Positions 1-60,950 of a DNA stretch of 60,950 nucleotides are shown here, piece after piece (the first letter of the stretch is position 1; every line of letters starts with the position of its first letter). The DNA comes from a virus. The position numbers were made by a program, and so were the translations under genes. The DNA lies in IMG/VR virus record IMGVR_UViG_3300044695_004133, positions 1 through 60,950 of that record; one strand, 5' to 3'. Under the pieces are notes generated by a model. The model saw only the letters and a program-made list of their open reading frames with translations, searched no databases and had not been told where the DNA came from.

Positions 1-326
1 TTATAGTATGTATCTAGCCCAGGGTAATAAGTTCTAAAGTTTAAAGGGTACTCTACCTTTTTAGGATCTTTCCACGTATTAAGAGCTACGTCTCCAAATA
101 CACCGTACTTGATTCCAGCCCCAAGTGGTCTGAAAGCCTTGACAACAGAAGATGCTGGAAATAGCTTTTGATAAGGCTTGGCCCCATCTGCTCTAACATA
201 ATCAGTTCCAACAACTGAAATATTGTCTACCATTGAATTCATATTATATTCAATTGTACAACCAATATTAGTTTGGATTGTAGTATTTTCTTCTATTAAT
301 GTTTTAACTGCAGGAGACGAAATCAT
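1..326 (-). CDS. Minor tail protein, partial (C-terminus outside window)
   Basis: An open frame starts with ATG at 326 and runs without a stop to base 1, giving about 108 residues (MISSPAVKTLIEENTTIQ...). Its ATGA start overlaps the TAA stop of the gene upstream, which indicates translational coupling. I do not recognise a domain. It is the second gene after the tape measure gene, where siphophages keep Dit-like and other minor tail proteins, so a tail-tip role is inferred from position. The visible part has no signal peptide or membrane segment. Confidence 0.75.
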   Translation of the reverse strand, partial: MISSPAVKTLIEENTTIQTNIGCTIEYNMNSMVDNISVVGTDYVRADGAKPYQKLFPASSVVKAFRPLGAGIKYGVFGDVALNTWKDPKKVEYPLNFRTYYPGLDTYY

Positions 327-829
327 TATACCTCTTCCAGTTCAATAGAAACATTCCAGTGTGGCTGTAGACCACGTTTTACAACTGAAAAATTACAGCC
401 TCCAAATACCACCGTATAAAGCTCTGATGATGTCTTTGCCATGTTTGGCGTATATAGGGCACCTGAAGAAGATGTATCTGCCCCACCCTTTGCCAGGTTA
501 AGTCTTATATTAAATTCTTTTTTGCCGTCATCGCTTAAATAGAATGATCTTAAATCTTCTGCTCCCCATGCACCGTCAACTGTTAATGTGCGATAAGATG
601 GAAGCATTGTCCAAGACATAGAGAACCTTCTTTTGTCTGCAATATAGTTCTTTCTTAAAGTTCCGTTAGAAGTTCTTACAACCTTTTCAATTCTTTCTAT
701 GGACATGCCAATGTCTGATCTGTTGTGCTCAGTAATCTTATTCCAAATTTTAGTAGTTCCTTCTGGAGTTGCTAGAAGGTCTTTTGCCTCTATACTCAAA
801 ACCGAACCTCTAGGTAAAATCATAGGCAT
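326..829 (-). CDS. Minor tail protein (distal-tail position)
   Basis: This 167-residue protein follows the tape measure gene, with its ATG inside a TAATG overlap with the tape measure stop. The sequence is mixed alpha/beta, with a stretch (RRFSMSWTMLPSYRTLTVDGAWG, residues about 67-89) typical of beta-rich tail proteins of actinophages. Position directly after the tape measure is where distal tail or tail-tip hub components are encoded. No catalytic motif is seen. The tail role rests on synteny; the exact subunit is unknown. Confidence 0.7.
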   Translation of the reverse strand: MPMILPRGSVLSIEAKDLLATPEGTTKIWNKITEHNRSDIGMSIERIEKVVRTSNGTLRKNYIADKRRFSMSWTMLPSYRTLTVDGAWGAEDLRSFYLSDDGKKEFNIRLNLAKGGADTSSSGALYTPNMAKTSSELYTVVFGGCNFSVVKRGLQPHWNVSIELEEV

Positions 830-3800
830 TAGTGGCTTCCTCCAAATCTTCTGTCAATTCCTTCTTTTGCATTGACTAACGCAAGCTCTCTCTTAAAGCT
901 ACGCATTACATCTTCTGCAGTAACGGTTGTACCATTTAGCGCTATATCAATATTATAAACGTTGTTGCTGCTTGGGCTATTGCTAATATTAACCCCAGTC
1001 ATTTTAGTATTAGAGCCAATATCGTATCTCGGCATAGTGGCAATATTTGGATAAATAGTTCCACTCACTTGTGGAGTAAACGGTATAAAGCCTTCTTGCT
1101 GATATCCTAGAGCATTAAGCTTATCATTTGTAGCATATGTTTGTCCTTTAACTACTGGTCCGCCGCCCCATTTCTTTACATAAGGATTTTTTACTCTTTC
1201 AATATTTCCGTCTTCATCTTTTACCTTAAACACAGAAACAAGTCCCTTTTCGTCTTCTGCTGAAAAATAATCTCCCATTACTAAGCCTTGCTTGTAAGCA
1301 AAGTTCTTAAGCTTCTGGCTAATTCCTATTTCACCAAAGTCTTTTAATACGTTTCCATAATTCTTAAGGCTTGCACCCTGAATATCTCCCTTGGTTCCAA
1401 TGCCTTGTGCACCTAAGCTAAATGGGTCTTTAAATGTTCCAGATCCAGTTATGCTTCCATCTCTAATCTTACCAGTTAATATATTAACCTCTTGTGCTAA
1501 AATTTGATTTTTAGAAAGTGCTGCACCAATTTGATCTAATACTTGTTGAGGTGTGGTCTTTATGCCTAAAGATGTTCCTAGCTTTTCAAGGGCAGTCATG
1601 GTTGTCTTAAACTCATCAGTCATCTTAAACTTATCTCCCTCTATCTGGAGCTTTAGCATTAGGTTATTAAGATTAGTTGTGTACTCTGTTAATCCAGAAT
1701 TATATGTATCAGCTTTAGATCTTAGTCCAGTTAGGCTTTCCCCAGCAAGAGCCGCCTTCTTGGCCATGGCTTCTTGCTTGTCTGCCATAGCATCTAGCTT
1801 ATCCTGAAGAGGCTTAATGTCAATGTCGGCCTTAGCAAGAATTGCTTCCTCTGCATCTTTACGATTAGACTCATTCATTAACTGCTCAATAGTCATTTGC
1901 TCTTCAGCATATGCAGACATATTGCCTTGGATTAATTGCTGTTGAGCTCTTAGCTGAGCCTTCTGAATTTCTAACTGAGTATTTTCTGCATCAGTTGCTT
2001 TGCGAATTCCTTCAATTTTATCTTGAGCAGCTTTTTTAATTGCTGCAATTTGTTTTTGTAATCTATCGGTTTCTTCTTTAGCATTATATTGAGCTTTTAC
2101 AGATTGTCCCTTTTGGGCTTTTTCAAGTCTTGCAATCTCATCAGTCATGCCCTTATATGTTTTGTTTGCGGCTACAACAGCAGGATTAAGCTGAACCTGG
2201 GCCTTTACTATTTCATTTAATTGATTTGCGGCAATTGCTGCTTCGCCACTCATGAATTGGAAATTCATAGCAACTCCGCTAATAGTTAATCTATACTTAG
2301 CCCATGCGCTATTTAGTGTATCTGTGTCATTGAGCATCTCAGCCAAAAGTGGGTCTGTCTTTCCTATTTCGTTAATAACATCCTCAGATAGATTTGCCTG
2401 AGTGCCAAATAGCTGGTTGATTTTATTTAACTTATTTTCAACCGCTGAAGCAACTCTATTTGCAGTATCTTCTCCAGTATCTCCCAACTTCTTTTGCTCA
2501 TCGACAGTTGACTGTAGGCTTGCATCCATTGCTTGGAATACACTGTGCAATGCTCTGGCTTGCGATTCAGCATCTCCAGTTTTCATTGCAGCCTCAAAAG
2601 TTTTTACTGTCTGTGCCGAAGCCTGCTCCATATTTTGAATGCTTTGGAAGGCATTAGTGCTAATTGCCTGTGCAGCCATGTTAGCATTTTCAGACTGCTT
2701 AATCATTGTAAATATTTTAGCTGTAGCAGTTTCTGCAGAATCTCCTGCTGCCATAAACTGTGCCTTTAATTGAACAGCTACTGTGCCAACATCTTTTCTA
2801 TCTGTTTGGCTAAATAGATCTATATAGCTTCCCATTGTTGACTTTACTTGTTCCTTAAGCTTTTTGTATTGCTCAATTGTCATAGTCATTGGAACGTTAG
2901 CTCTTGTCATGCTTTCATAAACCATTATATTTTTTTCTTTTAATGCTTTTGCATCTTCAATGGCTGTTTTAATTTTAGCGTTATAGTCAGTATATTTAAA
3001 GCCTGCCTTTTCAGCAGCCTCTGCATCCATACCGTATGCAAGTCTTCCTGTCTCTAAAGCCTTTGCTTGTTCTCTTTTTATCTTAACAAATAAACCTATG
3101 CCTGCGGTCAGTCCAGTAATTGCTAATCCTAAAGGACTAGTTAACTTAAGTAATGTTGAGAATCCCTTAAGAAGCGGACCAAATACTCTTAGTATTCCTG
3201 AAAGACTTCCTCCAGTTTTTGCTGCTGCCTGTGCCAATCCATTTAATGGACCTATTGGTTGCTTTAACTGAGTAGGAATTTTATCCATTTGTCTAGATAC
3301 CATCCCGCCACCTTTTGTACCTCCGCCTGCGCCAAAGCCCATTCCCATGCTTGCAATCATAGATGCTATTTGTATAGCAGTTCCAATTGGTCCGCCAACC
3401 TTTGATCCAAGCATTTGTCCGCCTAGGCCAACTGCTGATCCAGCAATTAGACCTCTTATCATTCCACCTCTACGGGGAGCAACTTCTCCTCCATCTTCCA
3501 GATATTGGGTGCCCTGTACCATTCCGCCTTCATTAAGGTATTGAACTCCTGGCACCATTCCACCCTTGTTCATTCCAAACATTTGTTTTCTTATTTTAGA
3601 CGTTGATGGAGTCCATGATTTTGAGTCCCAGTTTGCATATTTAGTTCGCAATATTTCTCTATCAATTTTACTTAAGCTTTTCCCGCCCGAACTAAGTACA
3701 TCGCTAGCTGATGATTTAAGAAGTATGTCTACAATATCTGGCTCTAAAGCTCTTTGAAGATGTCCTTGAGCATTTGTCACATATCCATACGGTCTTTCTT

Positions 3801-6800
3801 TTTCAAGATTGCTGATGAGCTTTCCATACATTAAGTTTTGTGCTTTAGGAGTAAGCCCTGAACTTCCAAATAATTTCTTTCCCATGCCAAGAGATAGAGA
3901 AGTGGCTCCCCAACTATCTCCTATCTTACCAAATTTTGCTCCTAGGTTTTTAAATGCAGTGCTCTTTAATACATTTCCTATAACTCCGCCTGCGTTGTAA
4001 CCTGGAACCATTCCACCAGAATTCATTTTAAGATTAAAGTAATCATCTGCAATTGCATACGGTCCTATAGAACCTATTCCAGATCCAGTAGAAGATCTAT
4101 TAGATTGAGTTCCTCTTAATGTTCCAATTCTTGAAAGATCATCTAGAAGATTTGCGCCACTACCGTTTTTAATATTTTTTAAAAATGGAGAGATTGTGTC
4201 AAATGCAAATTTTTCAAAAGAGTCCCCAGACTTTGGATCAAACTTTTTATTACCTCTGCCATATAAAGCTTTTACAAGTGCATTATAAGCAGCATCTGTT
4301 CTTGCACCAGCCGTATATCCAAATGCTTCTGCCGCTTCATCTAAAAATACTGTTGGATGAATTGATTGGGTTTCTAAACTTTTTGCAATTGCTACAGGAT
4401 CTCCACCGCTAATCATAGATCTATTAGAGCCCCTAAACATAGGCATGAGTATTCCTGGCGCAAAGTAACTGTCGCTTCCGCTGATTGATCTGTGTGGGGC
4501 TACGTGACCTCTATCATAATTAGCCCATAAGGATTGTATTTCTTCTTTTGGCGCTTTTCTTAATTCTGCTTCTGTGTAAGGAACTCCATTTCTATTTAAA
4601 ATAGGTCTTTTAGAAATAGATCTAATTAAAGAACTTCTTTGTCCAGCAAGGCTTGATCCTGTGCTTGTATCCCAGAACCATCTTCTAGCAAAACTTCCAG
4701 TTCTAGAAAACATCTTTCCAACACTTGCCATAAGAGCTGGATTTATAGGACCATAATTTCTAGTTTCAGAAGATACCGATCCTCCGAAGTTGCCTTGATT
4801 GATTGCATGCAATAAAGGAAGATTTTCTGCGGTTGCTTCTTTATTTACAACAAATTCTCCTGGGGTAAGCATTGCTGGAACTGTATCTGTATTGCCAGTT
4901 CCTGGAACAATGTTTCCTCTATTTAATCTTTTTGGAACTGTTGTTTCAATATTATATCCTGCTCCTGAAGTTCTCACTCCTAGGGCTCCAGCTACTTTAT
5001 TAATAAAGTCTCTAGTCTTTCCTTTTTTGAATAGCTCTCTCATATTAGATTTGCCAGTAGCATCTACTACAGGCTGGTTTAATGTAGGAACCATTGTTGG
5101 GTTTATAGTTCTTCCCATTGAAACTGCATGAGCCTGCATGGATGAAGAAATCATTCTTTCAGTTTCTAGATTTAATGCTATAATTTTTGCTCTAGCTTGC
5201 TCAACGTTTAGTTTACCTGCACGTAATTCAGAAACAATTAGCGCAGACTCTCTTGCAGCGTTATCTGTTAGCTTTGAAACAATTGGCAATATGTCATCAA
5301 ATTGATTCATAAAGTCTTTACTTAATAATCCAGTTGCAACCATTTGCTTCTTAAGCTCGTCTATTTCTGCTTTAGATTGCATTGCAAGTGTTGCCATCAT
5401 TGCGTGGTGCTTTGCAGCTTCGCCTGCAACAATTCCAGTTGATGTTCCACCTATTTTAGTAAGTCCAGGAACATCTGGCAAATTATCATTCATATATATT
5501 TGAGGGTTTTGACCAATTTTTTGATTTACTGGGATTGATCCTGGAACCATTCCAAATATTGTTTGCTGAAGTCTTTCAGTCTCTGTCATTCCAGATCTAG
5601 GAACCATATGAGTGCTTGCACGAGATCCCATTGCGCCAACTAGAGGATGTGCTGGGTTAACAACTCTTCCGCTTGCCATAACAAGATTCCCAGCCATTGT
5701 GCTGACTGCTGGATTTACAGCTATTGATCCAGATTTTGCCTTTGCTTCTAGTAGAGAGAATTCATCTAATAAATTTCTTAGCGCTTGTTGTAGTACTGCT
5801 GCTGCTTTAGCATCACTATAAAAAGATTGTTCTACTAGCTTGCCAGCTTTTTCCGCTGCTAGCATTTCTGGGGTTAAATATTTAAAGCCTTCTCCACCTT
5901 TTAGGAAAGCCTTTATATGGAATACACCCTTTGCCATGTTACCAAAGAAGTTTGCAAGAAGACCAGTTAACATAATAAGTGGGCCAGCTATTGCTGTAAC
6001 TCCACCAAGTAGGGCTAGTATCTGCTTAACTGGGCCAGGCAAGTTCATAGCAAACTGAACTATCTTATCTATTACTGTAATTAAAACAGTATTAATTTGT
6101 AAAAATTGTTCTCCTACTTCGGCTAGAGAAGCCTTTAGCCCTTCTAGAGCTCTTCTATATTTACCAGATGCTGACTCTGTTACTGCTGTTAATTCTCGAT
6201 CAGCCACCTGAGCTAATCCTGCAGTAGACTGATTCATTAAATCCAAAACCTGTAAGGTCTGACTTCCTTGTCTTCCTAAGTTTTCAAAAAGAGCATTTAG
6301 TCTTGAAAATTGAAACTTTCCAAATAGTTGTTCAATCGCTTGCTGCTTCTGCAGTGGATCTAAACTATCTAAAGCTCCTTGTAATGCCATTAGTGTGCCA
6401 GTAAGATTTCCAGCATTGTTATTTACTACACCGAGTAAATCTATGCCGAGTCCTTGAAACTTTTTAACAGCTACATCTGTTGGGTTAATCAAAGACGCTA
6501 GTGCTGACTTTAATGCGTTTGCACCTTCTGATGCATTAATGCCACCTTCACGCATAGCAGTTAAGTAAAGAGCTAAGTCTTGTACGCTTCCTCCCAATCC
6601 TTGAATAACTGGACCTGCTTTTGGAATAGCTTCTACGAGGTCATTTAGAGTTGTTGAAGTTTGGTTTTCAACTGCGTTAAGGAAGTTAATAGATTCTGAA
6701 AGCTCATCTGTATTTTGCTTAAAAGCTGATTGAATAGCGAGTGTTGCTTTCATTGCTTCTTGACGGTCTACTTCACCAAGCACTGCTAGCCTGGTTGTTT

Positions 6801-7632
6801 CCCTTACTGATCCTAAAAGATCGTCTCCAGTTTTTCCAGTTGCTGCAATATCTGCCGCTAATGCAATTGTTTCTTTAAAGGAAACTCCCATAGCCTGTGA
6901 AATTTCTTTTGATGTCTGAACAACATCATCTCTTACTTTGCCAAGCTCTACTGCAGAAGTTCCTGCAACATCACCGTAAACCTTTGTTAATCTTACTAAT
7001 TCTTGATCTGCTTCTCTAAAAGCTTTTGCAGCGGCGTTGCCAAATGCTACTAGCGGTACGGTAAGTCCGACTGTTAACTGACGACCTGTCCACTGAGTAT
7101 TTTTACCAAAGTTAATAATCTGACCAGCACCATCCTGGACAACCTTATTCATAATTTGAAGTTCTGTTCTTGCTAGCGCTGCAGCGTTCTTTACTGTATC
7201 AAGTCCTCTTGGAACCTGAACATTGAACTGCATAAGACCTTGTGCATTTCTTCCAAGTGGCTGAAGAACTGAGTTTTGTAATGCTACCTGTTGTTTTGCT
7301 AGATCTCTAATAAGACCACCAGATGTTTTAGTCTGATCTCTAAAAGCATTAAAGTATTGATTTAACTTTAACTTTCCGCTATCTAGATTTTTTCCAAACT
7401 TTTCTACATCTGAAGTTAAACTTACAAAGTGTGTGGAGAACTGACCTGTACTTCTTAGTGTGTCAGAAAATGATCTGTTCATGACGGCAATTTGATTTGC
7501 CATCATCTTATTAGAGCTAGCTAATTTTTCCTGAAGTTTTGATAGGCTGGCTGTAACCTTATGCACATCGGCGATAAGACCTGAAAAGTCGGCATTAGCG
7601 ACTATCTTGGTACTGATTGTTTCGTCAGCCAT
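829..7632 (-). CDS. Tail tape measure protein
   Basis: At 2,267 residues this is the longest gene in the window; tape measure length sets tail length, so the tail should be long. The N-terminal 150 residues are coiled-coil-like. Residues about 180-480 resemble the phage tape measure core, with the alternating Ala-rich helices around NAVENQTSTTLNDLVEAIPK. Hydrophobic helices near 540-575, 1395-1430 and 1500-1515 could insert into the host membrane. A motif TDTVPAMLTPGEFVVNKEA lies near 920, and short GGMVPG repeats recur near 1210 and 1360-1385. The segment about 950-1190 looks like an inserted globular domain that I cannot name. Just upstream is the frameshifted chaperone gene, as expected. 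Confidence 0.95.
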   Translation of the reverse strand: MADETISTKIVANADFSGLIADVHKVTASLSKLQEKLASSNKMMANQIAVMNRSFSDTLRSTGQFSTHFVSLTSDVEKFGKNLDSGKLKLNQYFNAFRDQTKTSGGLIRDLAKQQVALQNSVLQPLGRNAQGLMQFNVQVPRGLDTVKNAAALARTELQIMNKVVQDGAGQIINFGKNTQWTGRQLTVGLTVPLVAFGNAAAKAFREADQELVRLTKVYGDVAGTSAVELGKVRDDVVQTSKEISQAMGVSFKETIALAADIAATGKTGDDLLGSVRETTRLAVLGEVDRQEAMKATLAIQSAFKQNTDELSESINFLNAVENQTSTTLNDLVEAIPKAGPVIQGLGGSVQDLALYLTAMREGGINASEGANALKSALASLINPTDVAVKKFQGLGIDLLGVVNNNAGNLTGTLMALQGALDSLDPLQKQQAIEQLFGKFQFSRLNALFENLGRQGSQTLQVLDLMNQSTAGLAQVADRELTAVTESASGKYRRALEGLKASLAEVGEQFLQINTVLITVIDKIVQFAMNLPGPVKQILALLGGVTAIAGPLIMLTGLLANFFGNMAKGVFHIKAFLKGGEGFKYLTPEMLAAEKAGKLVEQSFYSDAKAAAVLQQALRNLLDEFSLLEAKAKSGSIAVNPAVSTMAGNLVMASGRVVNPAHPLVGAMGSRASTHMVPRSGMTETERLQQTIFGMVPGSIPVNQKIGQNPQIYMNDNLPDVPGLTKIGGTSTGIVAGEAAKHHAMMATLAMQSKAEIDELKKQMVATGLLSKDFMNQFDDILPIVSKLTDNAARESALIVSELRAGKLNVEQARAKIIALNLETERMISSSMQAHAVSMGRTINPTMVPTLNQPVVDATGKSNMRELFKKGKTRDFINKVAGALGVRTSGAGYNIETTVPKRLNRGNIVPGTGNTDTVPAMLTPGEFVVNKEATAENLPLLHAINQGNFGGSVSSETRNYGPINPALMASVGKMFSRTGSFARRWFWDTSTGSSLAGQRSSLIRSISKRPILNRNGVPYTEAELRKAPKEEIQSLWANYDRGHVAPHRSISGSDSYFAPGILMPMFRGSNRSMISGGDPVAIAKSLETQSIHPTVFLDEAAEAFGYTAGARTDAAYNALVKALYGRGNKKFDPKSGDSFEKFAFDTISPFLKNIKNGSGANLLDDLSRIGTLRGTQSNRSSTGSGIGSIGPYAIADDYFNLKMNSGGMVPGYNAGGVIGNVLKSTAFKNLGAKFGKIGDSWGATSLSLGMGKKLFGSSGLTPKAQNLMYGKLISNLEKERPYGYVTNAQGHLQRALEPDIVDILLKSSASDVLSSGGKSLSKIDREILRTKYANWDSKSWTPSTSKIRKQMFGMNKGGMVPGVQYLNEGGMVQGTQYLEDGGEVAPRRGGMIRGLIAGSAVGLGGQMLGSKVGGPIGTAIQIASMIASMGMGFGAGGGTKGGGMVSRQMDKIPTQLKQPIGPLNGLAQAAAKTGGSLSGILRVFGPLLKGFSTLLKLTSPLGLAITGLTAGIGLFVKIKREQAKALETGRLAYGMDAEAAEKAGFKYTDYNAKIKTAIEDAKALKEKNIMVYESMTRANVPMTMTIEQYKKLKEQVKSTMGSYIDLFSQTDRKDVGTVAVQLKAQFMAAGDSAETATAKIFTMIKQSENANMAAQAISTNAFQSIQNMEQASAQTVKTFEAAMKTGDAESQARALHSVFQAMDASLQSTVDEQKKLGDTGEDTANRVASAVENKLNKINQLFGTQANLSEDVINEIGKTDPLLAEMLNDTDTLNSAWAKYRLTISGVAMNFQFMSGEAAIAANQLNEIVKAQVQLNPAVVAANKTYKGMTDEIARLEKAQKGQSVKAQYNAKEETDRLQKQIAAIKKAAQDKIEGIRKATDAENTQLEIQKAQLRAQQQLIQGNMSAYAEEQMTIEQLMNESNRKDAEEAILAKADIDIKPLQDKLDAMADKQEAMAKKAALAGESLTGLRSKADTYNSGLTEYTTNLNNLMLKLQIEGDKFKMTDEFKTTMTALEKLGTSLGIKTTPQQVLDQIGAALSKNQILAQEVNILTGKIRDGSITGSGTFKDPFSLGAQGIGTKGDIQGASLKNYGNVLKDFGEIGISQKLKNFAYKQGLVMGDYFSAEDEKGLVSVFKVKDEDGNIERVKNPYVKKWGGGPVVKGQTYATNDKLNALGYQQEGFIPFTPQVSGTIYPNIATMPRYDIGSNTKMTGVNISNSPSSNNVYNIDIALNGTTVTAEDVMRSFKRELALVNAKEGIDRRFGGSH

Positions 7633-7643
7633 TTGTATTCAGA

Positions 7644-8305
7644 TTACTCCTTAACGTATCCTAGTCCTGCTCCAATTCCGAAACCAGCATCTGCTGCGAA
7701 TCTTCCTTGAAGTGATACAACATCGTCTGCGCTAGCAGTTATGCCTGCAGCTCTCAACTGTATCTCGTCGAAACTAGAAGTTTTCTTTTCTTCTTCGTAT
7801 TCGCCTATATCTACTCCAGCTAAAGAAGCCTGAAACTTTTTACTGTCGTAATCCTTTTTCTTTAAAGCCTTTAAAGTATTTACAAGTTCTGGCATTGAAA
7901 GATTTTCTTCTAGTTCCTGGTAATTCTTCCAATGTCCTAGTAAAAAAACTTCCCCCTCTAAAGCGGCTAAGTCTAGTTCTGACCAGCCAGAACCGCTGCC
8001 GCTAGTAGGTTTGGGTCGTCAAGCTTAATCCCTCCGCAAACTTCTAGGATGCGATTCATAGTTGGAACATCTAAGGCGTTCTCAAATGCTTCTCTATCTG
8101 CTACTAGTTCTGGAAGTTGTCTTTCTATTGCAATTGCACAGGCATCGATCAAGATGTTTAGGGTCTCATCTTCTGTTTCTGATTCTGCTGTTCTCTTAAC
8201 TGCTAGCATAAACTTACGAAGCTCTGCTATTGATAGTGGCTTTAGCTTTACGGTCTGACCGTTTTGAAGCTGTACCTCTTCTACGCTATATACTGTTGTT
8301 GCCAA
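7644..8305 (-). CDS. Tail assembly chaperone, long frameshifted form (G-T type)
   Basis: The 110-codon frame 7973-8305 and the frame ending at 7644 join by a -1 ribosomal shift at CCCAAAC (8015-8009). The shift gives 99 residues of the first frame plus 121 of the second, 220 in all. The new part (W-S-E-L-D-L-A-A-L-E-G-E-V-F-L-L-G-H-W, then LSMPELVNTLKALKKKDYD) looks like the T domain of tail assembly chaperones, which binds the tape measure while the tube polymerises. The second frame is open from well upstream of the slip site, and its first internal ATG (7895) has no convincing ribosome site, which supports fusion. Confidence 0.88.
7973..8305 (-). CDS. Tail assembly chaperone, short unshifted form (G)
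   Basis: This 110-residue protein reads TTG as start codon at 8305, with a strong AGGAGG seven bases before it; no ATG competes. The helical sequence (LKPLSIAELRKFMLAVKRTAE, then IDACAIAIERQLPELV) is typical of the G chaperone that coats the tape measure protein. It ends in TAG at 7973, eleven codons past the slippery site, so most ribosomes should make this form and a minority the long one. It lies between the major tail gene and the tape measure gene and has its own promoter at 8336-8364. Confidence 0.88.
   Translation of the reverse strand: MATTVYSVEEVQLQNGQTVKLKPLSIAELRKFMLAVKRTAESETEDETLNILIDACAIAIERQLPELVADREAFENALDVPTMNRILEVCGGIKLDDPNLLAAAVLAGQN
8009..8015 (-). other. Programmed -1 frameshift slippery site CCCAAAC
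   Basis: In the chaperone reading frame the codons are GAC-CCA-AAC, giving the heptamer C-CCA-AAC, a classic X-XXY-YYZ slip site. After the slip the -1 frame stays open to 7644. GC-rich sequence follows (GCGGCAGCGG) but I do not see a clear strong stimulatory hairpin. Confidence 0.85.
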
Positions 8306-8335
8306 TTTAGGTCCTCCTAGGATCTACTCATAAAC

Positions 8336-8364
8336 ATTATACTAAAAGAAATATCCTAATACAA
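8336..8364 (-). promoter_or_regulatory. Promoter for tail chaperone/tape measure transcript
   Basis: On the minus strand TTGTAT (8364-8359) is followed after 17 bases by a perfect TATAAT (8341-8336), then 30 bases later by the TTG start of the chaperone gene. It begins right after the terminator of the major tail gene, so transcription restarts here. Confidence 0.7.
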
Positions 8365-8366
8365 CC

Positions 8367-8392
8367 ACAAAAGCCCCTAATTTCTTAGGGGC
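8367..8392 (-). terminator. Intrinsic terminator after major tail gene
   Basis: An 8-bp perfect stem GCCCCTAA/TTAGGGGC with a 4-base loop (8373-8392) is followed on the minus strand by TTTTG. It lies 30 bases past the major tail protein stop. Confidence 0.85.
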
Positions 8393-8422
8393 CTCTGTAG
8401 TATAGTTAATAAATTAAATTTA

Positions 8423-9133
8423 TTATGCTACTAGAACACGGTCAATAATCTTGCCGTACTCTGAGCCAGCGTAGCTAGCATCTGGGAGTAAACGGAAAGT
8501 TACTGGGAATGTTGTTGGTGTTGTACGAGCAAGTGAGAATTGTGACTGTTGTACAGACAATACTCTACGAGCATAGTATACACGCTCTGATGCTGTTGAA
8601 GTTGCTGTTGGAGCTAGTCCAACTGCGATTAGCTGACGCTCTGTTGGAGCTGCACCAAGTGCACCTGCCTCAAGACCGAGTTCCTTCTTATTTTGCGCCC
8701 CAGTCAAACCATTGTCTGAAAGAGTTGATGCTGGTTGTCCGAATACTGTTGCAATGTTCTCAAGAGTACCTTCTGACATTTCTGTTGCAATCATAACTTC
8801 CATCGCTGACTTGAACAGCTTAGCTGTATCAAGCAACTGATCTACAGTTACTGAGTCGAATGTTGGGTTGTATGTGATTTGAAGACCATTGTTAGTAAAA
8901 CCAACGTTACGGTATCCAAACTTTCCTGCTGTCTGATCGACGGCATTTAGTGTGTTAGCGTATGATACGCCTGATGCAAATGCTGGTACGCCGACAGTCT
9001 TAGTGCCTGCTGCAATAGCAACGCCTGCTTCTGCGTTTTCGATGTAATCAGCGTCGTTAACGTCAATAGTTGACAAGAACAGTGGTGATGCACCGACTAG
9101 AATATTTCTAGCATTACCTACGGATTGTGCCAT
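8423..9133 (-). CDS. Major tail protein
   Basis: The start is ATG at 9133 (MAQSVGNARN), because AGGAGG lies 9 bases upstream; the in-frame ATG at 9157 would place that ribosome site inside the gene. The 236-residue product is beta-rich, soluble, without Cys clusters, and has an Ala/Thr/Gly-rich composition typical of tail tube subunits. It sits between the tail terminator gene and the frameshifted chaperone gene, the usual place for the tube protein, and ends in a strong terminator, as expected for a very abundant product. Identity rests on position and composition. Confidence 0.82.
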   Translation of the reverse strand: MAQSVGNARNILVGASPLFLSTIDVNDADYIENAEAGVAIAAGTKTVGVPAFASGVSYANTLNAVDQTAGKFGYRNVGFTNNGLQITYNPTFDSVTVDQLLDTAKLFKSAMEVMIATEMSEGTLENIATVFGQPASTLSDNGLTGAQNKKELGLEAGALGAAPTERQLIAVGLAPTATSTASERVYYARRVLSVQQSQFSLARTTPTTFPVTFRLLPDASYAGSEYGKIIDRVLVA

Positions 9134-9246
9134 AGTTTTTTTCCTCCTATATTTCAATATATATATATTTAAATCTTAAATTCAAGCTGGCTAGGCTTCT
9201 TTCCTCTTAAGCCAAGTTTATATTAGTATGGGTAAAAACGCAAACC

Positions 9247-9777
9247 TTAGAGGAATCTGCCCAGTGTGCTTGAAGCCCCATTTGTATCTGTGTCTCTTGA
9301 GTACTTTATCTCTAGGATAATCTCAGAAGAGAAGAATCCCTGAAGCTCTTCAGATGGCGCCGTTGGGGATATGTCGGCTATATGTACGCTATGGAATTTA
9401 AACTTATCTGAAAGTCCTGCCCATCTGTTTATATCTCTAGCCGACTCGTCCATTCTTCTAAACTCATCTGTCATGTAATTTCTAATCTCATTTATCTCTG
9501 CCACCGCAGTTGAATATACGGTAAACAGAATCTGCTCACAGCATATTAGCCAGTTATCATCGTAGGACATCCCGATCTTGTCATAGACAATATGCTTCTT
9601 TCCGCTCATAAATTGATTTAATTCTGGAGCCTGCTGAACTGGAATAATTGGGACAATATTCTCGTTTAGGTTATCGCTCCAGTAATCATCTGCGTCAAAT
9701 ATCTCTCTGCTGGATAACTCTTCCCATAGATACTTTCTTAATTCTAGCATTGCATCCAACTTGTAGTTAGCCGTCAC
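9247..9777 (-). CDS. Probable tail terminator / tail completion protein
   Basis: This 176-residue alpha/beta protein directly precedes the major tail gene in transcription order. In siphophages this slot holds the tail terminator that caps the tube and joins it to the neck. Features seen: an acidic N-terminal helix (residues 1-30), a central beta region around CCEQILFTVYSTAV (about 83-96), and a C-terminal strand EIILEIKYSRDTD. Its start overlaps the stop of the upstream gene by 4 bases. A 113-base gap separates it from the major tail gene; that gap is AT-rich and holds no obvious gene. Confidence 0.6.
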   Translation of the reverse strand: MTANYKLDAMLELRKYLWEELSSREIFDADDYWSDNLNENIVPIIPVQQAPELNQFMSGKKHIVYDKIGMSYDDNWLICCEQILFTVYSTAVAEINEIRNYMTDEFRRMDESARDINRWAGLSDKFKFHSVHIADISPTAPSEELQGFFSSEIILEIKYSRDTDTNGASSTLGRFL

Positions 9778-10556
9778 ATTGCACCTCCGAATGCTAGGGT
9801 CAAGGCTTCGTCAGCCTGAGATCTAATAGTATTTGCTGAAAATGAATACTGAACTCTTTTAATGTTTGATGGTACTCCTAGTGCTTTTGTTATGCTTGAG
9901 TTGAATAGTCTTTGAAAGCCAGATCTTTTGATTGAATCATTTATTAAATTGCCACTAAAAAATCTTGAATGAGCTAGTGTAAATTGATTACGTGCCGCTG
10001 AACCTCCAGGTCTTTTAACTGTAACCGAAGCTCCTTTTGGCATAAATACCGTTTCGCCATCTATCTCAAAAACAAGTCGCTCTGAGTTCTTTGGCCTAAT
10101 CACCAAAGGCTCTCCTTTTTCCATGACTGAAGCCTTGTCAATAAACATATGCCTTCTTTTACCATTGGATGATGGGACCATTGTTCTGGATGGCAAAAAC
10201 TGATAGTTGATGCTAAATGATAATCCTACCTGTACGCCCTTGTTTAATTTAAATAGTCTGGCTGACTTGTTGCCCGTCTTCTTCCATTCGTAAACGTGGT
10301 GTAATGACTTAGGCTTACTTCTAGCCAATGCATCTATATAGTTTCCAAAATCAAGATTTATCTGATCAAACATTAGCTTGCCAAATGAATTTTGAAATGC
10401 TCTATTGGTGGTTAGCTTAGATATAACTGCTGCCTCATAATATACGTATGCTGATATTTGAGCTACTGTACTATCTTTTAATGGTCCGTTTTGATTAGAG
10501 TACATCATTCTTTCAAGTCCGCTTGCTGCTTGAATCAGCATTCCGCTATTGTCCAA
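9774..10556 (-). CDS. Neck / head-tail connector protein (HK97 gp10-like position)
   Basis: A 260-residue protein encoded between the stopper-like and tail terminator-like genes, with overlaps of 4 and 11 bases on either side. It contains a long helical N-terminus (residues 1-95) and a basic beta-rich middle (FLPSRTMVPSSNGKRRHMFIDK). It is longer than the usual 130-residue gp10-like neck protein. No catalytic motif or membrane segment is visible. Assignment rests on gene order, so the precise neck role is uncertain. Confidence 0.55.
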   Translation of the reverse strand: MDNSGMLIQAASGLERMMYSNQNGPLKDSTVAQISAYVYYEAAVISKLTTNRAFQNSFGKLMFDQINLDFGNYIDALARSKPKSLHHVYEWKKTGNKSARLFKLNKGVQVGLSFSINYQFLPSRTMVPSSNGKRRHMFIDKASVMEKGEPLVIRPKNSERLVFEIDGETVFMPKGASVTVKRPGGSAARNQFTLAHSRFFSGNLINDSIKRSGFQRLFNSSITKALGVPSNIKRVQYSFSANTIRSQADEALTLAFGGAM

Positions 10557-10974
10557 TTTGCTGATTCTCCGATCTCTTTAGGGATGAGTTATAAGCAATC
10601 ACTCTTCCAAATGGATCTGTTATTGGTGTTGTTCCCATTACTTCAAATACTGTTGGGGTCTCGTTTGGATAGTTAATTTCATTCCAAATTGTATTCCCCT
10701 CGACATCTCTTACGTTAGTTACCTTTTCTCTGATTGTTAATTTTTCAGAAGTTCTTACTTGAATAACTTGATCATTTAAATACTTATTTGAAAAAATTTG
10801 TTTATCGCTAGATCTGGTAGTTGCAGAGTTGCTAATTACACCCTTTGCGTGACATGCAATTGTTTTATAGTAATTCCACTCTTTTACGATTGCTCCAGTA
10901 TCTGGATCCTGAGTTTCAAACTGTCTATAAACATCTAAATTCATAGACAAGACAGAGTCTACGATGCTACTCAT
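10546..10974 (-). CDS. Probable head-closure (stopper) protein
   Basis: A 142-residue beta-rich protein whose N-terminal part (SMNLDVYRQFETQDPDTGAIVKEW) has the look of small head-completion proteins that close the portal channel before tail joining. The following text KGVISNSATTRSSDKQIFSNKYLND is typical of the loop-rich middle of this family. Its ATG overlaps the stop of the adaptor gene (TAATG type). Function is inferred from this motif style and the adaptor-stopper-neck order. Confidence 0.6.
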   Translation of the reverse strand: MSSIVDSVLSMNLDVYRQFETQDPDTGAIVKEWNYYKTIACHAKGVISNSATTRSSDKQIFSNKYLNDQVIQVRTSEKLTIREKVTNVRDVEGNTIWNEINYPNETPTVFEVMGTTPITDPFGRVIAYNSSLKRSENQQIGQ

Positions 10975-11954
10975 TATATAATCTCTGCTTTAATTGTTAA
11001 GACATAGTCGGCTAAAAGATTATCTGCTAGGGCGTTTCCTGTGCCAGTGTAGGCATCTCCAGTGTACTCAAAATCCCAATCGAATGTAGATATAGACTTT
11101 ACGTACTTGTTGCGCCAGATAGTATCCTTAGAAAAATAATCTTTCATCAATTCAGCTGTTGCTAATTCTACGTTCTCAGGAACTTTCTCCCAGCCAAATC
11201 TTGCAAATACTTTGTAAGGAACTCCAGAGTGAAACACTCCTGAATAATCGTGAATACTTGGAGGAACCATTCCGTTAGCAGTATATACGGTATTGTCTAC
11301 CATTCCTGCTCTATTGATTCTAATTGAATATCCGCTCTCAGAAATTTGAACTGGGAAGTTCCAATTATCAATATTATTAATATTGTCTCTGAGAAGTATG
11401 TCGTTTACAGACAATGTGTGAAGTTGATAAATTTTAGCTGGCAATGGAAGAGTATCATACTCATACCCATATACCGTCAAAGTCTCGTCATAGAGATAAA
11501 ACTTCTGACCTGTATATTCTTCTATTTGTTTACGAGCATATCTTTCTGCTCTAATTAATTCTTTGTAAGACTTATATGACGGGTCTGAAGAATCTGTGCT
11601 ATATCCAAGATCTTGAATATAGTTGAAGTCTATGTATGGAGTTACTACCTGTACATCATCTGATCTTACTACCGCCACCCCTCCTACGGAGTATTCCCAA
11701 TTTACCTTTAATGTTTTGTTTCTATTTGTAAGAGCATAGGGCACGTTAACCACATACGTTCCAGGATTATTTTCGTCTAGTGTAGAGGTTATTGTTGCAA
11801 GTACGGTTGTTGGGAGTACGGCAGGGCTAACTCTTGCATCTAGCGTTACGTCATATATTTTTACAACAGGTAAAGCGTCAGCAACTGCAATGTCACCATT
11901 CCAAAAGATCTGATGGACAATCGGTGATTGTGAATTAATTAATATCTCTGCCAT
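10974..11954 (-). CDS. Head-tail adaptor with N-terminal Ig-like domain
   Basis: A two-part protein of 326 residues. Residues about 10-110 form a beta-sandwich-like segment (ADALPVVKIYDVTLDARVSPAVLPTT, ending VVRSDDVQVVTP). Residues about 125-326 resemble gp6-like adaptors, with a helix SYKELIRAERYARKQIEEYTG and the usual short beta turn after it. Such adaptors form the ring under the portal. The extra N-terminal domain may be surface-exposed. The gene follows the SAP-like gene and overlaps the stopper gene. Confidence 0.65.
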   Translation of the reverse strand: MAEILINSQSPIVHQIFWNGDIAVADALPVVKIYDVTLDARVSPAVLPTTVLATITSTLDENNPGTYVVNVPYALTNRNKTLKVNWEYSVGGVAVVRSDDVQVVTPYIDFNYIQDLGYSTDSSDPSYKSYKELIRAERYARKQIEEYTGQKFYLYDETLTVYGYEYDTLPLPAKIYQLHTLSVNDILLRDNINNIDNWNFPVQISESGYSIRINRAGMVDNTVYTANGMVPPSIHDYSGVFHSGVPYKVFARFGWEKVPENVELATAELMKDYFSKDTIWRNKYVKSISTFDWDFEYTGDAYTGTGNALADNLLADYVLTIKAEII

Positions 11955-11968
11955 TTTATAGGCTTAGA

Positions 11969-12370
11969 TTAACTGTAGTACTCCTGTACTTCTCTGGGAG
12001 ACGCTAATCTAAAGCCCTCCTCCTTATCAAAAATTTCTTGTGCTACATCTTCAGATACTGCTACGAATGGGTGTTCTTTTGTGAAGGTGACTCCCATAAT
12101 ATCAAATCTAAAGTTCTCTCTTGTCATTCTTACTAATACTGTGTTTTCTGGCTGTGCTGCTTTTGGATCAAACTTTGGCAATATTTCTACTGACATATCT
12201 TCTGACTCTTCTTCTATCTTTTTAATAGTGCTGTTATATACAGACCAAGTAACGCCCTCTTCTGCAAGAGCGGCAACAATGTCGGCTTTAGTCTTTAGGC
12301 CGTCGGCATCGACTGCAAAGTCTTCTGCAATCTTTTTTAGCTCTGATATCTTTAATGTCTCAAATGACAT
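11969..12370 (-). CDS. SAP/Rho-N-like domain protein of the head operon
   Basis: The first 35 residues (LKISELKKIAEDFAVDADGLKTKADIVAAL) match the helix-extended-helix pattern of SAP/LEM/Rho-N modules, with the typical LKTKADIV end. The remainder (residues 55-133) is a small domain with VLVRMTRENFRFDIMGVTFTKEHPFVAV. Genes of this layout sit directly after the capsid gene in many actinophages; their role is not settled. AGGAG lies just upstream of the ATG, and the gene has its own promoter at 12398-12406. Confidence 0.65.
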   Translation of the reverse strand: MSFETLKISELKKIAEDFAVDADGLKTKADIVAALAEEGVTWSVYNSTIKKIEEESEDMSVEILPKFDPKAAQPENTVLVRMTRENFRFDIMGVTFTKEHPFVAVSEDVAQEIFDKEEGFRLASPREVQEYYS

Positions 12371-12397
12371 GCAAATCTCCTATTTCTACTTAAAGCA

Positions 12398-12406
12398 ATT
12401 ATAGCA
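12398..12406 (-). promoter_or_regulatory. Extended -10 promoter behind capsid terminator
   Basis: The minus strand reads TGC-TATAAT (12406-12398), an extended -10 box, 28 bases before the ATG at 12370. The -35 region (TTTTCA, 17 bases upstream) is weak and overlaps the terminator T-run. It would restart transcription into the connector genes. Confidence 0.65.
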
Positions 12407-12422
12407 TTGTTAAATTAAAATG

Positions 12423-12449
12423 AAAAGCCCCCAAAATTAATTGGGGGCC
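12423..12449 (-). terminator. Intrinsic terminator after major capsid gene
   Basis: An 8-bp stem GCCCCCAA/TTGGGGGC with a 6-base loop is followed on the minus strand by TTTTCATTTT. It lies 27 bases past the capsid gene stop. Confidence 0.88.
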
Positions 12450-12475
12450 TTTCCAGCTGGTTAAATCCTAATTAA

Positions 12476-13525
12476 TTAGGAAGCAACCTTAACGTTGCGA
12501 ACAACTACCCAGGCGTCTGCCTGCTCGATTTGAACGCCAACACGAGTATACAATGTGTACTCGATTGAGTCCTTACGTGGCTCGAAGAAGCGGTAAACTG
12601 TTACATCACGCTTGATACCAATAACTACGTTATTTGGGAATGTCAAGTGGACGTCGCCGTGTACTCCTGATGGAGATGTGTATGAACCTGTCTGTGTCTC
12701 ATTAAGAAGTGGTACTTCAACAATCGGAATACCGAATGCGAATGGTGCCACATATCCTGCTGGTCCACCTAGAGGTGCAGTTCCACCACGGATTACGCTT
12801 GATGCGATATCTTGTGGAATTGTTTGGTTTGTTCCAATGCTGTTAGCATATAGGAAATCCTGAATCAGGTTTGATCCTGCTAGGAAGCGAAGGTCTGCAC
12901 GACGTTGCTTGTACTTACGTGGCATTGCCTTGAGTGCCTTGTTAAACAACTCACGGCTTACGCCTGCTCCAAGAGCATCTACTACGTGTGCATTAGCCTT
13001 TGCCTTCTTTACAACGCCATCAAATGACTTGTATAGGGCATCGCCTGTTAGTGCAGTATCTCCATTGAGGATTACATCTTCAATGTCATTACCTGCCTGT
13101 GTTGCCATCAAACGTGCAATATGATCTTCAAGATCTGCACCTTCGATGTTATCTTCTAGAGACTCTGTTGAAAGCTCCCAATCCATGCGGAGTTTCTTTG
13201 TTGTCAAAGAGATTTTTGAGAAAGTTACTGCGCCATTTACGGCTGTATTGTCACCTTCGGTTGCAAGCTTCATAAGCTTCTCACCAACGGACATACGATC
13301 AATCTCAGATGTGTCTGCCTTCATACGAACTGTACGGGCGACCTTACCAATTACGGTAGCGTCGAACATGTAGTCCAGGAAGCGAGCTGATTGTTCTGCG
13401 TTTAGGAGACCAGCATTGCCTGACTCGCCAGCTTTATGCTGACCGCCGACACCTGTAACTCCTGCAAAAGTACCTGTTGCAGTTGTACCTGCAGCGATAG
13501 CTTTTTCTAAGTTTTCATTACTCAT
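12476..13525 (-). CDS. Major capsid protein (HK97 fold)
   Basis: A 349-residue protein encoded right after the protease-scaffold gene, with 24 bases between. Features of HK97-fold capsid proteins visible: a disordered Ala/Gly/Thr N-terminus (1-45); an E-loop-like segment before the long helix ADLEDHIARLMATQAGNDIEDVILNG (about 130-155); and a C-terminal P-domain strand with VVIGIKRDVTVYRFFEPRKDSIEYTLYTRVGVQIE. The N-terminus is not removed as a long delta domain, since the scaffold appears to be fused to the protease instead. Its private terminator fits high expression. Confidence 0.93.
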   Translation of the reverse strand: MSNENLEKAIAAGTTATGTFAGVTGVGGQHKAGESGNAGLLNAEQSARFLDYMFDATVIGKVARTVRMKADTSEIDRMSVGEKLMKLATEGDNTAVNGAVTFSKISLTTKKLRMDWELSTESLEDNIEGADLEDHIARLMATQAGNDIEDVILNGDTALTGDALYKSFDGVVKKAKANAHVVDALGAGVSRELFNKALKAMPRKYKQRRADLRFLAGSNLIQDFLYANSIGTNQTIPQDIASSVIRGGTAPLGGPAGYVAPFAFGIPIVEVPLLNETQTGSYTSPSGVHGDVHLTFPNNVVIGIKRDVTVYRFFEPRKDSIEYTLYTRVGVQIEQADAWVVVRNVKVAS

Positions 13526-13549
13526 TTTATATTTTCACCTACCTTTATT

Positions 13550-14848
13550 TTAGTTAAAAATTTCGTTCACGGAACCAAGGAAAGAACCGTTCCACTTTGA
13601 TTTTTTGATCATTACTTCCTGAGACCCGCCAAGGTCAGAGGACTTCTTAATTGCAGTCTCTGATTCTACTGCATCGACACGCTTCTGTACACCATCAATC
13701 GTGTTCTTGATATTTTCAACAGCAGTTGAGAGTGCTGTGTGTTGTTCTGCCAACTCTGAAATTCGGCTATCTACGCTCTTGCTGAACGCTTCAACTGTAT
13801 CTTTAATTGTTGAAACCTGTACTGCATTTGCTTCTGTAGCTTTATTCAATGTCTCTGAGAAAAATCCCTTAAGGTCGCCAAGCATTTTAGCAAAATCAGG
13901 TTCATCAACCATAACTTCTGATACATCGGCTGCTTTTTCTAGAGTTTCGGCAGGAGCGTCTTCTACTGGTGCTTCTTCAACTGCTGGTGCTTCTTCAGCA
14001 ACAACTGGTGCTTCTGCTACTACAGTCTCTTCGACTGTTGTGTTTTCTGTATTCTCTGACACTTCATTACCTCCTTCTATGTCTGCCTGTTTTGCAATTT
14101 GTGTTTCAGGCGTGGACAATCTTGATTTTTTATGTAAATCAAGAATCTTGTTTATTTCTTTTGCTTTGTTAACATCGTTTGACTCTACCCATCCAATTAG
14201 TGTTGCAGGTTTTCCTGTAACTGGGGAATCGTATGATGCTTCTGTTGAAATAAATACTGAGTCTGAGTCTGCACAATAAAAAATGTTTTCTGCTTTAACC
14301 TCAGTTGCTATTCCTTTAAATATTAGTTCGCCATTCATCTTAGATATAGACAAGATGTTGCAAAGTTCGTTTGCTGGAGAGTCGACAATTGAAAGTTCCA
14401 TCAATGAGTAATCTTTGATAAATCTTGTAGTCTTGCCAGTTGACTTGTTAACTTCGTTGTCTGATTCAATGATCTTTCCGCCGATTGAAAATCCTGTTAG
14501 TGTTCCGTCTAGAACTTTTTCCCAGGTATCCTGAGCGCCTTTTGAAACATATGCATCTACATAAACTCCGTTGTAAAATTCTTGTGACTTTGCATCATAG
14601 TATGTTTCTGGCTTAAATGAAATCATTTTGCCTACTGCGTTTGAGCTGTGCATCTCACGAATGTTTCCACGGAAATTTTCAAAAGCTTTAATGCTTGCTT
14701 CCATGGTAACTACGTCACCTGTCTGATCAACGTTGTCTAGTGTTGCAAAGCCCGAGACAGTACGCTTTTCACGGTTGACTTTTGTAAATGGGACCGATAA
14801 AACTATCTGATCGCCATTGGAAGACCATAAGGATTTTTCAATGTTCAT
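13550..14848 (-). CDS. Capsid maturation protease with fused scaffold-like C-terminus
   Basis: Residues 1-160 match the HK97-type prohead protease (S78-like): catalytic His67 in REMHSSN, Ser121 in TGFSIGG, and the acidic strand LMELSIVDSPAN (151-160). Residues about 255-320 are an acidic Glu/Ala/Pro/Val-rich linker. Residues about 320-410 form a coiled coil (ETLNKATEANAVQVSTIKD and onward), as in scaffold domains that nucleate the shell and are later digested. The last 20 residues are basic, like a capsid-binding tail. At 432 residues it is about double a stand-alone protease, explained by the fusion. Confidence 0.9.
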   Translation of the reverse strand: MNIEKSLWSSNGDQIVLSVPFTKVNREKRTVSGFATLDNVDQTGDVVTMEASIKAFENFRGNIREMHSSNAVGKMISFKPETYYDAKSQEFYNGVYVDAYVSKGAQDTWEKVLDGTLTGFSIGGKIIESDNEVNKSTGKTTRFIKDYSLMELSIVDSPANELCNILSISKMNGELIFKGIATEVKAENIFYCADSDSVFISTEASYDSPVTGKPATLIGWVESNDVNKAKEINKILDLHKKSRLSTPETQIAKQADIEGGNEVSENTENTTVEETVVAEAPVVAEEAPAVEEAPVEDAPAETLEKAADVSEVMVDEPDFAKMLGDLKGFFSETLNKATEANAVQVSTIKDTVEAFSKSVDSRISELAEQHTALSTAVENIKNTIDGVQKRVDAVESETAIKKSSDLGGSQEVMIKKSKWNGSFLGSVNEIFN

Positions 14849-14901
14849 ATGCTTAATTTTATAACGTTATCGTATATAAGGCAAATAATGGTTGAGCAGG
14901 G

Positions 14902-16485
14902 TTAGTCGACTTGTCTTCCATCTCCTTGAGCATTTCTTCCCTCTCCAGAAATATCGGGGGAATTTGCAGACCTTTCAGAATCTCTAGTTCTGGTTTTGCC
15001 TGCCTGTGCTCTGGTCTCTGCCTGTGCCTGTGGCTTTAATTCAACAACTTTATCTCCACCCTCAAGTGGAACCATGCCCATTCTAATTCTTATTTCATTA
15101 GGAGTCACTACCTGCATTCTTAAATAACGCTCATCAATTTTAGATTGAGTGTCTTCATCTGTCAGGGTAAGCTCATTAAATTTAAGAATAAGGGCATCTG
15201 TCATCTCTTCAATGATCTTATTTAATTTCTTTTCCAAATTCATTTGTGCTGGACGACATACTTGCTCTCTAAATGTCTTATCGGCATCTCTTGCCACCGC
15301 CAAGTTAACTCCTTCTGGGGTTCCAATTTTATTAATTGGCACACGGTGGGATAGAAGGATTTCGTCTCTATTTGATTTACGATATACGTTAAATGAAGAC
15401 TCTTGAGTTCCTGCCTCAATTGGCTCCATCTTAAATTCAGTTTTAGAATCTGGGGAATCTGGTGGAAGCGGAATATAAAGGGATCTGTGATTCTTTCCTC
15501 TTAACCCAACCTGGAAAAACTCAAGTAGCTTACGCTCAGACTCCGTAGAAAGCTTTGCTCCTTTTACTGTAATAATATAGCGAGGGACTGCTTTGTTTTC
15601 AAAGTAATCTAGGTTATACTTTCCAGCAAATTCATTTCCTGCCATAGCATTTGATGAGGCCACAATGTCTGGGATACCGTAATAGTTATTTGTAGGCGTA
15701 TACTTCTTTAGGTGAATAATTTCATTCGGTCTATCTAGCCCGCCTGCAATTGGATTCTCTGTTTCTTGATCTCCAAATGTGCGGAAGAAAACTGCCTTGC
15801 CATAAAGCAATTGAATAAAGCCATCACGTAGGCGGCGCACACGCATTGTCTTTGCTGGGATATGTCCAATATATCCAATCTTACCTGCTGACGTTCTTCC
15901 GATTTCAATGTAGCCATTGCCTGTTGCTTCAACATCTGTGTAAGCCTTAATTAAAGTTTCAGTAAATGTTTCTTCTTCATTACATTCTTCTAGCCAGTCA
16001 TAAAGATCTTGGCGAAGACGATTTAATTTACGACGGGCACGTTCTAATGACTTATCATCTGTAATATTATCAAAAGCTTCTTGCGTCTTACGTGTTTCAA
16101 TAAAGTCGTGTCCAAGACCCACAATATTTGAAACCTTAGCATTAATTGCTGAATAGTTGTATGGGGAAATTTCGTAAATAGTTGATAGGTAGTCTAGGTT
16201 GTATGGAGGCTCAACAAGATCAAACATTGCGTAGCCAGTAACTGCTTGCTGCAATAAGTTCTGCTGAGTTTCTGTTCCATCAATACCCTGGAATCTTTTT
16301 TGAAGGTCTCTATTCATCTTGCGACGAAATGCTGGGCTAAGCCCTGAAATCTTTGTAAGCTCTTCTCCACTTACTTTAAATAAATCTGTAGTTGTTTCTT
16401 CTCTTGGAGTATTAAACTTCATCCAGTCCGCTACGTTTGAAACTACAATATCCTGAGAGTCATCATCTTCTACATACTTTGTCAT
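14902..16485 (-). CDS. Portal protein
   Basis: This 527-residue protein has the portal pattern: an early helix pair (residues 85-125, PPYNLDYLSTIYEISPYNYSAI), a wing with the strand YIEIGRTSAGKIGYI, the clip and stem region around KYTPTNNYYGIPDIVASSNAM (about 255-275), and a C-terminal helical barrel. It forms the dodecameric DNA gate of the head. The last 45 residues are Gln/Arg/Ser-rich and likely disordered. Its ATG overlaps the preceding gene by 4 bases. Unusually, no terminase gene precedes it. Confidence 0.92.
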   Translation of the reverse strand: MTKYVEDDDSQDIVVSNVADWMKFNTPREETTTDLFKVSGEELTKISGLSPAFRRKMNRDLQKRFQGIDGTETQQNLLQQAVTGYAMFDLVEPPYNLDYLSTIYEISPYNYSAINAKVSNIVGLGHDFIETRKTQEAFDNITDDKSLERARRKLNRLRQDLYDWLEECNEEETFTETLIKAYTDVEATGNGYIEIGRTSAGKIGYIGHIPAKTMRVRRLRDGFIQLLYGKAVFFRTFGDQETENPIAGGLDRPNEIIHLKKYTPTNNYYGIPDIVASSNAMAGNEFAGKYNLDYFENKAVPRYIITVKGAKLSTESERKLLEFFQVGLRGKNHRSLYIPLPPDSPDSKTEFKMEPIEAGTQESSFNVYRKSNRDEILLSHRVPINKIGTPEGVNLAVARDADKTFREQVCRPAQMNLEKKLNKIIEEMTDALILKFNELTLTDEDTQSKIDERYLRMQVVTPNEIRIRMGMVPLEGGDKVVELKPQAQAETRAQAGKTRTRDSERSANSPDISGEGRNAQGDGRQVD

Positions 16486-16820
16486 TTCAATTTACCTAAC
16501 TTTTTAATTTCGTCTTTATAGTTTCCAATATCAAATGGATCTGGAACTAGTCCCCATTCAAGTCTTTGCTTTTGTTCTGCAAATTCTTCGTCGTTAATTT
16601 TGCGCCTAGCGGAAAGAAACTTAGGCCCGCCTTCATATATGCCATATGAGCGAACTTCTCTAGCCAAAGCATCGATGAGGGATCTATTTCCTTTTTTGGC
16701 CGTGACTGAAAGAAAGTTCCCATCGTCATCTCCAATCCATCTGCCATCAGGCATTTCCCACACATATATCCCAAGTGGTGATTCTTCTATTACTTGACGA
16801 CGTATGTTATTCATTTCCAT
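16482..16820 (-). CDS. Small conserved-looking protein preceding portal
   Basis: A 112-residue soluble protein of unknown function, overlapping the portal start by 4 bases. It contains ESPLGIYVWEMPDGRWIGDDDGNFL near the N-terminus and a charged helical C-terminus. Comparable small genes sit between terminase and portal in many actinophages. ATG is 7 bases from the TAAAAT box at 16828-16833, which is itself preceded by TGG, so its transcript may be leaderless. Confidence 0.7.
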   Translation of the reverse strand: MEMNNIRRQVIEESPLGIYVWEMPDGRWIGDDDGNFLSVTAKKGNRSLIDALAREVRSYGIYEGGPKFLSARRKINDEEFAEQKQRLEWGLVPDPFDIGNYKDEIKKLGKLK

Positions 16821-16827
16821 AAGTTTT

Positions 16828-16836
16828 ATTTTACCA
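16828..16836 (-). promoter_or_regulatory. Possible extended -10 promoter of the head operon
   Basis: Minus strand TGG-TAAAAT (16836-16828) ends 7 bases before the ATG at 16820. No good -35 is seen. It lies just downstream of the dyad at 16861-16881, so that dyad could be its operator. Confidence 0.45.
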
Positions 16837-16860
16837 TTATTTACTGTCTAAGTCCAGCTT

Positions 16861-16881
16861 TTTGTCACTCAATGTGACAAA
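16861..16881. promoter_or_regulatory. Perfect dyad TTTGTCAC-N5-GTGACAAA
   Basis: An 8-bp perfect inverted repeat with a 5-base spacer lies between the appendage genes and the portal operon, about 25 bases upstream of the possible -10 box. It could be an operator or a weak terminator hairpin; the lack of a T-run on the minus strand favours an operator. Confidence 0.5.
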
Positions 16882-16882
16882 T

Positions 16883-18628
16883 TTATACGCTTTGAACCAC
16901 AACCCAGTCATTGTCATAGTATTCAGCAGGCAATTCTGTCAGGCTCATTACTGGATCTATTATTGTAGAAGCAGGTCTTCCGCAATATAAATCAAAATGG
17001 GTAGTAACGTCTGACTGAGTAAGCTCTCTATTATATAGCGATATGTTGTTGTATAAATTATCTGGGCCGCCTGTATTTTCATAATTAAACTGAATGGGTC
17101 CATTTACAGCCCCATCAAATACAAGAACTACGTGGTGAGGCTCTCCAGCGACCAGGAAATTGCTTATATTGGTCTGTGAGGTCTTATCTACCCCATTGAT
17201 ATAAACTTTGCTTATAGAGGCCTTAGAGACCACGCCAGACCCATTCCAGGCATACTTGGTGCCAGTTATTGGATCATAGAATAAAGTATTGGCTCCATTT
17301 GTTTTAGGAGTAAAAAACATCTCTACTGTATTTATAATTGAATTAGGACTTATATCAAATCCATATCCTGAATTTGGCCTAATCCCATTATTATAATGTC
17401 TCATCAGGGGAGAGTAGTTTAAGGACCCTATGGCAAATTGATTGCTAGATTCAATATAACTATTAAAATTATCAGCATAAATTTTAGACTGGCTATAAAA
17501 CTTAATTGAAAAAAACGATAATCTTGGCAAGAACTTGCTGGCGTCTGTGGTAGACATAGTTATTTTAATATATAGAAGACCGCTTGTATTAAAGTTTCCC
17601 TTTCTATACTGAGGCACCGCTTCTCCATTTACACAGTTTAGGTAGCTTACCCCATCAGTGCTAGTCTGAACGGATATACCTAATTCATTACGCCATTCAA
17701 TTTTAGAATTTACAAAACCTGACTCCATTGGAATGAAAATAAAGTCATCAATTACATATGATTTTGATTGGGGGGTAGAGGTTGGGATAAATCCAATATA
17801 CTTTCCTTTGTCGTCATAATAAGTATTTGAATCTATAAGGCTATCCCATTCGGTATCGACCCCATAGGTGTAACTAAAATCTATTCTATTTGTTCTGTCA
17901 GAGCAAGAAAATAAAACTCCTTCTTCTGGGTTAACAACATGTATTGGCTGAATGTAATAATTAGCATCGTTATAATGTCTTTTAATAGATGCCTCGTTTA
18001 GTCCATATCGATAAACTGCTGGAGCATCTACTACAAGGTAGTCTCCCGCATCTGAAGTTGGTCCTATCTGTAGATCTAGCGATGTATTTGTAAATTTAAA
18101 ATTAGAGTCTATGGTTTTATTTGCTACTTGAGTTCCGTCGATATATAAAGAAATAGAGCTTACGGAATATATGCCTACAATATGCATTGCCTTTTTGGTA
18201 TAAGTTGTAGCCCACCTAATTTGTTCTGTGTCGGTAACCTTAAATACGACATCTCCCTTTTCCCAATACAAACCAATTTTATCTGTAGTGTCTGCAAATA
18301 AGGTTGTTAGGTTAGATGACTGAATAGATGGACTTACCCATAGCTCTAATGTAAAGTCATTGTCTGAAGAATATTTGTTGCCTAGCCCATTTGAAACAGA
18401 TGAACCATAGAAGTCTTTTGATGTTGGTACTGTTATATAAGCAGTATTGGTTATCTTTGTTCCTGACCCGCCGCCTGGAATAATTGGCAGCATATTAGAT
18501 GCAGGAGACCCTACATAAGTAGCGTTATTTCCACATCCAGAGATATCTGCGGCAGTGGTACCCGAAGACTCATCCAGAGGCCAAAAGCCAATCGGATAAT
18601 CTTTGATTACCTTCAGTTCATAACTCAT
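16883..18628 (-). CDS. Tail appendage protein with two LamG-like domains
   Basis: A 581-residue protein. Residues about 10-225 form a concanavalin/LamG-type jelly roll (GFWPLDESSGTTAADISG, FTLELWVSPSI, ISLYIDGTQVANKTI). A second one lies at about 405-560 (VEMFFTPKTNGANTLFY, KVYINGVDKTS, HHVVLVFDGAV, NNISLYNREL). These folds bind glycans, so a host-surface contact role is likely. The ATG lies 6 bases after TATAAT at 18635-18640, so its transcript should be leaderless. It is the last appendage gene before the head operon. Confidence 0.8.
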   Translation of the reverse strand: MSYELKVIKDYPIGFWPLDESSGTTAADISGCGNNATYVGSPASNMLPIIPGGGSGTKITNTAYITVPTSKDFYGSSVSNGLGNKYSSDNDFTLELWVSPSIQSSNLTTLFADTTDKIGLYWEKGDVVFKVTDTEQIRWATTYTKKAMHIVGIYSVSSISLYIDGTQVANKTIDSNFKFTNTSLDLQIGPTSDAGDYLVVDAPAVYRYGLNEASIKRHYNDANYYIQPIHVVNPEEGVLFSCSDRTNRIDFSYTYGVDTEWDSLIDSNTYYDDKGKYIGFIPTSTPQSKSYVIDDFIFIPMESGFVNSKIEWRNELGISVQTSTDGVSYLNCVNGEAVPQYRKGNFNTSGLLYIKITMSTTDASKFLPRLSFFSIKFYSQSKIYADNFNSYIESSNQFAIGSLNYSPLMRHYNNGIRPNSGYGFDISPNSIINTVEMFFTPKTNGANTLFYDPITGTKYAWNGSGVVSKASISKVYINGVDKTSQTNISNFLVAGEPHHVVLVFDGAVNGPIQFNYENTGGPDNLYNNISLYNRELTQSDVTTHFDLYCGRPASTIIDPVMSLTELPAEYYDNDWVVVQSV

Positions 18629-18634
18629 AATTAT

Positions 18635-18663
18635 ATTATACTACACTTACAAAGAAGTGTTTA
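18635..18663 (-). promoter_or_regulatory. Leaderless promoter of the LamG gene
   Basis: TAAACA (18663-18658), 17 bases, TATAAT (18640-18635), 6 bases, ATG at 18628 on the minus strand. Start of transcription should coincide with the A of ATG. Confidence 0.68.
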
Positions 18664-18993
18664 AGGAATGACTTCTACGCCAGAAATGGTAAGAAGGATA
18701 CCGCCTGGAATGCTAGCCTGAGCAAATATTCTGTCTCCTGGATTTACTACTATTGTAACATCGTGAGAGATAATAGATTTTTCTGGGGCTGTCATGTCTG
18801 GGAAAACCTTGTTATAATTTTGAGCGTCTTCACCAGCAGGGGCTACATAGATAGAATACTTTAATGTTCCATTATAAATGTTTGAAACAATAATGTTTTT
18901 TATAATTGCTTTGTTAGCAAAGGTCTCTAGTGGGGTAGTTGCTAATTGAGTTAGTATTAAAGGGCCAACAAATCTTTGGGGTTCATATGCCAT
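18661..18993 (-). CDS. Small beta-sandwich appendage protein
   Basis: 110 residues, nearly all predicted beta strand, with KNIIVSNIYNGTLKYSIYVAPAG and a C-terminal VNPGDRIFAQASIPGGILLTISGVEV. The layout matches the product of 23867-24184 (ITLCNTTDV..., LNAGDAIILSAG..., VFISGVKI), so the two are likely paralogs. It lies between a LamG gene on each side. A structural or fibre-decorating role is inferred from position. No known domain is recognised with certainty. Confidence 0.7.
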   Translation of the reverse strand: MAYEPQRFVGPLILTQLATTPLETFANKAIIKNIIVSNIYNGTLKYSIYVAPAGEDAQNYNKVFPDMTAPEKSIISHDVTIVVNPGDRIFAQASIPGGILLTISGVEVIP

Positions 18994-19002
18994 TTTTTAT
19001 CC

Positions 19003-19725
19003 TTAGACGATTGTCCACTTAGAAATAAGGTCTCTTTCAACCTGACCCATTTCATAATCACTTATTGCTCTGTTGTAAATAAGTATTTCGCCTAGGTCAA
19101 ACTGTCCGTATGTAGAAAGGTATCGTCCGATTGTCTGCCCTGTCATGTTAGATGGGGCTCCGTCTGAGGCTCCAAGGGCTACAGTTACACCGTTTCTTCT
19201 AACTTCTCTTCTATTATTTGTGTTATCGTATCTTATAGCATAAAGCTCTGGTTGTCCAGGAGTTACCGCTGGAACAATAGCATTGATATCATCATTTCCA
19301 AAAACAGCTCTGGATGAAGTAGGAATAGTATAACCAAAAGCTAGGTTAGATCTTGTTGCCACTCCTTGTCCTCCGATAACAAATGAGCTGCCAGTCTTTG
19401 CTGTTTTGGTTGCAACATAAAAAAATGTAAAAGATGTATTTGCAAGCCATGATAGTGTAGGGTCTGAGAATGTCATGAATTGGTTTACGCCATCAAATCT
19501 TAGTGCTGGCAATGAGTTAATTGCTGCTATTACGTAAGTAGGCTGATTTGCTGGAGTTGCCTGCACAAAATTTCTTAGATACTGAGATCTTTCTTTTGCT
19601 AGGAAGCATTTGTTTGTAACAGGAGTTACTTCAAAGTTATCAACAGCTGTGCCGTCTAGCCATAGCTGTAAGCCAAACTGGCTGTATCTTGATCTCTTAA
19701 ATACTGATCTCTGGTTTACTAACAT
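19003..19725 (-). CDS. LamG/concanavalin-like appendage protein
   Basis: A single-domain 240-residue jelly-roll protein: LQLWLDGTAVDNFE, PALRFDGVNQFMTFSD, FTFFYVATKTAKTGSSFVIGG, AIRYDNTNNRREVRRNGV and a C-terminal GEILIYNRAISDYEMGQVERDL, the usual ending of LamG-type domains in phage and surface proteins. It probably contacts host glycans. The ATG overlaps the stop of the small chaperone-like gene at 19725. Confidence 0.75.
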   Translation of the reverse strand: MLVNQRSVFKRSRYSQFGLQLWLDGTAVDNFEVTPVTNKCFLAKERSQYLRNFVQATPANQPTYVIAAINSLPALRFDGVNQFMTFSDPTLSWLANTSFTFFYVATKTAKTGSSFVIGGQGVATRSNLAFGYTIPTSSRAVFGNDDINAIVPAVTPGQPELYAIRYDNTNNRREVRRNGVTVALGASDGAPSNMTGQTIGRYLSTYGQFDLGEILIYNRAISDYEMGQVERDLISKWTIV

Positions 19726-20021
19726 TATTCCCCCTGTAAGGATTCAAATTCTTCAATACCAGCCAGATTTGATTCTAGCTCTTCTGAAGTAAAATCTACA
19801 AGCTCAACTCTATAAACAGATCCATCTAAAAAGTATGGGTCGCAGAATATCATTTTCTGTGTTTCTGAGTCATGCTCTAAATATTCTAAAACCTCAACTA
19901 GATCATTCTCTTCTTTAAAGTCGTCATTAGGACCTGAAAGTGGAAAAGAGGAATTTGGAAATAAAGTGTTTAGTGTTCCAGATCTCTTTACAGTTTCTCC
20001 GTCAAGTATCGCATAATACAT
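19725..20021 (-). CDS. Small acidic tail-fibre assembly-like protein
   Basis: 98 residues from ATG at 20021 (MYYAILDGETVKRSG), one base after the stop of the fibre gene upstream (TAA-A-ATG). A start at 20054 would overlap that gene by 32 bases and is less likely. The N-terminus resembles the opening of two other small genes, at 22318 and 24924, each also placed right after a receptor-binding-type gene. The middle is acidic (NDLVEVLEYLEHDSETQKMIF). A chaperone role for the preceding fibre is inferred. Confidence 0.65.
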   Translation of the reverse strand: MYYAILDGETVKRSGTLNTLFPNSSFPLSGPNDDFKEENDLVEVLEYLEHDSETQKMIFCDPYFLDGSVYRVELVDFTSEELESNLAGIEEFESLQGE

Positions 20022-20022
20022 T

Positions 20023-21576
20023 TTAGCCGTGTGTCCATTCAGCCATTGGAACAATCAGTGGATAATTTGTAGACTGATATCTTGTATCAAATGAGTATGT
20101 GAAGGTTGACTTGAAAAGGTTGATGTTTGAACCATTCGCCTGCGCTGTTCCGTCAGAGTCCCGTCCATATTTTAGAAGTCCACCTAAATCAACAACGTAT
20201 AGTCTCATACCTACGTTTCCGTCGTTGTTAGAAGATCCTGCGTGGAAAAGGAATTTATCCTTCTTGAAAGGAACAATTTGTGCTCCCCAGTCGGTGCTTC
20301 CCCATTGTGAAATGTAATACTTTGAAGGGTCTTGCGAGTTAAACCAAATACAGTTGAATCCTGACTGATAGTAGTAATATGGCGCATAAGCTGCAAACCA
20401 GTTATTGTCCCAAGTCTGCATGTAGCGCATACCGAAGTAAGTGCCTTGCTCAATTCCGTATGATGTTGTATTTCCAATACCATTCAAGGTAGTTAGGGTT
20501 CCAGAAGTTGTAGCAAAGTTAGGCTGGAATGTTGCATAGTGAGTTATGTTTGAAGGAACAAATCTTGCTATTCCAACAAGGTTGTTATCTCCCATAACAA
20601 TGTATGCTTTTCTTCTTGACTCATCATAGTTTTGAGATGAGCTAGCTTGCCACTGAAAATCGTTGTAGTAGTAATAAGCTGTTTGTGTCAATGCTGTTGG
20701 TGTTCCCGCAGTTTTTGCTTCTAACAAAAATCTGTGCATAGTTCCAGCTGTATAGTTTTCTGAATCTAAATCTCTATTAGGGTTTGCGTTTTTCCATACA
20801 TGAAGTCTGTAGTTGTTTGAGTTATCTCTAGGCTCTAAAACTGCTAGAGTATTAGTTCTAACGTTGTAAGAAATAGCTGTGTATCCAGTATTAGTGTTGG
20901 TCCATGATGCGTATGTGCTGCTCATAGGAACATGCTCTAGTGGAGAAACTCCGCTTCTAGGATATATTCCTAAGTTGTTGTTTCTGTAATAAATTGAATT
21001 TCTTGGACGAACTCCTGATTTTTGAATCATTGTTCCAAAGAATGGCCAGTACTCATTAACCATGTTGTACCAAACTGAGTGTGAGAATTGACCGTCAGAA
21101 CCTGAAGCAGGGGCGTGTCCTGGTAGACGTACAAGCCAGTTACCTTCATCTTGCTGGAAGTTAGTTCCTTTTACTGAAGAGTGTCCAGTGCTTCTAGATC
21201 CTTGAGATGTATTTGTATATCTTGCACCTCTATCAGGCCAGTCTTGACCTTCTGTATCATCTCTTAAGTATCCGCCAAACATAGGCTGCATGTTGCTGCC
21301 GTAAGTAACAAATGCTGGCTCGTTAGATCTATTTGTATAGGTAGCCCATGTAGGAAGTGGTGGGTTTTTTGTAACAGCATTATTTTTAATATTATCATCA
21401 ATTAAGTCTACCTGTGCAATAGAAGCGCTTAAGCTAACTGCTGCTGTAGATGACAGTAGGATAGACAGCATCTGAGGGCTTGTGTTCAATCCAGCATTTA
21501 GATTGCTAAAAACCGATACGTCTAAGTCTGGTAATGCTACCGAGGTACTGTTTGATGCTATTGTTGATATTGCCAC
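20023..21576 (-). CDS. Receptor-binding-type tail protein, paralog A
   Basis: 517 residues. It shares an order of motifs with the product of 22329-23840: P-(TF)-W-A-T-Y near 80, a G-N/H-W-(LM)-(VM)-R-L block, YNxRTxTLxV, NNNYRxHxWKN, FQWQASxSQxYDESR, IARxVPSN, TSYGIEQG, WDNNWxAAY and a shared C-terminus STNYPxxxxMAxWT. This is a gene duplication. Trp/Tyr-rich strands suggest a glycan-binding or receptor-binding virion protein. N-terminal 60 residues are unlike the paralog and may be the virion-attachment part. Confidence 0.75.
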   Translation of the reverse strand: MAISTIASNSTSVALPDLDVSVFSNLNAGLNTSPQMLSILLSSTAAVSLSASIAQVDLIDDNIKNNAVTKNPPLPTWATYTNRSNEPAFVTYGSNMQPMFGGYLRDDTEGQDWPDRGARYTNTSQGSRSTGHSSVKGTNFQQDEGNWLVRLPGHAPASGSDGQFSHSVWYNMVNEYWPFFGTMIQKSGVRPRNSIYYRNNNLGIYPRSGVSPLEHVPMSSTYASWTNTNTGYTAISYNVRTNTLAVLEPRDNSNNYRLHVWKNANPNRDLDSENYTAGTMHRFLLEAKTAGTPTALTQTAYYYYNDFQWQASSSQNYDESRRKAYIVMGDNNLVGIARFVPSNITHYATFQPNFATTSGTLTTLNGIGNTTSYGIEQGTYFGMRYMQTWDNNWFAAYAPYYYYQSGFNCIWFNSQDPSKYYISQWGSTDWGAQIVPFKKDKFLFHAGSSNNDGNVGMRLYVVDLGGLLKYGRDSDGTAQANGSNINLFKSTFTYSFDTRYQSTNYPLIVPMAEWTHG

Positions 21577-21594
21577 TTTGTTCTCCTATTTATG

Positions 21595-22032
21595 TTAGAT
21601 TTTCAAATCTGAGAATGCGTATGATCCGAAGATTGTTGTTCCATTATTTCTAGTGTAAAAATTTAAAACTGTTGTATCTAGTGATAGTACTGGCTGAATG
21701 TTTGAAGCACCGCCACCATCCCATACAATTCCTGCTGGCCAGTTGATAGTATAGCTTCCGCCAGACTTTATTTCCATCTGCCAGAATTGTGCTACGCTTG
21801 CTGTATTTGCAATGTTTGAAAAGGCTACTGTAAAGTTACCTCCAGCAATTACTCTAAAAACATTTGAAGCCGCTAAGTCTAGGGTAAGGGTTCCGCTTGA
21901 CTTGGTTCCTAGATCAACAAACTGAGCTGGGATATTAAAATATGGCTTTCCTTGTCCATTGATTGGAGCCTGGAGATATGTGTAAGTCCAAAGTGCTGGT
22001 ACTACTGAATTAGGGGTCTGTGTAATTGGCAT
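21595..22032 (-). CDS. Small fibre protein, beta-rich
   Basis: A 145-residue protein of beta strands with GTLTLDLAASNVFRVIAGGNFTVAFSN and FWQMEIKSGGSYTINWPAGIVWDGG. This pattern (a value, a noise term, then NWPAGIVWDGG) is a common tail-fibre tip module in phages. It lies between fibre paralogs A and B and their small partner genes. It probably forms a knob or tip domain; sugar binding is not shown. Confidence 0.7.
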   Translation of the reverse strand: MPITQTPNSVVPALWTYTYLQAPINGQGKPYFNIPAQFVDLGTKSSGTLTLDLAASNVFRVIAGGNFTVAFSNIANTASVAQFWQMEIKSGGSYTINWPAGIVWDGGGASNIQPVLSLDTTVLNFYTRNNGTTIFGSYAFSDLKI

Positions 22033-22033
22033 T

Positions 22034-22318
22034 TTATTCCTCTTCTGGTAGATCTAGCTCAGGCAAATCTGCTGGGCGCTCTACTTTTGCTTTAATTTCG
22101 TCATCCAACTCATCCCACTCAGCTCTATCTTGTGCTAAACGCTCAAGTGCTGCTTCGTGGTCTGCAATCCTTACTTCATTATCTGTCATTCCTGGATATT
22201 TGTCAACAACAACTCCGTCAACAACTGATAGTCTATGTGGCAAAGATGTGACAATGTCTGTCTCGTATTCGCCGTTTTCATTGAAGGATGCGACTCCATC
22301 ATAGTAATTAAATTTCAT
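22034..22318 (-). CDS. Tail-fibre assembly chaperone-like protein
   Basis: Start at ATG 22318 (MKFNYYDGVASFNENGEY), preceded by AAGGGG at good spacing; a start at 22399 would overlap the upstream gene by 71 bases. The 94-residue product has a short beta N-terminus followed by an acidic helix (IADHEAALERLAQDRAEWDELDDEIKAK). It directly follows receptor-binding paralog B, the arrangement seen for phage tail-fibre assembly proteins. Confidence 0.7.
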   Translation of the reverse strand: MKFNYYDGVASFNENGEYETDIVTSLPHRLSVVDGVVVDKYPGMTDNEVRIADHEAALERLAQDRAEWDELDDEIKAKVERPADLPELDLPEEE

Positions 22319-22328
22319 TTTTTTCCCC

Positions 22329-23840
22329 TTATACTCTTCTTGTCCAGTGCGCCATTGATTGGAGCCCTGGGTAATTTGTGCTTGTGTAGTCTGTATCAAA
22401 CAGACCCCACTGTGGATTGTTTACTAAACCTAAGTTACCACCATTAGCTATAGTTGAAGACGTAGTTCTTCCTTCTAGCGCCGCTTGCGGCTCCTGAATA
22501 AAGAGTCTTAGCCCGTAGTTGTTGTCAACGTTGTGAGTAGAATCGTTAAACAAGAATTTATCTTCTTGGTAAGGAACTATTTGGCATCCGTGGCTTGTAG
22601 TTCCATGTTGGCCAATAAAGTAATTTCTAGGATCTCTTGTATCAATGAAATAAACATTCATGCCTGAGCCATAGTAGTAGTAGCAGTTATACGCTGCCAC
22701 CCAGTTATTGTCCCAAGATATTTGATGTCTCATTCCGTATCTTTGACCCTGCTCAATACCATATGAAGTTGTAAGTCCAATTGCATTAAAAGATGTTACC
22801 AGTTGTGAAGTTGCTGGATTATATGTTGCATATTGACTTTGATTTGAAGGAACCATTCTTGCCATTCCAATAATTCCATTATCTCCAACTACCACACGCA
22901 TACGATATCTTGATTCATCATAGCTCTGAGAGTTGCTTGCTTGCCACTGGAAATCTCTAAATGCATAGCTAACCGCTCCAGCGCCTTGACCTGCATCAAG
23001 TAGGCCTGTTTTTGCTTCTCTTAAGAAAGCAGCCAGTGTTCCTGGGTAGTAATTGTCGCTATTTAAAGATCTATCTGTTCCTTCGTTCTTCCAGATGTGC
23101 ATTCTGTAGTTATTATTTGCATCTATTGTTTGAATAACTACAAGCGTTCTAGTTCTATCGTTGTAGCCAGCTGAACCATAGGTTACTCCCTGTCCAGTCC
23201 ATGTAGAATATATTGATTGGTTAAGATTTATAGTTTCGTAATATCCTTCAGCAATTCCACGTTCCATAATTCTTAATGTGTTGTTTGAGCTAAATAAAGA
23301 GAAGTTCTGTCTGATTCCACGCTTTCCAATAACAACTCCAAAGTAAGGCATGTATGACTGCATAACATCAGGATTTACTGCGGTATAAGTTCTGTTACCC
23401 GCCATAAGTCTCATCATCCAGTGTCCGTCTGCCTGCTGAAATGGTGTTGCTTGACTCCAAGATGTGGTTACTGTGCTTGAGCCAATAAGTGAGTTTGTAT
23501 AGTTCCATCCAGCCCATGGTGCCCAAAGTTCTGAGTCAGTGTGTTGGCTTCCTGCATCGATTGGTCTGAATCTACTGTTGTAAATATTCCAAAACGGTCT
23601 GTTGTCTCGGCATGAATACGTTGCAAATGTAGGCAGAGCGTTTACAGAAGGAAGCTCTGTAACTACGGCATTTGCGTTTGCAATTGCTGCATTTAGTTGC
23701 GCTGTGCTTCCAGACTGTGCAAGATTTGATATGATCGCTGCGACTGTTGGGTTTGAAGCCAGTGCTGCCGTGGTCTGATCTTGAACTACCTTGTCTATGC
23801 CAGGTAGAACAATTTGCGTAACTGTATTTGCAACTGCCAT
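22329..23840 (-). CDS. Receptor-binding-type tail protein, paralog B
   Basis: A 503-residue homolog of the 20023-21576 product, sharing the motif series YNDRTRTLVV, NNNYRMHIWKN, FQWQASNSQSYDESR, MARMVPSN, TSYGIEQG, WDNNWVAAY and the ending STNYPGLQSMAHWT. The N-terminal about 65 residues form an Ala/Asn-rich helical stalk and differ from paralog A. Aromatic-rich strands fit host-surface recognition. Two diverged copies next to each other suggest alternative receptors or a heteromeric fibre. Confidence 0.77.
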   Translation of the reverse strand: MAVANTVTQIVLPGIDKVVQDQTTAALASNPTVAAIISNLAQSGSTAQLNAAIANANAVVTELPSVNALPTFATYSCRDNRPFWNIYNSRFRPIDAGSQHTDSELWAPWAGWNYTNSLIGSSTVTTSWSQATPFQQADGHWMMRLMAGNRTYTAVNPDVMQSYMPYFGVVIGKRGIRQNFSLFSSNNTLRIMERGIAEGYYETINLNQSIYSTWTGQGVTYGSAGYNDRTRTLVVIQTIDANNNYRMHIWKNEGTDRSLNSDNYYPGTLAAFLREAKTGLLDAGQGAGAVSYAFRDFQWQASNSQSYDESRYRMRVVVGDNGIIGMARMVPSNQSQYATYNPATSQLVTSFNAIGLTTSYGIEQGQRYGMRHQISWDNNWVAAYNCYYYYGSGMNVYFIDTRDPRNYFIGQHGTTSHGCQIVPYQEDKFLFNDSTHNVDNNYGLRLFIQEPQAALEGRTTSSTIANGGNLGLVNNPQWGLFDTDYTSTNYPGLQSMAHWTRRV

Positions 23841-23866
23841 TTTTTATTTCTCCTAAATATTTTTAA

Positions 23867-24184
23867 TTAAATTGTTGTTATTTTGACGCCAGAGATAAAG
23901 ACGTTAACAGAGTTTGCTAAACCTGCACTGAGAATAATTGCATCTCCTGCATTTAGAACCTGCTTAACATCTATAACTGTGATCTGACGAGGTGCTAGGT
24001 CAATGTTCTTGTAAAAGAAAATTCCTGCAAACTTTGCGCTTGACTGTTGTGCAACATCGGTAGTGTTACATAGGGTAATAGATGTAATTACATCTGTCTC
24101 TCCCGCTGGAACTGTATACACCTGAGATTCAGTTACTGGAACTGTTCCACCGAATATTCTTGCTGGTAAACTAATTTGTGCCAT
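23867..24184 (-). CDS. Small beta-sandwich appendage protein, paralog
   Basis: 105 residues with TVPAGETDVITSITLCNTTDV, FFYKNIDLAPRQITVIDVKQVLNAGDAIIL and SVNVFISGVKI, a compact beta sandwich. It resembles the product of 18661-18993 in strand order. It sits between a helical partner gene and receptor-binding paralog B. Probably a fibre component or a decoration protein; no enzymatic motif is visible. Confidence 0.7.
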   Translation of the reverse strand: MAQISLPARIFGGTVPVTESQVYTVPAGETDVITSITLCNTTDVAQQSSAKFAGIFFYKNIDLAPRQITVIDVKQVLNAGDAIILSAGLANSVNVFISGVKITTI

Positions 24185-24185
24185 T

Positions 24186-24509
24186 TTATATTACTCCCAT
24201 GTTTACGAATAGATTGTAGTTATCTACTGCTGATTGTACTAATGCGATTTGTTGATTTCCAGAAGTAACCACAGCATTTACCTGAGAAGACCCAGCATTA
24301 GTAATTGTTTGAACCTGTCCGCTAGATGCATTTGTTATCTCTGAAATTTTTGTATTTGTTACTGCCACAATGTCATTAACTCCTAGGAGTGATCCAAGGG
24401 ACTCAAGGGATTTAGCCAAGAATACGATGTCTTGTGATGTAAGTGTAGCTGCTGACAAAGCATTGATCTTTGTCTTTGCTAGCTCAATTTGTGCGGTAAG
24501 TGTTGTCAT
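24186..24509 (-). CDS. Helical fibre-shaft module protein
   Basis: 107 residues. Residues 5-50 (QIELAKTKINALSAATLTSQ, then KSLESLGSLLGVNDIVAVT) match a stretch near residue 660-720 of the 883-residue fibronectin-III protein (QIETIKTKINALTSTNLNAE, KSLVTLSEALGVEDVVEAT). The rest is a repetitive coiled coil. So one shaft module exists both alone and inside a longer fibre, which indicates module shuffling. It likely forms a trimeric shaft piece. Confidence 0.7.
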   Translation of the reverse strand: MTTLTAQIELAKTKINALSAATLTSQDIVFLAKSLESLGSLLGVNDIVAVTNTKISEITNASSGQVQTITNAGSSQVNAVVTSGNQQIALVQSAVDNYNLFVNMGVI

Positions 24510-24546
24510 TTTGTTACTCCTCTAGAATATTGTATCATAAAATTCA

Positions 24547-24924
24547 TTATGCTGGAACCTCTGGAAGAGTATATTCAAGGTCTTCCGTCATTGTTTCTGG
24601 GAGGTCCCTAAGCGCTTGTCTATAGGTTTCCCATTCTGCTCTTTTTGCTTCTGATAAACCAGAATTTGGTAATTGAGTCCAGTCTGATCTCATTAGCATT
24701 TCATTTCTATCTGCCCTTAGAGCAGCATATGAATATGTAGTTTTTAGTGAAAGATAATATTCATCTTTCTCTTCGTCTGTCATAGCAATGGGTGCTCCAG
24801 ATACTAATTTAAACATCTTGCCATCAATATCTTCTCCGACTCCGTGCCATCCAGCACCTGGATTTTCTTCGGAAAGAATCATCTGCTCTTGAATATTATT
24901 TGCGTCAAATTTAATGTAGTACAT
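24547..24924 (-). CDS. Tail assembly chaperone (Phage_tail_APC-like)
   Basis: 125 residues. The C-terminal half (RNEMLMRSDWTQLPNSGLSE, then WETYRQALRDLPE) is a clear match to the helical module of phage tail-fibre assembly chaperones, in which SDWTQ and YRQALRD are the hallmark. The N-terminus MYYIKFDANNIQEQM is the beta part. It follows the third receptor-binding-type gene with a one-base stop/start overlap, so it probably helps that protein trimerise. Confidence 0.82.
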   Translation of the reverse strand: MYYIKFDANNIQEQMILSEENPGAGWHGVGEDIDGKMFKLVSGAPIAMTDEEKDEYYLSLKTTYSYAALRADRNEMLMRSDWTQLPNSGLSEAKRAEWETYRQALRDLPETMTEDLEYTLPEVPA

Positions 24925-25859
24925 TATCGGTTACCAAACATTTCTGCTGTTCTGGCCCAAATGCGCCAGGAGCTTTTTACGTTAAATTCATTTAATTGAT
25001 CATTATATTGAAGTGCTGCTTGAGTCATTTTAAGATCTGGCTGAATCCAGAAATCAGAAAATGTAGTATGCAAATCATAGAACATATTTTGATCTAGGTA
25101 CCAGTGAACATACCCTGACTGCCAGTAGTACATTGTATTAGTTTGTACAACAACTACAGTTGTCTTGGCTGGAATTGTTACGTTCCATGACCACTGGTAG
25201 TATGAGTTTCCACCAGTTCTATTTACTGGAACTGACCAGCTAATATCAGTAACGGTATTATAATTACCGCTTGTATTAGGTGTTCCAATACAAACTCCTG
25301 AGCCATCATGACCAGATGCCCAGTAATTTGAATAGCTTCCCCACATCGATACTGTCTTTTGTAGGGTTGGATGATGATTTCTAAGGAACATAGTTCTTAG
25401 TCTAAATGGTGAGTATGCGGAGTTTCTTCCGTGAGCAATATGAACATCGTCATTTCCTACTACAGAGTTCTTTGCATAGATTAATCTATTGTTGTCAAAT
25501 GAGCTTGTAGCATAGCCTACGGTATTCTGTCTAGTATTTGTTCCAAGAGAGAACCAGAATGCTCTTTCGCAATCCGCCTGCGTTGTTCCAGTTAAATAAT
25601 TGTAGTAGCCTGTCCATGGGTCTCCAGATGACCAAATTTGCCACCATGACTGGTTTCTTTCATTTACTGTTGTAATTGTAGGGATCATGTAAGGACGACG
25701 TGTGCCGTCAGTTACTTCTCTATTCATTCTTGATTCTGCATCTACCACTCCAAGAGATGCTGGAGTAATTCCTAGCGATGCTCCAGTTACTCCTAGAGTT
25801 GCTAGTTCGGACGCTTTAAGTCCTGACGATAATGTTAAAAGCGTGTCTAATGATGCCAT
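24924..25859 (-). CDS. Receptor-binding-type tail protein, short
   Basis: ATG at 25859 (MASLDTLLTL) is chosen because GGAGA lies about 9 bases upstream and the ATG overlaps the previous stop (TAATG). The 311-residue protein has a short helical stalk (to about 50), then a Trp/Tyr-rich beta domain (NQSWWQIWSSGDPW, YNYLTGTT, MYYWQSGYVHWYL). It is not clearly homologous to paralogs A and B but shares the Trp-rich style. A tail-fibre chaperone-like gene follows it. Confidence 0.72.
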   Translation of the reverse strand: MASLDTLLTLSSGLKASELATLGVTGASLGITPASLGVVDAESRMNREVTDGTRRPYMIPTITTVNERNQSWWQIWSSGDPWTGYYNYLTGTTQADCERAFWFSLGTNTRQNTVGYATSSFDNNRLIYAKNSVVGNDDVHIAHGRNSAYSPFRLRTMFLRNHHPTLQKTVSMWGSYSNYWASGHDGSGVCIGTPNTSGNYNTVTDISWSVPVNRTGGNSYYQWSWNVTIPAKTTVVVVQTNTMYYWQSGYVHWYLDQNMFYDLHTTFSDFWIQPDLKMTQAALQYNDQLNEFNVKSSWRIWARTAEMFGNR

Positions 25860-28510
25860 TATGCGATTCTCCATCCTTTTGCAGTATTTGAATATATTAA
25901 TTTCATAGCCTTATTGTTTACGTTGAAGATAAGGTCTTCCTCTACTCCTTGAATTCTTTCGCCATTTCTAGCTATAGTAAAGAAGTTTGTTGATGCATTT
26001 CCAGAAATATCTACTATCTCTACAACATGTCCTATTGCAGGTCCTGCTGGAAGTGTTAATGTTAATCCACCTACTCCACCGCCAAGTGCTGGTGTGTTAA
26101 CAAAAACTCTATCTCTATTTACTAGAAGCTTGTTAGCTGTTAAAATTTGCCATGGATTATATCCAGCGCTTACTGCTAGGGCTGATGCTGATGCAATATT
26201 TGATTCTTGATTTGTAATCACTCCTTCAAGAGAGGTTACTCTAGGATTAATATTGTCATATGTTGCCTGTAGTGCAGTATACTTATTGCTTAGATTTGCA
26301 ACTGCTGCCCCATTAGCTGTTCCGCTAACAAGCGTAATTGCTGCCGCTCCAGCATCATCAATTCTTTCAATTGCATTTGCGGTGGCTTCAACAACATCTT
26401 CTACGCCTAGTGCCTCAGATAAAGTAACTAAAGACTTTGACACATACAAAATCTGCTCTGCATTTAAGTTTGTAGATGTTAAAGCATTAATTTTTGTCTT
26501 GATTGTCTCAATTTGATTTGACAATGTAGCGTAGTTAGCTGAGCTTCCAAAGTCAGTTGTAATAATATTACTTGAATTTGATTGCTCACCCTCAGAAGAG
26601 CTTGTAATCGCTCTAACCTTAAAGGTGTAGGCTGTTGCTGGAGTAAGACCTGTCACAAGTATTGGGGATGTGGCTCCTGCACCTGATCCACCGATTGGGG
26701 TTGATGAAACAGTGTATCCAGTAATTGTCTGACCGTTAGTTACGGTTGGTGGAGTAAATGCAAGTACTGCAGTTGTTGCTCCAGTTTTTGAAGCAATTCC
26801 AACAGTTGGTGGTCCAGGAGGAGCACTGTCTGTATTTACAATATTACTTGCAGCTGATTCAGGTCCAGTGCCAACAGAGTTAACTGCTCTTACCTTAAAT
26901 GTATAGTGTGTAGCAGGAGTTAATCCTGTGAAAGTCATTGGCGATGTTGTTGATGAAGCAATAATGCCACCAGGGGTTGATGTACCAATGTATCCAATGA
27001 TTGCTGCGCCACCATTTGAAGCTGGAGCAGTAAACGCAGCAGTTGCTGTTGTAGATCCTGTTTTTGTTGCTGTTCCTATTGTTGGGGCATCTGGTGCAAA
27101 TACGTCTGCTGCGTCTGTTGTTATGCTGTTACTTGAAGCGGAAGCGTTTCCGTCTCCAACAAAGTTAGTTGCCTTTACGGTAAATGTGTATGATGTCGCA
27201 GGAGTTAATCCTGTAATAGTAATAGGTGATGTTGTTGATGAGGCAACGATGTTGCCAGGAGTTGATGTAACTGTGTAGTTAGAAATTGCTGCTCCACCAT
27301 TTGAAGCTGGTGGCGTAAATGGAATCCGTGCTGATGTTGATGTTAGCTTTACTGCTGTACCAACAGTTGGTACTCCAGGAACTGTGGCATCTGAAACAAT
27401 CTGATTACTTGGCGCTGAGGCAACAGATGTGCCAGCGGAGTTTGTAGCTGTTACTGTAAATGAATAGGCTGTTGCAGCAGTTAGTCCTGTAACTGTAATA
27501 GGAGATCCTGATCCAGTGGCAGTGACATTTCCAGGAGTTGATGTAACTGTGTAAGTAGTTACTGCTGCTCCATTGCTTGTAGCTGGCTCATTAAACGTAA
27601 CTCTTGCAGTTGTTGAGCTTAATTTAGTAGCTACAGGATTTAAAGGGGCGCTAGGTGCTGCTGCATCTGTTGTAATTGTATTACTTGCAGATGAGTTACT
27701 ACCAGCGCCTTGTGAGTTTGTTGCAAATACTACGAATGTATAATCTGTTCCAGGGGTTAGTCCAGTAACGGGAACTGTTCCGCTGCCTGCTTGAGAAAGT
27801 GTTCCAGTAATACCACCAGGAGTTGATATGGCAGTGTATGTAGTAATTGCATATCCGCCATCTGATGCTGGCGCTGTGAATGGAACATTTGCTGTTGTTG
27901 AACCAGTCTTTGCAGCAGTTCCAATTGTTGGTGCACCTGGGCTGTTAGGATTTACGTAATCTGTAGTTACAGCATTACTTGCCTGTGAGGGGCTAGAGGT
28001 ACCAATAGAGTTTGTAGCTGTTACCGTAAATGTATATTGTGTTCCTGAAGTCAGTCCCGTAATTGAAACTGGAGAAGATGTTCCAGTAGCTGTAATGCTA
28101 CCAGGAAGAGAAGTTACTGTATAACTAGTAACTGGCCTACCACCATTAGAAGTTGGTGGGAGAAATGCTAAAGTTGCAGTTGTTGTTCCAGTTTTTGTAG
28201 CTGTTCCAACAGTTGGAGCATCAGGAACAACAGCATCTGTTGTAATGCTATTACTTGGAGCAGAAGGACCAGATACGCCATCTCCATTTGTAGCCGTTAC
28301 AGTAAAAGTATATTCTGTTCCAGGGTTTAATCCTGTGACTGTAATTGGAGATGTTGCCGATGATGCAGTTATACTGCCAGGAGTTGATAAGGCAGTATAG
28401 TTAGTAATTGTAGAGCCACCATCATTAAGTGGTGCCGCAAATGCTACTGTTGCTGTTGTCGATCCAGTTTTGGTAGCCGTGCCAATTATTGGGACATCTG
28501 ATACTGCCAT
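25859..28510 (-). CDS. Fibre protein with seven fibronectin-III repeats
   Basis: 883 residues. Seven tandem domains of about 90 residues, each opening with a P-x-x-G-T-A-x-K-T-G/L-S type strand and closing with Y-T/S-F-x-V-x-A-T/V-N-x-x-G, cover residues 1-635. A coiled shaft (650-750) contains the module shared with the 24186-24509 product. The C-terminus (about 770-883) is a beta domain with ALGGGVGGLTLTLPAGPAIGH, a common fibre tip. FnIII domains on phage virions are thought to help loose binding to cell-surface carbohydrate. Confidence 0.85.
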   Translation of the reverse strand: MAVSDVPIIGTATKTGSTTATVAFAAPLNDGGSTITNYTALSTPGSITASSATSPITVTGLNPGTEYTFTVTATNGDGVSGPSAPSNSITTDAVVPDAPTVGTATKTGTTTATLAFLPPTSNGGRPVTSYTVTSLPGSITATGTSSPVSITGLTSGTQYTFTVTATNSIGTSSPSQASNAVTTDYVNPNSPGAPTIGTAAKTGSTTANVPFTAPASDGGYAITTYTAISTPGGITGTLSQAGSGTVPVTGLTPGTDYTFVVFATNSQGAGSNSSASNTITTDAAAPSAPLNPVATKLSSTTARVTFNEPATSNGAAVTTYTVTSTPGNVTATGSGSPITVTGLTAATAYSFTVTATNSAGTSVASAPSNQIVSDATVPGVPTVGTAVKLTSTSARIPFTPPASNGGAAISNYTVTSTPGNIVASSTTSPITITGLTPATSYTFTVKATNFVGDGNASASSNSITTDAADVFAPDAPTIGTATKTGSTTATAAFTAPASNGGAAIIGYIGTSTPGGIIASSTTSPMTFTGLTPATHYTFKVRAVNSVGTGPESAASNIVNTDSAPPGPPTVGIASKTGATTAVLAFTPPTVTNGQTITGYTVSSTPIGGSGAGATSPILVTGLTPATAYTFKVRAITSSSEGEQSNSSNIITTDFGSSANYATLSNQIETIKTKINALTSTNLNAEQILYVSKSLVTLSEALGVEDVVEATANAIERIDDAGAAAITLVSGTANGAAVANLSNKYTALQATYDNINPRVTSLEGVITNQESNIASASALAVSAGYNPWQILTANKLLVNRDRVFVNTPALGGGVGGLTLTLPAGPAIGHVVEIVDISGNASTNFFTIARNGERIQGVEEDLIFNVNNKAMKLIYSNTAKGWRIA

Positions 28511-28522
28511 TTTATACTCCTT

Positions 28523-31500
28523 TTATGCCTGAGCTTCTGTCCAAGATAAACGGGCTGAAATATCTCCAGATGTTAATCCTAGGTTTGTTGCGACGATTGT
28601 TAAAATATCTGGACCATTTGGGAATCCTGGTGCTTTAAAGTTTCCATCACCAGAAAGAATTGATGTTCCAAGATCCTTAACCTTTGACAAATCAAATGTT
28701 GTAGCTGAGTAGTTTGTACCACCAGTACCGTCGGTGTAGAAAGCAAACGCCTGATCTCCACCTCTGATTGTTGTTATAGGGTTGGTTACAGTAGAACCTG
28801 TTCTACCAGTATTATCATGGTAGATAACCTGTGCTAGAGATCCACCAGGGATTCTAATAGTTTCCCAATCGCCTGGAAGGTTTACTCCAGTAGGGAAAGC
28901 TGATGGGTTATATATACCCTGAATCAAGAATGCTCCCTGAGCAAGAATACCAAGCGAACTTAGTGCTAGCTGCATAGTGTTAAGAGTTTCTCTCTTACCG
29001 TAATTTCTTCCAATTCCATTATCTGCTGAAGGAGCAATTCTGATTGAAAGAAGTGGTCTTGCAATTGCTGAAGAACCAAAGCTCTGTGAAGCGGATCCTT
29101 GAGGGGTAACAATACTTGTTGGAATTGTAGTTCCAAATGGTATCGTGTACTGAATTGTATTGCTTGTTACTGCGCTTACTGTAAATGTTCCATTAAATGT
29201 TGAACTTTCTACAGCGCTTGAATTTGTTTGAGGCTGAGCAGTGTATCCATATACACCTGCAAGGATTACATCGAACTGGTTTGACGATGGCACTGCAGAT
29301 ATTGTTCTAATCCCGTTCAAGACACCAACTATTGCGGTAGTTTGAATCTGTCCATTTTGAAGGTTTCTAGAAAGAACTGAATTTGATATAGTTACGTTTT
29401 GGTCTTGAACAAAGTTGTGAGAACCCTGAGTTGTAACTCTTATTGTAGATGCAGAAGTTCTTACAATACTTGTTATTGATGCTGAAGTATTTACGTCAGA
29501 AATTCTAATTGGATATCCAACCTGCAACTGGTGCGGTGCAGCAGTTGTTACTGTTGCAACACCTGATGTAGCAGACTTTGAAGCAATCTTTGCAATAACT
29601 TCACCAGAACCTGCAACGTTTACGAATCTCTGCATACCAGCGGTAAAGATAAAGTTCTTATCATCATCAAACTTACCGTCCATGATAACAGATGATCCCC
29701 AGTGGCTAATTACTGGAGCACAGGTATTTGTAATTGTTTGAACAGAAACTTGTGCAGTTCCAGTTCCATTTGTAATAGTATTATCTGGAAGATATGTTGC
29801 ATTGCTAGAAGATCCTGATAGCTGAACTGCCTGACCCTGTAGATAAGAGGTCATTGGCTGTCTTCTGTTAATATTAACAGGATATCCTTGTGCAATTGCA
29901 TTATATTCTCTATTAGTAATTGTATAAGAACAAATTTCAAAATTGGTGTCGTCTTTTATAACCAAGAATCCTTGGTCTGGCCAGAATTTAACACTATCAA
30001 CATACATAACAATCATTGTTGGGGATAATGGAGATCCAACAATTCCTGATGATCCCGCCTTTAGCTTTGTGCTAAAGAATGGTGAGTTAATAGCTTCATA
30101 TCTTGCTGGAAGGTTTCCAGAACGCATGTAAGCTTCTGTGTTTCTATTGTTGTTAGGCATCTTGTGGCAATAAACAATATTTCCTTCTGTGCCTCTAAAT
30201 CCGAATCTAATAAATCCCGCACCATACCATGTGTAGTCAATGTAGGCCATCTGCATCAATGCTGGGTCCAATGTGTATCCTGAAGGTCCCTTACCATCTA
30301 GCTTGTCTACGTTCCACTCGGTCTGAGGAACTCTAATTTCTTGAGTTATAACATAAGATGAGTTTGTTAGAGAATCTCCCTTATATGCAGGGCTAACCTT
30401 CATATTAGTGTCTGATGCAATTTCAATAACTGTGTAGTTTGCTCCCTTAATAACAATCTGGTCTCCGACCAGCAACTGCTTTCTGAATCTTGTATTTATA
30501 CCAGTAATTGTGTTTGAAAACTTAGTTGCAGCAATTTTACCAAAAAGATCTTTCTTAGAGAATCTTCTAACCGCATATAGGTATGTGCCATCGTATTCAA
30601 GGAAGAATCCGTTTTGGTCATTGTACATACCAGTTCTTGTTGCAGCACCTTCCCACTTGTAAACAGTAATTGTTACGTCAACTCCTCCTGGGAACTGATC
30701 AGTAGCAGTTAAATTTTGTGTAATAGGCATTATATATTGGAACTCATTTGTTCCTAAAACATTTGTAACCGTAAACTTGCCATTCCATGGGTTGTAAGTT
30801 CCTGCTGTTTGAACTCCGTCTACCTTAATTTTTGCTCCTGGTTGCATTCCGTGATCTTGAATTGTACGGACTGTTACAACCTGATTTCCAATCAAAACTC
30901 CAGCTACAGATATCTGATCTACGTCAAACGTAGGGGTAAACTTTACACCAGTTGAGAACTGAATTGACTTTCCTGACTGATATCTAAAGTGACGACGTGT
31001 TTGACGAATAACTCTTACTCCACAGACATTGTCTGTTGTTGAAAGAATAACTCCTCCATCGTGTGGTCTGTGCTGAACATAACCATTTGGCTTTGCATAA
31101 AGTCCTACGCCATTTGTGACAATTGGGTTAGAAACCTGTGAATCCATTTTAAACTTCATTTGATTTGGACTTGAGACGTTAAATATTCTCCAAGATCCCT
31201 TGATTGAGCAATTTGCATTCTGGCTTCCGATTAGAATTGGTGTTCCTGGAAGAAGTCCATGAGCTGTGCTTGTTGTAATTGTAATTGTAGATTGTGCTGC
31301 TCCGTCTGAGTTTGCAGACCATCCTTGAAGTCCGAGAGAATCGTTTCCGCCTGGAATGTGTGCGTTATCGAAGATTCCTCCACCAGTAACTGATGTAAGG
31401 CTTCCATCTGAAATTGATCCAGAAACAATTCCGCTTGCTAAATATGTAAATGTAAATCCGTCTGCGCTTACTGTTTCAACTGGGAAAGTTCCTTCAGCTA

Positions 31501-32083
31501 AAGGATTTTTTGTATCTTGAAGTGAAACAACATCTCCTGCAACAAGTTCTGTTGCTGGGCTAGAAACAACTACAGTAACTGTAGATCTTGGCGCTGCGCC
31601 ATCGCCAGTTACGCTTACTACGTCAAATGAGTTTCCGCCTGTTGCTCTAGAAAAGAATGATGGGTAATTTGATGTTAATACCAAGGCTTCCCACTTAGAG
31701 CTCTGAATACCATATTCAAAGTCTGTATCCATTAAAGATTGTGGTGGGGCGACTCTAAGTTTATTTACCGCATCCATAAGCGGCTCTGTAAATGTTACTG
31801 TTTCTGCTGGCTCGTCAACAATGATTGCAAGTTGATCGGTAGCAGCCATTGATGCACAGTTGTACTTAAGAGTAATAATTGTCTTTGGCTCATAGCCAAC
31901 TTCATTGTCTACTGAAAAAGATATTGCAGTTAAATTAGGATCGGAGAAGTTGTAGATGACCTTACCTTGTGTCGTATTTGTGATAAGCATCAATCGATCT
32001 TGTCTTACTATTCTTGGAATAATAATCTGATCTAATTCTGGCTTAAATACGTAGTATGCGTGTTCTATTTGTCTTCTTGACAT
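28523..32083 (-). CDS. Large virion structural protein (tail appendage)
   Basis: 1,186 residues without membrane segments. N-terminal strands (YYVFKPELDQIIIPRIVRQDR) and the phrase LMDTDFEYGIQSSKWEALVL (about 116-135) resemble large structural proteins of marine and freshwater phages (recalled, not searched). Repeats of the type H-G/Q-x-x-x-G-x-x-I-x-I/V recur four times (HGLLPGTPILI, HGMQPGAKIKV, HQLQVGYPIRI, HNFVQDQNVTI), so it is built from small beta units. A middle part (about 470-680) and the tail are unique. Probably forms a baseplate-side or fibre scaffold. Confidence 0.75.
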   Translation of the reverse strand: MSRRQIEHAYYVFKPELDQIIIPRIVRQDRLMLITNTTQGKVIYNFSDPNLTAISFSVDNEVGYEPKTIITLKYNCASMAATDQLAIIVDEPAETVTFTEPLMDAVNKLRVAPPQSLMDTDFEYGIQSSKWEALVLTSNYPSFFSRATGGNSFDVVSVTGDGAAPRSTVTVVVSSPATELVAGDVVSLQDTKNPLAEGTFPVETVSADGFTFTYLASGIVSGSISDGSLTSVTGGGIFDNAHIPGGNDSLGLQGWSANSDGAAQSTITITTSTAHGLLPGTPILIGSQNANCSIKGSWRIFNVSSPNQMKFKMDSQVSNPIVTNGVGLYAKPNGYVQHRPHDGGVILSTTDNVCGVRVIRQTRRHFRYQSGKSIQFSTGVKFTPTFDVDQISVAGVLIGNQVVTVRTIQDHGMQPGAKIKVDGVQTAGTYNPWNGKFTVTNVLGTNEFQYIMPITQNLTATDQFPGGVDVTITVYKWEGAATRTGMYNDQNGFFLEYDGTYLYAVRRFSKKDLFGKIAATKFSNTITGINTRFRKQLLVGDQIVIKGANYTVIEIASDTNMKVSPAYKGDSLTNSSYVITQEIRVPQTEWNVDKLDGKGPSGYTLDPALMQMAYIDYTWYGAGFIRFGFRGTEGNIVYCHKMPNNNRNTEAYMRSGNLPARYEAINSPFFSTKLKAGSSGIVGSPLSPTMIVMYVDSVKFWPDQGFLVIKDDTNFEICSYTITNREYNAIAQGYPVNINRRQPMTSYLQGQAVQLSGSSSNATYLPDNTITNGTGTAQVSVQTITNTCAPVISHWGSSVIMDGKFDDDKNFIFTAGMQRFVNVAGSGEVIAKIASKSATSGVATVTTAAPHQLQVGYPIRISDVNTSASITSIVRTSASTIRVTTQGSHNFVQDQNVTISNSVLSRNLQNGQIQTTAIVGVLNGIRTISAVPSSNQFDVILAGVYGYTAQPQTNSSAVESSTFNGTFTVSAVTSNTIQYTIPFGTTIPTSIVTPQGSASQSFGSSAIARPLLSIRIAPSADNGIGRNYGKRETLNTMQLALSSLGILAQGAFLIQGIYNPSAFPTGVNLPGDWETIRIPGGSLAQVIYHDNTGRTGSTVTNPITTIRGGDQAFAFYTDGTGGTNYSATTFDLSKVKDLGTSILSGDGNFKAPGFPNGPDILTIVATNLGLTSGDISARLSWTEAQA

Positions 32084-32092
32084 TATATTCTC

Positions 32093-32713
32093 CTAAAATA
32101 AATAACTTGTTGCTGCAAATTTACTGTTCAACTCTGTTTGAGTCAAAGTACTTGTATACTTTGGATAATATAGACCTAGGTTTAGCATTGCATCTACCCT
32201 AGCTACCGTTGTTTCCTTAAGTATATCATTAGCTAGTTCATTACCAGAAGGTCCAACTGCACCTGTTGCTCCAGTTAATCCCTGCTGTCCTTGTGGGCCT
32301 CTAATATTTCCCTGTAATGTCCATGTCGATGTAGTTGAATTATATTGGAACCAATCGCCCGTTGTTGTATTTAAATAATTATCTAAACCTAATTTGTTTG
32401 CTGGGTTTTGTGCTGTTGGATCTGCAATTCCAGTGAAATTATATGAACCTCTTTGTCCAGCTGTTCCTTGAGGTCCCGCTGCACCTGCAGCACCCGCTGG
32501 GCCCTGCGTTCCAGTAGGAAGACTAAAATTTAATATTGCCGCTGAAGATGTTCCGCTATTTGTAACAGTCGGTGCTGATCCTGAAGGTAATGTGTTTACT
32601 GCGCCTACAGATATTGTTGCTGCTTGTCCAGGTAAACCTTGAGGACCTTGTGCTCCTGGTCGTGATCCTGCTACTACAACCCAGGCCGTTCCATTCCAAC
32701 GCTTTAGTGACAT
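32093..32713 (-). CDS. Collagen-like tail fibre protein
   Basis: 206 residues with three collagen-like (G-x-y) stretches: GAQGPQGLPGQAA near residue 20, GTQGPAGAAGAAGPQGTAGQ near 70-90, and GPQGQQGLTGATGAVGPSG near 140. Between them are small beta units including GLDNYLNTTTGDWFQYNSTTSTW, a common fibre linker. Collagen triple helices form phage fibre shafts. It lies downstream of the prolyl-4-hydroxylase-like cassette. TATAAT at 32735-32740 may give a separate promoter. Confidence 0.83.
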   Translation of the reverse strand: MSLKRWNGTAWVVVAGSRPGAQGPQGLPGQAATISVGAVNTLPSGSAPTVTNSGTSSAAILNFSLPTGTQGPAGAAGAAGPQGTAGQRGSYNFTGIADPTAQNPANKLGLDNYLNTTTGDWFQYNSTTSTWTLQGNIRGPQGQQGLTGATGAVGPSGNELANDILKETTVARVDAMLNLGLYYPKYTSTLTQTELNSKFAATSYLF

Positions 32714-32734
32714 ATTATAATTCCTCCAAGTGTC

Positions 32735-32740
32735 ATTATA
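32735..32740 (-). promoter_or_regulatory. Possible -10 box before collagen-like gene
   Basis: Minus strand TATAAT, 21 bases upstream of the ATG at 32713, with GGAGG between. The -35 (TAGGAT at 17 bases) is poor, so this is tentative. Confidence 0.35.
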
Positions 32741-32752
32741 CTATAAATTTGT

Positions 32753-34519
32753 TCAAAATCCTATCCAAGACAGGACTTCTGAATCTGAGTTTGGGTACAT
32801 CTTTTTCCATTGATTATCAACAGATACATATATTGTTTTTTGTGAAACTACGTATATCATTGCCCCTGGATAAAGAGAAGCAGTAGGCAAATTTGAAAAA
32901 GCTTGAACTGACGCTGCTCCATTTTTAAATAAATCTTTATACTCTAAGTATCCCTCTTCGTTTGCTAGGTCTATCCAAAGATCTGTTTCTGCAGGCGTTG
33001 GAGGGGTCAAAGAGGAGACAATAGACTGTCCTGAAGTATCATCTAAGTCTATCCAAAGCTCTCCTGTGTAAGAAGGGGTTGCTGGCTCATTTGCACTATA
33101 TATTAATTCTGTTATCGGTTCATCTGTGTCAATCCAAAGAGTATCTGTATTATAATTTGCTGGGGCTTCTGGTCCAGCATAAATAAATTCTGTTGCGCCA
33201 GCATCATCATCAACGTCTATCCACAAATCTCCTAGAGTTGTTGCTCCCGCTGGTGGCTCGATAAGACCTACGAAAAATGTACTTGCTGGTGCAGAAGCAT
33301 CTGTTGGAATTAATGTGAGTCCGCCTCCACCACCGCCAGAACCAGATACTTCCTTCCACAATAAGCCGTCCCAAACATTTAGCTTGTTAAGAATTTTATT
33401 GTAGTAAATTTGTCCGTGTACTGGAGTAGTTGGTGCGGCATCTAAACCAATAATAATACCGTTTGTATAAGTATTCTTTGAGGTCCAGGTATTTGTAGTA
33501 GAAAGAGATAGGTCTGAGCTTATGTATTCCCAAGTTGAAGTTAAAGCATTCCATACTTTGAGGGCTCTAGTTGTGCCACTTCTAAATTCATCAGTGTCCA
33601 GCCAGAATTGACCGTCTGACGGAGATGATGGGGCAGAAGCTGACATAATAGCTTTAGACGGAGGGATTATTGTTTCTAGTATTAGCTTGTTTGCTTCATC
33701 ATCATAGGTTGCTGTAATGTTTGGATTTAAATTATGTACAAAAAGAGGAGCGATATAGTCTTGAGCCTGTTCTTGTGTTAATTGAGCAATTACTGAAAGG
33801 TTTACCCTATTAGTTGTATCATCATAAGTTGCAACTACATTTGTATGCCCATTATGTGCAAACATTGCTCCTGTTGTATCTGATATTGTCTCTGGGGCAT
33901 CAGCTATTGAAAGGTATGTGCTTGCTGCTGTTGTAATATTTAACTTTGTTGCTAGAGCGGATGTTATTGTTGTTGCAAAATTTGCATCGTCTCCTATTGC
34001 TGCCGCAATTTCATTTAGAGTGTCTAGCAGTCCTGGTGCTGAATCTACAAGGTTTGATATTGCGGTATTTACGTAGGTCTTATCTGCCATAACTGAGGTA
34101 TCTACCGCTAAAGTTATTGTGTTTGCAACATCATCATAAGTTTTTGTTATTCCGTTGCCTGCTGTCAAAGAAGTAGCAATTGCATCCATGACCTCTTCAT
34201 CGTCATAGGTAGCAGTTAAATTTATTTTTCTAGCAACATCGTCGTATGCTACTGTAATATTGTTATGGGTTCCAGTGGTAAGCAAGCCGCCGACAAGATC
34301 TTCCACCTCTTCAATATCTAGGATATTTGTTTCAAGTGTTTTGACCTTATAGTCTAAAGAGTTTGGGTCGGTAGAGTTATTGGCACCGACCTTAGACTCC
34401 AATGCCTCAATTGCATCGTTGGCATTTGCATGTTGGGCGGAATGGGAAACTTCCTCAACCGAATCATTCGGCTGTGGGTTAACTAGAACGTCTAAAGACG
34501 CTGGGAAATTTGTTGCCAT
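32753..34519 (-). CDS. Long tail fibre protein
   Basis: 588 residues built from repeated units of the type G-x-x-N-I-T-V-A/T-Y-D-D-x-x-x-K/N-I-N/T-L (residues 80-280), a widespread fibre-shaft repeat in marine and freshwater phages. Residues about 290-420 contain FWLDTDEFRSGTTRALKVWN and HGQIYYNKILNKLNVWDGLLW, typical fibre modules. Repeats of D-L/T-L-W-I-D-x-D (about 435-530) lead to a final YPGAMIYVVSQKTIYVSVDNQW tip. A glycine run separates shaft and tip. The first 60 residues should attach to the virion. Confidence 0.82.
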   Translation of the reverse strand: MATNFPASLDVLVNPQPNDSVEEVSHSAQHANANDAIEALESKVGANNSTDPNSLDYKVKTLETNILDIEEVEDLVGGLLTTGTHNNITVAYDDVARKINLTATYDDEEVMDAIATSLTAGNGITKTYDDVANTITLAVDTSVMADKTYVNTAISNLVDSAPGLLDTLNEIAAAIGDDANFATTITSALATKLNITTAASTYLSIADAPETISDTTGAMFAHNGHTNVVATYDDTTNRVNLSVIAQLTQEQAQDYIAPLFVHNLNPNITATYDDEANKLILETIIPPSKAIMSASAPSSPSDGQFWLDTDEFRSGTTRALKVWNALTSTWEYISSDLSLSTTNTWTSKNTYTNGIIIGLDAAPTTPVHGQIYYNKILNKLNVWDGLLWKEVSGSGGGGGGLTLIPTDASAPASTFFVGLIEPPAGATTLGDLWIDVDDDAGATEFIYAGPEAPANYNTDTLWIDTDEPITELIYSANEPATPSYTGELWIDLDDTSGQSIVSSLTPPTPAETDLWIDLANEEGYLEYKDLFKNGAASVQAFSNLPTASLYPGAMIYVVSQKTIYVSVDNQWKKMYPNSDSEVLSWIGF

Positions 34520-34539
34520 TTGCTTACACCTCTTCCCTA

Positions 34540-34545
34540 ATTATA
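34540..34545 (-). promoter_or_regulatory. Possible -10 box before long fibre gene
   Basis: Minus strand TATAAT, 20 bases before the ATG at 34519, with AAGAGG as ribosome site. No convincing -35, so tentative. Confidence 0.4.
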
Positions 34546-34567
34546 CCTTAAATGTTTCTTTACCTAT

Positions 34568-35218
34568 CTATAGAACTTTAGAAACCTGGCCCTGATACCT
34601 ACCATGATCTTGATGGTTTCTATCGTTATATGAAAACATAGTTACTGCAGAATACTTTATTCCAGACTTTACTGGTAAGGCGGCATGTGAAAAAAGATAG
34701 CTAGATGGGAATAGCACAATGTCGCCATATTGAGGAACATAGGTATAGTCAAAATGGGGGAAGTACAGCTCTCCACCCTCATAGTCGCTATTTAAATACA
34801 TAACAGTAGATACGTCGCATGAATAGCTTGGGCCGCTGTCTGGGTGTGTTTTAAAATGCTGTCCTTCTCCATAACGAACAAAGTTTATAGCTTCCATGTA
34901 GTGCAGTGTGTTCGTATTGTATGCTCTCATGTAATCCTTTAAACACTCTTGAAGCTTTTCTGTTATTTGATCATGAACAGATATTATTTCGTCAGATAGT
35001 TCATTCCCTGGCCTCAAAGAATCTCTTTTGATTTTAAAATCGACACAATCTCTGTAATCTAATTTTTGTACGTGGTCTCCAACTGTGGCAATCGACCACT
35101 TAAACATTGAGCTTTTACCTGAACTTAAGACCTTTTCTAGCCTTGCTGGAATGTTCATTGCTTCTGGCAAAGCGTTTCTATATATTTTTATTCCAATTGC
35201 TGGGGTGTCAATTATCAT
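34568..35218 (-). CDS. 2-oxoglutarate/Fe(II) dioxygenase, prolyl-4-hydroxylase-like
   Basis: 216 residues. The iron site is complete: His125-x-Asp127 in FKTHPDSGP and His178 in YLFSHAALPV, followed by Lys188 in GIKYSAVTMF for the 2-oxoglutarate carboxylate. GGELYFP (149-154) is the usual strand of the P4H fold. The family hydroxylates proline or other residues using O2 and 2-oxoglutarate. It is surrounded by fibre genes, two of which (32093-32713, 39653-40609) are collagen-like, so they are candidate substrates (inference). Confidence 0.88.
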   Translation of the reverse strand: MIIDTPAIGIKIYRNALPEAMNIPARLEKVLSSGKSSMFKWSIATVGDHVQKLDYRDCVDFKIKRDSLRPGNELSDEIISVHDQITEKLQECLKDYMRAYNTNTLHYMEAINFVRYGEGQHFKTHPDSGPSYSCDVSTVMYLNSDYEGGELYFPHFDYTYVPQYGDIVLFPSSYLFSHAALPVKSGIKYSAVTMFSYNDRNHQDHGRYQGQVSKVL

Positions 35219-35234
35219 AATATCTCCTTTTATT

Positions 35235-35825
35235 TTAGACTAAAGGTATCCACTTTTGTGAATACTGATTTTTTATTTCTGATAATGGGCTTACATAAAA
35301 CACTATTGATTTAAATCTATTAGAATAAACAATTTTATTGCCCGCTTCCGAAACAATAATTTCTCCAGGCTCTATCTCAAACTCTTCTTCATTAATTAGT
35401 AATCTTGTTTTTTCTGAGTCTAGAGAAATTATTCCAAACATTGAGGGTCTTGATGTACCACCAGCATCATACCATAAAGACGGGTCCTGGTCTTCAATTA
35501 ATGAAGAGTAAATAAAATATTTATTTTTTAAGTAGCTAAATTGATATTTTTCACATGCATTTTTTATTAATAGAGATACTTTTTGAAAAAGAAAATACAT
35601 TTGTTCGTCATGCATAAAAAATGGATTGTAATTATTTTTATCGTATACCTTGATATCTTTTTCATTAGAATGTGGGAAATCATAGAATTTTTCAGATTTA
35701 TCTAATTCATTTATTATTTTTTCATATAGGCCCAGTGTATCAAATTTATCTTTAACTGAGATTGTTTTTCTTTTTTCTCTGTATATAACGTTTTCGTTTT
35801 TATTTTGACTTTCTGTATTAATCAT
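35235..35825 (-). CDS. Putative double-stranded beta-helix protein, no iron site seen
   Basis: 196 residues. The C-terminal part (RLLINEEEFEIEPGEIIVSEAGNKIVYSN, RFKSIVFYVSPL) has the strand order of a cupin/2OG-oxygenase beta helix: substrate-like strand, PGEIIV turn, closing FYVSPL strand. The expected HxD is not evident (WYDAGGTSRP stands near its place), so an enzymatic role is doubtful. It neighbours a complete P4H-like enzyme and overlaps the next gene by 8 bases. Base composition is more AT-rich than the fibres around it, suggesting a cassette of separate origin. Confidence 0.6.
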   Translation of the reverse strand: MINTESQNKNENVIYREKRKTISVKDKFDTLGLYEKIINELDKSEKFYDFPHSNEKDIKVYDKNNYNPFFMHDEQMYFLFQKVSLLIKNACEKYQFSYLKNKYFIYSSLIEDQDPSLWYDAGGTSRPSMFGIISLDSEKTRLLINEEEFEIEPGEIIVSEAGNKIVYSNRFKSIVFYVSPLSEIKNQYSQKWIPLV

Positions 35826-36348
35826 TCTTAACCTCTACGTAAGAAACTCCAACAATCATTTCTCCAGAAGAAACTTCAGAAATCTTATACCTATATTCTT
35901 CTGAAGATGGGAAAATTATTAAATTACCTTTTGATAGTGGTATAGAAATATCTTTGTTTAAGAATGTAATATTAGATCCCGTGTGATTGCTATTTACTAT
36001 ATAAATAATTGATATGGTATCTATTAGTCCTGGGTTTAAAAACTCTTGCATGTATGATGTTTCTGGAATTATTTTTAAAAACACATTCTCTATTGGATAA
36101 ACAAATGCAAGGGATCTGTCATGAAGATAAGAATTTATTTCAGAAATATAGCTAATATATAGCCTCCTATTTTCTAAATTTAAATTTTTAAAGTTTGTTG
36201 TTTTAATTATTCCTTCTTTAAAACCATTTACTCTTTCTATCCATGAAATCTCTTCAAAGCTTGAAAGCATAACTTGAAGCTCTGTGTCTCTTATATATGA
36301 AAAACTGTAAACACTTATATCCTGTTCTGAAAATATTTTATTAACCAT
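35818..36348 (-). CDS. Putative degenerate beta-helix protein, second copy
   Basis: Start at ATG 36348 (MVNKIFSEQDISVY), because AGGAGG sits 5 bases before it; the ATG at 36417 lies deep in the preceding gene. The 176-residue product has a C-terminal strand set IIYIVNSNHTGSNITFL, LSKGNLIIFPSSEEYRYKI and MIVGVSYVE, similar in order to P4H-type enzymes (GDIVLFPSS in the neighbour) but lacking the HxD and distal His. It may be an inactive relative or binding partner of the dioxygenase. Confidence 0.6.
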   Translation of the reverse strand: MVNKIFSEQDISVYSFSYIRDTELQVMLSSFEEISWIERVNGFKEGIIKTTNFKNLNLENRRLYISYISEINSYLHDRSLAFVYPIENVFLKIIPETSYMQEFLNPGLIDTISIIYIVNSNHTGSNITFLNKDISIPLSKGNLIIFPSSEEYRYKISEVSSGEMIVGVSYVEVKND

Positions 36349-36886
36349 TTTTTCCTCCTGGTCTGTGGCCATGCCAAACATCTGGATAAGCTGGATCTCT
36401 TGGCGGGTCAATATCAAATACTGATATTGATGATTTTTGTTCTAGAGGAATGCTTTCTATTTTTTCTTGCCATACATCTTTAACTAATTTAGTAGCTTTT
36501 TCAGTTTTTTCGCTTCTATCTAAAGGCACATCCATAATTATATTTAAATAATCATTAAATATTGCTCTAGCAACTAATCCAGAAACTCCCAGCAACCCCA
36601 TTTTTCTATATTTTGGATTTACATAAACTCTTTCATTTCTTCCATTTTTATTAACGGTGCAATACAAGTCTGGGTATTCTGTAGGAAAATAATCTGAAAT
36701 AACGACAGTGTTTTCGGGATGCACATCATTAAAATAAATTGCGCTTACATATTTTATAGATGAATGGTTTAATTTTGTAACATGTATCCAGGAGCCCTTT
36801 AGTTCATTAGGCATTGCAGAAAATACGGGCACAAGGTTTTCTCCGACCATTTTCATCTCTATAATATTATATTGCGCTTGAATCAT
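36341..36886 (-). CDS. GNAT-like acetyltransferase (tentative)
   Basis: 181 residues. The segment RVYVNPKYRKMGLLGVSGLVARAIFNDY (about 86-113) has the V-x-P-x-Y/R-x-x-G-L/I-(L/G)-x-x-L pattern of GNAT motif A, although the usual acetyl-CoA loop (Q/R-x-x-G-x-G/A) is only partly kept. The C-terminal 30 residues (DPPRDPAYPDVWHGHRPGG) are Pro/His-rich and likely extended. It overlaps neighbours by 8 and 20 bases, so it belongs to the same cassette as the dioxygenase. Function is a suggestion only. Confidence 0.5.
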   Translation of the reverse strand: MIQAQYNIIEMKMVGENLVPVFSAMPNELKGSWIHVTKLNHSSIKYVSAIYFNDVHPENTVVISDYFPTEYPDLYCTVNKNGRNERVYVNPKYRKMGLLGVSGLVARAIFNDYLNIIMDVPLDRSEKTEKATKLVKDVWQEKIESIPLEQKSSISVFDIDPPRDPAYPDVWHGHRPGGKNG

Positions 36887-37949
36887 GAGTTAACATCCTT
36901 TCTGTAAAAAACATATCGTATGGCTCACAGTTGATAGAAATAATATCGTGTGGAGCCTGAACTATTTCATAAAGATAAATAGGCTCCCAGCTGCTAGTGT
37001 CATATGAATAAACCAAATCAGTTTCTTTAACTATATTTACTGAAGTTTCAAACTTAGATACGCCATTTCTTTTAATTAAAATATAGTGGTATTGAGAAAA
37101 TATATCTTCATTAATTACAACCGCATATGCAGATTGTGTTTTATAGATATTAGCTATAGTTGTAACTTCTGGGATTATGCTAGGATTATTATCTGACCAA
37201 GCAATCGCTTGAGCAGTTATTCCTTCATCTCCTTCATAAGGGAATCCTTCAATATTTGCAGATAAAAGAGTGTCTCCGACTCGTAAATCTCCTGCTTTAA
37301 CAAGACCATCGGTAGTTCTAACTAAAGTTGTAATGCCAACGCTTTTGCCACCAAAACTAAATAGTGCGCTAAGATCAAGATTAGTCAGATCTCCAGATCC
37401 TCCAAAGAGCGGTGTGTCAAATGCTGGTTCGTTGAATGCTGGTTCGTTGAATGCTGGTTCGTTGAATCCTGGGTTAAATCCTGGGTTAGGAACACCACAG
37501 AAACTTCTTCCTAAATAAACATCTGGACATCCAGCTGTCCATGACCGCTGATAAGCATCTCCGTAGCCTTGAGAGTCTACACCAGTACAGTAAGTTGGTG
37601 CATCAACATAATCACAAACAACACCAAATCCTGGGTTAAATCCTGGGTTAGCAAATCCTGGGTTGAATCCTGGGTTAAATCCTGGGTTAAAGTTTGGTGG
37701 AGCTACATAATTATAATAATTAAAAGAAACTTGTGAACCAATTAAAACCGTAGATCCTGCAGCTTGCGATTGAGAAACAATTCCTAGATTTAAATTAATA
37801 TTTTCTGTATTTGTTGGAGTATCTACTGGCACTAAGCCAACGGCATTTAATACAGCTATTGCCTGGTCTCTATTTAATCCAGATAGGTTGGGTACATCTA
37901 CTTTTCTGATACCTAATCGGCTAAAAAATTTTTTATTGAGTCTTGACAT
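36867..37949 (-). CDS. PASTA - NPGF repeat - Hint domain protein
   Basis: 360 residues. Residues 17-78 form one PASTA domain (VPNLSGLNRDQAIAVLNAVG, then SQSQAAGSTVLIGSQVSF), a module that binds peptidoglycan muropeptides. Residues 85-177 are NPGF and NEPAF repeats around a block with Cys112, 121, 141 and 151. Residues 203-357 look like a Hint (intein/hedgehog-type) self-cleavage domain: Ser203-VGITTLVRTTDG, DLRVGDTLL, QYHYILI (His288) and the end MLTHDS, where an intein would have HN then C/S/T. Only four residues follow. Self-cleavage is possible but the Asn-to-Asp change makes it uncertain. Confidence 0.72.
   Translation of the reverse strand: MSRLNKKFFSRLGIRKVDVPNLSGLNRDQAIAVLNAVGLVPVDTPTNTENINLNLGIVSQSQAAGSTVLIGSQVSFNYYNYVAPPNFNPGFNPGFNPGFANPGFNPGFGVVCDYVDAPTYCTGVDSQGYGDAYQRSWTAGCPDVYLGRSFCGVPNPGFNPGFNEPAFNEPAFNEPAFDTPLFGGSGDLTNLDLSALFSFGGKSVGITTLVRTTDGLVKAGDLRVGDTLLSANIEGFPYEGDEGITAQAIAWSDNNPSIIPEVTTIANIYKTQSAYAVVINEDIFSQYHYILIKRNGVSKFETSVNIVKETDLVYSYDTSSWEPIYLYEIVQAPHDIISINCEPYDMFFTERMLTHDSSAI
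37431..37692 (-). repeat. In-gene tandem repeats encoding NPGF and NEPAF
   Basis: Twelve-base units (AATCCTGGGTTA on the plus strand) and fifteen-base units (AATGCTGGTTCGTTG) are repeated in tandem at about 37431-37492 and 37624-37691. They encode NPGF and NEPAF pentamer-like repeats. Near-identical copies indicate recent slippage or expansion. Confidence 0.85.
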
Positions 37950-37952
37950 TTA

Positions 37953-39425
37953 TCAAGCTACCAAGTCTCCAAAAGCGACCCAGCTATTCGTGCCTCTTTT
38001 GATTATAGTTGCGGCAGACCACTGTGTTCTGAGCTTTAAACCTGGTGTAGCATTAATAGTAAAACCATCTCCAGCTATTGTTACCTGAGAAGATCCAGTT
38101 TGAAGAACTTCAAATGTTGTTCCTACTGGGAATGATGTTGAATCTGTTATTGTAAAGGTTCCGCCACCTGACATTTCAATAATCTTTCCCATATCCATTA
38201 AAACTGCAGTATAAGACCCAGTCTTGGCGGCAAATGTTTGAAGGCTGCTATCTTTTTCAAATAAAACAACACCCTTCATTGGCTCATGGAATTGACATGC
38301 ATAGTAAAGCTGTGGAGCATCTAGTGGAAGTAAAATTTCTATTTGTCCAGTAGCTGTTCCAGATCCTGCTATACCAGTCTCATAAACATTTGCTTGATTG
38401 TATGCTCCATATGAAGTTTGAAACCAAAACGGATGTCCTGGTGCTTGTATAGAAATTCTGGCAGGCTTTCCAGGAATTAAAGTAATTGGTCCATTTATAG
38501 TTCCATTTACTACGTATCCACCTGTTCCACTATTAAAAATCTGATAGTCTAAAGCTGGCTGAGTTTTAGCTAGGTAGGTTGTTGTAGCTGCTGTTTGTGA
38601 TAAATATGTAGAAGCAGCATCAGTTATCTTTAAATAGTCAGAAGCTGCCGTTGCTGTATTTAATTTTGTTCCTAATGCTGTTGTAATAGTGGTTGCAAAG
38701 TTTTGATCATCATTTATTGCTGCTGCAAGTTCATTTAAAGTATTTAAAGCTGTCGGAGCAGAATCCAATATATTATTAAATACTGTAGTAGCTGCTGTAG
38801 TAGCTGTTGTCTCAGCATATGTCTTAGTAGATATAATTGAAGTATCTACAGATATTGCACCAGTTGTATCATTGTATGATAATCCAGATCCAAGGCTGTT
38901 ACCTACCGCATCTTGTGCTCTCTCATCTGTAAAATAAAGATTTGTTCCTTCTGATAGAGAAGATGTTGATGATGGAATTTCTGTATCTCTAGCAATAGTG
39001 GCTGGAATTTCTGAGTCTGGAATCTTACCACTTGAATCTAGTGAAGCCACTCCATCTGGCTGACCAATATCTCCGTATGGAACATATCCAGTTGTTGAAT
39101 CTGTTAAAGTTGTTGAAAGACTAGTTGTTGTTACTACATCTGGACCAGTTGAAAGACTTATGCTGTTATTCTCATCACTGTAAGATACAACTATATTTGA
39201 ATGCGTTCCAGCAGATAAAGCTGCGGCTACTCCATCTTGTGCCATTTCTTGTACTTCTGCAACTGGTGGTGTTAGATAAGGCAAGGCTGACCAGATATTA
39301 ATTCCGTTTCCTGCTTTTACCTTGTTTAAAGTTGTGTCAATACCAAGTTCGCCAGACTCCAAAATTTTGGTAGAAGAGTTCCATTGAGTTGTTGTGCCTC
39401 TTCTTATTCTTATTCTAGATGCCAT
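37953..39425 (-). CDS. Tail fibre: Mtd-like N-terminus with cupredoxin-like domain
   Basis: 490 residues. The N-terminus (IRIRRGTTTQWNSSTKILES then [17 protein letters not shown]) is the attachment domain shared with Mtd-like fibres. Shaft repeats follow to about 300. Residues about 310-392 look like a small cupredoxin: His331 in GHPFWF, then Cys377, His380 and Met383 in CQFHEPM, the spacing of a type-1 copper site. The final 95 residues are another beta tip. The same N-terminal and copper-site modules recur in the 39653-40609 product. Confidence 0.8.
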   Translation of the reverse strand: MASRIRIRRGTTTQWNSSTKILESGELGIDTTLNKVKAGNGINIWSALPYLTPPVAEVQEMAQDGVAAALSAGTHSNIVVSYSDENNSISLSTGPDVVTTTSLSTTLTDSTTGYVPYGDIGQPDGVASLDSSGKIPDSEIPATIARDTEIPSSTSSLSEGTNLYFTDERAQDAVGNSLGSGLSYNDTTGAISVDTSIISTKTYAETTATTAATTVFNNILDSAPTALNTLNELAAAINDDQNFATTITTALGTKLNTATAASDYLKITDAASTYLSQTAATTTYLAKTQPALDYQIFNSGTGGYVVNGTINGPITLIPGKPARISIQAPGHPFWFQTSYGAYNQANVYETGIAGSGTATGQIEILLPLDAPQLYYACQFHEPMKGVVLFEKDSSLQTFAAKTGSYTAVLMDMGKIIEMSGGGTFTITDSTSFPVGTTFEVLQTGSSQVTIAGDGFTINATPGLKLRTQWSAATIIKRGTNSWVAFGDLVA

Positions 39426-39656
39426 TTATATCATCACAACCTTTCCTTCAAGACAGCAGTTGTCTCCTCCGCTCAGAGTTTCAATTGCCATATTGTAAGA
39501 GTGCTCTAAAAAGTCTTCTCTTCCAGTAGCCCAATTAATATTAAGTAGTTTTACTGTTTTATTTTCAGAAATATTTTTGATAGTCAAATTAAGCAGAGGC
39601 GCTGTATCGCTTTCCTCTACTTCCCATTCCCAATTACCTACGGTCTCTATTGTCAT
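39426..39656 (-). CDS. Small beta protein between fibre genes
   Basis: 76 residues ([15 protein letters not shown]...). Most of it is predicted beta ([26 protein letters not shown]) and it carries a Cys-Cys pair near the C-terminus ([12 protein letters not shown]). It overlaps the next fibre gene by 4 bases and abuts the previous one, so it is co-translated with them. Function unknown; could be a fibre chaperone or accessory structural piece. Confidence 0.6.
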
Positions 39657-40609
39657 ATTGTTGCTATATCCTTAATAGTTATGGTACCAGTCATTCCACT
39701 ATGAAACGAGCAAAGGTATCCGTAATTTCCGTTTATACCTTGAGGAATTTGCCAATATAGGGTTCCGCTAGTTTTGCCTTGAGCATCGGTACCAGTAGAT
39801 ATGACTCCTGTTGTTGAAACGTGAATCAGCCCTGTGTTGTAATTTGCTCCAGAAAATCTAATCAAAAATGGGTGTCCAGAAACATTTAAATTAAATGCTA
39901 TGGTTGTACCTGAAATTGCATATATTGTTGGATTGCTTCCGCCATATTGATTCATAAATAGATATGCTGAAGATCCACTATTTGTTACATCTAACCTAGT
40001 AATTGCAGGATAAGCAATTTTATCAATTGTAAGACCAGCGTTTGTTACATCTGTTTGTCCATTAAAAGTTGCTGCGCCTGCTGGGCCCTGATCTCCAGTA
40101 TCGCCCTTTAATCCTTGTGGACCTTGTGGTCCTGTGTCACCAGTATCTCCCTTTAAACCCTGTGGCCCAGGTACGGTGCTTGCTGCACCTGCTGCACCTG
40201 TTAAACCTGTTTCTCCTCTTAAACCTTGTGGACCTGTTAAACCTTGAATTCCTTGTGCACCTGCTGCGCCAGTTAATCCTGTATCGCCTTTTGGTCCTGT
40301 TAATCCTGTATCGCCTTTTAGTCCTTGTGGCCCTTGCGGCCCTGCTGGACCTTGTGGTCCAGGCACAGTACTTGCTGCACCTGTTGGGCCAACTGGGCCC
40401 TGATCTCCAGTATCGCCCTTTGGACCTGGAACTGTACTATCTGCACCTCTATCTCCTATAATAAAAGGAAGGTTACTCCAAAGACTTGTACCGTTACCAA
40501 TTTTTAATCTATTAAGAGTTGTATCTATTCCAAGCTCGCCTACTTTTAATATTTTAGTAGATTGAGACCATTGAGATGTAGTGCCACGTCTTATTTGTAC
40601 AATAGCCAT
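39653..40609 (-). CDS. Collagen-like tail fibre with cupredoxin-like tip
   Basis: 318 residues. Mtd-like attachment part ([37 protein letters not shown], residues 3-45), then about 125 residues of almost unbroken G-x-y repeats ([19 protein letters not shown] and onward) that should form a collagen triple helix. The C-terminal about 90 residues look like a cupredoxin: His246 in GHPFLI and Cys300, His303, Met306 in LCSFHSGM. It is the strongest candidate substrate for the prolyl hydroxylase-like neighbour because its y positions include many prolines. Confidence 0.85.
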
Positions 40610-40911
40610 TACGCTTCACCTGCATCAAGATTTCCTGGTAAGTTTCCAAACTCTGAAAATGGATTTCCTCCATCTAAGGTTCCAGTTGATGCAACTGTAG
40701 ATTCCGAAACAGAAAAAACATTTCCGTCGTAAGTATGAACATGGTCTAATAAGCCAGTAATTGCTCCGCCACCGATTGGATTCCAGGTGGTACCATCATA
40801 GTATCTTAGCTCTGATTCTGTTACATTATAATAAAGATCACCAATTCTACCTACAACTGGATCTGATTCTAATGCTACTGCATGTAAAGGGACTAATCTT
40901 TTTACAGACAC
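40609..40911 (-). CDS. Small fibre-associated protein
   Basis: 100 residues. The start ([21 protein letters not shown], then [22 protein letters not shown]) is a common fibre attachment module; the rest is Gly/Ser-rich and flexible ([20 protein letters not shown]). Its ATG and stop touch neighbours within a few bases, so it is in the fibre operon. Probably a short linking subunit. Confidence 0.68.
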
Positions 40912-40922
40912 TTAATGCCCCC

Positions 40923-42308
40923 TTATCCTACGATTACTACCGTATATGCTCCAGCGGCTGGTGCTACTGTGAATCCTAGTGTTACAACACTTGTAGAAGT
41001 TCTAACTACATCGCACTCTACGGTTTCGTATGTATTAGAATCATAAACTTGAACAGAGACATCTCTTGCTCCAAGGTTGTGGGTTACAGGTATCTGTGTT
41101 AAAACACCGTTTCCAATTGTTCCTGAAAACTTTCTTGTAATTGCGTGATAATTTGTACCATTATTTGTAAGGGTCCAGCGATCATCAGACTCGTTCCATA
41201 GAATTTCTACATCTGCACCTTCGCCACGCTCTACACGAATTCCAGCATCTGCTGTTGGAGTTCCAGTAAAGTCAGTATTAAGGTTAATCTTATTATCAAC
41301 AATATTTACCTGAGTGGTATTTACTGAGTTAATTGTTCCAGTTACATTAAGGTTTCCGCCAACATTTAAGTTGTTGGTAATTGTTACATCATCTGGTAAA
41401 CCAATTGTTACTGTGGTTCCTTCTCCAGATGTAGGGCTAACTGTTACTTCGTTAGCTGTTCCTGTGATATTTGCAACGTAATCACCAGTGGTTTGTGTTC
41501 CAAGGTTTACGTTCTTAACAGATACTGCGCCATCTGTTACGGTAAAATCTGCTGTAGCAAAAGAAGCAACACCACGGTTTGTAGTTGTTGCAATTTCTGC
41601 ATCTACTGTTAGGGTTCCTGCTGCATCATCGTATGTTACATCGATGCCTTCGCCTGCAACAATTTGTCCGCCAACAATATCTTGTACACGCTCAGCATTT
41701 AATGTTACTGCGCCTGATGTTACTGTAAAGTCTGTTGCGTCAAAGCTTGCAACACCCTTATTTGATGAGGTTGCATCTTCTGCTGATATTGTAATTGTGT
41801 TATCTGTTACAAGAACATCAATTCCTTCTCCGCCGTTAACCTCTAGTGTTTCTGTCAATAAATTGATTGATGTTGAATCTGCTCCATCGCCTGAAACTGT
41901 AAGTGTTGTTGCAACATCTACTGTTCCTGCTGCTGTTAAGCGACCTTGTGCATCTACTGTAAAAGTAGGAATCTGTGTTTGTGATCCATATGATCCTGGT
42001 GTTACTGTAGTATCATTAAGTTTAAGAGTTGTTGTTCCTGCTGTATCGTTATATGTAGCAGTTAATGCTGTTCCGCCAAGAACTGATGAACCGATAACAT
42101 CTTGAATGACTTCTTGGGAGCCAGACATTGGCATCCATGGACCATTAGGTGATGCAAGTCCATTGTAGTAGTACATTACATTTTCTACTGTGTTGTAGTA
42201 AATCTGTCCAGTTACAGGAGCTGATGGATTTGCTGTAAGCCCCTGAATTCTGGCATTCTGAAGTTCATTCTTATTCAGATTGATATCAGTTACAAATAAT
42301 CTTGCCAT
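40923..42308 (-). CDS. Tail fibre protein with YDDAAGTLT repeats
   Basis: 461 residues. N-terminus MARLFVTDINLNKNELQNARIQ is a frequent virion-attachment sequence in phage fibres (recalled). The shaft has repeats such as SNKGVASFDATDFTVTSGAV and TNRGVASFATADFTVTDGAV, two near-identical 20-residue units (about residues 180 and 240). The last 70 residues (IPVTHNLGARDVSVQVYDSN) are a beta tip also seen in the 42322-42771 product. It is the longest fibre near the right end of the appendage block. Confidence 0.8.
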   Translation of the reverse strand: MARLFVTDINLNKNELQNARIQGLTANPSAPVTGQIYYNTVENVMYYYNGLASPNGPWMPMSGSQEVIQDVIGSSVLGGTALTATYNDTAGTTTLKLNDTTVTPGSYGSQTQIPTFTVDAQGRLTAAGTVDVATTLTVSGDGADSTSINLLTETLEVNGGEGIDVLVTDNTITISAEDATSSNKGVASFDATDFTVTSGAVTLNAERVQDIVGGQIVAGEGIDVTYDDAAGTLTVDAEIATTTNRGVASFATADFTVTDGAVSVKNVNLGTQTTGDYVANITGTANEVTVSPTSGEGTTVTIGLPDDVTITNNLNVGGNLNVTGTINSVNTTQVNIVDNKINLNTDFTGTPTADAGIRVERGEGADVEILWNESDDRWTLTNNGTNYHAITRKFSGTIGNGVLTQIPVTHNLGARDVSVQVYDSNTYETVECDVVRTSTSVVTLGFTVAPAAGAYTVVIVG

Positions 42309-42321
42309 TTTCTATTCTCCT

Positions 42322-42771
42322 TTAAGACAGGTATGCTGTCCCGCCGAATGGTTGAGCCATTGTCAGCGTAATCTTCATGTTACTATTATAGTCTATTCCT
42401 GTTTCTAATATGTCTCCTGCGCTATTTTTAACAGTGACATTTGGGTTGTATCCCATGTTGTGAGTTATTTCAAGCGCCCAATAAGATCCTTGATCTATGA
42501 CCTGACTTATTGAAAATGGGTAAGTTAGGGTTGCTGTGCTTAAAAGGTAATTTGTTGCTCCCGCCCAAGAAAGATCGTTTGGCTTTGGGCCATAGAATCT
42601 TGTTGTATTTTTGTCGTAGTAGAAATCTCCTTCGACACCAAAATTGGCTGCGGGCTCTCCAAGACCGTTGAGTATGCTCTTTCCTCTAGGTCCTTGAATT
42701 CCAACATTAGGAACTACGACCTTGTGAACTTCTTCGGTTACTACGATGTTATTACTATTATTAGTTGGCAT
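42322..42771 (-). CDS. Short fibre protein with one collagen-like motif
   Basis: 149 residues. N-terminal basic/acidic stretch, a single GIQGPRGKS motif (about 24-32) typical of the junction before a collagen-like or fibre domain, the linker GDFYYDKNTTRFYGPKPNDLSW, and a C-terminal tip (LEITHNMGYNPNVTVKNSAG). The tip resembles that of the preceding long fibre. The ATG overlaps the stop of the next gene. Confidence 0.7.
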   Translation of the reverse strand: MPTNNSNNIVVTEEVHKVVVPNVGIQGPRGKSILNGLGEPAANFGVEGDFYYDKNTTRFYGPKPNDLSWAGATNYLLSTATLTYPFSISQVIDQGSYWALEITHNMGYNPNVTVKNSAGDILETGIDYNSNMKITLTMAQPFGGTAYLS

Positions 42772-43118
42772 TAGATGGTCACCGTTTTATTAAGGGTTAA
42801 AAATCCCTCAATAATTTTTATTCTGTTTGAATTGCTGTCTACCAAGATTAAATCGTAAGCAGACTTTGGATAAAATAATTTATTTGTTTGAGTTGGCGTC
42901 ATCGTGACTGTTATCTTGCCCAGAAGAGGGTCTATCACAATTCCACCCAATGGTGATGTTAGAGTTGCTGCTAGCTTAGAAGCAGATGTTCCATCTCTTA
43001 CCTGCATTTTTGCAGAAGATCCAGTCAGATTAATAGGATTGTCTTGGCTATCTTTATATTCAACAACAAACCTGAAGGTTGTGTTTTGATCAACTTGAAA
43101 GTTTTTTTGGGCTGACAT
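42771..43118 (-). CDS. BppU N-terminal-like baseplate/fibre-anchor protein
   Basis: 115 residues. The pattern FQVDQNTTFRFVVEYKDSQDNPINLTGSSAKMQVRDG is a hallmark of the BppU N-terminal / fibre-anchor domain: a strand, a D-x-x-x-N-P-I-D/N-L-T-G turn and a KMQVRD strand. A closing ILVDSNSNRIKIIEGFLTL follows. Such small proteins anchor fibres to the baseplate. It is the first gene of the appendage run in transcription order. Confidence 0.75.
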   Translation of the reverse strand: MSAQKNFQVDQNTTFRFVVEYKDSQDNPINLTGSSAKMQVRDGTSASKLAATLTSPLGGIVIDPLLGKITVTMTPTQTNKLFYPKSAYDLILVDSNSNRIKIIEGFLTLNKTVTI

Positions 43119-43130
43119 TTCTCTCCTAAT

Positions 43131-43169
43131 AGGAAGACTCCTATGCTTATTTTAGCACAGGAGCCGTCC
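43131..43169. other. Imperfect inverted repeat upstream of anchor gene
   Basis: CTCCTATGC and GCACAGGAG pair with one mismatch across an 8-base loop (43138-43163), flanked by AGGA/TCCT that could extend the stem. There is no T-run on the minus strand, so a 5'-UTR hairpin rather than a terminator is more likely. Confidence 0.4.
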
Positions 43170-43186
43170 TAATTACTTTCTTAATT

Positions 43187-43411
43187 TTACTTCTTTGTAA
43201 AGCCAAATGAGCTTTCATTTGGATTAAGTGCCTTCAAAATAACTGGTAGACAAGCCGCAATACCACCCTTGATTAAGTCTCCTGGGTCAGTATTTCCAGT
43301 CATGTAAAGAGCAATGGCTGCACCCAAAAAGTGACGACCATAACTTGCTAACGCTGCTAGAATTTTCTCTTGCATGGTTACCTTTCCATCATTGTTTAGA
43401 TCTTGTTTCAT
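43187..43411 (-). CDS. Holin-like membrane protein with N-terminal EF-hand loop
   Basis: 74 residues. Residues 4-15 (DLNNDGKVTMQE) fit the EF-hand loop: Asp4, Asn6, Asp8, Gly9, Thr12, Glu15. Then come one or two short hydrophobic segments (ILAALASYGRHFLGAAIALYM and LIKGGIAACLPVILKAL) and a polar tail (NPNESSFGFTKK). Small proteins ending GDLIKGGIAA..P-V-I-L-x-x-LNP are frequent in actinophages, where they are called holins (recalled). The EF-hand-type N-terminus suggests calcium may affect it; this is inference. Confidence 0.7.
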   Translation of the reverse strand: MKQDLNNDGKVTMQEKILAALASYGRHFLGAAIALYMTGNTDPGDLIKGGIAACLPVILKALNPNESSFGFTKK

Positions 43412-43426
43412 TAGATCCTCCTATTT

Positions 43427-43464
43427 CTGGGCATTGTGCCCAGGAATTTTGGGGTTTCCCCCAA
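43427..43464 (-). other. Pair of hairpins between NrdJ and holin genes
   Basis: One stem CTGGGCA/TGCCCAG with a 3-base loop (43427-43443) and one TTGGGG/CCCCAA (43449-43464). On the minus strand the latter has a GAAA loop. No T-run follows, so this may be a weak terminator or a processing/attenuation structure before the holin-like gene. Confidence 0.45.
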
Positions 43465-43481
43465 TATTTATTATATACCGT

Positions 43482-45416
43482 TTAGGCAGAAATGTCTACA
43501 AGCTCGCAATTACCGTCTGAACTGCAGGCAAGCGTAGCATTTGTAGAAGTTCCATCCTCTGTTTCATAAAAAGACAAATCTTCCCAGCGAATTTCTTTTG
43601 GCATCTTTGCAACAAGTGCCTCGTAATCTTCTTTGCTAACTTCTTGGTATGGAGCCTGCTTGTATGAGTGGTCAGAATGTGGCAGGAATGAAATTCCAGA
43701 GACTTCGTCAAAATGCTTATAGACCCATGCTCCAACTTCCATCCACTCATCTTCTTTTACAGAAACTGTAATAGATGGCTTATGCTCACACCATGCACGT
43801 TGATAAACTAACCAAATGTTTAGGTGTTCGATAGCTGTTAAATCATTTCTAACAATTGCACCTTCTGGTGCCTTTACTGGAAACGAAAATACGTAAGTCT
43901 CGTTTGGCTTCATTACGTCGTCTTCTACTGGAATTCCAACTTCTTTCAAAAATGTAGAAATAGGATCTCCCTTTGAACCACGTACTGTACGAATGTAATA
44001 TGGAGAATGCCATGCATGCATTCCTGAAGATACCCCGACCAATTGAGATACTGTTCCAGATGGCTTTACACAAGTAATAGCGGCAGACTCAGGAATCCCA
44101 ATTTTCCCAGCCTCATCTTTATTCTTTGCTCTTGCTGATTCTCTAAGAGTCATCAAGAATTCTTCTAGGGAAACCAAATCTTCTTTGCCTGACATAAACT
44201 TATGTCCAAATTGTCCAGTTAAAGATACTCCTAGCAGACGCTCTTCTTCTGTGTTATCTTTCCAGATTTTACGTAGGTACTTAAAGTCTGTAAGAGTAGA
44301 CTGCCATGTTCCAAGGATTGTAGCTAATTGAACCTTACGTTCGATATCTTTCTTTGTATCATTTTCACGTAATACGACTTCTGAAAGATTACAAAACTGG
44401 TAAGGACGTAGAATAATCTCTGAGCACGGGTTAGTTCCGTAGTGAATATCTGGATCTCTTCTTCCATACTTGGCTGCTTGGGCCTGAGCTGCGGCCACGT
44501 TGTATATACCTCGTTCTCCTGACTTTGAGTCATACAAAGATTTCCATTCTGCAATAAACTGCTCCATATCTGGCTTGCGTGAATACGCAACAGAATTATT
44601 TGATAATGCACGTTGTGTGTTATTCTCCCACCAATTACCAGACTTTGCTGCAGCCATTTCAATATCATTAATATTAGAAAGAGAAATCATTGCTGAGCGA
44701 CGAACTCCTCCGACTACAACTACTTCGCCAATCTTGCACATAATGTCATGCGCTTCAATAGGCTTTAACTGGCGTCCTGCTGCTGACTTAAACTTTGCAA
44801 TAGTAAAATCAAATAAATTAACTAATGGTTGTGGACCAGATGATCTGCCACCCATTGTTTTAAGTCTTGCGCCTGCGGGACGAACTTTAGATACATCAAT
44901 TGCTGGAATTTGTCCAGACCAAAGCAATGCAAGTAGTTCACGGTATGACTTTGCCCAACCTTGCTTAGAATCTTCTACAACTATTACTGTATCAGACTTT
45001 TCAAATGATTCTGGCACTGCGGGAAGTTTATTAACATACTTGTACTCAACAGAAAAGCCAACACCTGTGCCACACATAAGAATATACATTGTTTCATCAA
45101 ATGATCTTGGATTGTCTACTGGTACAAATGAACAATTGTATCCTGCAACATTATCTCTGTCTAGGGCAGCACCTGCAGTCATTACGGATCTCATTGATGG
45201 CATTACATTTCTATTGAACACAGCAGACTTTAGTTCTTCAACTAGTTTTGATTCTGGCTCATATGAGTATTCTTTAAAAAGGTGATTCAGCATAAAATCA
45301 AAGTATCTATCTACTGTCTCTCCCCATGTCTCACGACGGTTATCCTCTGGAATCCATCGTGCATATCTAGATAAAGCAATAAAGTTTTCGTATGGGTTTT
45401 CAATAGTTTTTGACAT
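43482..45416 (-). CDS. nrdJ: Class II (adenosylcobalamin-dependent) ribonucleotide reductase
   Basis: A 644-residue, single-chain enzyme making deoxynucleotides for phage DNA. Typical features: the NCSF cysteine near 95, the active-site strand NPCSEIILRPYQFCNLSEV (about 330-348) with the thiyl-radical Cys and Glu, and a redox tail CSSDGNC at the very C-terminus, spaced like the CxxxxxC of monomeric RTPR. It needs vitamin B12 made or taken up by the host, with no oxygen or activase requirement. Both neighbours are on the same strand. No B12 riboswitch is seen in the 88-base leader. Confidence 0.95.
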   Translation of the reverse strand: MSKTIENPYENFIALSRYARWIPEDNRRETWGETVDRYFDFMLNHLFKEYSYEPESKLVEELKSAVFNRNVMPSMRSVMTAGAALDRDNVAGYNCSFVPVDNPRSFDETMYILMCGTGVGFSVEYKYVNKLPAVPESFEKSDTVIVVEDSKQGWAKSYRELLALLWSGQIPAIDVSKVRPAGARLKTMGGRSSGPQPLVNLFDFTIAKFKSAAGRQLKPIEAHDIMCKIGEVVVVGGVRRSAMISLSNINDIEMAAAKSGNWWENNTQRALSNNSVAYSRKPDMEQFIAEWKSLYDSKSGERGIYNVAAAQAQAAKYGRRDPDIHYGTNPCSEIILRPYQFCNLSEVVLRENDTKKDIERKVQLATILGTWQSTLTDFKYLRKIWKDNTEEERLLGVSLTGQFGHKFMSGKEDLVSLEEFLMTLRESARAKNKDEAGKIGIPESAAITCVKPSGTVSQLVGVSSGMHAWHSPYYIRTVRGSKGDPISTFLKEVGIPVEDDVMKPNETYVFSFPVKAPEGAIVRNDLTAIEHLNIWLVYQRAWCEHKPSITVSVKEDEWMEVGAWVYKHFDEVSGISFLPHSDHSYKQAPYQEVSKEDYEALVAKMPKEIRWEDLSFYETEDGTSTNATLACSSDGNCELVDISA

Positions 45417-45504
45417 TTTTAAATGACACCTTTTCTCCGCCTTGCGGTATATGATTTTTTAGTTGAAGCTCAATTCTACCAAAGTTTAATTAAAAGGGGA
45501 AGGG

Positions 45505-46500
45505 CTAAGAAAATTTTTTATCTAAATCGCTAAAAGCATTCTTGGTCAACTTAATCCAGTTATACTTTTCATGTATCCTAGTCGACTGAGCAAAATAGTA
45601 ACCTGAATATGCTTTAAAGTTTATAACTGAATCATACATTAAATCCTCTAAATGTTTTGCATCTGGTTTAAACATTTTACCAATATGCGGATCACCTACT
45701 GCTTTTGGAAGAGTCTCATCTGTAAGTCTAGACTTTAATGCAAGGGGTCCGATAAACTCTTTATACTCCGCCCATGGATAAGTTGTTATTGTTGGCATGC
45801 CTGATGCAAGTGCCTGTAGCGGAATAAATCCAAAGCCTTCTCCCCAAGTAGGATAGATAAGAACGTGGTGTCTATGATAAAGGCTTACCAATTCATTTAT
45901 GTTATATTCGTCTGTAATTATAGTAATGTTATTATAAACAGATGATGGAGAAACAAGGTTTCCAACTTTATCATAAATTCTAATTGAAGTTGTTAAATGA
46001 GCTTTAATGGTTAAATGATATTTTGGATCATTGCCAAACATTTTAATAAAAGTATCTAAAACTAATTGCCCGTCTTTTCTGGGAGAAGGCTCTCCAATAT
46101 GCAAAAATTTAAAGACATCTTTAACAACTCTTCGCCTTGGTTTCCAAACATCTTCGATACCATGAGGATAAACCTTTATATCTTTATTAACGCCGTTTTC
46201 TTTAAATACTTCTGAGTTCCAAGTTGATGTTGCCCAAACTTCGTCGCATAAATTAAATCTATCTACCCAGTCTGGTCGCATCCCAGTAGACTCCCAGGGA
46301 GTATATCCAATTTGATATTGCCCCTTATGTAATTTATATAAATGAGGTTGAGTAAAGTTTATTTGTACTGGAGCTTTTGGATTTGACCAAGTTACGGTAT
46401 GACCTAATTGTTGTAATGATTTAACTATATGTTGTGAAGCATATCCAAAGCCTACAGCAGGATTTAATCCTGATCTTGGCGTATAAAGAGATATGTTCAT
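45505..46500 (-). CDS. Glycosyltransferase, GT-B fold (family 4-like)
   Basis: 331 residues. The sugar-nucleotide-binding C-terminal half is clear: KFLHIGEPSPRKDGQLVLDTFIKMF (about 130-154) and YPTWGEGFGFIPLQALASGMPTITT (about 215-239), where the E-G-F-G and P-x-x-x-A-x-x-x-G-x-P pattern belongs to GT4-type enzymes. The N-terminal half (MNISLYTPRSGLNPAVGFGYASQHIV) is the acceptor domain. It could modify phage DNA, virion protein or host surface; the target is not shown. It is the last minus-strand gene before the divergent region. Confidence 0.85.
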   Translation of the reverse strand: MNISLYTPRSGLNPAVGFGYASQHIVKSLQQLGHTVTWSNPKAPVQINFTQPHLYKLHKGQYQIGYTPWESTGMRPDWVDRFNLCDEVWATSTWNSEVFKENGVNKDIKVYPHGIEDVWKPRRRVVKDVFKFLHIGEPSPRKDGQLVLDTFIKMFGNDPKYHLTIKAHLTTSIRIYDKVGNLVSPSSVYNNITIITDEYNINELVSLYHRHHVLIYPTWGEGFGFIPLQALASGMPTITTYPWAEYKEFIGPLALKSRLTDETLPKAVGDPHIGKMFKPDAKHLEDLMYDSVINFKAYSGYYFAQSTRIHEKYNWIKLTKNAFSDLDKKFS

Positions 46501-46523
46501 GTATTTCTTTCTGGTTGACTAAC

Positions 46524-46553
46524 TTGACAGCTACTATCAAGTAATGTTATTAT
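46524..46553 (+). promoter_or_regulatory. Sigma-70-type promoter for lysozyme-like gene
   Basis: TTGACA (46524-46529), 18 bases, TATTAT (46548-46553), then AAAGGAGG. It lies in the 86-base gap between divergent genes. A weak second -10-like box overlaps it. Confidence 0.7.
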
Positions 46554-46586
46554 TATAGTTCGTTATCTCTAAAGGAGGAAATGCCA

Positions 46587-47138
46587 ATGGAGAATATAAA
46601 ACAGCGCTTGAGTGATGTTGCTCATAACTGGTCGTATATAGGAATGATAACATTATTTTTATTTACTGTCCAGCCTGGACCAACAATTACACAAGCATTG
46701 CAGGTGGAAACACCTAAATCAACAGTACAACTAAAGAAAGAAACCTTAGAGAAGTACAGCACTACTGTGTACAAGCCTTCTGAGATGCTAACAGACGGAG
46801 AACTAAAAGAACTCCTATCAGCTGTTGGTTTTGAAGGAAAAGCCCTTAAACAGGCTTGGGCTATTGCTAAGGCAGAGTCTAATTCAAGACCTCTGGCTTA
46901 CAATGGTAACAGGAAAACTGGAGACAGTTCCTACGGAATTTTTCAGATTAATATGTTGGGTGAACTCGGCATTGATCGTAAAGAAAAATTTGATCTAAGG
47001 TCAAACATTTTATTGTTTGACCCCGTAATAAATGCAGAGATAACGTATTATATGACTAAAGGCGGTAATGATTGGTCATCGTGGTCTTCCCTGAATGGGG
47101 CAAGATACAAAGAGTTCCTAACCGAATTCAAAGATTAG
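46587..47138 (+). CDS. Membrane-anchored lysozyme-like (lytic transglycosylase) protein
   Basis: Start ATG 46587 (MENIKQRL), 8 bases after GGAGG; the ATG at 46581 is only 2 bases from it. Residues 17-35 (YIGMITLFLFTVQPGP) form a signal peptide or anchor. Residues 65-175 carry a lysozyme/SLT-like fold: AIAKAESNSRPLAYNGN with catalytic Glu, then GDSSYGIFQINMLGELG, and DPVINAEITYYMTKGG with WSSWSS. It cleaves peptidoglycan, either for lysis or exit. It starts the plus-strand cluster and stands near the holin-like gene, although on the opposite strand. Confidence 0.85.
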   Translation: MENIKQRLSDVAHNWSYIGMITLFLFTVQPGPTITQALQVETPKSTVQLKKETLEKYSTTVYKPSEMLTDGELKELLSAVGFEGKALKQAWAIAKAESNSRPLAYNGNRKTGDSSYGIFQINMLGELGIDRKEKFDLRSNILLFDPVINAEITYYMTKGGNDWSSWSSLNGARYKEFLTEFKD

Positions 47139-47150
47139 AGAGGAAGGTAC

Positions 47151-47357
47151 ATGAAGATACAGTACGTGTCTAAGTACCTTCAACTCGCAGAGAAGGGCCT
47201 TGTTCCTAGACTTGAATGTCCCATGGATCAGGGCCCTTTAATGTGCAACGAAACAAATGAGGGTATAATTTATCTATACTGCTTATCTTGTCAGTATAAA
47301 AACAATATTGGGCTGGAGATGTATGAAAGACTCAAAAGAGCCGTCGATTCAAATTAA
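47151..47357 (+). CDS. Small zinc-ribbon-like protein
   Basis: 68 residues. Four Cys (LECPMDQG, MCNETN, LYCLSCQY) could bind one metal, with a short strand-helix layout. Follows the lysozyme-like gene with 12 bases between. Function unknown; possibly nucleic-acid or protein binding. Confidence 0.65.
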   Translation: MKIQYVSKYLQLAEKGLVPRLECPMDQGPLMCNETNEGIIYLYCLSCQYKNNIGLEMYERLKRAVDSN

Positions 47358-47445
47358 TACCGATGGCGGACAAATAATAGAAACAGACCAAATGGGTCGA
47401 GAAAAGTTTTGGGAAGATTTAGGACGACCAAATGATCGAGGATGA
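47323..47445 (+). CDS. 40-residue micro-protein
   Basis: ATG at 47323 follows GGAG by 5 bases. The product (MKDSKEPSIQINTDGGQIIET...) is soluble and overlaps the preceding gene by 35 bases and the next by 14. No family recognised. Overlap on both sides makes a real, co-translated frame likely. Confidence 0.5.
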   Translation: MKDSKEPSIQINTDGGQIIETDQMGREKFWEDLGRPNDRG

Positions 47446-47644
47446 AAAGCCACAAAATTTAGAAGATAACCTGCCTATGGTTAATTATATTATGCTACAT
47501 AGAATATATGACCTTTTAACACTTATTGCTAATAAGCTAGTTGGCCCAGAAGATGTATCTAAGATGGTTGAATATCATGATCAGGGATACCTATTGGGCC
47601 CTGCCCCATCATTTAGCCCTGGAGAACAAGAAGACAATGCATAG
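47432..47644 (+). CDS. Small hypothetical protein
   Basis: 70 residues, with an acidic N-terminus (MIEDEKPQNLEDNLP), a helix (YIMLHRIYDLLTLIANKL) and a Pro/Gly-rich tail. The start overlaps the preceding micro-gene. No domain recognised; small helical proteins with a similar YDLLT-type segment are frequent in actinophages (recalled). Confidence 0.6.
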   Translation: MIEDEKPQNLEDNLPMVNYIMLHRIYDLLTLIANKLVGPEDVSKMVEYHDQGYLLGPAPSFSPGEQEDNA

Positions 47645-47837
47645 CCCTCAAAGCATTAATGTTGTAGAGTCTTATTTAAATAAGTGCTTAAATGTAAAAG
47701 ATGGCAGGTGTAACTTAACCTGGAAACATGAAGACTGCAAAGTACTTATGGATATACTCTACGAAATGACAGAAGACAACAAGTACAAAGAAGAAGAGTG
47801 GCTATTTGATCCAGGAAAGAAACTTCTCTGGGAATAA
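47637..47837 (+). CDS. Small hypothetical protein
   Basis: 66 residues starting at ATG 47637 (MHSPQSINVV), 8 bases inside the end of the preceding gene, with GGAG about 14 bases upstream. A longer start at 47541 would lie entirely inside the other frame. Helical, acidic, two Cys (KCLNVKDGRCNL). No family recognised. It is the last gene before the ncRNA promoter. Confidence 0.6.
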   Translation: MHSPQSINVVESYLNKCLNVKDGRCNLTWKHEDCKVLMDILYEMTEDNKYKEEEWLFDPGKKLLWE

Positions 47838-47841
47838 ACCC

Positions 47842-47870
47842 TTGACATATAATTTAAGCTATTTTATACT
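47842..47870 (+). promoter_or_regulatory. Consensus promoter of the small RNA
   Basis: TTGACA (47842-47847), exactly 17 bases, TATACT (47865-47870). This is the best sigma-70 promoter in the window and no protein frame follows it. Confidence 0.85.
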
Positions 47871-47876
47871 TCATAA

Positions 47877-47973
47877 GTACTGGTTGTAGCATCCCACAGA
47901 TTAAGCTCCCAGTATAACGTGTAGCAATACACTAGAAAACCCCAATCGGATCCGCCTCTGATTGGGGTTTTTT
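47877..47973 (+). ncRNA. Candidate structured small RNA, about 97 nt
   Basis: From the predicted start near 47877 to the T-run of the terminator (47973). Two helices are visible: TACTGG/CCAGTA (47878-47883 with 47909-47914) and GTGTA/TACAC around a GCAA tetraloop (47919-47932). The terminator stem follows. There is no start codon with a ribosome site. Family unknown. It lies tail-to-tail with the tRNA cluster, whose transcript could share the terminator. Confidence 0.62.
47936..47973. terminator. Bidirectional intrinsic terminator
   Basis: A 12-bp stem AAAACCCCAATC/GATTGGGGTTTT with a 12-base loop. Plus strand ends in a T-run (47968-47973) for the small RNA; minus strand ends in TTTT for the tRNA-Arg transcript. 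Confidence 0.9.
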
Positions 47974-47978
47974 CTTTG

Positions 47979-48050
47979 TATCCCTAGAGAGATTCGAACT
48001 CCCGACACACAGGGTAGAAACCTGTTGCTCTTCCGCTGAGCTATAGAGAT
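47979..48050 (-). tRNA. tRNA-Arg (TCT)
   Basis: Cloverleaf on the minus strand: acceptor ATCTCTA/TAGGGAT, D stem GCTC/GAGC, anticodon stem ACAGG/CCTGT with loop TTTCTAC (anticodon TCT), T stem GGGAG/CTCTC with TTCGAAT loop. CCA is not encoded. It reads AGA, a codon used often in this AT-rich phage but rarer in GC-rich hosts. Confidence 0.92.
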
Positions 48051-48054
48051 ATGG

Positions 48055-48125
48055 AGCGAGTGACCAGAATCGAACTGGCACTATCTGCTTGGAAGGCAGA
48101 GACACTACCATTATGTAACACTCGC
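48055..48125 (-). tRNA. tRNA-Gly (TCC)
   Basis: Minus strand: acceptor GCGAGTG/CACTCGC, anticodon stem TCTGC/GCAGA with loop CTTCCAA (anticodon TCC), T arm GCCAG-TTCGATT-CTGGT. D stem is ACAT/GTGT, a little irregular. Reads GGA. 5 bases separate it from tRNA-Arg. Confidence 0.92.
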
Positions 48126-48129
48126 ATCG

Positions 48130-48202
48130 CTGGACCACCTGGACTCGAACCAGGGACCTAGAAGTTAACAGCTTCCCGCTCTGCCAACTGAGCTATGGTC
48201 CA
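48130..48202 (-). tRNA. tRNA-Asn (GTT)
   Basis: Minus strand: acceptor TGGACCA/TGGTCCA, D stem GCTC/GAGC, anticodon stem GGAAG/CTTCT with loop CTGTTAA (anticodon GTT), T arm CCTGG-TTCGAGT-CCAGG. It is the first of the three tRNAs, directly after a promoter. Confidence 0.92.
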
Positions 48203-48210
48203 ATAATTCT

Positions 48211-48239
48211 ATTATACTAAATAAAGTGCGAATTGAAAA
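48211..48239 (-). promoter_or_regulatory. tRNA cluster promoter
   Basis: Minus strand TTTTCA (48239-48234), 17 bases, TATAAT (48216-48211), 8 bases to tRNA-Asn. It is overlapped by the AAAGTGCG repeat array. Confidence 0.68.
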
Positions 48240-48264
48240 GTGCGCCCGAAAAAGTGCGGCGGAA
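48223..48264. repeat. Three 14-bp tandem repeats AAAGTGCG-N6
   Basis: AAAGTGCG recurs at 48223, 48237 and 48251 with exact 14-base spacing; each unit ends in A-rich GA or GAA. A fourth copy is at 48439-48446. They lie over the tRNA promoter and look like binding sites (iterons). Confidence 0.75.
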
Positions 48265-48301
48265 CTAGAAGCCTTATACAAATATAAGATATAATTATTA
48301 T

Positions 48302-48433
48302 ATGCCCAGACACTTCTTTAATCTAAGTAATAGTCCTAAAAGCTACAATCAGAAGGATATTAAAGTCGAGCAGAAAATAGAGAGAATTATCCAGTCTATT
48401 AGATTTAAGCTTTGGTTTATATTTAGAAGATAG
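48302..48433 (+). CDS. Possible leaderless 43-residue peptide
   Basis: ATG at 48302 lies 6 bases after TATAAT (48290-48295); the 43-residue basic product (MPRHFFNLSNSPKSY...) ends at 48433. No -35 and no similarity I recognise. Flanked by AAAGTGCG copies on both sides. It may be coding or only part of a regulatory region; the rest of 48203-48461 holds no other gene. Confidence 0.3.
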   Translation: MPRHFFNLSNSPKSYNQKDIKVEQKIERIIQSIRFKLWFIFRR

Positions 48434-48461
48434 CAGCGAAAGTGCGTCGGCGGAAGAAGAG

Positions 48462-48743
48462 CTACTTAATTTTAGCTATACGTCTCATATGAGTCCTAAT
48501 ACGATGACAATTAGAACATACTATTTCACATTTAGCGATTTCTAAATCAATCTTCTTTTTATCCAGAGTAGGAATAAGTTCCATAACATTTGCATGCTTC
48601 TTACCACGTACGTGGTCAAAGTCCATGACATAGTATGGATAATATTCCTTACAGTCCATACAAGGGGATGCTTCTTTAAGGTCTCTAATGTATTGCGCCA
48701 AATGAGCCTTCTGTTTGGCTATAGAGAGCTTTTCACTCTTCAT
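48462..48743 (-). CDS. HNH endonuclease-like protein
   Basis: 93 residues. The zinc/HNH pattern is visible: CMDCKEYYPYYVMDFDHVRGKK (Cys pair and the DFDHV core) and CSNCHRIRTHMR (second Cys pair with HNH-like His/Arg). Such short HNH proteins are often mobile homing-type nucleases or DNA-processing enzymes. It lies next to the tRNA cluster, a common site for them. No intron or intein is seen around it. Confidence 0.8.
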   Translation of the reverse strand: MKSEKLSIAKQKAHLAQYIRDLKEASPCMDCKEYYPYYVMDFDHVRGKKHANVMELIPTLDKKKIDLEIAKCEIVCSNCHRIRTHMRRIAKIK

Positions 48744-48825
48744 GCTAGATAATGCCTGAGATATAGATCATTATGGCTTAATTGTAGCAAAGAATGCTTC
48801 TTAGCCTATCCCGCTTTTTTATATC

Positions 48826-49665
48826 TTAGTCAACTACTTTATTTTTTCTTTCCTGAATTATTTCCCAAACTAATTCATCTACAGGACCATCTGATTGACT
48901 AACAACATCTGTACCGTTGCTAAGTAAAATATCAGTTACTCCCATTGCTTCTAATTCTAATAACTTTTTCTTTATATCTTCTCTACTTCCATATATAGCC
49001 CATCTCTTGATTCTTATATGTGTAGAAAAACTATTTTCTAATTCATAGTGAGCTTCTTCATATGTATTTCTTATAACAATTTGAGCACTAACCATTACCC
49101 TCTTATAATTTGACAAAAATAGATCAGGATCTGCCAAAAAATCATCTAGCATTACTAGCCCAATATCTGCATATTTAGCAGCCTTAAGGATTACATCTTT
49201 ATTTCTTGTTCCTAGTAGAATAATTGGTTTTCTTCCCATTACATATGTTTTAGAAAGTCTTTCCATCCATTCAGGAATAAACTCAAGTCTTCCCAGTGGA
49301 GTAGTTATGTCAGTATTTACTTCATAGCTTCCTTCTGGGATAAGACCAATTTCGTTTCCACCCATTTCTCCAGAAACAACATTAAGCATTAATCTATGTG
49401 GAGCAATTTCAGCAAATGCTGCTGCCATTTGATTTACAATTTGAGCAGTCTGCTGATATGGTCTAACTGCTATCATAAATTTAATTTTTTTACTGGGATC
49501 TACAATGTGAGCAGCTTTTATCCAGTTATCAGAGTTGCTACCTTTAGATGTTAAAAGAATTGAGTCATACCCAAACTTTTCTTTATGAGCAAACATTCTT
49601 TTCATTGTAAATATACTTAAAGCTGCGTCAGCTCTATTCATCCAGTGGTAAGTTACCATTATCAT
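48826..49665 (-). CDS. Luciferase-like flavin monooxygenase (SsuD-type)
   Basis: 279 residues. The TIM-barrel core is recognisable: FMIAVRPYQQTAQIVNQMAAAF (about 63-84), EIAPHRLMLNVVSGE (86-100) and the closing helix GSREDIKKKLLELEAMGVTDILLS (about 226-249), as in alkanesulfonate monooxygenase (FMNH2-dependent) and other luciferase-family enzymes. Substrate unknown. It overlaps the upstream gene by 32 bases and so is tightly co-expressed with the DUF6065-like protein. Unusual cargo for a phage. Confidence 0.85.
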   Translation of the reverse strand: MIMVTYHWMNRADAALSIFTMKRMFAHKEKFGYDSILLTSKGSNSDNWIKAAHIVDPSKKIKFMIAVRPYQQTAQIVNQMAAAFAEIAPHRLMLNVVSGEMGGNEIGLIPEGSYEVNTDITTPLGRLEFIPEWMERLSKTYVMGRKPIILLGTRNKDVILKAAKYADIGLVMLDDFLADPDLFLSNYKRVMVSAQIVIRNTYEEAHYELENSFSTHIRIKRWAIYGSREDIKKKLLELEAMGVTDILLSNGTDVVSQSDGPVDELVWEIIQERKNKVVD

Positions 49666-50350
49666 ACCTCAACTTAATAGATTTAACTTCATGTTTACCG
49701 TAAACTACACCTTTATGGTTTACACCATTTCTGTAATTACCAGTAGTCTTGCCTAGCTTTTGCATCATAGCATTATATTTATGATACTCATATCCTGTAT
49801 TCTTATTATACTCTAATTCTTCAAATGGCTTTTTGGTTGCTACAGAATCATTTAGCTGACCAAGCGATATTGGCATAACAGCAGATACTGGAGTTCTTGC
49901 TGGTAGAACTATCTTATAATTTGATCTTGTAATTTGTCCTGCAACTTGCCAAGGGCTTTCAAAGAAAGAAGTAGATATCAGTGTTGTAAAAAGTTGAAAT
50001 CCTTCTACGAATAGGTTTGGCACTGGGTATGAAAGCATACTTACATCTTCATCTGTTTTAAATACTAGTCCTGTGTTAAAGCTAACAGTGCCCCAACCTC
50101 TATCCATATTAACCCATTTATGTCCTGAAGTTACTTTAACGCTAGATGGCAACACATTCATGTTTCCGTCCCACTCAAGAATGATATCATCTGGAAAAGA
50201 TATGCCATAACCCATTTGATTAGCAAGGGTCATTGGAAAACATTTATATGCGTGAGGATAAGGCAGATCTGTAGCCCATTGTCTTTTCGTTGGTAAAGGT
50301 TCTAAAATTGCAGTAGGTCCTGGAAGTTCGTATACATCAAAATTATACAT
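49634..50350 (-). CDS. DUF6065-like protein
   Basis: 238 residues. The pattern CFPMTLANQMGYGISFPDDIILEWDGN (about 37-63) and the following strand GTVSFNTGLVFKTDEDVSM match my memory of the DUF6065 family (phage and bacterial proteins of unknown role), in which a conserved C-x-P-x-x-x-A-N-Q-x-G-x-x-I occurs. It is co-transcribed with a luciferase-like monooxygenase and upstream micro-proteins. No membrane segment or signal peptide. Confidence 0.65.
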   Translation of the reverse strand: MYNFDVYELPGPTAILEPLPTKRQWATDLPYPHAYKCFPMTLANQMGYGISFPDDIILEWDGNMNVLPSSVKVTSGHKWVNMDRGWGTVSFNTGLVFKTDEDVSMLSYPVPNLFVEGFQLFTTLISTSFFESPWQVAGQITRSNYKIVLPARTPVSAVMPISLGQLNDSVATKKPFEELEYNKNTGYEYHKYNAMMQKLGKTTGNYRNGVNHKGVVYGKHEVKSIKLRYDNGNLPLDE

Positions 50351-50365
50351 ATTAATCCCAGTCGA

Positions 50366-50443
50366 CTAAGATATTACTTGAAATATTATTCCAGCAAAGA
50401 AAGTGAGAACTATTACTATAGTGATAAGTGCAATAAGTTTCAC
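50366..50443 (-). CDS. 25-residue single-pass membrane peptide
   Basis: GTG start at 50443 overlaps the TGA stop of the preceding gene (GTGA), which suggests translational coupling. The product (MKLIALITIVIVLTFFAG...) is almost wholly hydrophobic, one transmembrane helix. Function unknown; short peptides of this kind can be toxins, or partners of another membrane protein. Confidence 0.5.
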   Translation of the reverse strand: MKLIALITIVIVLTFFAGIIFQVIS

Positions 50444-50583
50444 TTACAGCTACAGTTTTTCTTCTTCATCTTCCACCACATCCATGCATGGTGAATAGCC
50501 ATCAAGCCCATTAGGATCCACATCAGAGTCATCTCATCAATGGATCCACCTGGGGTCAATGTCATATTGTTATGATCGTGCAT
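50440..50583 (-). CDS. 47-residue Met/His-rich membrane micro-protein
   Basis: MHDHNNMTLTPGGSIDEM, then a helix with seven Met, two His and three Trp (MTLMWILMGLMAIHHAWMWW), then KMKKKNCSCK. One transmembrane helix with a metal-ligand-like tail (C-S-C). Met/His-rich helices can bind copper, but nothing proves it here. The gene starts 12 bases before the zinc-ribbon gene ends (in transcription order it follows it). Confidence 0.6.
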   Translation of the reverse strand: MHDHNNMTLTPGGSIDEMTLMWILMGLMAIHHAWMWWKMKKKNCSCK

Positions 50584-50595
50584 TATTTAATTATA

Positions 50596-50790
50596 TCACC
50601 ATTTGCCTATTGGGCATGTGGCTTTTTCTAACTTGGCTTTCCAGTTCATTACGCACCCGCATTTTTTACATTGTGAAGTGAGCGAAATTAATTCTGGACA
50701 AAATTTGCATATCTCCCATCGTTCCTGAAATAGCTCTTCGCTAGCTCTAGGTTCATTAGGATTTAACATATCCCAAGGTTTGACAGACAT
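50596..50790 (-). CDS. Zinc-ribbon protein (DUF6171-like)
   Basis: 64 residues. CKFCPELISLTSQCKKCGCVMNWKAKLEKATCPIGKW carries four metal-binding Cys and the conserved K-x-K-L-x-x-A-x-C-P-x-x-K-W end. Very similar short proteins are common in marine and freshwater phages and were grouped as DUF6171 (recalled). Role unknown. It lies between the micro-proteins of the same operon. Confidence 0.75.
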   Translation of the reverse strand: MSVKPWDMLNPNEPRASEELFQERWEICKFCPELISLTSQCKKCGCVMNWKAKLEKATCPIGKW

Positions 50791-50798
50791 GCTATGGG

Positions 50799-50948
50799 TT
50801 ACGCAATATCTACAGTATTGACCAGCTTCTTCTCCATTGAGATCTGTGAAGCTTGTCCCTGGTCCATTTTTTCATTTGCTTCTTCTTCGGTTTCAGCCAT
50901 TACAGCTACCTTGATTGCAATGTCATAAATAAATGCTTTGATTGTCAT
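50799..50948 (-). CDS. 49-residue hypothetical protein
   Basis: ATG 50948 (MTIKAFIYDIAIKVAVMAETEEE...). A beta strand plus an acidic helix, soluble. It ends 8 bases before the zinc-ribbon gene starts. Ribosome site is weak (TTAGG). No family recognised. Confidence 0.6.
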   Translation of the reverse strand: MTIKAFIYDIAIKVAVMAETEEEANEKMDQGQASQISMEKKLVNTVDIA

Positions 50949-50994
50949 TTTATGCCTAATCTACTTTTGGATTCTATTAAATGTTAATAAAATT

Positions 50995-51102
50995 TTATTT
51001 ACAGCTTTTCTGATGATTATTAAGTGTCATATGTGCAAACCCAGATCTTACTTCAATCTCCCGCCCACATTTATCACATTTTACTAATCTTGACGATGCC
51101 AT
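50995..51102 (-). CDS. 35-residue zinc-finger-like peptide (leaderless)
   Basis: MASSRLVKCDKCGREIEVRSG followed by FAHMTLNNHQKSCK: a C-x-x-C ... H ... C set in 35 residues, enough for one small zinc finger. ATG is exactly 6 bases after a TATAAT box, so the mRNA is probably leaderless. It is the first gene of the minus-strand operon running to 48826. Confidence 0.7.
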   Translation of the reverse strand: MASSRLVKCDKCGREIEVRSGFAHMTLNNHQKSCK

Positions 51103-51108
51103 TAATTT

Positions 51109-51137
51109 ATTATATACTATCTATACATTCTAGTCAA
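51109..51137 (-). promoter_or_regulatory. Leaderless promoter of the minus-strand operon
   Basis: Minus strand TTGACT (51137-51132), 17 bases, TATAAT (51114-51109), 6 bases, ATG (51102). Divergent partner of the promoter at 51273-51301. Confidence 0.85.
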
Positions 51138-51138
51138 C

Positions 51139-51216
51139 TATATATGTTATATATGTTATATATGTTATATGTTATATGTTTTATATTTTGTATTTTTTGT
51201 ATTTTCTGTATTTTCT
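51139..51216. repeat. AT-rich tandem repeat array between divergent promoters
   Basis: Five TATATGTTA-type units (about 9-10 bases each) are followed by four TGTATTTTYT-type units (10 bases). The units are close to one helical turn, so the DNA should be curved and easily melted. The flank then turns abruptly to a C-run (51217-51233). Confidence 0.8.
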
Positions 51217-51272
51217 GACCCCCCGACCCCCCTATGGAAGTATAACATTTGAAATATTCTAAGGTCAAGGGG

Positions 51273-51301
51273 TTGACGAAACTTTTTTTATTTGATAATA
51301 T
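51273..51301 (+). promoter_or_regulatory. Leaderless promoter of the HNH gene
   Basis: TTGACG (51273-51278), 17 bases, TAATAT (51296-51301), 6 bases, ATG (51308). The start site should coincide with the ATG. Confidence 0.8.
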
Positions 51302-51307
51302 TTTGTT

Positions 51308-51658
51308 ATGCCAGTAAACAATAAAGCAAACATAGAGAGATATACGGATCCACACCTATACTCCTTCTATGAAATTTTTATTATACATGGGGGTAATTGT
51401 CACATATGTGGTATGCAGATAGATTACTCTGCACCCCGCCAAGCTTTTGTACCTGGATGGAAGTATGGACTACAGCTAGATCATGTAATCCCTTTAACCA
51501 AAGGAGGATCTGACGAGCTTATAAACGTAAAGCCTTCTCACGGTATCTGCAACCTTACTAAAGGTAATAGAACAAATGAGCCAAAGAAACATCCTAGGTA
51601 TGCACCCGTCGATACTTCGTATAGAAAAAAACTTAGGAATAAAATCTCAGTCGACTAG
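51308..51658 (+). CDS. HNH endonuclease
   Basis: 116 residues. Full HNH core: GNCHICGMQIDYSAP (Cys pair), LQLDHVIPLTKGGSDELINVKPSHGICN (the DHVIPLTKGG heart and Asn-His-like helix) and a final Lys/Asn-rich KGNR. The enzymes cut DNA and are found as free-standing homing nucleases or packaging partners. It is leaderless, starting right after a TAATAT box, and the only coding gene between the AT-repeat and the early region. Confidence 0.88.
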   Translation: MPVNNKANIERYTDPHLYSFYEIFIIHGGNCHICGMQIDYSAPRQAFVPGWKYGLQLDHVIPLTKGGSDELINVKPSHGICNLTKGNRTNEPKKHPRYAPVDTSYRKKLRNKISVD

Positions 51659-51770
51659 CATTTCATATTTCACAAAATGTTAATATATTTTTATCATGTA
51701 TGATCACGAATAAATAAATGTCCGTTTTGTCTATTTAGTGCGCCCATAGGCTACTAACTTTGAGCGTGAG

Positions 51771-51786
51771 TGTGATGCTAATCACA
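51771..51786. promoter_or_regulatory. Crp/GlxR-type site 1
   Basis: TGTGA-TGCTAA-TCACA, a perfect two-half-site palindrome. It lies 38 bases before the TGTCAG element of the first early promoter. The rest of 51659-51897 holds an ATGTCCGTTTT motif (51718) but no gene. Confidence 0.72.
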
Positions 51787-51824
51787 AAAATAGTTTGAGA
51801 ATACTTGCCAGTAACCCCCCTTTT

Positions 51825-51852
51825 TGTCAGTCCCCCCTGCTAGAGTTATACT
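51825..51852 (+). promoter_or_regulatory. Early promoter 1
   Basis: TGTCAG (51825-51830), 10 bases, TAGAGT (51841-51846), then a better TATACT (51847-51852). Either could serve as -10. Followed by a hairpin and GAAAGG. Confidence 0.65.
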
Positions 51853-51861
51853 ATAAAGAAA

Positions 51862-51880
51862 ATCAAGAAAGGTTCTTGAT
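51862..51880 (+). other. 5'-UTR hairpin before first early gene
   Basis: ATCAAGAA-AGG-TTCTTGAT, an 8-bp perfect stem with a 3-base loop that hides one GAAAGG copy; a second GAAAGG follows directly (51883-51889). It could set translation of the gene. Confidence 0.55.
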
Positions 51881-51897
51881 AAAGAAAGGAAAACAAA

Positions 51898-52104
51898 ATG
51901 TTTTCACTAAGTTATAAAGTCCAATACTCGGACACCGAGTTTTCTACTTGCTTAGGTGTTCTAATGAATACCGAACAAGATGCTAATGAGTATCTTGACC
52001 TACTAGCCCTAAGAGGCACTATCTTAGAAACTAATCTAAGAGAGTTAGAAAATTACAAGCCTAGCACTCGCAAGGTTTATGCTACTACTAGAAGTTGGGA
52101 GTAA
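51898..52104 (+). CDS. Small early protein
   Basis: 68 residues, a beta strand (MFSLSYKVQYSDTEF) followed by a helix (TEQDANEYLDLLALRGTIL). No family recognised. Ribosome site AAAGAAAGG is 8 bases before ATG. First gene of a run of overlapping micro-genes to 53066. Confidence 0.65.
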   Translation: MFSLSYKVQYSDTEFSTCLGVLMNTEQDANEYLDLLALRGTILETNLRELENYKPSTRKVYATTRSWE

Positions 52105-52108
52105 TCTA

Positions 52109-52213
52109 ATGAACGATTATCTTGATTATATGGACGAAATCTACGAGGAACTCGTAGAGGAGTTCGGACACGAAATCGAGTCCGTGTGTGACCATAATCA
52201 CACTAACGCCTAA
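52109..52213 (+). CDS. 34-residue acidic micro-protein
   Basis: MNDYLDYMDEIYEELVEEFGHEIESV, then CDHNHTNA: a strongly acidic helix and a short His/Cys tail. The Crp-like site 52187-52202 lies inside its last codons, so DNA-binding and coding functions overlap. No family recognised. Confidence 0.55.
   Translation: MNDYLDYMDEIYEELVEEFGHEIESVCDHNHTNA
52187..52202. promoter_or_regulatory. Crp/GlxR-type site 2 (inside coding sequence)
   Basis: TGTGA-CCATAA-TCACA, perfect. Overlaps the 3' end of the 52109-52213 gene and precedes promoter 2 by 30 bases. Confidence 0.7.
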
Positions 52214-52231
52214 CGGCGTGTCGCTATACAA

Positions 52232-52253
52232 TGTCGGCGCTATGCGCTACAAT
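52232..52253 (+). promoter_or_regulatory. Early promoter 2
   Basis: TGTCGG (52232-52237), 10 bases, TACAAT (52248-52253), then ACGAAAG before ATG 52289. Confidence 0.72.
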
Positions 52254-52288
52254 TCCTACTATAACTACTAACGAAAGAAGAACAGATA

Positions 52289-52441
52289 ATGACTATCACT
52301 TATACACTATGGCAAGGCTCTCAACTATTAGCCGTAAATCAAAAGGCTAACAAGCCCGAAGAAATCTTAGCCGTAATAAAAGAATTAGAAAAACTAGGTA
52401 AGGGTTTCACTTACAACATTAGAGAAGTAGAGGTAAAGTAA
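52289..52441 (+). CDS. 50-residue micro-protein
   Basis: MTITYTLWQGSQLLAVNQ, then a charged helix (KPEEILAVIKELEKLGKGF) and a final strand (TYNIREVEVK). A beta-alpha-beta unit; no family recognised. Its TAA overlaps the next ATG (TAATG). Confidence 0.58.
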   Translation: MTITYTLWQGSQLLAVNQKANKPEEILAVIKELEKLGKGFTYNIREVEVK

Positions 52442-52605
52442 TGATGACTAAATGGGATACTATTCAGGCAGATGTAGCAGACGCTTATGTCTATCTAGAA
52501 GAAGAAGAAGCCTATAACAAGGCACTAGCAGAGGGCTTAGATTTGCGCCTTAGCGAATACGAAGAAGAAGAAATGTCCGCACTAACATTAGATTGGGATA
52601 ACTAA
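52441..52605 (+). CDS. 54-residue acidic helical micro-protein
   Basis: Starts ATGATG at 52441 (coupled to the preceding stop). Almost all helix with many Glu (YLEEEEAYNKALAEGLDLRLSEYEEEE). Resembles DNA-mimic-like acidic phage peptides only in charge; no role proven. Confidence 0.55.
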   Translation: MMTKWDTIQADVADAYVYLEEEEAYNKALAEGLDLRLSEYEEEEMSALTLDWDN

Positions 52606-52607
52606 TA

Positions 52608-52763
52608 ATGACTATAAACGGATTTGAGTTATACATAACTAGCGACTACGGATTAGAGTTTGATAGTTTCTTAGGGGCTATCTACTTACCTTGGCACACT
52701 ATCCTAATTACTACCGCCCTACTAATCGCCTATAAGATTTACAAGAGAAAGAAGAATAAGTAA
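52608..52763 (+). CDS. 51-residue single-pass membrane micro-protein
   Basis: Polar N-terminus (MTINGFELYITSDYGLEF), one transmembrane helix (GAIYLPWHTILITTALLIAY) and a basic tail (KIYKRKKNK), so the tail should be cytoplasmic. Its stop overlaps the next gene's ATG. Function unknown. Confidence 0.6.
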   Translation: MTINGFELYITSDYGLEFDSFLGAIYLPWHTILITTALLIAYKIYKRKKNK

Positions 52764-52876
52764 TGACTACTAATCGCTTACTAACTACCGCCGTCCAATT
52801 ACTACTAGCGGGCGTAACTATCCCGCTACTAATCGCAGTAATCAAAGACATAAAAAATGGGGGACTAAATGAGTAA
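52763..52876 (+). CDS. 37-residue membrane micro-protein
   Basis: MTTNRLLTTAVQLLLAGVTIPLLIAVIKDIKNGG...: one transmembrane helix with a basic/polar end. Shares its start with the previous stop (TAATG) and overlaps the next gene by 8 bases. Two membrane peptides in tandem could form a pair. Confidence 0.58.
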   Translation: MTTNRLLTTAVQLLLAGVTIPLLIAVIKDIKNGGLNE

Positions 52877-53066
52877 ATCACAATTAGAAAAAGATTTAGA
52901 AATCAAAGAAAGTTTTATAGATTTACTAAATGACATTTATCCAACTGTAAAAATTGGTTACTCAACTTTTACACCCGCCGAAATCTTAGAGTGTTGCGAT
53001 CCCGTTGCGTTTGCGATTGGTTTAGTAGAACACGAAGATTATTTAGCGGAATTAGAAAATGAATAA
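52869..53066 (+). CDS. Small early protein
   Basis: 65 residues, charged helix (LEKDLEIKESFIDLLNDIY), then a short strand region and CCDPVAFAIGLVEHEDYLAELEN. No family recognised. It ends the first run of micro-genes; the next 260 bases hold a module, a Crp-like site and promoter 3. Confidence 0.6.
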   Translation: MSKSQLEKDLEIKESFIDLLNDIYPTVKIGYSTFTPAEILECCDPVAFAIGLVEHEDYLAELENE

Positions 53067-53102
53067 ATAAATAACGGCGTGTCGGCTTGACAAAATCAAG
53101 CT

Positions 53103-53181
53103 GGCCCGCAACTACTGCGGAGTCGGGCGTGTCGTTACGACATTGTTATAAAAATCCCTGAATTCTACGGCGTGTCGATTT
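53103..53181 (+). repeat. Intergenic module A
   Basis: GGCCCGCAACTACTGCGGAG hairpin, GTCGGGCGTGTCGTTACGAC, then ATCCCTGAATTC. It shares the first two blocks with module B. The gap 53067-53325 contains this, a GCGTGTCG copy on each side, site 3 and promoter 3, and no gene. Confidence 0.8.
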
Positions 53182-53204
53182 GACAGACAAATCGGACATT
53201 TTGA

Positions 53205-53220
53205 TGTGATTAGTATCACA
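53205..53220. promoter_or_regulatory. Crp/GlxR-type site 3
   Basis: TGTGA-TTAGTA-TCACA, perfect, 48 bases before the TGTCAG of promoter 3. Confidence 0.75.
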
Positions 53221-53268
53221 CGGCTTGAGCGTCTCACTATTTGGATTTACTGGCTAGTAATGTGAAAA

Positions 53269-53290
53269 TGTCAGTGGGTTCGTGTATAAT
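53269..53290 (+). promoter_or_regulatory. Early promoter 3
   Basis: TGTCAGTGG (from 53269), then TATAAT (53285-53290), 10 bases after TGTCAG. ACGAAAGAAGG precedes ATG 53326. Confidence 0.82.
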
Positions 53291-53325
53291 TCCATACATA
53301 ACAACAAACGAAAGAAGGTCTGCCA

Positions 53326-53532
53326 ATGGCTACCAAACTATACACAATCGAAAGCCTACTTGTAGGGAAAAACTATCGCTCACGCAATCGCCACTTTTCT
53401 GGCGAAATTGTATCTGCCGAACACCGCCCAGAAATTTGGTATGGTGAAAAAACTGAAGCGTATCTAATCGAAATAAATGCGGGCGGTCTGCGAAATAAAT
53501 TCGCAACAATCGCAGTAAAGGTTGGTGAATAA
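53326..53532 (+). CDS. Small early protein
   Basis: 68 residues, mostly beta (MATKLYTIESLLVGKNY, YLIEINAGGLRNKFATIAVKV). Basic patch NYRSRNRHF could bind nucleic acid. No family recognised. Followed by two more small genes without a gap. Confidence 0.65.
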   Translation: MATKLYTIESLLVGKNYRSRNRHFSGEIVSAEHRPEIWYGEKTEAYLIEINAGGLRNKFATIAVKVGE

Positions 53533-53534
53533 TA

Positions 53535-53660
53535 ATGGGATACATCGAAATTTTCCGAATGGACAACGAGGGTGCTGGCTGGGTAGATTTATCCGAAGCA
53601 ACACCCGATGAATTATTCAACATCGAATTAGGATTATTAGAGGAAGGTGCGTTCGAATGA
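53535..53660 (+). CDS. 41-residue micro-protein
   Basis: MGYIEIFRMDNEGAGWVDL, then SEATPDELFNIELGLLEEGAFE: a strand and an acidic helix. Its TGA overlaps the next ATG (ATGA). No family recognised. Confidence 0.57.
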   Translation: MGYIEIFRMDNEGAGWVDLSEATPDELFNIELGLLEEGAFE

Positions 53661-53782
53661 ACTTAGACGAATTCAAACAACACGTTATCGCACAACGTGA
53701 GGCAAGCAAGGCGCAAGCCTTGTCAGTGCTATCTGCTACAATTACAAAATCAACAAACGAAAGGGAAAACCTAAATGGGTAG
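53657..53782 (+). CDS. 41-residue micro-protein whose 3' end carries promoter 4
   Basis: MNLDEFKQHVIAQREASKAQ, then ALSVLSATITKSTNERENLNG. The codons from ALSVL to TNEREN contain TGTCAG, TACAAT and ACGAAAGGG, that is, the promoter and ribosome site of the next gene. So the end of this protein is dictated by control DNA, and the real peptide may be shorter or unimportant. Confidence 0.5.
   Translation: MNLDEFKQHVIAQREASKAQALSVLSATITKSTNERENLNG
53721..53742 (+). promoter_or_regulatory. Early promoter 4 (inside coding sequence)
   Basis: TGTCAG (53721-53726), 10 bases, TACAAT (53737-53742), ACGAAAGGG follows, ATG at 53775. Confidence 0.72.
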
Positions 53783-53921
53783 AATGAAAGAATTATACAC
53801 TCAGATTTTAGAGTGTGATACCTGCTACGGAAATGGCTGGCTATACTACGGAGATGAAAATAATTATGATGTAGAGGCTTGCCAATGTAATCCGCTCAGT
53901 TTTTTTCAGGAGAATAAATAA
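53775..53921 (+). CDS. 48-residue zinc-finger-like peptide
   Basis: MGRMKELYTQILECDTCYGNGW with ACQCNPLSFF: a C-x-x-C (CDTC) and C-x-C (CQC), plus the GNGW turn known from DnaJ-type Zn sites. One metal could be bound. Overlaps the previous gene by 8 bases; the next gene starts at the very next base. Confidence 0.62.
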   Translation: MGRMKELYTQILECDTCYGNGWLYYGDENNYDVEACQCNPLSFFQENK

Positions 53922-54047
53922 ATGAAAATTGCTGAAATGTGGATTTGCGATAATTGCGATACTCTCGCTATTGTGTCGGTGGCAACTGATACAATAGTAA
54001 TAACACAATGTAAATGTATAACTAACGAAAGGGAAACTAATGTATAA
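53922..54047 (+). CDS. 41-residue zinc-ribbon-like peptide containing promoter 5
   Basis: MKIAEMWICDNCDTLAIVSV, then TDTIVITQCKCITNERETNV: C-x-x-C and C-x-C. It also spans TGTCGG, TACAAT and ACGAAAGG for the next gene, so coding and control overlap. Ends 8 bases into the next gene. Confidence 0.57.
   Translation: MKIAEMWICDNCDTLAIVSVATDTIVITQCKCITNERETNV
53974..53995 (+). promoter_or_regulatory. Early promoter 5 (inside coding sequence)
   Basis: TGTCGG (53974-53979), 10 bases, TACAAT (53990-53995). ACGAAAGGG precedes ATG 54040. Confidence 0.72.
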
Positions 54048-54243
54048 ACTAACTTGCGCCTATGATAGCAACGCCCCCCACTGGTCTGCCGAATACGAAA
54101 ATGAATTTGGTGCGTGGGAAAACTTTTTCCGTTTTACCGATTGGGGTTCTGCTAATGAATACTCAACTGTAAATTTATTTACACCAACTGGCAAATGCTA
54201 TACAAAACTATTTTATCGCACAGGAGAGGTCGTAGTAAAATGA
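54040..54243 (+). CDS. Small early protein
   Basis: 67 residues with many aromatics (YENEFGAWENFFRFTDWGSANEY) and a beta C-terminus (CYTKLFYRTGEVVV). No family recognised. Its TGA overlaps the following ATG by ATGA. Confidence 0.63.
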   Translation: MYKLTCAYDSNAPHWSAEYENEFGAWENFFRFTDWGSANEYSTVNLFTPTGKCYTKLFYRTGEVVVK

Positions 54244-54431
54244 TGACTAGAAAAGACTACATAGCAACCGCAGAAATTCTAAAGTATGCTAGCAACAAAA
54301 CTCACCCTGCTGTATTTTCTAAAATTGTAAATGATTTCGCTGAAATGTTTGCGAAAGATAATGAGCGATTTGATGTAAAACGATTTCACGAAGCGAGTGG
54401 GTATAATGTTCCTAACTTCTCTTCAAGATAA
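54240..54431 (+). CDS. Small helical early protein
   Basis: 63 residues from ATG 54240 (MMTRKDYIATAEILK); the longer frame from 54195 is rejected because it sits in the previous gene and lacks a ribosome site. Charged helices (KYASNKTHPAVFSKIVNDFAE). Pattern of actinophage proteins with IATAEILK-type starts (recalled). No function known. Confidence 0.65.
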   Translation: MMTRKDYIATAEILKYASNKTHPAVFSKIVNDFAEMFAKDNERFDVKRFHEASGYNVPNFSSR

Positions 54432-54537
54432 AGTAAAACGCATTCAGGAATTGCGTCGCAGTAATGCGGCGCAACCTGTTCGCAATAAAAAAAAATACAC
54501 ACGCAAAATAAAACATAAAAATAAATTCGATCAATAA
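54406..54537 (+). CDS. 43-residue strongly basic peptide
   Basis: MFLTSLQDKVKRIQELRRSN, then NKKKYTRKIKHKNKFDQ: about 30% Lys/Arg, so it should bind nucleic acid. Overlaps the preceding gene by 26 bases in another frame. No ribosome site is obvious; moderate confidence. Confidence 0.5.
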   Translation: MFLTSLQDKVKRIQELRRSNAAQPVRNKKKYTRKIKHKNKFDQ

Positions 54538-54560
54538 TTAATTAGAACAGGTGTTCGAAA

Positions 54561-54625
54561 GCCCGCAGAGCTGCGGAGTCGGGCGTGTCGTTACGACTGT
54601 GATCTAAAACACCCTGGAATTTGCA
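54561..54625 (+). repeat. Intergenic module B
   Basis: GCCCGCAGAGCTGCGG hairpin, AGTCGGGCGTGTCGTTACGAC identical to module A, a degenerate Crp-like half (TGTGA at 54598), and CCCTGGAATTTGCA. Ends at promoter 6. Confidence 0.8.
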
Positions 54626-54640
54626 GCGTGTTGCGTAAAA

Positions 54641-54662
54641 TGTCGGTCCATTCTGCTATACT
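54641..54662 (+). promoter_or_regulatory. Early promoter 6
   Basis: TGTCGG (54641-54646), 10 bases, TATACT (54657-54662) with TGC before it (extended -10). AACGAAAGG precedes ATG 54691. Confidence 0.8.
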
Positions 54663-54690
54663 TACAACCTTACCAACGAAAGGCCAACTA

Positions 54691-55410
54691 ATGAAATTGA
54701 AACGCTCTAATGATAGAAAGGTGGCTAACCTTGTCACAAAAAATGGAAAGCAAGCCGCAATTGCTAACACGTTCGGATTACCCGCAGGAAAAGATTTCTC
54801 ATGTCCTGGCGCTACGTCTATCTGCGAGACTGTTTGCTATGCAGGCAAATTGGAAAAACTCTTCAAGGGAGTAAAAACTAATCTGCTACACAATTGGGAA
54901 TTGCTACGCAATGCCGATATGGAAACAATGTATCAATTGCTAAATGAAATGATTATTGATTTCAAGGCTGATTGTGTAAAGAAAGACGCTCCTATGCTAT
55001 TCCGTATCCACTGGGACGGAGATTTCTTCAATGATTTCTATACTTATGCCTGGAAGAATGTAATCAATGAGCACACCGATGTTCAATTCTGGGTTTACAC
55101 ACGTGTAAAGTCTGCAGCGCTTATTCTAAAGGATGTATCTAATTTATCTCTTTACTATTCTACCGACGATGAGAATAAAGAAATCGGCCACGAACTAAAA
55201 GTAAATGAGGGAATTCGCCTTGCATATTTAGGGAAGACATTCGCCGTCACCGAAAGCACAATGAAAGAATTGACGGGCAAGCCTGGTGCTAAGTGCCCTG
55301 AAAATATGAAATCAATTCCACTAATTAGCAATGCAGGTTCTGCGTGTGTATCGTGTGGGTTATGTGTTTATGGTAAAGCAGATATTAGATTTAGCGCAAC
55401 TAAAAAATAA
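54691..55410 (+). CDS. GP88-family-like protein, Cys-rich
   Basis: 239 residues from ATG 54691 (MKLKRSNDRKVANL), placed by promoter 6 and AACGAAAGG; the longer frame from 54628 includes the promoter. The pattern AIANTFGLPAGKDFSCPGAT, CETVCYAGK, HWDGDFFNDFYTYAWKN and FWVYTRVKS matches the phage gene-product-88 family (recalled). Ten Cys occur, seven of them in CPGATSICETVCYAG and CVSCGLC, so a metal or Fe-S site is likely. Function of the family is not settled. Confidence 0.75.
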   Translation: MKLKRSNDRKVANLVTKNGKQAAIANTFGLPAGKDFSCPGATSICETVCYAGKLEKLFKGVKTNLLHNWELLRNADMETMYQLLNEMIIDFKADCVKKDAPMLFRIHWDGDFFNDFYTYAWKNVINEHTDVQFWVYTRVKSAALILKDVSNLSLYYSTDDENKEIGHELKVNEGIRLAYLGKTFAVTESTMKELTGKPGAKCPENMKSIPLISNAGSACVSCGLCVYGKADIRFSATKK

Positions 55411-55422
55411 GGAGAAATAAAA

Positions 55423-55545
55423 ATGGCGGAGCTTAATTATTTTAATGCATTAATAAATTCTGTTGTTGGTGATCAAGATCAGAAAAAAGCTGCTAAAGAG
55501 TACTTAGCAGAAATAGATCCCGACATATGGGGCCAGGAGGAATAA
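55423..55545 (+). CDS. 40-residue micro-protein
   Basis: MAELNYFNALINSVVGDQDQ, then KKAAKEYLAEIDPDIWGQEE: one or two acidic helices. AAGGAGA lies 9 bases before ATG. Resembles small C-terminal helices of actinophage proteins; no function known. Confidence 0.6.
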   Translation: MAELNYFNALINSVVGDQDQKKAAKEYLAEIDPDIWGQEE

Positions 55546-55547
55546 AA

Positions 55548-55625
55548 GGCCCGCAATACTACGGGGTTATCCACAGGTTTACGGGAGTTATCCACAAACC
55601 CTGGAAATTTGTGAGATTTATCACA
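55548..55625 (+). repeat. Intergenic module C with two perfect DnaA boxes
   Basis: GGCCCGCAATACTACGGGG, then TTATCCACA at 55567-55575 and again at 55588-55596 (21 bases apart, same face), AACCCTGGAAATT, then the Crp-like site TGTGA-GATTTA-TCACA (55610-55625). Confidence 0.82.
55610..55625. promoter_or_regulatory. Crp/GlxR-type site 4
   Basis: TGTGA-GATTTA-TCACA, perfect, 28 bases before TGTCAG of promoter 7. Confidence 0.75.
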
Positions 55626-55653
55626 AGGCTTATGCGGGGAATAGATTAGGTAA

Positions 55654-55675
55654 TGTCAGTGGGGTATGCTAAAAT
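55654..55675 (+). promoter_or_regulatory. Early promoter 7
   Basis: TGTCAGTGG (from 55654), TAAAAT (55670-55675), with TGC just before it. AACGAAAGG precedes ATG 55705. Confidence 0.78.
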
Positions 55676-55704
55676 ACTCTTATTCCAACAACGAAAGGTA
55701 ACAA

Positions 55705-55929
55705 ATGTCTAATCTAATCAAAGTTCCACACACAATAACTTTCGAGGCTATCATTAACCTTGATACTATCCCTGCAAACTTATTGCCACGCTTAATTGCT
55801 CTTGATGAAAAAACAATGACAGAGATGTGCAAGGAAGCAACGCTACACGCCCTTGCTCAATCTAATGTATTAAAAACTGCTAATGAGTTTAACACTTGGG
55901 CTGAAATGACTATCAAGGAAGGTAACTAA
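55705..55929 (+). CDS. Small early protein
   Basis: 74 residues, beta N-terminus (VPHTITFEAIINLDTIPANL) and long helix (KTMTEMCKEATLHALAQSN). No family recognised. Two bases separate it from the next gene. Confidence 0.65.
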   Translation: MSNLIKVPHTITFEAIINLDTIPANLLPRLIALDEKTMTEMCKEATLHALAQSNVLKTANEFNTWAEMTIKEGN

Positions 55930-55931
55930 CA

Positions 55932-56201
55932 ATGGGAAGCATAACTGCACTAGGTATTCAGGATAGCGTGTTAGATTTAGAAACACAATTAGCCTATCAC
56001 TTACAGGGTAATCATTACCCACCCGTTCCACTTTCTATGGTGCAACCTTGCATAGATGCTATTGACGCATACTATGATGAGGATTTTGATCGACAGATAA
56101 AGATGCCTGAAGGCGTATCTTATAAAGGATTAGATACAGCACCTGCCTCCGCTATTATTGACCAACACCACTTAGGATTTTGGCTACCTGAGTGTGACTA
56201 G
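55932..56201 (+). CDS. Small early protein
   Basis: 89 residues with LGIQDSVLDLETQLAYHLQG and IDAYYDEDFDRQIKMPEGV, ending HHLGFWLPECD. The codons at the end are part of Crp-like site 5. No family recognised. Confidence 0.65.
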   Translation: MGSITALGIQDSVLDLETQLAYHLQGNHYPPVPLSMVQPCIDAIDAYYDEDFDRQIKMPEGVSYKGLDTAPASAIIDQHHLGFWLPECD

Positions 56202-56208
56202 TATCACA
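56193..56208. promoter_or_regulatory. Crp/GlxR-type site 5 (overlaps gene end)
   Basis: TGTGA-CTAGTA-TCACA, perfect; it overlaps the TAG stop of the preceding gene and lies 28 bases before promoter 8. Confidence 0.75.
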
Positions 56209-56236
56209 CGACACTCCCCCTAGAAATGGGGGGAAA

Positions 56237-56258
56237 TGTCGGTGGTATCCGCTATAAT
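56237..56258 (+). promoter_or_regulatory. Early promoter 8
   Basis: TGTCGGTGG (from 56237), TATAAT (56253-56258). AACGAAAGG precedes ATG 56288. Confidence 0.85.
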
Positions 56259-56287
56259 ACTACTACCAACCAAACGAAAGGAAACAA

Positions 56288-56446
56288 ATGACAAACGCAA
56301 CACTAGAAGTAGGTCAAACCTACACAACAACAACAAGCGGTATCACAGGAGTTATCAAAGCCGTTGATAACCACCCTAGCGGAGTAAATCGTATTCTGCT
56401 TGATGTAGAAGGCAAGGAACGCTGGACAAGCGCAACTGCTAACTAA
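56288..56446 (+). CDS. 52-residue beta-rich micro-protein
   Basis: MTNATLEVGQTYTTTTSGIT, then GVIKAVDNHPSGVNRILLDV and EGKERWTSATAN, like a small SH3-type barrel. Own promoter and ribosome site make it solid despite its size. No family recognised. Confidence 0.7.
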   Translation: MTNATLEVGQTYTTTTSGITGVIKAVDNHPSGVNRILLDVEGKERWTSATAN

Positions 56447-56474
56447 ATAAGCATAACGAAACAGGGACAGTTTA

Positions 56475-56525
56475 GAGAGTGTTCTAGTCCAATGTCGTAA
56501 GTAAGAACTCTCCACCTTCGGGTGG
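56475..56525 (+). ncRNA. Possible structured 3'-UTR RNA (two stacked hairpins)
   Basis: GAGA(GT)GTTCT pairs with AGAAC-TCTC (9 bp, 2-base bulge; 56475-56512), directly followed by CCACC-TTCG-GGTGG with a UUCG loop (56512-56525). No T-run. It fills the gap between the stop at 56446 and promoter 9. Confidence 0.5.
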
Positions 56526-56528
56526 AAA

Positions 56529-56550
56529 TGTCAGACCCCCCTGCTATACT
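56529..56550 (+). promoter_or_regulatory. Early promoter 9
   Basis: TGTCAG (56529-56534), 10 bases, TATACT (56545-56550) with TGC before it. AACGAAAGG precedes ATG 56579. Confidence 0.82.
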
Positions 56551-56578
56551 AATCAACCAACCAACGAAAGGAAATACA

Positions 56579-56995
56579 ATGAGCAGACAAATCACAGTAA
56601 AGGTAGCAACAAGCAAAGTAATCAAGGCACTAGAGGCTCGTCTAGCAACGCTAGAAAATGATTACAACACACAGACAGCAAAGGAAGCAAAGTTCGGCAA
56701 AGCGCAAGAAGCGTGGCGCAAGGAAATTGCTAAGTGGGCTATTGCCAACTTCTCAAAGGCTGAGAACCTTCGCACAAACTATCGTCAATGGAACAACACT
56801 CTCAATGTTGATTTTGACATCATCACAAAGGAAGGCAACTTCCCTGCTGAACCTGAAAAGGACTTTGAGGTTATCCATCAGCACCAGTATCGTGAGATGA
56901 AAGAGGACATCACAAATGCCCTAACAATTCTCAAGATGACAGATGAGGAAACAGTAAATGCTTCTACAATGAAGCAGATTGCTAAGTATCTCTAA
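56579..56995 (+). CDS. Helical early protein
   Basis: 138 residues from ATG 56579 (MSRQITVKVATSKVIKALEA); the ATG at 56522 is inside the promoter. Long coiled-coil helices (LEARLATLENDYNTQTAKEA) then a mixed C-terminal half (VDFDIITKEGNFPAEPEKDF). Basic N-terminus. Similar proteins occur among actinophage early genes (recalled). No function known. Confidence 0.75.
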   Translation: MSRQITVKVATSKVIKALEARLATLENDYNTQTAKEAKFGKAQEAWRKEIAKWAIANFSKAENLRTNYRQWNNTLNVDFDIITKEGNFPAEPEKDFEVIHQHQYREMKEDITNALTILKMTDEETVNASTMKQIAKYL

Positions 56996-57022
56996 ATAGG
57001 TTTTGGGGGGTTAGCACACAAA

Positions 57023-57088
57023 GTCTAGACACCTAAACCCAAACGACCTGAGTAAGTCGCAAAACTGCTCAACCCTTCGGGGCTAGAC
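57023..57088 (+). ncRNA. Possible three-way-junction RNA
   Basis: Closing stem GTCTAG/CTAGAC (57023-57028 with 57083-57088), hairpin CGAC/GTCG (57044-57059, 8-base loop) and hairpin CCC-TTCG-GGG (57073-57082). It follows the stop at 56995 and ends just before a promoter; the -35 region overlaps its 3' strand. Confidence 0.48.
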
Positions 57089-57113
57089 AAACTCTAGTTC
57101 TAAATGCTATAAT
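57084..57113 (+). promoter_or_regulatory. Promoter of a different type (no TGTCRG element)
   Basis: TAGACA (57084-57089), 18 bases, TATAAT (57108-57113), then CTAAGGAAC before ATG 57141. It is the only strong early promoter without the TGTC element and without GAAAGG. Confidence 0.65.
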
Positions 57114-57140
57114 TAAAATCCCTACTAACTAAGGAACAAA

Positions 57141-57383
57141 ATGAAAAATCGTTATCGTGTAGAAATTTATGATGAAGTAAAAGCAAATGATTTAACTATT
57201 TATTCAGAGCAAGGTGTAGACAAAGAATATCTAACTGAATTAGTTTTTTCTAATATGCGCCGATTTAACGGAACAATACGTGCTTATGTTTATGACAACT
57301 TAAAGAAAAAGAAAACAACAGCGCTATTCTTACCAATGGAATTTATTCCTAAGAAAACTGAACTAACTAATTTAGTTGGCTAA
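57141..57383 (+). CDS. Small early protein
   Basis: 80 residues. Beta-alpha pattern (RYRVEIYDEVKANDLTIYSE, EYLTELVFSNMRRF, TIRAYVYDNLKKKKTTALFL), reminiscent of a ferredoxin-like fold. No family recognised. Followed by an 8-bp hairpin TGCAGCGA/TCGCTGCA (57389-57413). Confidence 0.68.
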   Translation: MKNRYRVEIYDEVKANDLTIYSEQGVDKEYLTELVFSNMRRFNGTIRAYVYDNLKKKKTTALFLPMEFIPKKTELTNLVG

Positions 57384-57416
57384 AAAGTTGCAGCGATCTT
57401 CTCTTTCGCTGCAGCT

Positions 57417-57495
57417 GGCCCGCAGAGCTGCGGGGTTATCCACAGCCTTACGACCTACCTGTGGAAAACCCTGAAATTTTGTGATATTGATCACC
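57417..57495 (+). repeat. Intergenic module D with DnaA boxes
   Basis: GGCCCGCAGAGCTGCGGGG hairpin, a perfect DnaA box TTATCCACA (57436-57444), a box on the other strand as TGTGGAAAA (57460-57468), ACCCTGAAATTTTG, then a near-perfect Crp-like site TGTGA-TATTGA-TCACC (57480-57495). Confidence 0.82.
57480..57495. promoter_or_regulatory. Crp/GlxR-type site 6 (9 of 10)
   Basis: TGTGA-TATTGA-TCACC, 38 bases before TGTCAG of promoter 10. Confidence 0.6.
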
Positions 57496-57533
57496 CTAGA
57501 CAATTCGGACATCTTGTAACTAACTATAGATAA

Positions 57534-57555
57534 TGTCAGTGGGTTATGTTATACT
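57534..57555 (+). promoter_or_regulatory. Early promoter 10
   Basis: TGTCAGTGG (from 57534), TATACT (57550-57555). ATCGAAAGG precedes ATG 57587. Confidence 0.82.
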
Positions 57556-57586
57556 CAGTTTATCAACCAATCGAAAGGAAATAAAA

Positions 57587-58594
57587 ATGGCTCATAATCT
57601 CGAAGTCGAAAATGGCGAAGTTGCTTTCGCTCTCCGTGGCGCTCCTGCTTGGCACAACCTTGCAAACCGCATCTTTACAAAAGATGAGGAAGTCACAACT
57701 CAAACAATGCTTGACGAAGCAAAACTTTCCAATTGGAATGTTCGCTTGTCTCCACTGACTGACCACATTTCAGAATCTTGGAATGATGTATCTCAGGCAT
57801 CTCTTGTCATTCGTGACAACCCATTCAATAAGGGAATCGATGTTCTCGCAACTGTCGGCAAGCGTTACAAGCCTGTGCAGAATGAAGAACTATTCGCATT
57901 CGCTGATGCAATTCACGATGCCAATGCTGATTGCCGTTGGGAATCTGCTGGCTCACTAAAAAAGGGTAAAGTTGTTTTCGGAACTGTGGACATTCCACGC
58001 ACTATGGTTCTTGACCCACAAGGCGCTAACGATGAGACAAAACTTTATCTTATCGTATGGACATCACACGATGGTTCTGTTGCTGTTCAAGCAGCCGTTA
58101 CACCTGTTCGTGTTGTATGCCAAAACACTTTGAATCTTGCAATGCGTAATGCTAAGCAATCATTCAAAATTCGTCACACACAATCTGTTGAAGGTCGCAT
58201 TCAGGTTGCTCGTGAAACTCTTGGGCTTGCTCTTGGATACTTTGATGAATTCGAAGTTCAAGCAAAAGCGCTTTACTCTCAGGCAATTACTGATGCTGAA
58301 TTCTCTAAGTTGATTCAAACAATTTATCCTAAGCCAGATAAAGATGCATCTAAGGTTGCACTAACTAAGTGGGAGAATAAGGTTGTCTTGCTTGATGACC
58401 TTTACCATAACTCACCAACTAACGCTACAATCAAGGGAACTAAGTGGGGTGCGTTCAATGCACTAACTGAGCGTCTTGATTATTTCCGTTCAGGTCGTGG
58501 CAATTCTGAAACACTAATGGCTGGTGCATCAGGATTTGACCCAATTCTAACCGCTGAAAAAAATAAGTTGTATCGAATGGTTGCAACTTTCTAA
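57587..58594 (+). CDS. DUF932 (phage/plasmid-like TIGR03299) protein
   Basis: 335 residues from ATG 57587 (MAHNLEVENGEVAFALRG); the ATG at 57533 lies inside the promoter. The opening followed by G-A-P-A-W-H-N-L, and YKPVQNEELFAFADAIHD, VCQNTLNLAMRN and KIRHTQSVEGRI are hallmarks of the DUF932 family found on phages and plasmids. Function is unproven. It is the largest early gene, has its own module and promoter, and is followed by a tRNA gene. Confidence 0.9.
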   Translation: MAHNLEVENGEVAFALRGAPAWHNLANRIFTKDEEVTTQTMLDEAKLSNWNVRLSPLTDHISESWNDVSQASLVIRDNPFNKGIDVLATVGKRYKPVQNEELFAFADAIHDANADCRWESAGSLKKGKVVFGTVDIPRTMVLDPQGANDETKLYLIVWTSHDGSVAVQAAVTPVRVVCQNTLNLAMRNAKQSFKIRHTQSVEGRIQVARETLGLALGYFDEFEVQAKALYSQAITDAEFSKLIQTIYPKPDKDASKVALTKWENKVVLLDDLYHNSPTNATIKGTKWGAFNALTERLDYFRSGRGNSETLMAGASGFDPILTAEKNKLYRMVATF

Positions 58595-58633
58595 ATAAAA
58601 AAAATCCTAGGCAAGATTTAAAACTGCCTGCAA

Positions 58634-58707
58634 GATCTCTTAGCTCAGTTGGTTAGAGCGCTACCCTGTCACGGTAGAGGCCACGGGTTCAAGTCCCGTA
58701 GGGGTCG
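58634..58707 (+). tRNA. tRNA-Asp (GTC)
   Basis: Cloverleaf: acceptor GATCTCT/AGGGGTC with two G-T pairs, D stem GCTC/GAGC, anticodon stem CTACC/GGTAG with loop CTGTCAC (anticodon GTC), T arm ACGGG-TTCAAGT-CCCGT. CCA is not encoded. On the opposite strand to the other three tRNAs. Confidence 0.93.
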
Positions 58708-58725
58708 CATCTCAATATATGAGAA

Positions 58726-58785
58726 GGCCCGCAGACCTGAAGGCCAAATGTCCGTTTTACGACTTTTGTAAAAAAACCCCTGAAA
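58726..58785 (+). repeat. Intergenic module E (degenerate)
   Basis: GGCCCGCAGACCTGAAGGCC, AATGTCCGTTTTACGACTTT, then ACCCCTGAAAGC. The hairpin is broken and the DnaA and Crp-like boxes are absent. Precedes promoter 11. Confidence 0.7.
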
Positions 58786-58796
58786 GCTATTGTATA

Positions 58797-58818
58797 TGTC
58801 AGTGGTGCCCGCTATAAT
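58797..58818 (+). promoter_or_regulatory. Early promoter 11, leaderless
   Basis: TGTCAGTGG (from 58797), TATAAT (58813-58818), then 6 bases to ATG 58825, so the start site should be the ATG itself. Confidence 0.82.
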
Positions 58819-58824
58819 ACTCGT

Positions 58825-59478
58825 ATGACAAAATATGAGAAGTATACCTGGGTGTGCACGGGAGACTGTGATGCACTAATCGAATATACAATTAAAGATG
58901 GATTTGGATGGCCTGCAGGTGAGATGAACCTCACATGCCGTTGCAATTCAAACTGCACATTATTGTCAGTGGAAGATGCTACAATACCATATACAGATAC
59001 ACCCCTACCAACGAAAGAGGAAAAAATGGAAACAACAGAAAACGTAGTTCCAGATACATATAACCCTAATCTATTAGTAACCTACAAAGTTATTCGTGGA
59101 TACTCAGATGCAGAATATGCAACTGATAAGGTTACATCAATTGAATGGGACCTGCACAATGCCCGTCAAGCACAAAAAACTAACGGCGTTTTAAATGGCA
59201 AGATTGATGCAGTTAAGGAAATTATCTGCGAGGCATATGCAGACTCACAAGACCAAGACACATTGCGTGAAATTGCTGAAGCGCTATCAATTGAATTAAT
59301 TAAGGAAGTTGAGTGGACCGCATCTATCGAAGTTAGCGGAACATATTCTTACAACATTCTTGAAAATGATTATGACTTAGACCTTGAGTCAGAAATTACA
59401 GATGCTATCTTTGCTGAATCAAACAATGGTAACATTGAAATTGGTGACCAAGAAGTTTGTAATGTGAGGGAAGCATAA
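58825..59478 (+). CDS. Two-part early protein with internal promoter and start
   Basis: 217 residues. The first 67 residues carry five Cys in pairs (VCTGDCD, CRCNSNC), so may bind metal; residues 68-217 are a beta and acidic helix domain (VTYKVIRGYSDAEYATDKVT, EIADALSIELIKEVEW-like). An internal promoter (58964-58985), ACGAAAGAGG and Met68 at 59026 would yield the 150-residue part alone. So one frame may give a long and a short product. TAATG overlap with the next gene. Confidence 0.72.
   Translation: MTKYEKYTWVCTGDCDALIEYTIKDGFGWPAGEMNLTCRCNSNCTLLSVEDATIPYTDTPLPTKEEKMETTENVVPDTYNPNLLVTYKVIRGYSDAEYATDKVTSIEWDLHNARQAQKTNGVLNGKIDAVKEIICEAYADSQDQDTLREIAEALSIELIKEVEWTASIEVSGTYSYNILENDYDLDLESEITDAIFAESNNGNIEIGDQEVCNVREA
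58964..58985 (+). promoter_or_regulatory. Early promoter 12 (inside coding sequence)
   Basis: TGTCAGTGG (from 58964), TACAAT (58980-58985), then ACGAAAGAGG and the in-frame ATG at 59026. Confidence 0.75.
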
Positions 59479-59690
59479 TGTATTTCGAGTTGACTGCTCC
59501 CGATAGGCTATCTATGGAGATGGCCTATTGGGATGCTCAGATGATTGGGCTGGACCCAACTGCATTATCACCGTTGACTTTCAACATTGGAACTGGTAGT
59601 ATTGAGAAGGTAAGTCGCATTCGTGATAAGTATAATCTAACAGAATCATACGTATCAGACTACGAGCCAACAGGATATACAGGGAGATAA
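59478..59690 (+). CDS. Small early protein
   Basis: 70 residues (MYFELTAPDRLSMEMAYWDA, then GLDPTALSPLTFNIGTGSIE). Starts in the stop of the previous gene. Helix-strand mix; no family recognised. Confidence 0.68.
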   Translation: MYFELTAPDRLSMEMAYWDAQMIGLDPTALSPLTFNIGTGSIEKVSRIRDKYNLTESYVSDYEPTGYTGR

Positions 59691-59692
59691 AA

Positions 59693-59848
59693 ATGGATTA
59701 TCAGGATGGATTTGAAGACGGGGTCAAGTTTACTCGTGAAGTAATCATTGCCAATATTAGAGTATGGGCTGAAAAGTCTGAAGATGGAGCAGCATACGAT
59801 GATATTGCTGACCGACTAGAATTTGGAACCGTTGACTATGACATCTGA
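59693..59848 (+). CDS. 51-residue micro-protein
   Basis: MDYQDGFEDGVKFTREVIIA, then NIRVWAEKSEDGAAYDDIAD: an acidic helical protein. The motif DGFEDGVKFTRE is common at the start of small actinophage proteins (recalled). GGGAG precedes ATG. Overlaps the next gene by 11 bases. Confidence 0.65.
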   Translation: MDYQDGFEDGVKFTREVIIANIRVWAEKSEDGAAYDDIADRLEFGTVDYDI

Positions 59849-60047
59849 AGATCTAACTAGATGGATTGGCTGCGATCAATGCGGTACAGCTCAAGCTAGG
59901 TATCTAATTAAACTAGTAGACGGTGAGCTTTTCTTTTGCCACCACCACTATAATAAAAACAAAGAGGCCCTTGACAAGGTCGCCTTTGAAATGATAGAAT
60001 TGAATAAAACCGAAGAAGTACCTCAACTAGAAAAGGCGGAAATATAA
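59838..60047 (+). CDS. Actinobacterial-type zinc-ribbon protein (DUF7455-like)
   Basis: 69 residues from ATG 59838 (MTSEDLTRWIGCDQ). CDQCGTAQARYLIKLVDGELFFCHHHYNKNKEAL gives C-x-x-C ... C-x-x-H, the pattern of a short zinc-ribbon family widespread in Actinobacteria (DRCDRCGAQA...ELLFCAHH; recalled). This is one of the better hints at the host phylum. TAATG overlap with the next gene. Confidence 0.72.
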   Translation: MTSEDLTRWIGCDQCGTAQARYLIKLVDGELFFCHHHYNKNKEALDKVAFEMIELNKTEEVPQLEKAEI

Positions 60048-60451
60048 TGGGAGATAGAGCAAACTTTGGATTCGTCCAACCTAACGGAAATACAATTGTA
60101 CTATACGGTCACTGGGCTGGACATCAAATGCTAGCAAATTTAGCAGAGGCGGTCATTAAGGCCCAAGGACGTTGGTCGGACCCTTCATATGCAACACGTA
60201 TTACAATCAGTCATATGATTGGTGAAGGTTGGGCAATGGAGACAGGCTGGGGCTTGCACGTAAATGAGATTGGTGACAATGAGCACAAGATTGCTGTTGT
60301 CGATTTTCAGCAACAAACATTCAGTCTACACGAAGAGGCGCCTTATTCGGATGAATCAAATAAGGTCCGTGGAATGAAGAATGAAGCAATCTTTACACAG
60401 GACCTAAGTAACTTCTGTGAAAAGTATTCAGACCAATTGGTTCGAGTATAA
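60047..60451 (+). CDS. Conserved early protein (MGDRANFGF type)
   Basis: 134 residues. MGDRANFGFVQPNGNTIVLY, GHWAGHQMLANLAEAVIKA, SYATRITISHMIGE and ETGWGLHVNEIGDNEHKI are highly characteristic of a family present in many actinophages (recalled), function unknown. Starts at the stop of the zinc-ribbon gene. It is followed by a structured RNA and a terminator. Confidence 0.82.
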   Translation: MGDRANFGFVQPNGNTIVLYGHWAGHQMLANLAEAVIKAQGRWSDPSYATRITISHMIGEGWAMETGWGLHVNEIGDNEHKIAVVDFQQQTFSLHEEAPYSDESNKVRGMKNEAIFTQDLSNFCEKYSDQLVRV

Positions 60452-60460
60452 CTAATTAAT

Positions 60461-60547
60461 CTAAGGGTGCCCCTACTAGTCTTCGCAGGCCAGGGGTTAA
60501 CTAAAGCATCGGATTTTACTTTCGTTGGTTACCGATAGCAGCCTTAG
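60461..60547 (+). ncRNA. Candidate three-way-junction RNA upstream of terminator
   Basis: Closing stem CTAAGG/CCTTAG (60461-60466 with 60542-60547), hairpin CCCCT/AGGGG (60470-60474 with 60492-60496) and a bulged hairpin GCATCGG/CCGATAGC (60506-60512 with 60532-60539). Two 13-base stretches, GGTTAACTAAAGC and GGTTACCGATAGC, are similar. No start codon. Confidence 0.6.
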
Positions 60548-60554
60548 TAAGAAT

Positions 60555-60580
60555 CCCTGGATCATGTCCAGGGTTTTTTA
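60555..60580 (+). terminator. Intrinsic terminator of the early cluster
   Basis: A 7-bp stem CCCTGGA/TCCAGGG with a 5-base loop (60555-60573) followed by TTTTTTATT. Confidence 0.92.
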
Positions 60581-60582
60581 TT

Positions 60583-60661
60583 GCCCGCAACAGCTGAGGG
60601 TATATTATTCTGTTTACGATGTCAATATAAAAAGCCCTGAAAATTTGTGATCTTGACCACA
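60583..60661 (+). repeat. Intergenic module F
   Basis: GCCCGCAACAGCTGAGGG, GTTTACGATG, AGCCCTGAAAATTTG and a near-perfect Crp-like site TGTGA-TCTTGA-CCACA (60646-60661). Followed by a different perfect palindrome, GGTGTG-AAA-CACACC (60677-60691). Confidence 0.78.
60646..60661. promoter_or_regulatory. Crp/GlxR-type site 7 (9 of 10)
   Basis: TGTGA-TCTTGA-CCACA, 46 bases before TGTCAG of promoter 13. Confidence 0.6.
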
Positions 60662-60676
60662 TAGCTTGGAAAATGT

Positions 60677-60691
60677 GGTGTGAAACACACC
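60677..60691. promoter_or_regulatory. Perfect palindrome GGTGTGAAACACACC
   Basis: A 6-bp inverted repeat with a 3-base centre, 16 bases before the TGTCAG of promoter 13; a likely operator of a different regulator. Confidence 0.55.
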
Positions 60692-60707
60692 TATAGGGTA
60701 TTCCAAT

Positions 60708-60729
60708 TGTCAGTGGTCCATTGTATAAT
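60708..60729 (+). promoter_or_regulatory. Early promoter 13
   Basis: TGTCAGTGG (from 60708), TATAAT (60724-60729). AACGAAAGG precedes ATG 60757. Confidence 0.85.
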
Positions 60730-60756
60730 TAAGCCATATCAACGAAAGGATATAAA

Positions 60757-60950
60757 ATGCCAAATTGGTGTTACAACACATTAACTATCCAAGGACCTAA
60801 GTCTGAGGTAGATATGATTAAAGATAGATTGAATAAGCCTTTTACATTAGCACAAGAGACATTTGGTATGGGTGATATCTCTACTATGGGGTTCCCCACC
60901 AAAATTGAACAGGTAAGTTATTCTAATCCTGTCTTTGCTTTCTTTAATAT
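60757..60950 (+). CDS. Api92-like ferredoxin-fold protein, partial
   Basis: The first 64 residues are visible (MPNWCYNTLTIQGPKSEV...). MPNWCYNTLT is the signature start of phage Api92-type ferredoxin-like proteins (recalled), which usually continue for another 100-200 residues. The C-terminus lies outside the window. Own promoter and GAAAGG site. Function unproven. Confidence 0.78.
   Translation, partial: MPNWCYNTLTIQGPKSEVDMIKDRLNKPFTLAQETFGMGDISTMGFPTKIEQVSYSNPVFAFFN

Follow-up and report, generated by a model that had tools for sequence, protein, structure and literature searches.

Does a Crp-type palindrome repeated ahead of phage promoters place those promoters under a regulator of the host? 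The question was raised by the window, i.e., the whole 60,950-nt stretch of IMG/VR record IMGVR_UViG_3300044695_004133 analyzed here, for which an earlier note had listed five perfect TGTGA-N6-TCACA palindromes (51771, 52187, 53205, 55610, and 56193) and two with one mismatch (57480 and 60646), all 28 to 48 nt before a TGTCRG element. All seven were recovered at these coordinates, with gaps between palindrome end and box of 38, 29, 48, 28, 28, 38, and 46 nt, respectively. An eighth site, which had been overlooked, is a one-mismatch palindrome at 58920 (TGAGATGAACCTCACA), 28 nt before TGTCAG at 58964. In total, the window contains five perfect and three one-mismatch palindromes, each ahead of a TGTCRG promoter (centers are given relative to the predicted start).

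51771..51786, perfect Crp-type palindrome, center -74.5; box 51825, -10 at 51841; next ORF 51898-52104
52187..52202, perfect palindrome, center -65.5; box 52232, -10 at 52248; next ORF 52289-52441
53205..53220, perfect palindrome, center -84.5; box 53269, -10 at 53285; next ORF 53326-53532
55610..55625, perfect palindrome, center -64.5; box 55654, -10 at 55670; next ORF 55705-55929
56193..56208, perfect palindrome, center -64.5, overlapping the stop codon of ORF 55932-56201; box 56237, -10 at 56253; next ORF 56288-56446
57480..57495, one-mismatch palindrome, center -74.5; box 57534, -10 at 57550; next gene, DUF932 protein (57587-58594)
58920..58935, one-mismatch palindrome, center -64.5; box 58964, -10 at 58980
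60646..60661, one-mismatch palindrome, center -82.5, approximately 2 bp from the main -84.5 position; box 60708, -10 at 60724

Site centers in the window thus lie near -64.5, -74.5, or -84.5, in steps of one helical turn. Palindromes with up to one mismatch numbered 8, versus an average of 2.76 (standard deviation, 1.74) over 100 shuffles, of which a single one attained 8; for the 5 perfect palindromes, 300 first-order Markov sequences gave 0.08 on average and 2 at most. At spacers of 0 to 5 and 7 to 14 bases, no perfect half-site pairs were present in the window.

The TGTCRG element by itself was rejected as a promoter signal because it was not enriched in the window (40 occurrences versus 39.75 expected). 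The extended pattern TGTCRG-N10-TAnnnT occurred 13 times on the plus strand, always within 51.8 to 60.7 kb, and never on the minus strand. In these promoters the TGTC box occupies -28 to -23, and a conserved -35 hexamer is absent. Palindromes with zero or one mismatch precede 8 of the 13, while the other 5 (53721, 53974, 54641, 56529, and 58797) have none. The promoters and the genes below them, which are probably expressed early, are as follows.

51825..60729, plus strand, 13 TGTCRG-N10-TAnnnT promoters: 51825, 52232, 53269, 53721, 53974, 54641, 55654, 56237, 56529, 57534, 58797, 58964, and 60708
51308..60950, plus strand, block of mostly small ORFs under these promoters
51308-51658, plus strand, HNH endonuclease
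54691-55410, plus strand, GP88 protein, whose promoter lacks a zero- or one-mismatch site
57587-58594, plus strand, DUF932 protein

The arrangement recurs in other phage contigs. At least 119 IMG/VR stretches carried the palindrome with the 6-base spacer, versus 7 for the control with a 7-base spacer. Two main scans yielded at least 119 and at least 120 stretches; some analyses drew on 80 stretches per scan, and the full 119 and 120 entered the recount of TTGACA pairs. The window and the 80 relatives together contain 474 perfect palindromes, of which 468 fell inside promoter windows that make up 5.0% of the DNA. The earlier note had asked whether the palindrome is equally frequent elsewhere in the genome; it is not, as records of 117.0 and 115.0 kb hold all of their perfect sites in a single block of 7 to 8 kb. 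The same site and spacing rule was also found in contigs without any detected ORF in common with the family of the window, and other phage contigs, whose promoters are of the canonical TTGACA type, showed a peak at -53.5 (48 of 127 distinct pairs). The lake phage DSL-LC01, one of whose structural proteins is related, was rejected as a carrier (no perfect sites, four one-mismatch matches, and no TGTC promoters). Among the matches listed in full-text literature searches, excluding preprints and most subscription papers, there was no report of a comparable arrangement.

Site distances in the 80 relatives plus the window formed clusters at -54.5, -64.5, -74.5, -84.5, -95.5, and -106.5, with a best period of 10.5 bp. 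Reduced to family-by-offset events (offsets between -112 and -50), which are not fully independent because the promoter cassettes look partly duplicated, perfect sites gave a best period of 10.5 bp (35 events; R, 0.76) and one-mismatch sites a best period of 10.25 bp (37 events; R, 0.84), values that none of 5,000 random sets reached in either case. The on-phase window (±1 bp at six positions) was set post hoc, with the data already seen; the period test is independent of it. One class of 36 distinct promoters, with sites at -69.5/-68.5, lies half a turn out of phase and is an exception to whole-turn spacing; the promoter matching 55654 has its site at -69.5 instead of -64.5 in many relatives. 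The DUF932 family has a perfect site at -74.5 in 78 of 81 promoters.

This phasing bears on a reading in which the bound host protein does not contact polymerase but evicts an Lsr2-like silencer from the AT-rich DNA of the phage. A host regulator acts in this way at phage promoters in Corynebacterium glutamicum (PMC7002338, in excerpt), and Lsr2-like genes are present in related Streptomyces phages. The C. glutamicum operator, however, is effective across approximately 25 bp around the silencer peak (same excerpt), whereas the positions found here track the helical turn; we regard such counter-silencing as very unlikely. Roughly as improbable is that the palindromes are repressor sites, as in coliphage T1, whose pir, dam, and recE promoters are repressed by cAMP-CRP (PMC6737242, in excerpt). 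Among 499 distinct promoters with a zero- or one-mismatch site, the nearest site was at -44.5 (one case), and all others in the stretch searched were at -53.5 or further, so that repression through polymerase blocking is hard to see.

Could the sites be functionless remnants of duplicated promoter cassettes? A CCCTGGAAATTTGTGA-like sequence ahead of several sites would fit such an origin. The half-sites, however, are fixed while the cores vary: in one family, 11 distinct cores occur across 54 distinct promoters with constant half-sites. Over six families, entropy was 0.00 to 0.26 in half-sites versus 0.59 to 1.19 in the core, a comparison restricted to promoters with at most three mismatches at the stated offset, which favors low half-site entropy. 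Spacers of 6 bases accounted for 469 sites, versus 0 to 12 for each of nine other spacers, and site offsets of orthologous promoters were shifted by whole helical turns within families. The spacer, phasing, and entropy results and the nearly empty 7-base control largely refute the remnant reading, to which we give almost no credence.

If the sites are functional, the binder could come from the phage or from the host. WhiB, a mark of actinobacterial phages, was found in all 10 relatives with a length of 96 kb or more and in 11 of 17 records overall, but not in the window fragment. Indirectly, these gene contents suggest an actinobacterial host. L085, a 109.9-kb contig in a 5.4-Mb metagenome-assembled genome named as a cyanobacterium, was rejected as a pointer to the host: the single WhiB match of that genome sits on L085 itself, which is therefore probably a misbinned actinophage. 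Isolated phages of Nanopelagicales include E7 and F5 (PMC10202952, in excerpt); the 10 literature matches listed, out of 2,457, contained nothing on the Crp of a Nanopelagicales host.

The search for a phage-encoded Crp-like protein that the earlier note had proposed found none: the cNMP-binding domain PF00027 was absent from all 44 phage records (0/16, 0/27, and 0/1), many of them fragments, and the Crp-HTH domain PF13545 was above the cutoff in 0 of 17. The palindrome might still be bound by a dimeric regulator of the phage, unlike Crp in sequence, that times the phage genes. In 10 of 17 records there are small HTH-like ORFs of approximately 50 amino acids that score below the Pfam cutoff for sigma region 4, and the same ORF type gives a faint Crp-HTH match in 5 of 17 (E, 0.009 to 0.016, below the cutoff). 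In two whole-length records, a rough pattern for the recognition helix produced a single, unconvincing match, and the occurrence of the identical rule in contigs without a detected shared ORF also speaks against this reading, which we consider unlikely.

Helix phasing, half-sites that are nearly invariant around cores that vary, the occurrence of the arrangement in further phages, and the lack of a detected phage Crp together point to a host Crp-family activator and sustain the earlier note's assignment of Crp/GlxR-type sites with a role in transcription. From these sequence patterns, we consider class-I activation of the probably early gene block to be quite likely. An actinobacterial host would supply a Crp/GlxR-family dimer, for which the palindromes are candidate sites. 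The dimer would sit upstream, approximately five to ten helical turns from the start, on a helix face suited to polymerase contact, and would recruit or steady RNA polymerase, presumably via the alpha-subunit C-terminal domain. The targets would be promoters that lack a -35 hexamer and combine a good -10 element with the TGTC box at -28 to -23, and the outcome would be expression of the block of small phage genes, which are probably early.

Whether such activation would also report host cAMP or nutrition, as the earlier note suggested, is a separate matter. After duplicates were merged and promoters were omitted that lay closer than 130 bases to a contig start or had no script-assignable ORF, the 775 promoters comprised 305 with perfect sites, 194 with one mismatch, 35 with two, and 241 with none within two mismatches. 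The same host Crp could, by the same class-I mechanism, serve a promoter that is strong whatever the nutrition, its sites being filled even at low cAMP; this reading competes with sensing and not with Crp binding. In its favor, most site-bearing promoters retain perfect half-sites, and nothing directly opposes it, although the 241 promoters without a site suggest some division of labor. We give it an even chance: near-perfect sites may keep expression robust at low cAMP instead of sensing it. Our wider proposal is tentative and somewhat doubtful: in several actinobacterial phage lineages, probably of fresh water, the main gene block would be conditional on host cAMP-Crp, with infection tracking the energy state, and the actinobacterial polymerase would have its own class-I register (approximately -53.5, -64, -74.5, and -84.5).

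Under the class-I reading, a single global regulator of the host would govern numerous promoters across a wide range of actinobacterial phages. Phage dependence on host nutritional state becomes testable by shifting a site by 5 or 10 bp, and the hundreds of natural spacing variants are a source for reading the class-I geometry of actinobacterial polymerase.

Compared with lac-type class-I promoters of Escherichia coli, the phage promoters share TGTGA-N6-TCACA upstream of polymerase and a spacing period of approximately 10.5 bp (PMC6301791, in excerpt). The E. coli optima are at -61.5 and -71.5, with weak activity at -64.5 (same excerpt), and the E. coli class-I register includes -82.5. The phage peaks are at -64.5, -74.5, and -84.5, relative to predicted starts and with a different distance to the -10 element, the first two being approximately 3 bp further out than in E. 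coli; a TGTC box at -28 also replaces the -35 hexamer. The consensus palindrome and whole-turn spacing of class I are thus present without the E. coli register, a mismatch that weakens the description "E. coli-type" but not "works like class I."

The actinobacterial Crp-family regulons of GlxR (Corynebacterium) and Crp (Mycobacterium) have the same consensus as the phage sites; TGTGA-N6-TCACA is the GlxR consensus too. The Mycobacterium tuberculosis CRP motif resembles that of E. coli, and its mapped sites are concentrated between -60 and -40 and between +1 and +20, unlike the phage positions (PMC4117774, in excerpt). In coliphage T1, host CRP likewise acts on phage promoters, but by repression, and the excerpt of PMC6737242 describes no phased site array. 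The cultured Streptomyces phages Jay2Jay and Coruscant (Stanwilliamsviridae) are related through the DUF932 protein (approximately 50% identity) and ribonucleotide reductase but were rejected as carriers: the 22.6- and 25.0-kb stretches examined contained no palindrome, one and no TGTC promoter, respectively, and TTGAC-type promoters instead. In the MotA-dependent middle promoters of phage T4, a box near -30 replaces the -35 hexamer; the promoters described here resemble them in this respect, with the TGTC box closer to the -10 element (10 bp).

Most long open reading frames (ORFs) left of ~50 kb in the window (an IMG/VR virus record; 60,950 bases; 38.9% GC) are on the minus strand, and a plus-strand block of mostly small ORFs starts at ~51 kb. 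This block is putatively early, judging by position and gene size only. It contains 13 TGTC promoters (TGTCRG-N10-TAnnnT), and the minus strand of the window contains none. Eight of the 13 are preceded by a Crp-type palindrome (TGTGA-N6-TCACA), and five have no site within one mismatch. The seven palindromes listed in the earlier note were all placed correctly on recount; that at 58920 is an eighth.

Left of ~50 kb: tape measure, portal, virion structural proteins, ribonucleotide reductase, and glycosyltransferase (among the long ORFs searched)
51771, 52187, 53205, 55610, and 56193, plus-strand block: perfect palindromes
57480, 58920, and 60646, plus-strand block: palindromes with one mismatch
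51825-60729, plus-strand block: promoters in which a TGTCRG box (-28 to -23), N10 from the -10 element, takes the place of a -35 hexamer

Five perfect palindromes compare with 0.08 expected by chance, bearing out the enrichment that the earlier note proposed to check, and no perfect palindrome with another spacer (0 to 14 bases) occurs in the window. In 80 related IMG/VR loci found via a DUF932 protein (1.32 Mb), the 6-base-spacer palindrome occurs 469 times; each of nine other spacers tested gave 0 to 12 copies. Promoter windows of 60 bp, together 5.0% of the DNA of these loci and the window, contain 468 of the 474 perfect sites and 312 of the 386 one-mismatch sites. By eye, the six outlying perfect sites precede a variant TGTC box (loci L039, L043, L044, and L055), a TTGACA-type promoter (L030), or, in L017, a TGTCAG box paired with a variant -10. 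All 16 larger relatives searched have perfect sites (2 to 8 each). The sites are not equally frequent elsewhere in the genome: two relatives, 117.0 and 115.0 kb long, each have every perfect site (7 and 8, respectively) within a single block that also holds 16/17 and 14/16 TGTC promoters; five one-mismatch sites fall outside.

Offsets from site centre to predicted start (first -10 base plus 12) in the window are -74.5, -65.5, -84.5, -64.5, -64.5, -74.5, -64.5, and -82.5. Among 775 distinct promoters, perfect sites peak at -64.5 (55), -74.5 (92), and -84.5 (38), plus neighbours within 1 bp, with smaller peaks at -106.5 (8), -95.5 (5), and -54.5 (3); one-mismatch sites show the same pattern, with 31 at -54.5. 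Counting a given offset as one event per downstream gene family, which lessens the effect of common descent, gave a best period of 10.5 bp for perfect sites (35 events; R, 0.76) and 10.25 for one-mismatch sites (37 events; R, 0.84). Neither R was reached in 5,000 random sets. The events are not fully independent, because families have similar promoter cassettes in common. Offsets lie whole turns apart even within a family (family 4, -54.5, -64.5, and -73.5/-74.5; family 8, -63.5/-64.5, -75.5, -84.5, and -106.5). Such phasing is the trace expected from an activator contacting polymerase from one DNA face; E. coli CRP shows this period as well in a measured spacing series (PMC6301791).

Across six promoter families (promoters with up to three mismatches at a given offset), mean entropy was 0.00 to 0.26 for the ten half-site bases and 0.59 to 1.19 for the six core bases. 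Among 249 distinct sites, the core starts with A in 1% and ends with T in 1%; the outer flanks are likewise mirror images (C before the site, 3%; G after, 1%), as expected of a symmetric dimer. The mismatch touches the GTG or CAC of the half-sites in 31 of 227 one-mismatch matches; it falls in the far half in 117 and in the near half in 110. We conclude that the palindrome-promoter arrangement is real, strongly selected, and regulatory.

An IMG/VR scan found the palindrome with a TGTC promoter in at least 119 stretches, versus seven for a 7-base-spacer control (one match each, no common spacing). Among the matches listed, 256 of 300 distinct pairs lie within 1 bp of -54.5, -64.5, -74.5, -84.5, -95.5, or -106.5, and every stretch except L165 (118/119) has at least one ORF common to the window's family. 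The palindrome also precedes a canonical promoter (TTGACA-N17-TAnnnT) in at least 120 stretches, versus 42 for the 7-base control. Among the matches listed, 70 of these 120 contigs have no ORF (E 1e-5) in common with the window's family. In the same listed matches, the offset is -53.5 for 48 of 127 distinct pairs; two broader groups span -62.5 to -65.5 (22) and -72.5 to -75.5 (22), and other pairs are scattered. The -53.5 peak partly reflects descent, since several contigs are closely related, and the control also clusters (10/45 pairs at one gap).

Because the site occurs in different phages and accompanies promoters of two types, a host protein is the simplest candidate binder. The earlier note had suggested looking for a phage-encoded Crp-like protein: no cNMP-binding domain was found in the window, 16 relatives, and 27 further records (many fragments), and no Crp-type helix-turn-helix (HTH) exceeded the cutoff in 17 records, many fragmentary, leaving five faint matches in small ORFs. 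WhiB occurs in all 10 relatives that are 96 kb or longer, 3/6 further TGTC-type records chosen, and 15/21 TTGACA-type records chosen. Given the low GC content, Nanopelagicales is a fair guess as host; such IMG records are presumably freshwater in origin. WhiB is an actinobacterial mark (PMC10202952).

A 109.9-kb contig (L085) in a cyanobacterium-named MAG carries TGTC promoters and Crp-type palindromes as well as WhiB and is probably a misbinned actinophage. The DUF932 protein is nearest to Streptomyces phages, and the virion structural protein at 28523-32080 to T4-like cyanophages (~39% identity). Fragments of T4-like cyanophages in the genome of a single Nanopelagicaceae cell were dismissed as a false positive in PMC12143481; they might instead be mosaic actinophages.

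Other motifs recur. TTATCCACA, the consensus DnaA box, is often paired just upstream of a Crp palindrome; in the window (55567, 55588, and 57436) and related loci L005-L084 its counts in the two orientations are 351 and 57 (1.38 Mb; ~8 expected per strand from base composition). GGCGTGTCG and its complement (window 52215, 53076, 53126, 53169, and 54582, plus relatives; 322 and 115 copies, respectively) recur in intergenic DNA; in the half-turn-off class described below they separate the site from its promoter, and they are a possible site of a second regulator. The perfect palindrome GTCGTTACGAC occurs twice in the window (53131 and 54587), and ATGTCCG, often ATGTCCGAATT, lies upstream of promoters of both types (window 51718, 52573, and 58748; contigs L059, L233, and L234). 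ORFs of ~50 aa in 10/17 records (L094-L101) faintly resemble a sigma-region-4-like HTH, short of the cutoff for that family, and are possible phage transcription factors.

TGTC promoters combine a good -10, in many cases accompanied by G at -14, with the TGTC box at -28 to -23; a conserved -35 hexamer is absent from the promoter set compared. Class I recruitment is proposed because a promoter without -35 contacts would gain most from an upstream activator: host Crp would recruit polymerase at TGTC promoters, a reading that we consider likely. The phage may read cAMP, as the earlier note suggested, or near-consensus sites may be occupied even when little active Crp is present. Against class I recruitment, 241 of the 775 promoters lack a site even when two mismatches are allowed, and 36 distinct promoters form a half-turn-off class (-69.5/-68.5). 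CGACACGC or GCGTGTCG lies between site and box in 35 of these 36, versus 63 of 445 on-phase promoters; because of the latter, a second factor setting this geometry is a guess made afterwards.

The trait is not shared by all actinophages: DSL-LC01 has no perfect palindrome, and the stretches read of the Streptomyces phages Jay2Jay and Coruscant contain no palindrome. Literature searched on phages with Crp or GlxR at promoters held no such arrangement among the matches listed. Also against class I recruitment, the register of the window's family lies ~3 bp outside the E. coli CRP optimum, at a place where E. coli CRP is weak (factor 5.8 at -64.5 versus 763 at -61.5; PMC6301791), and CRP sites of M. 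tuberculosis are concentrated at -60 to -40 and +1 to +20 (PMC4117774). In coliphage T1, which offers a precedent, host CRP acts at phage promoters as a repressor (PMC6737242).
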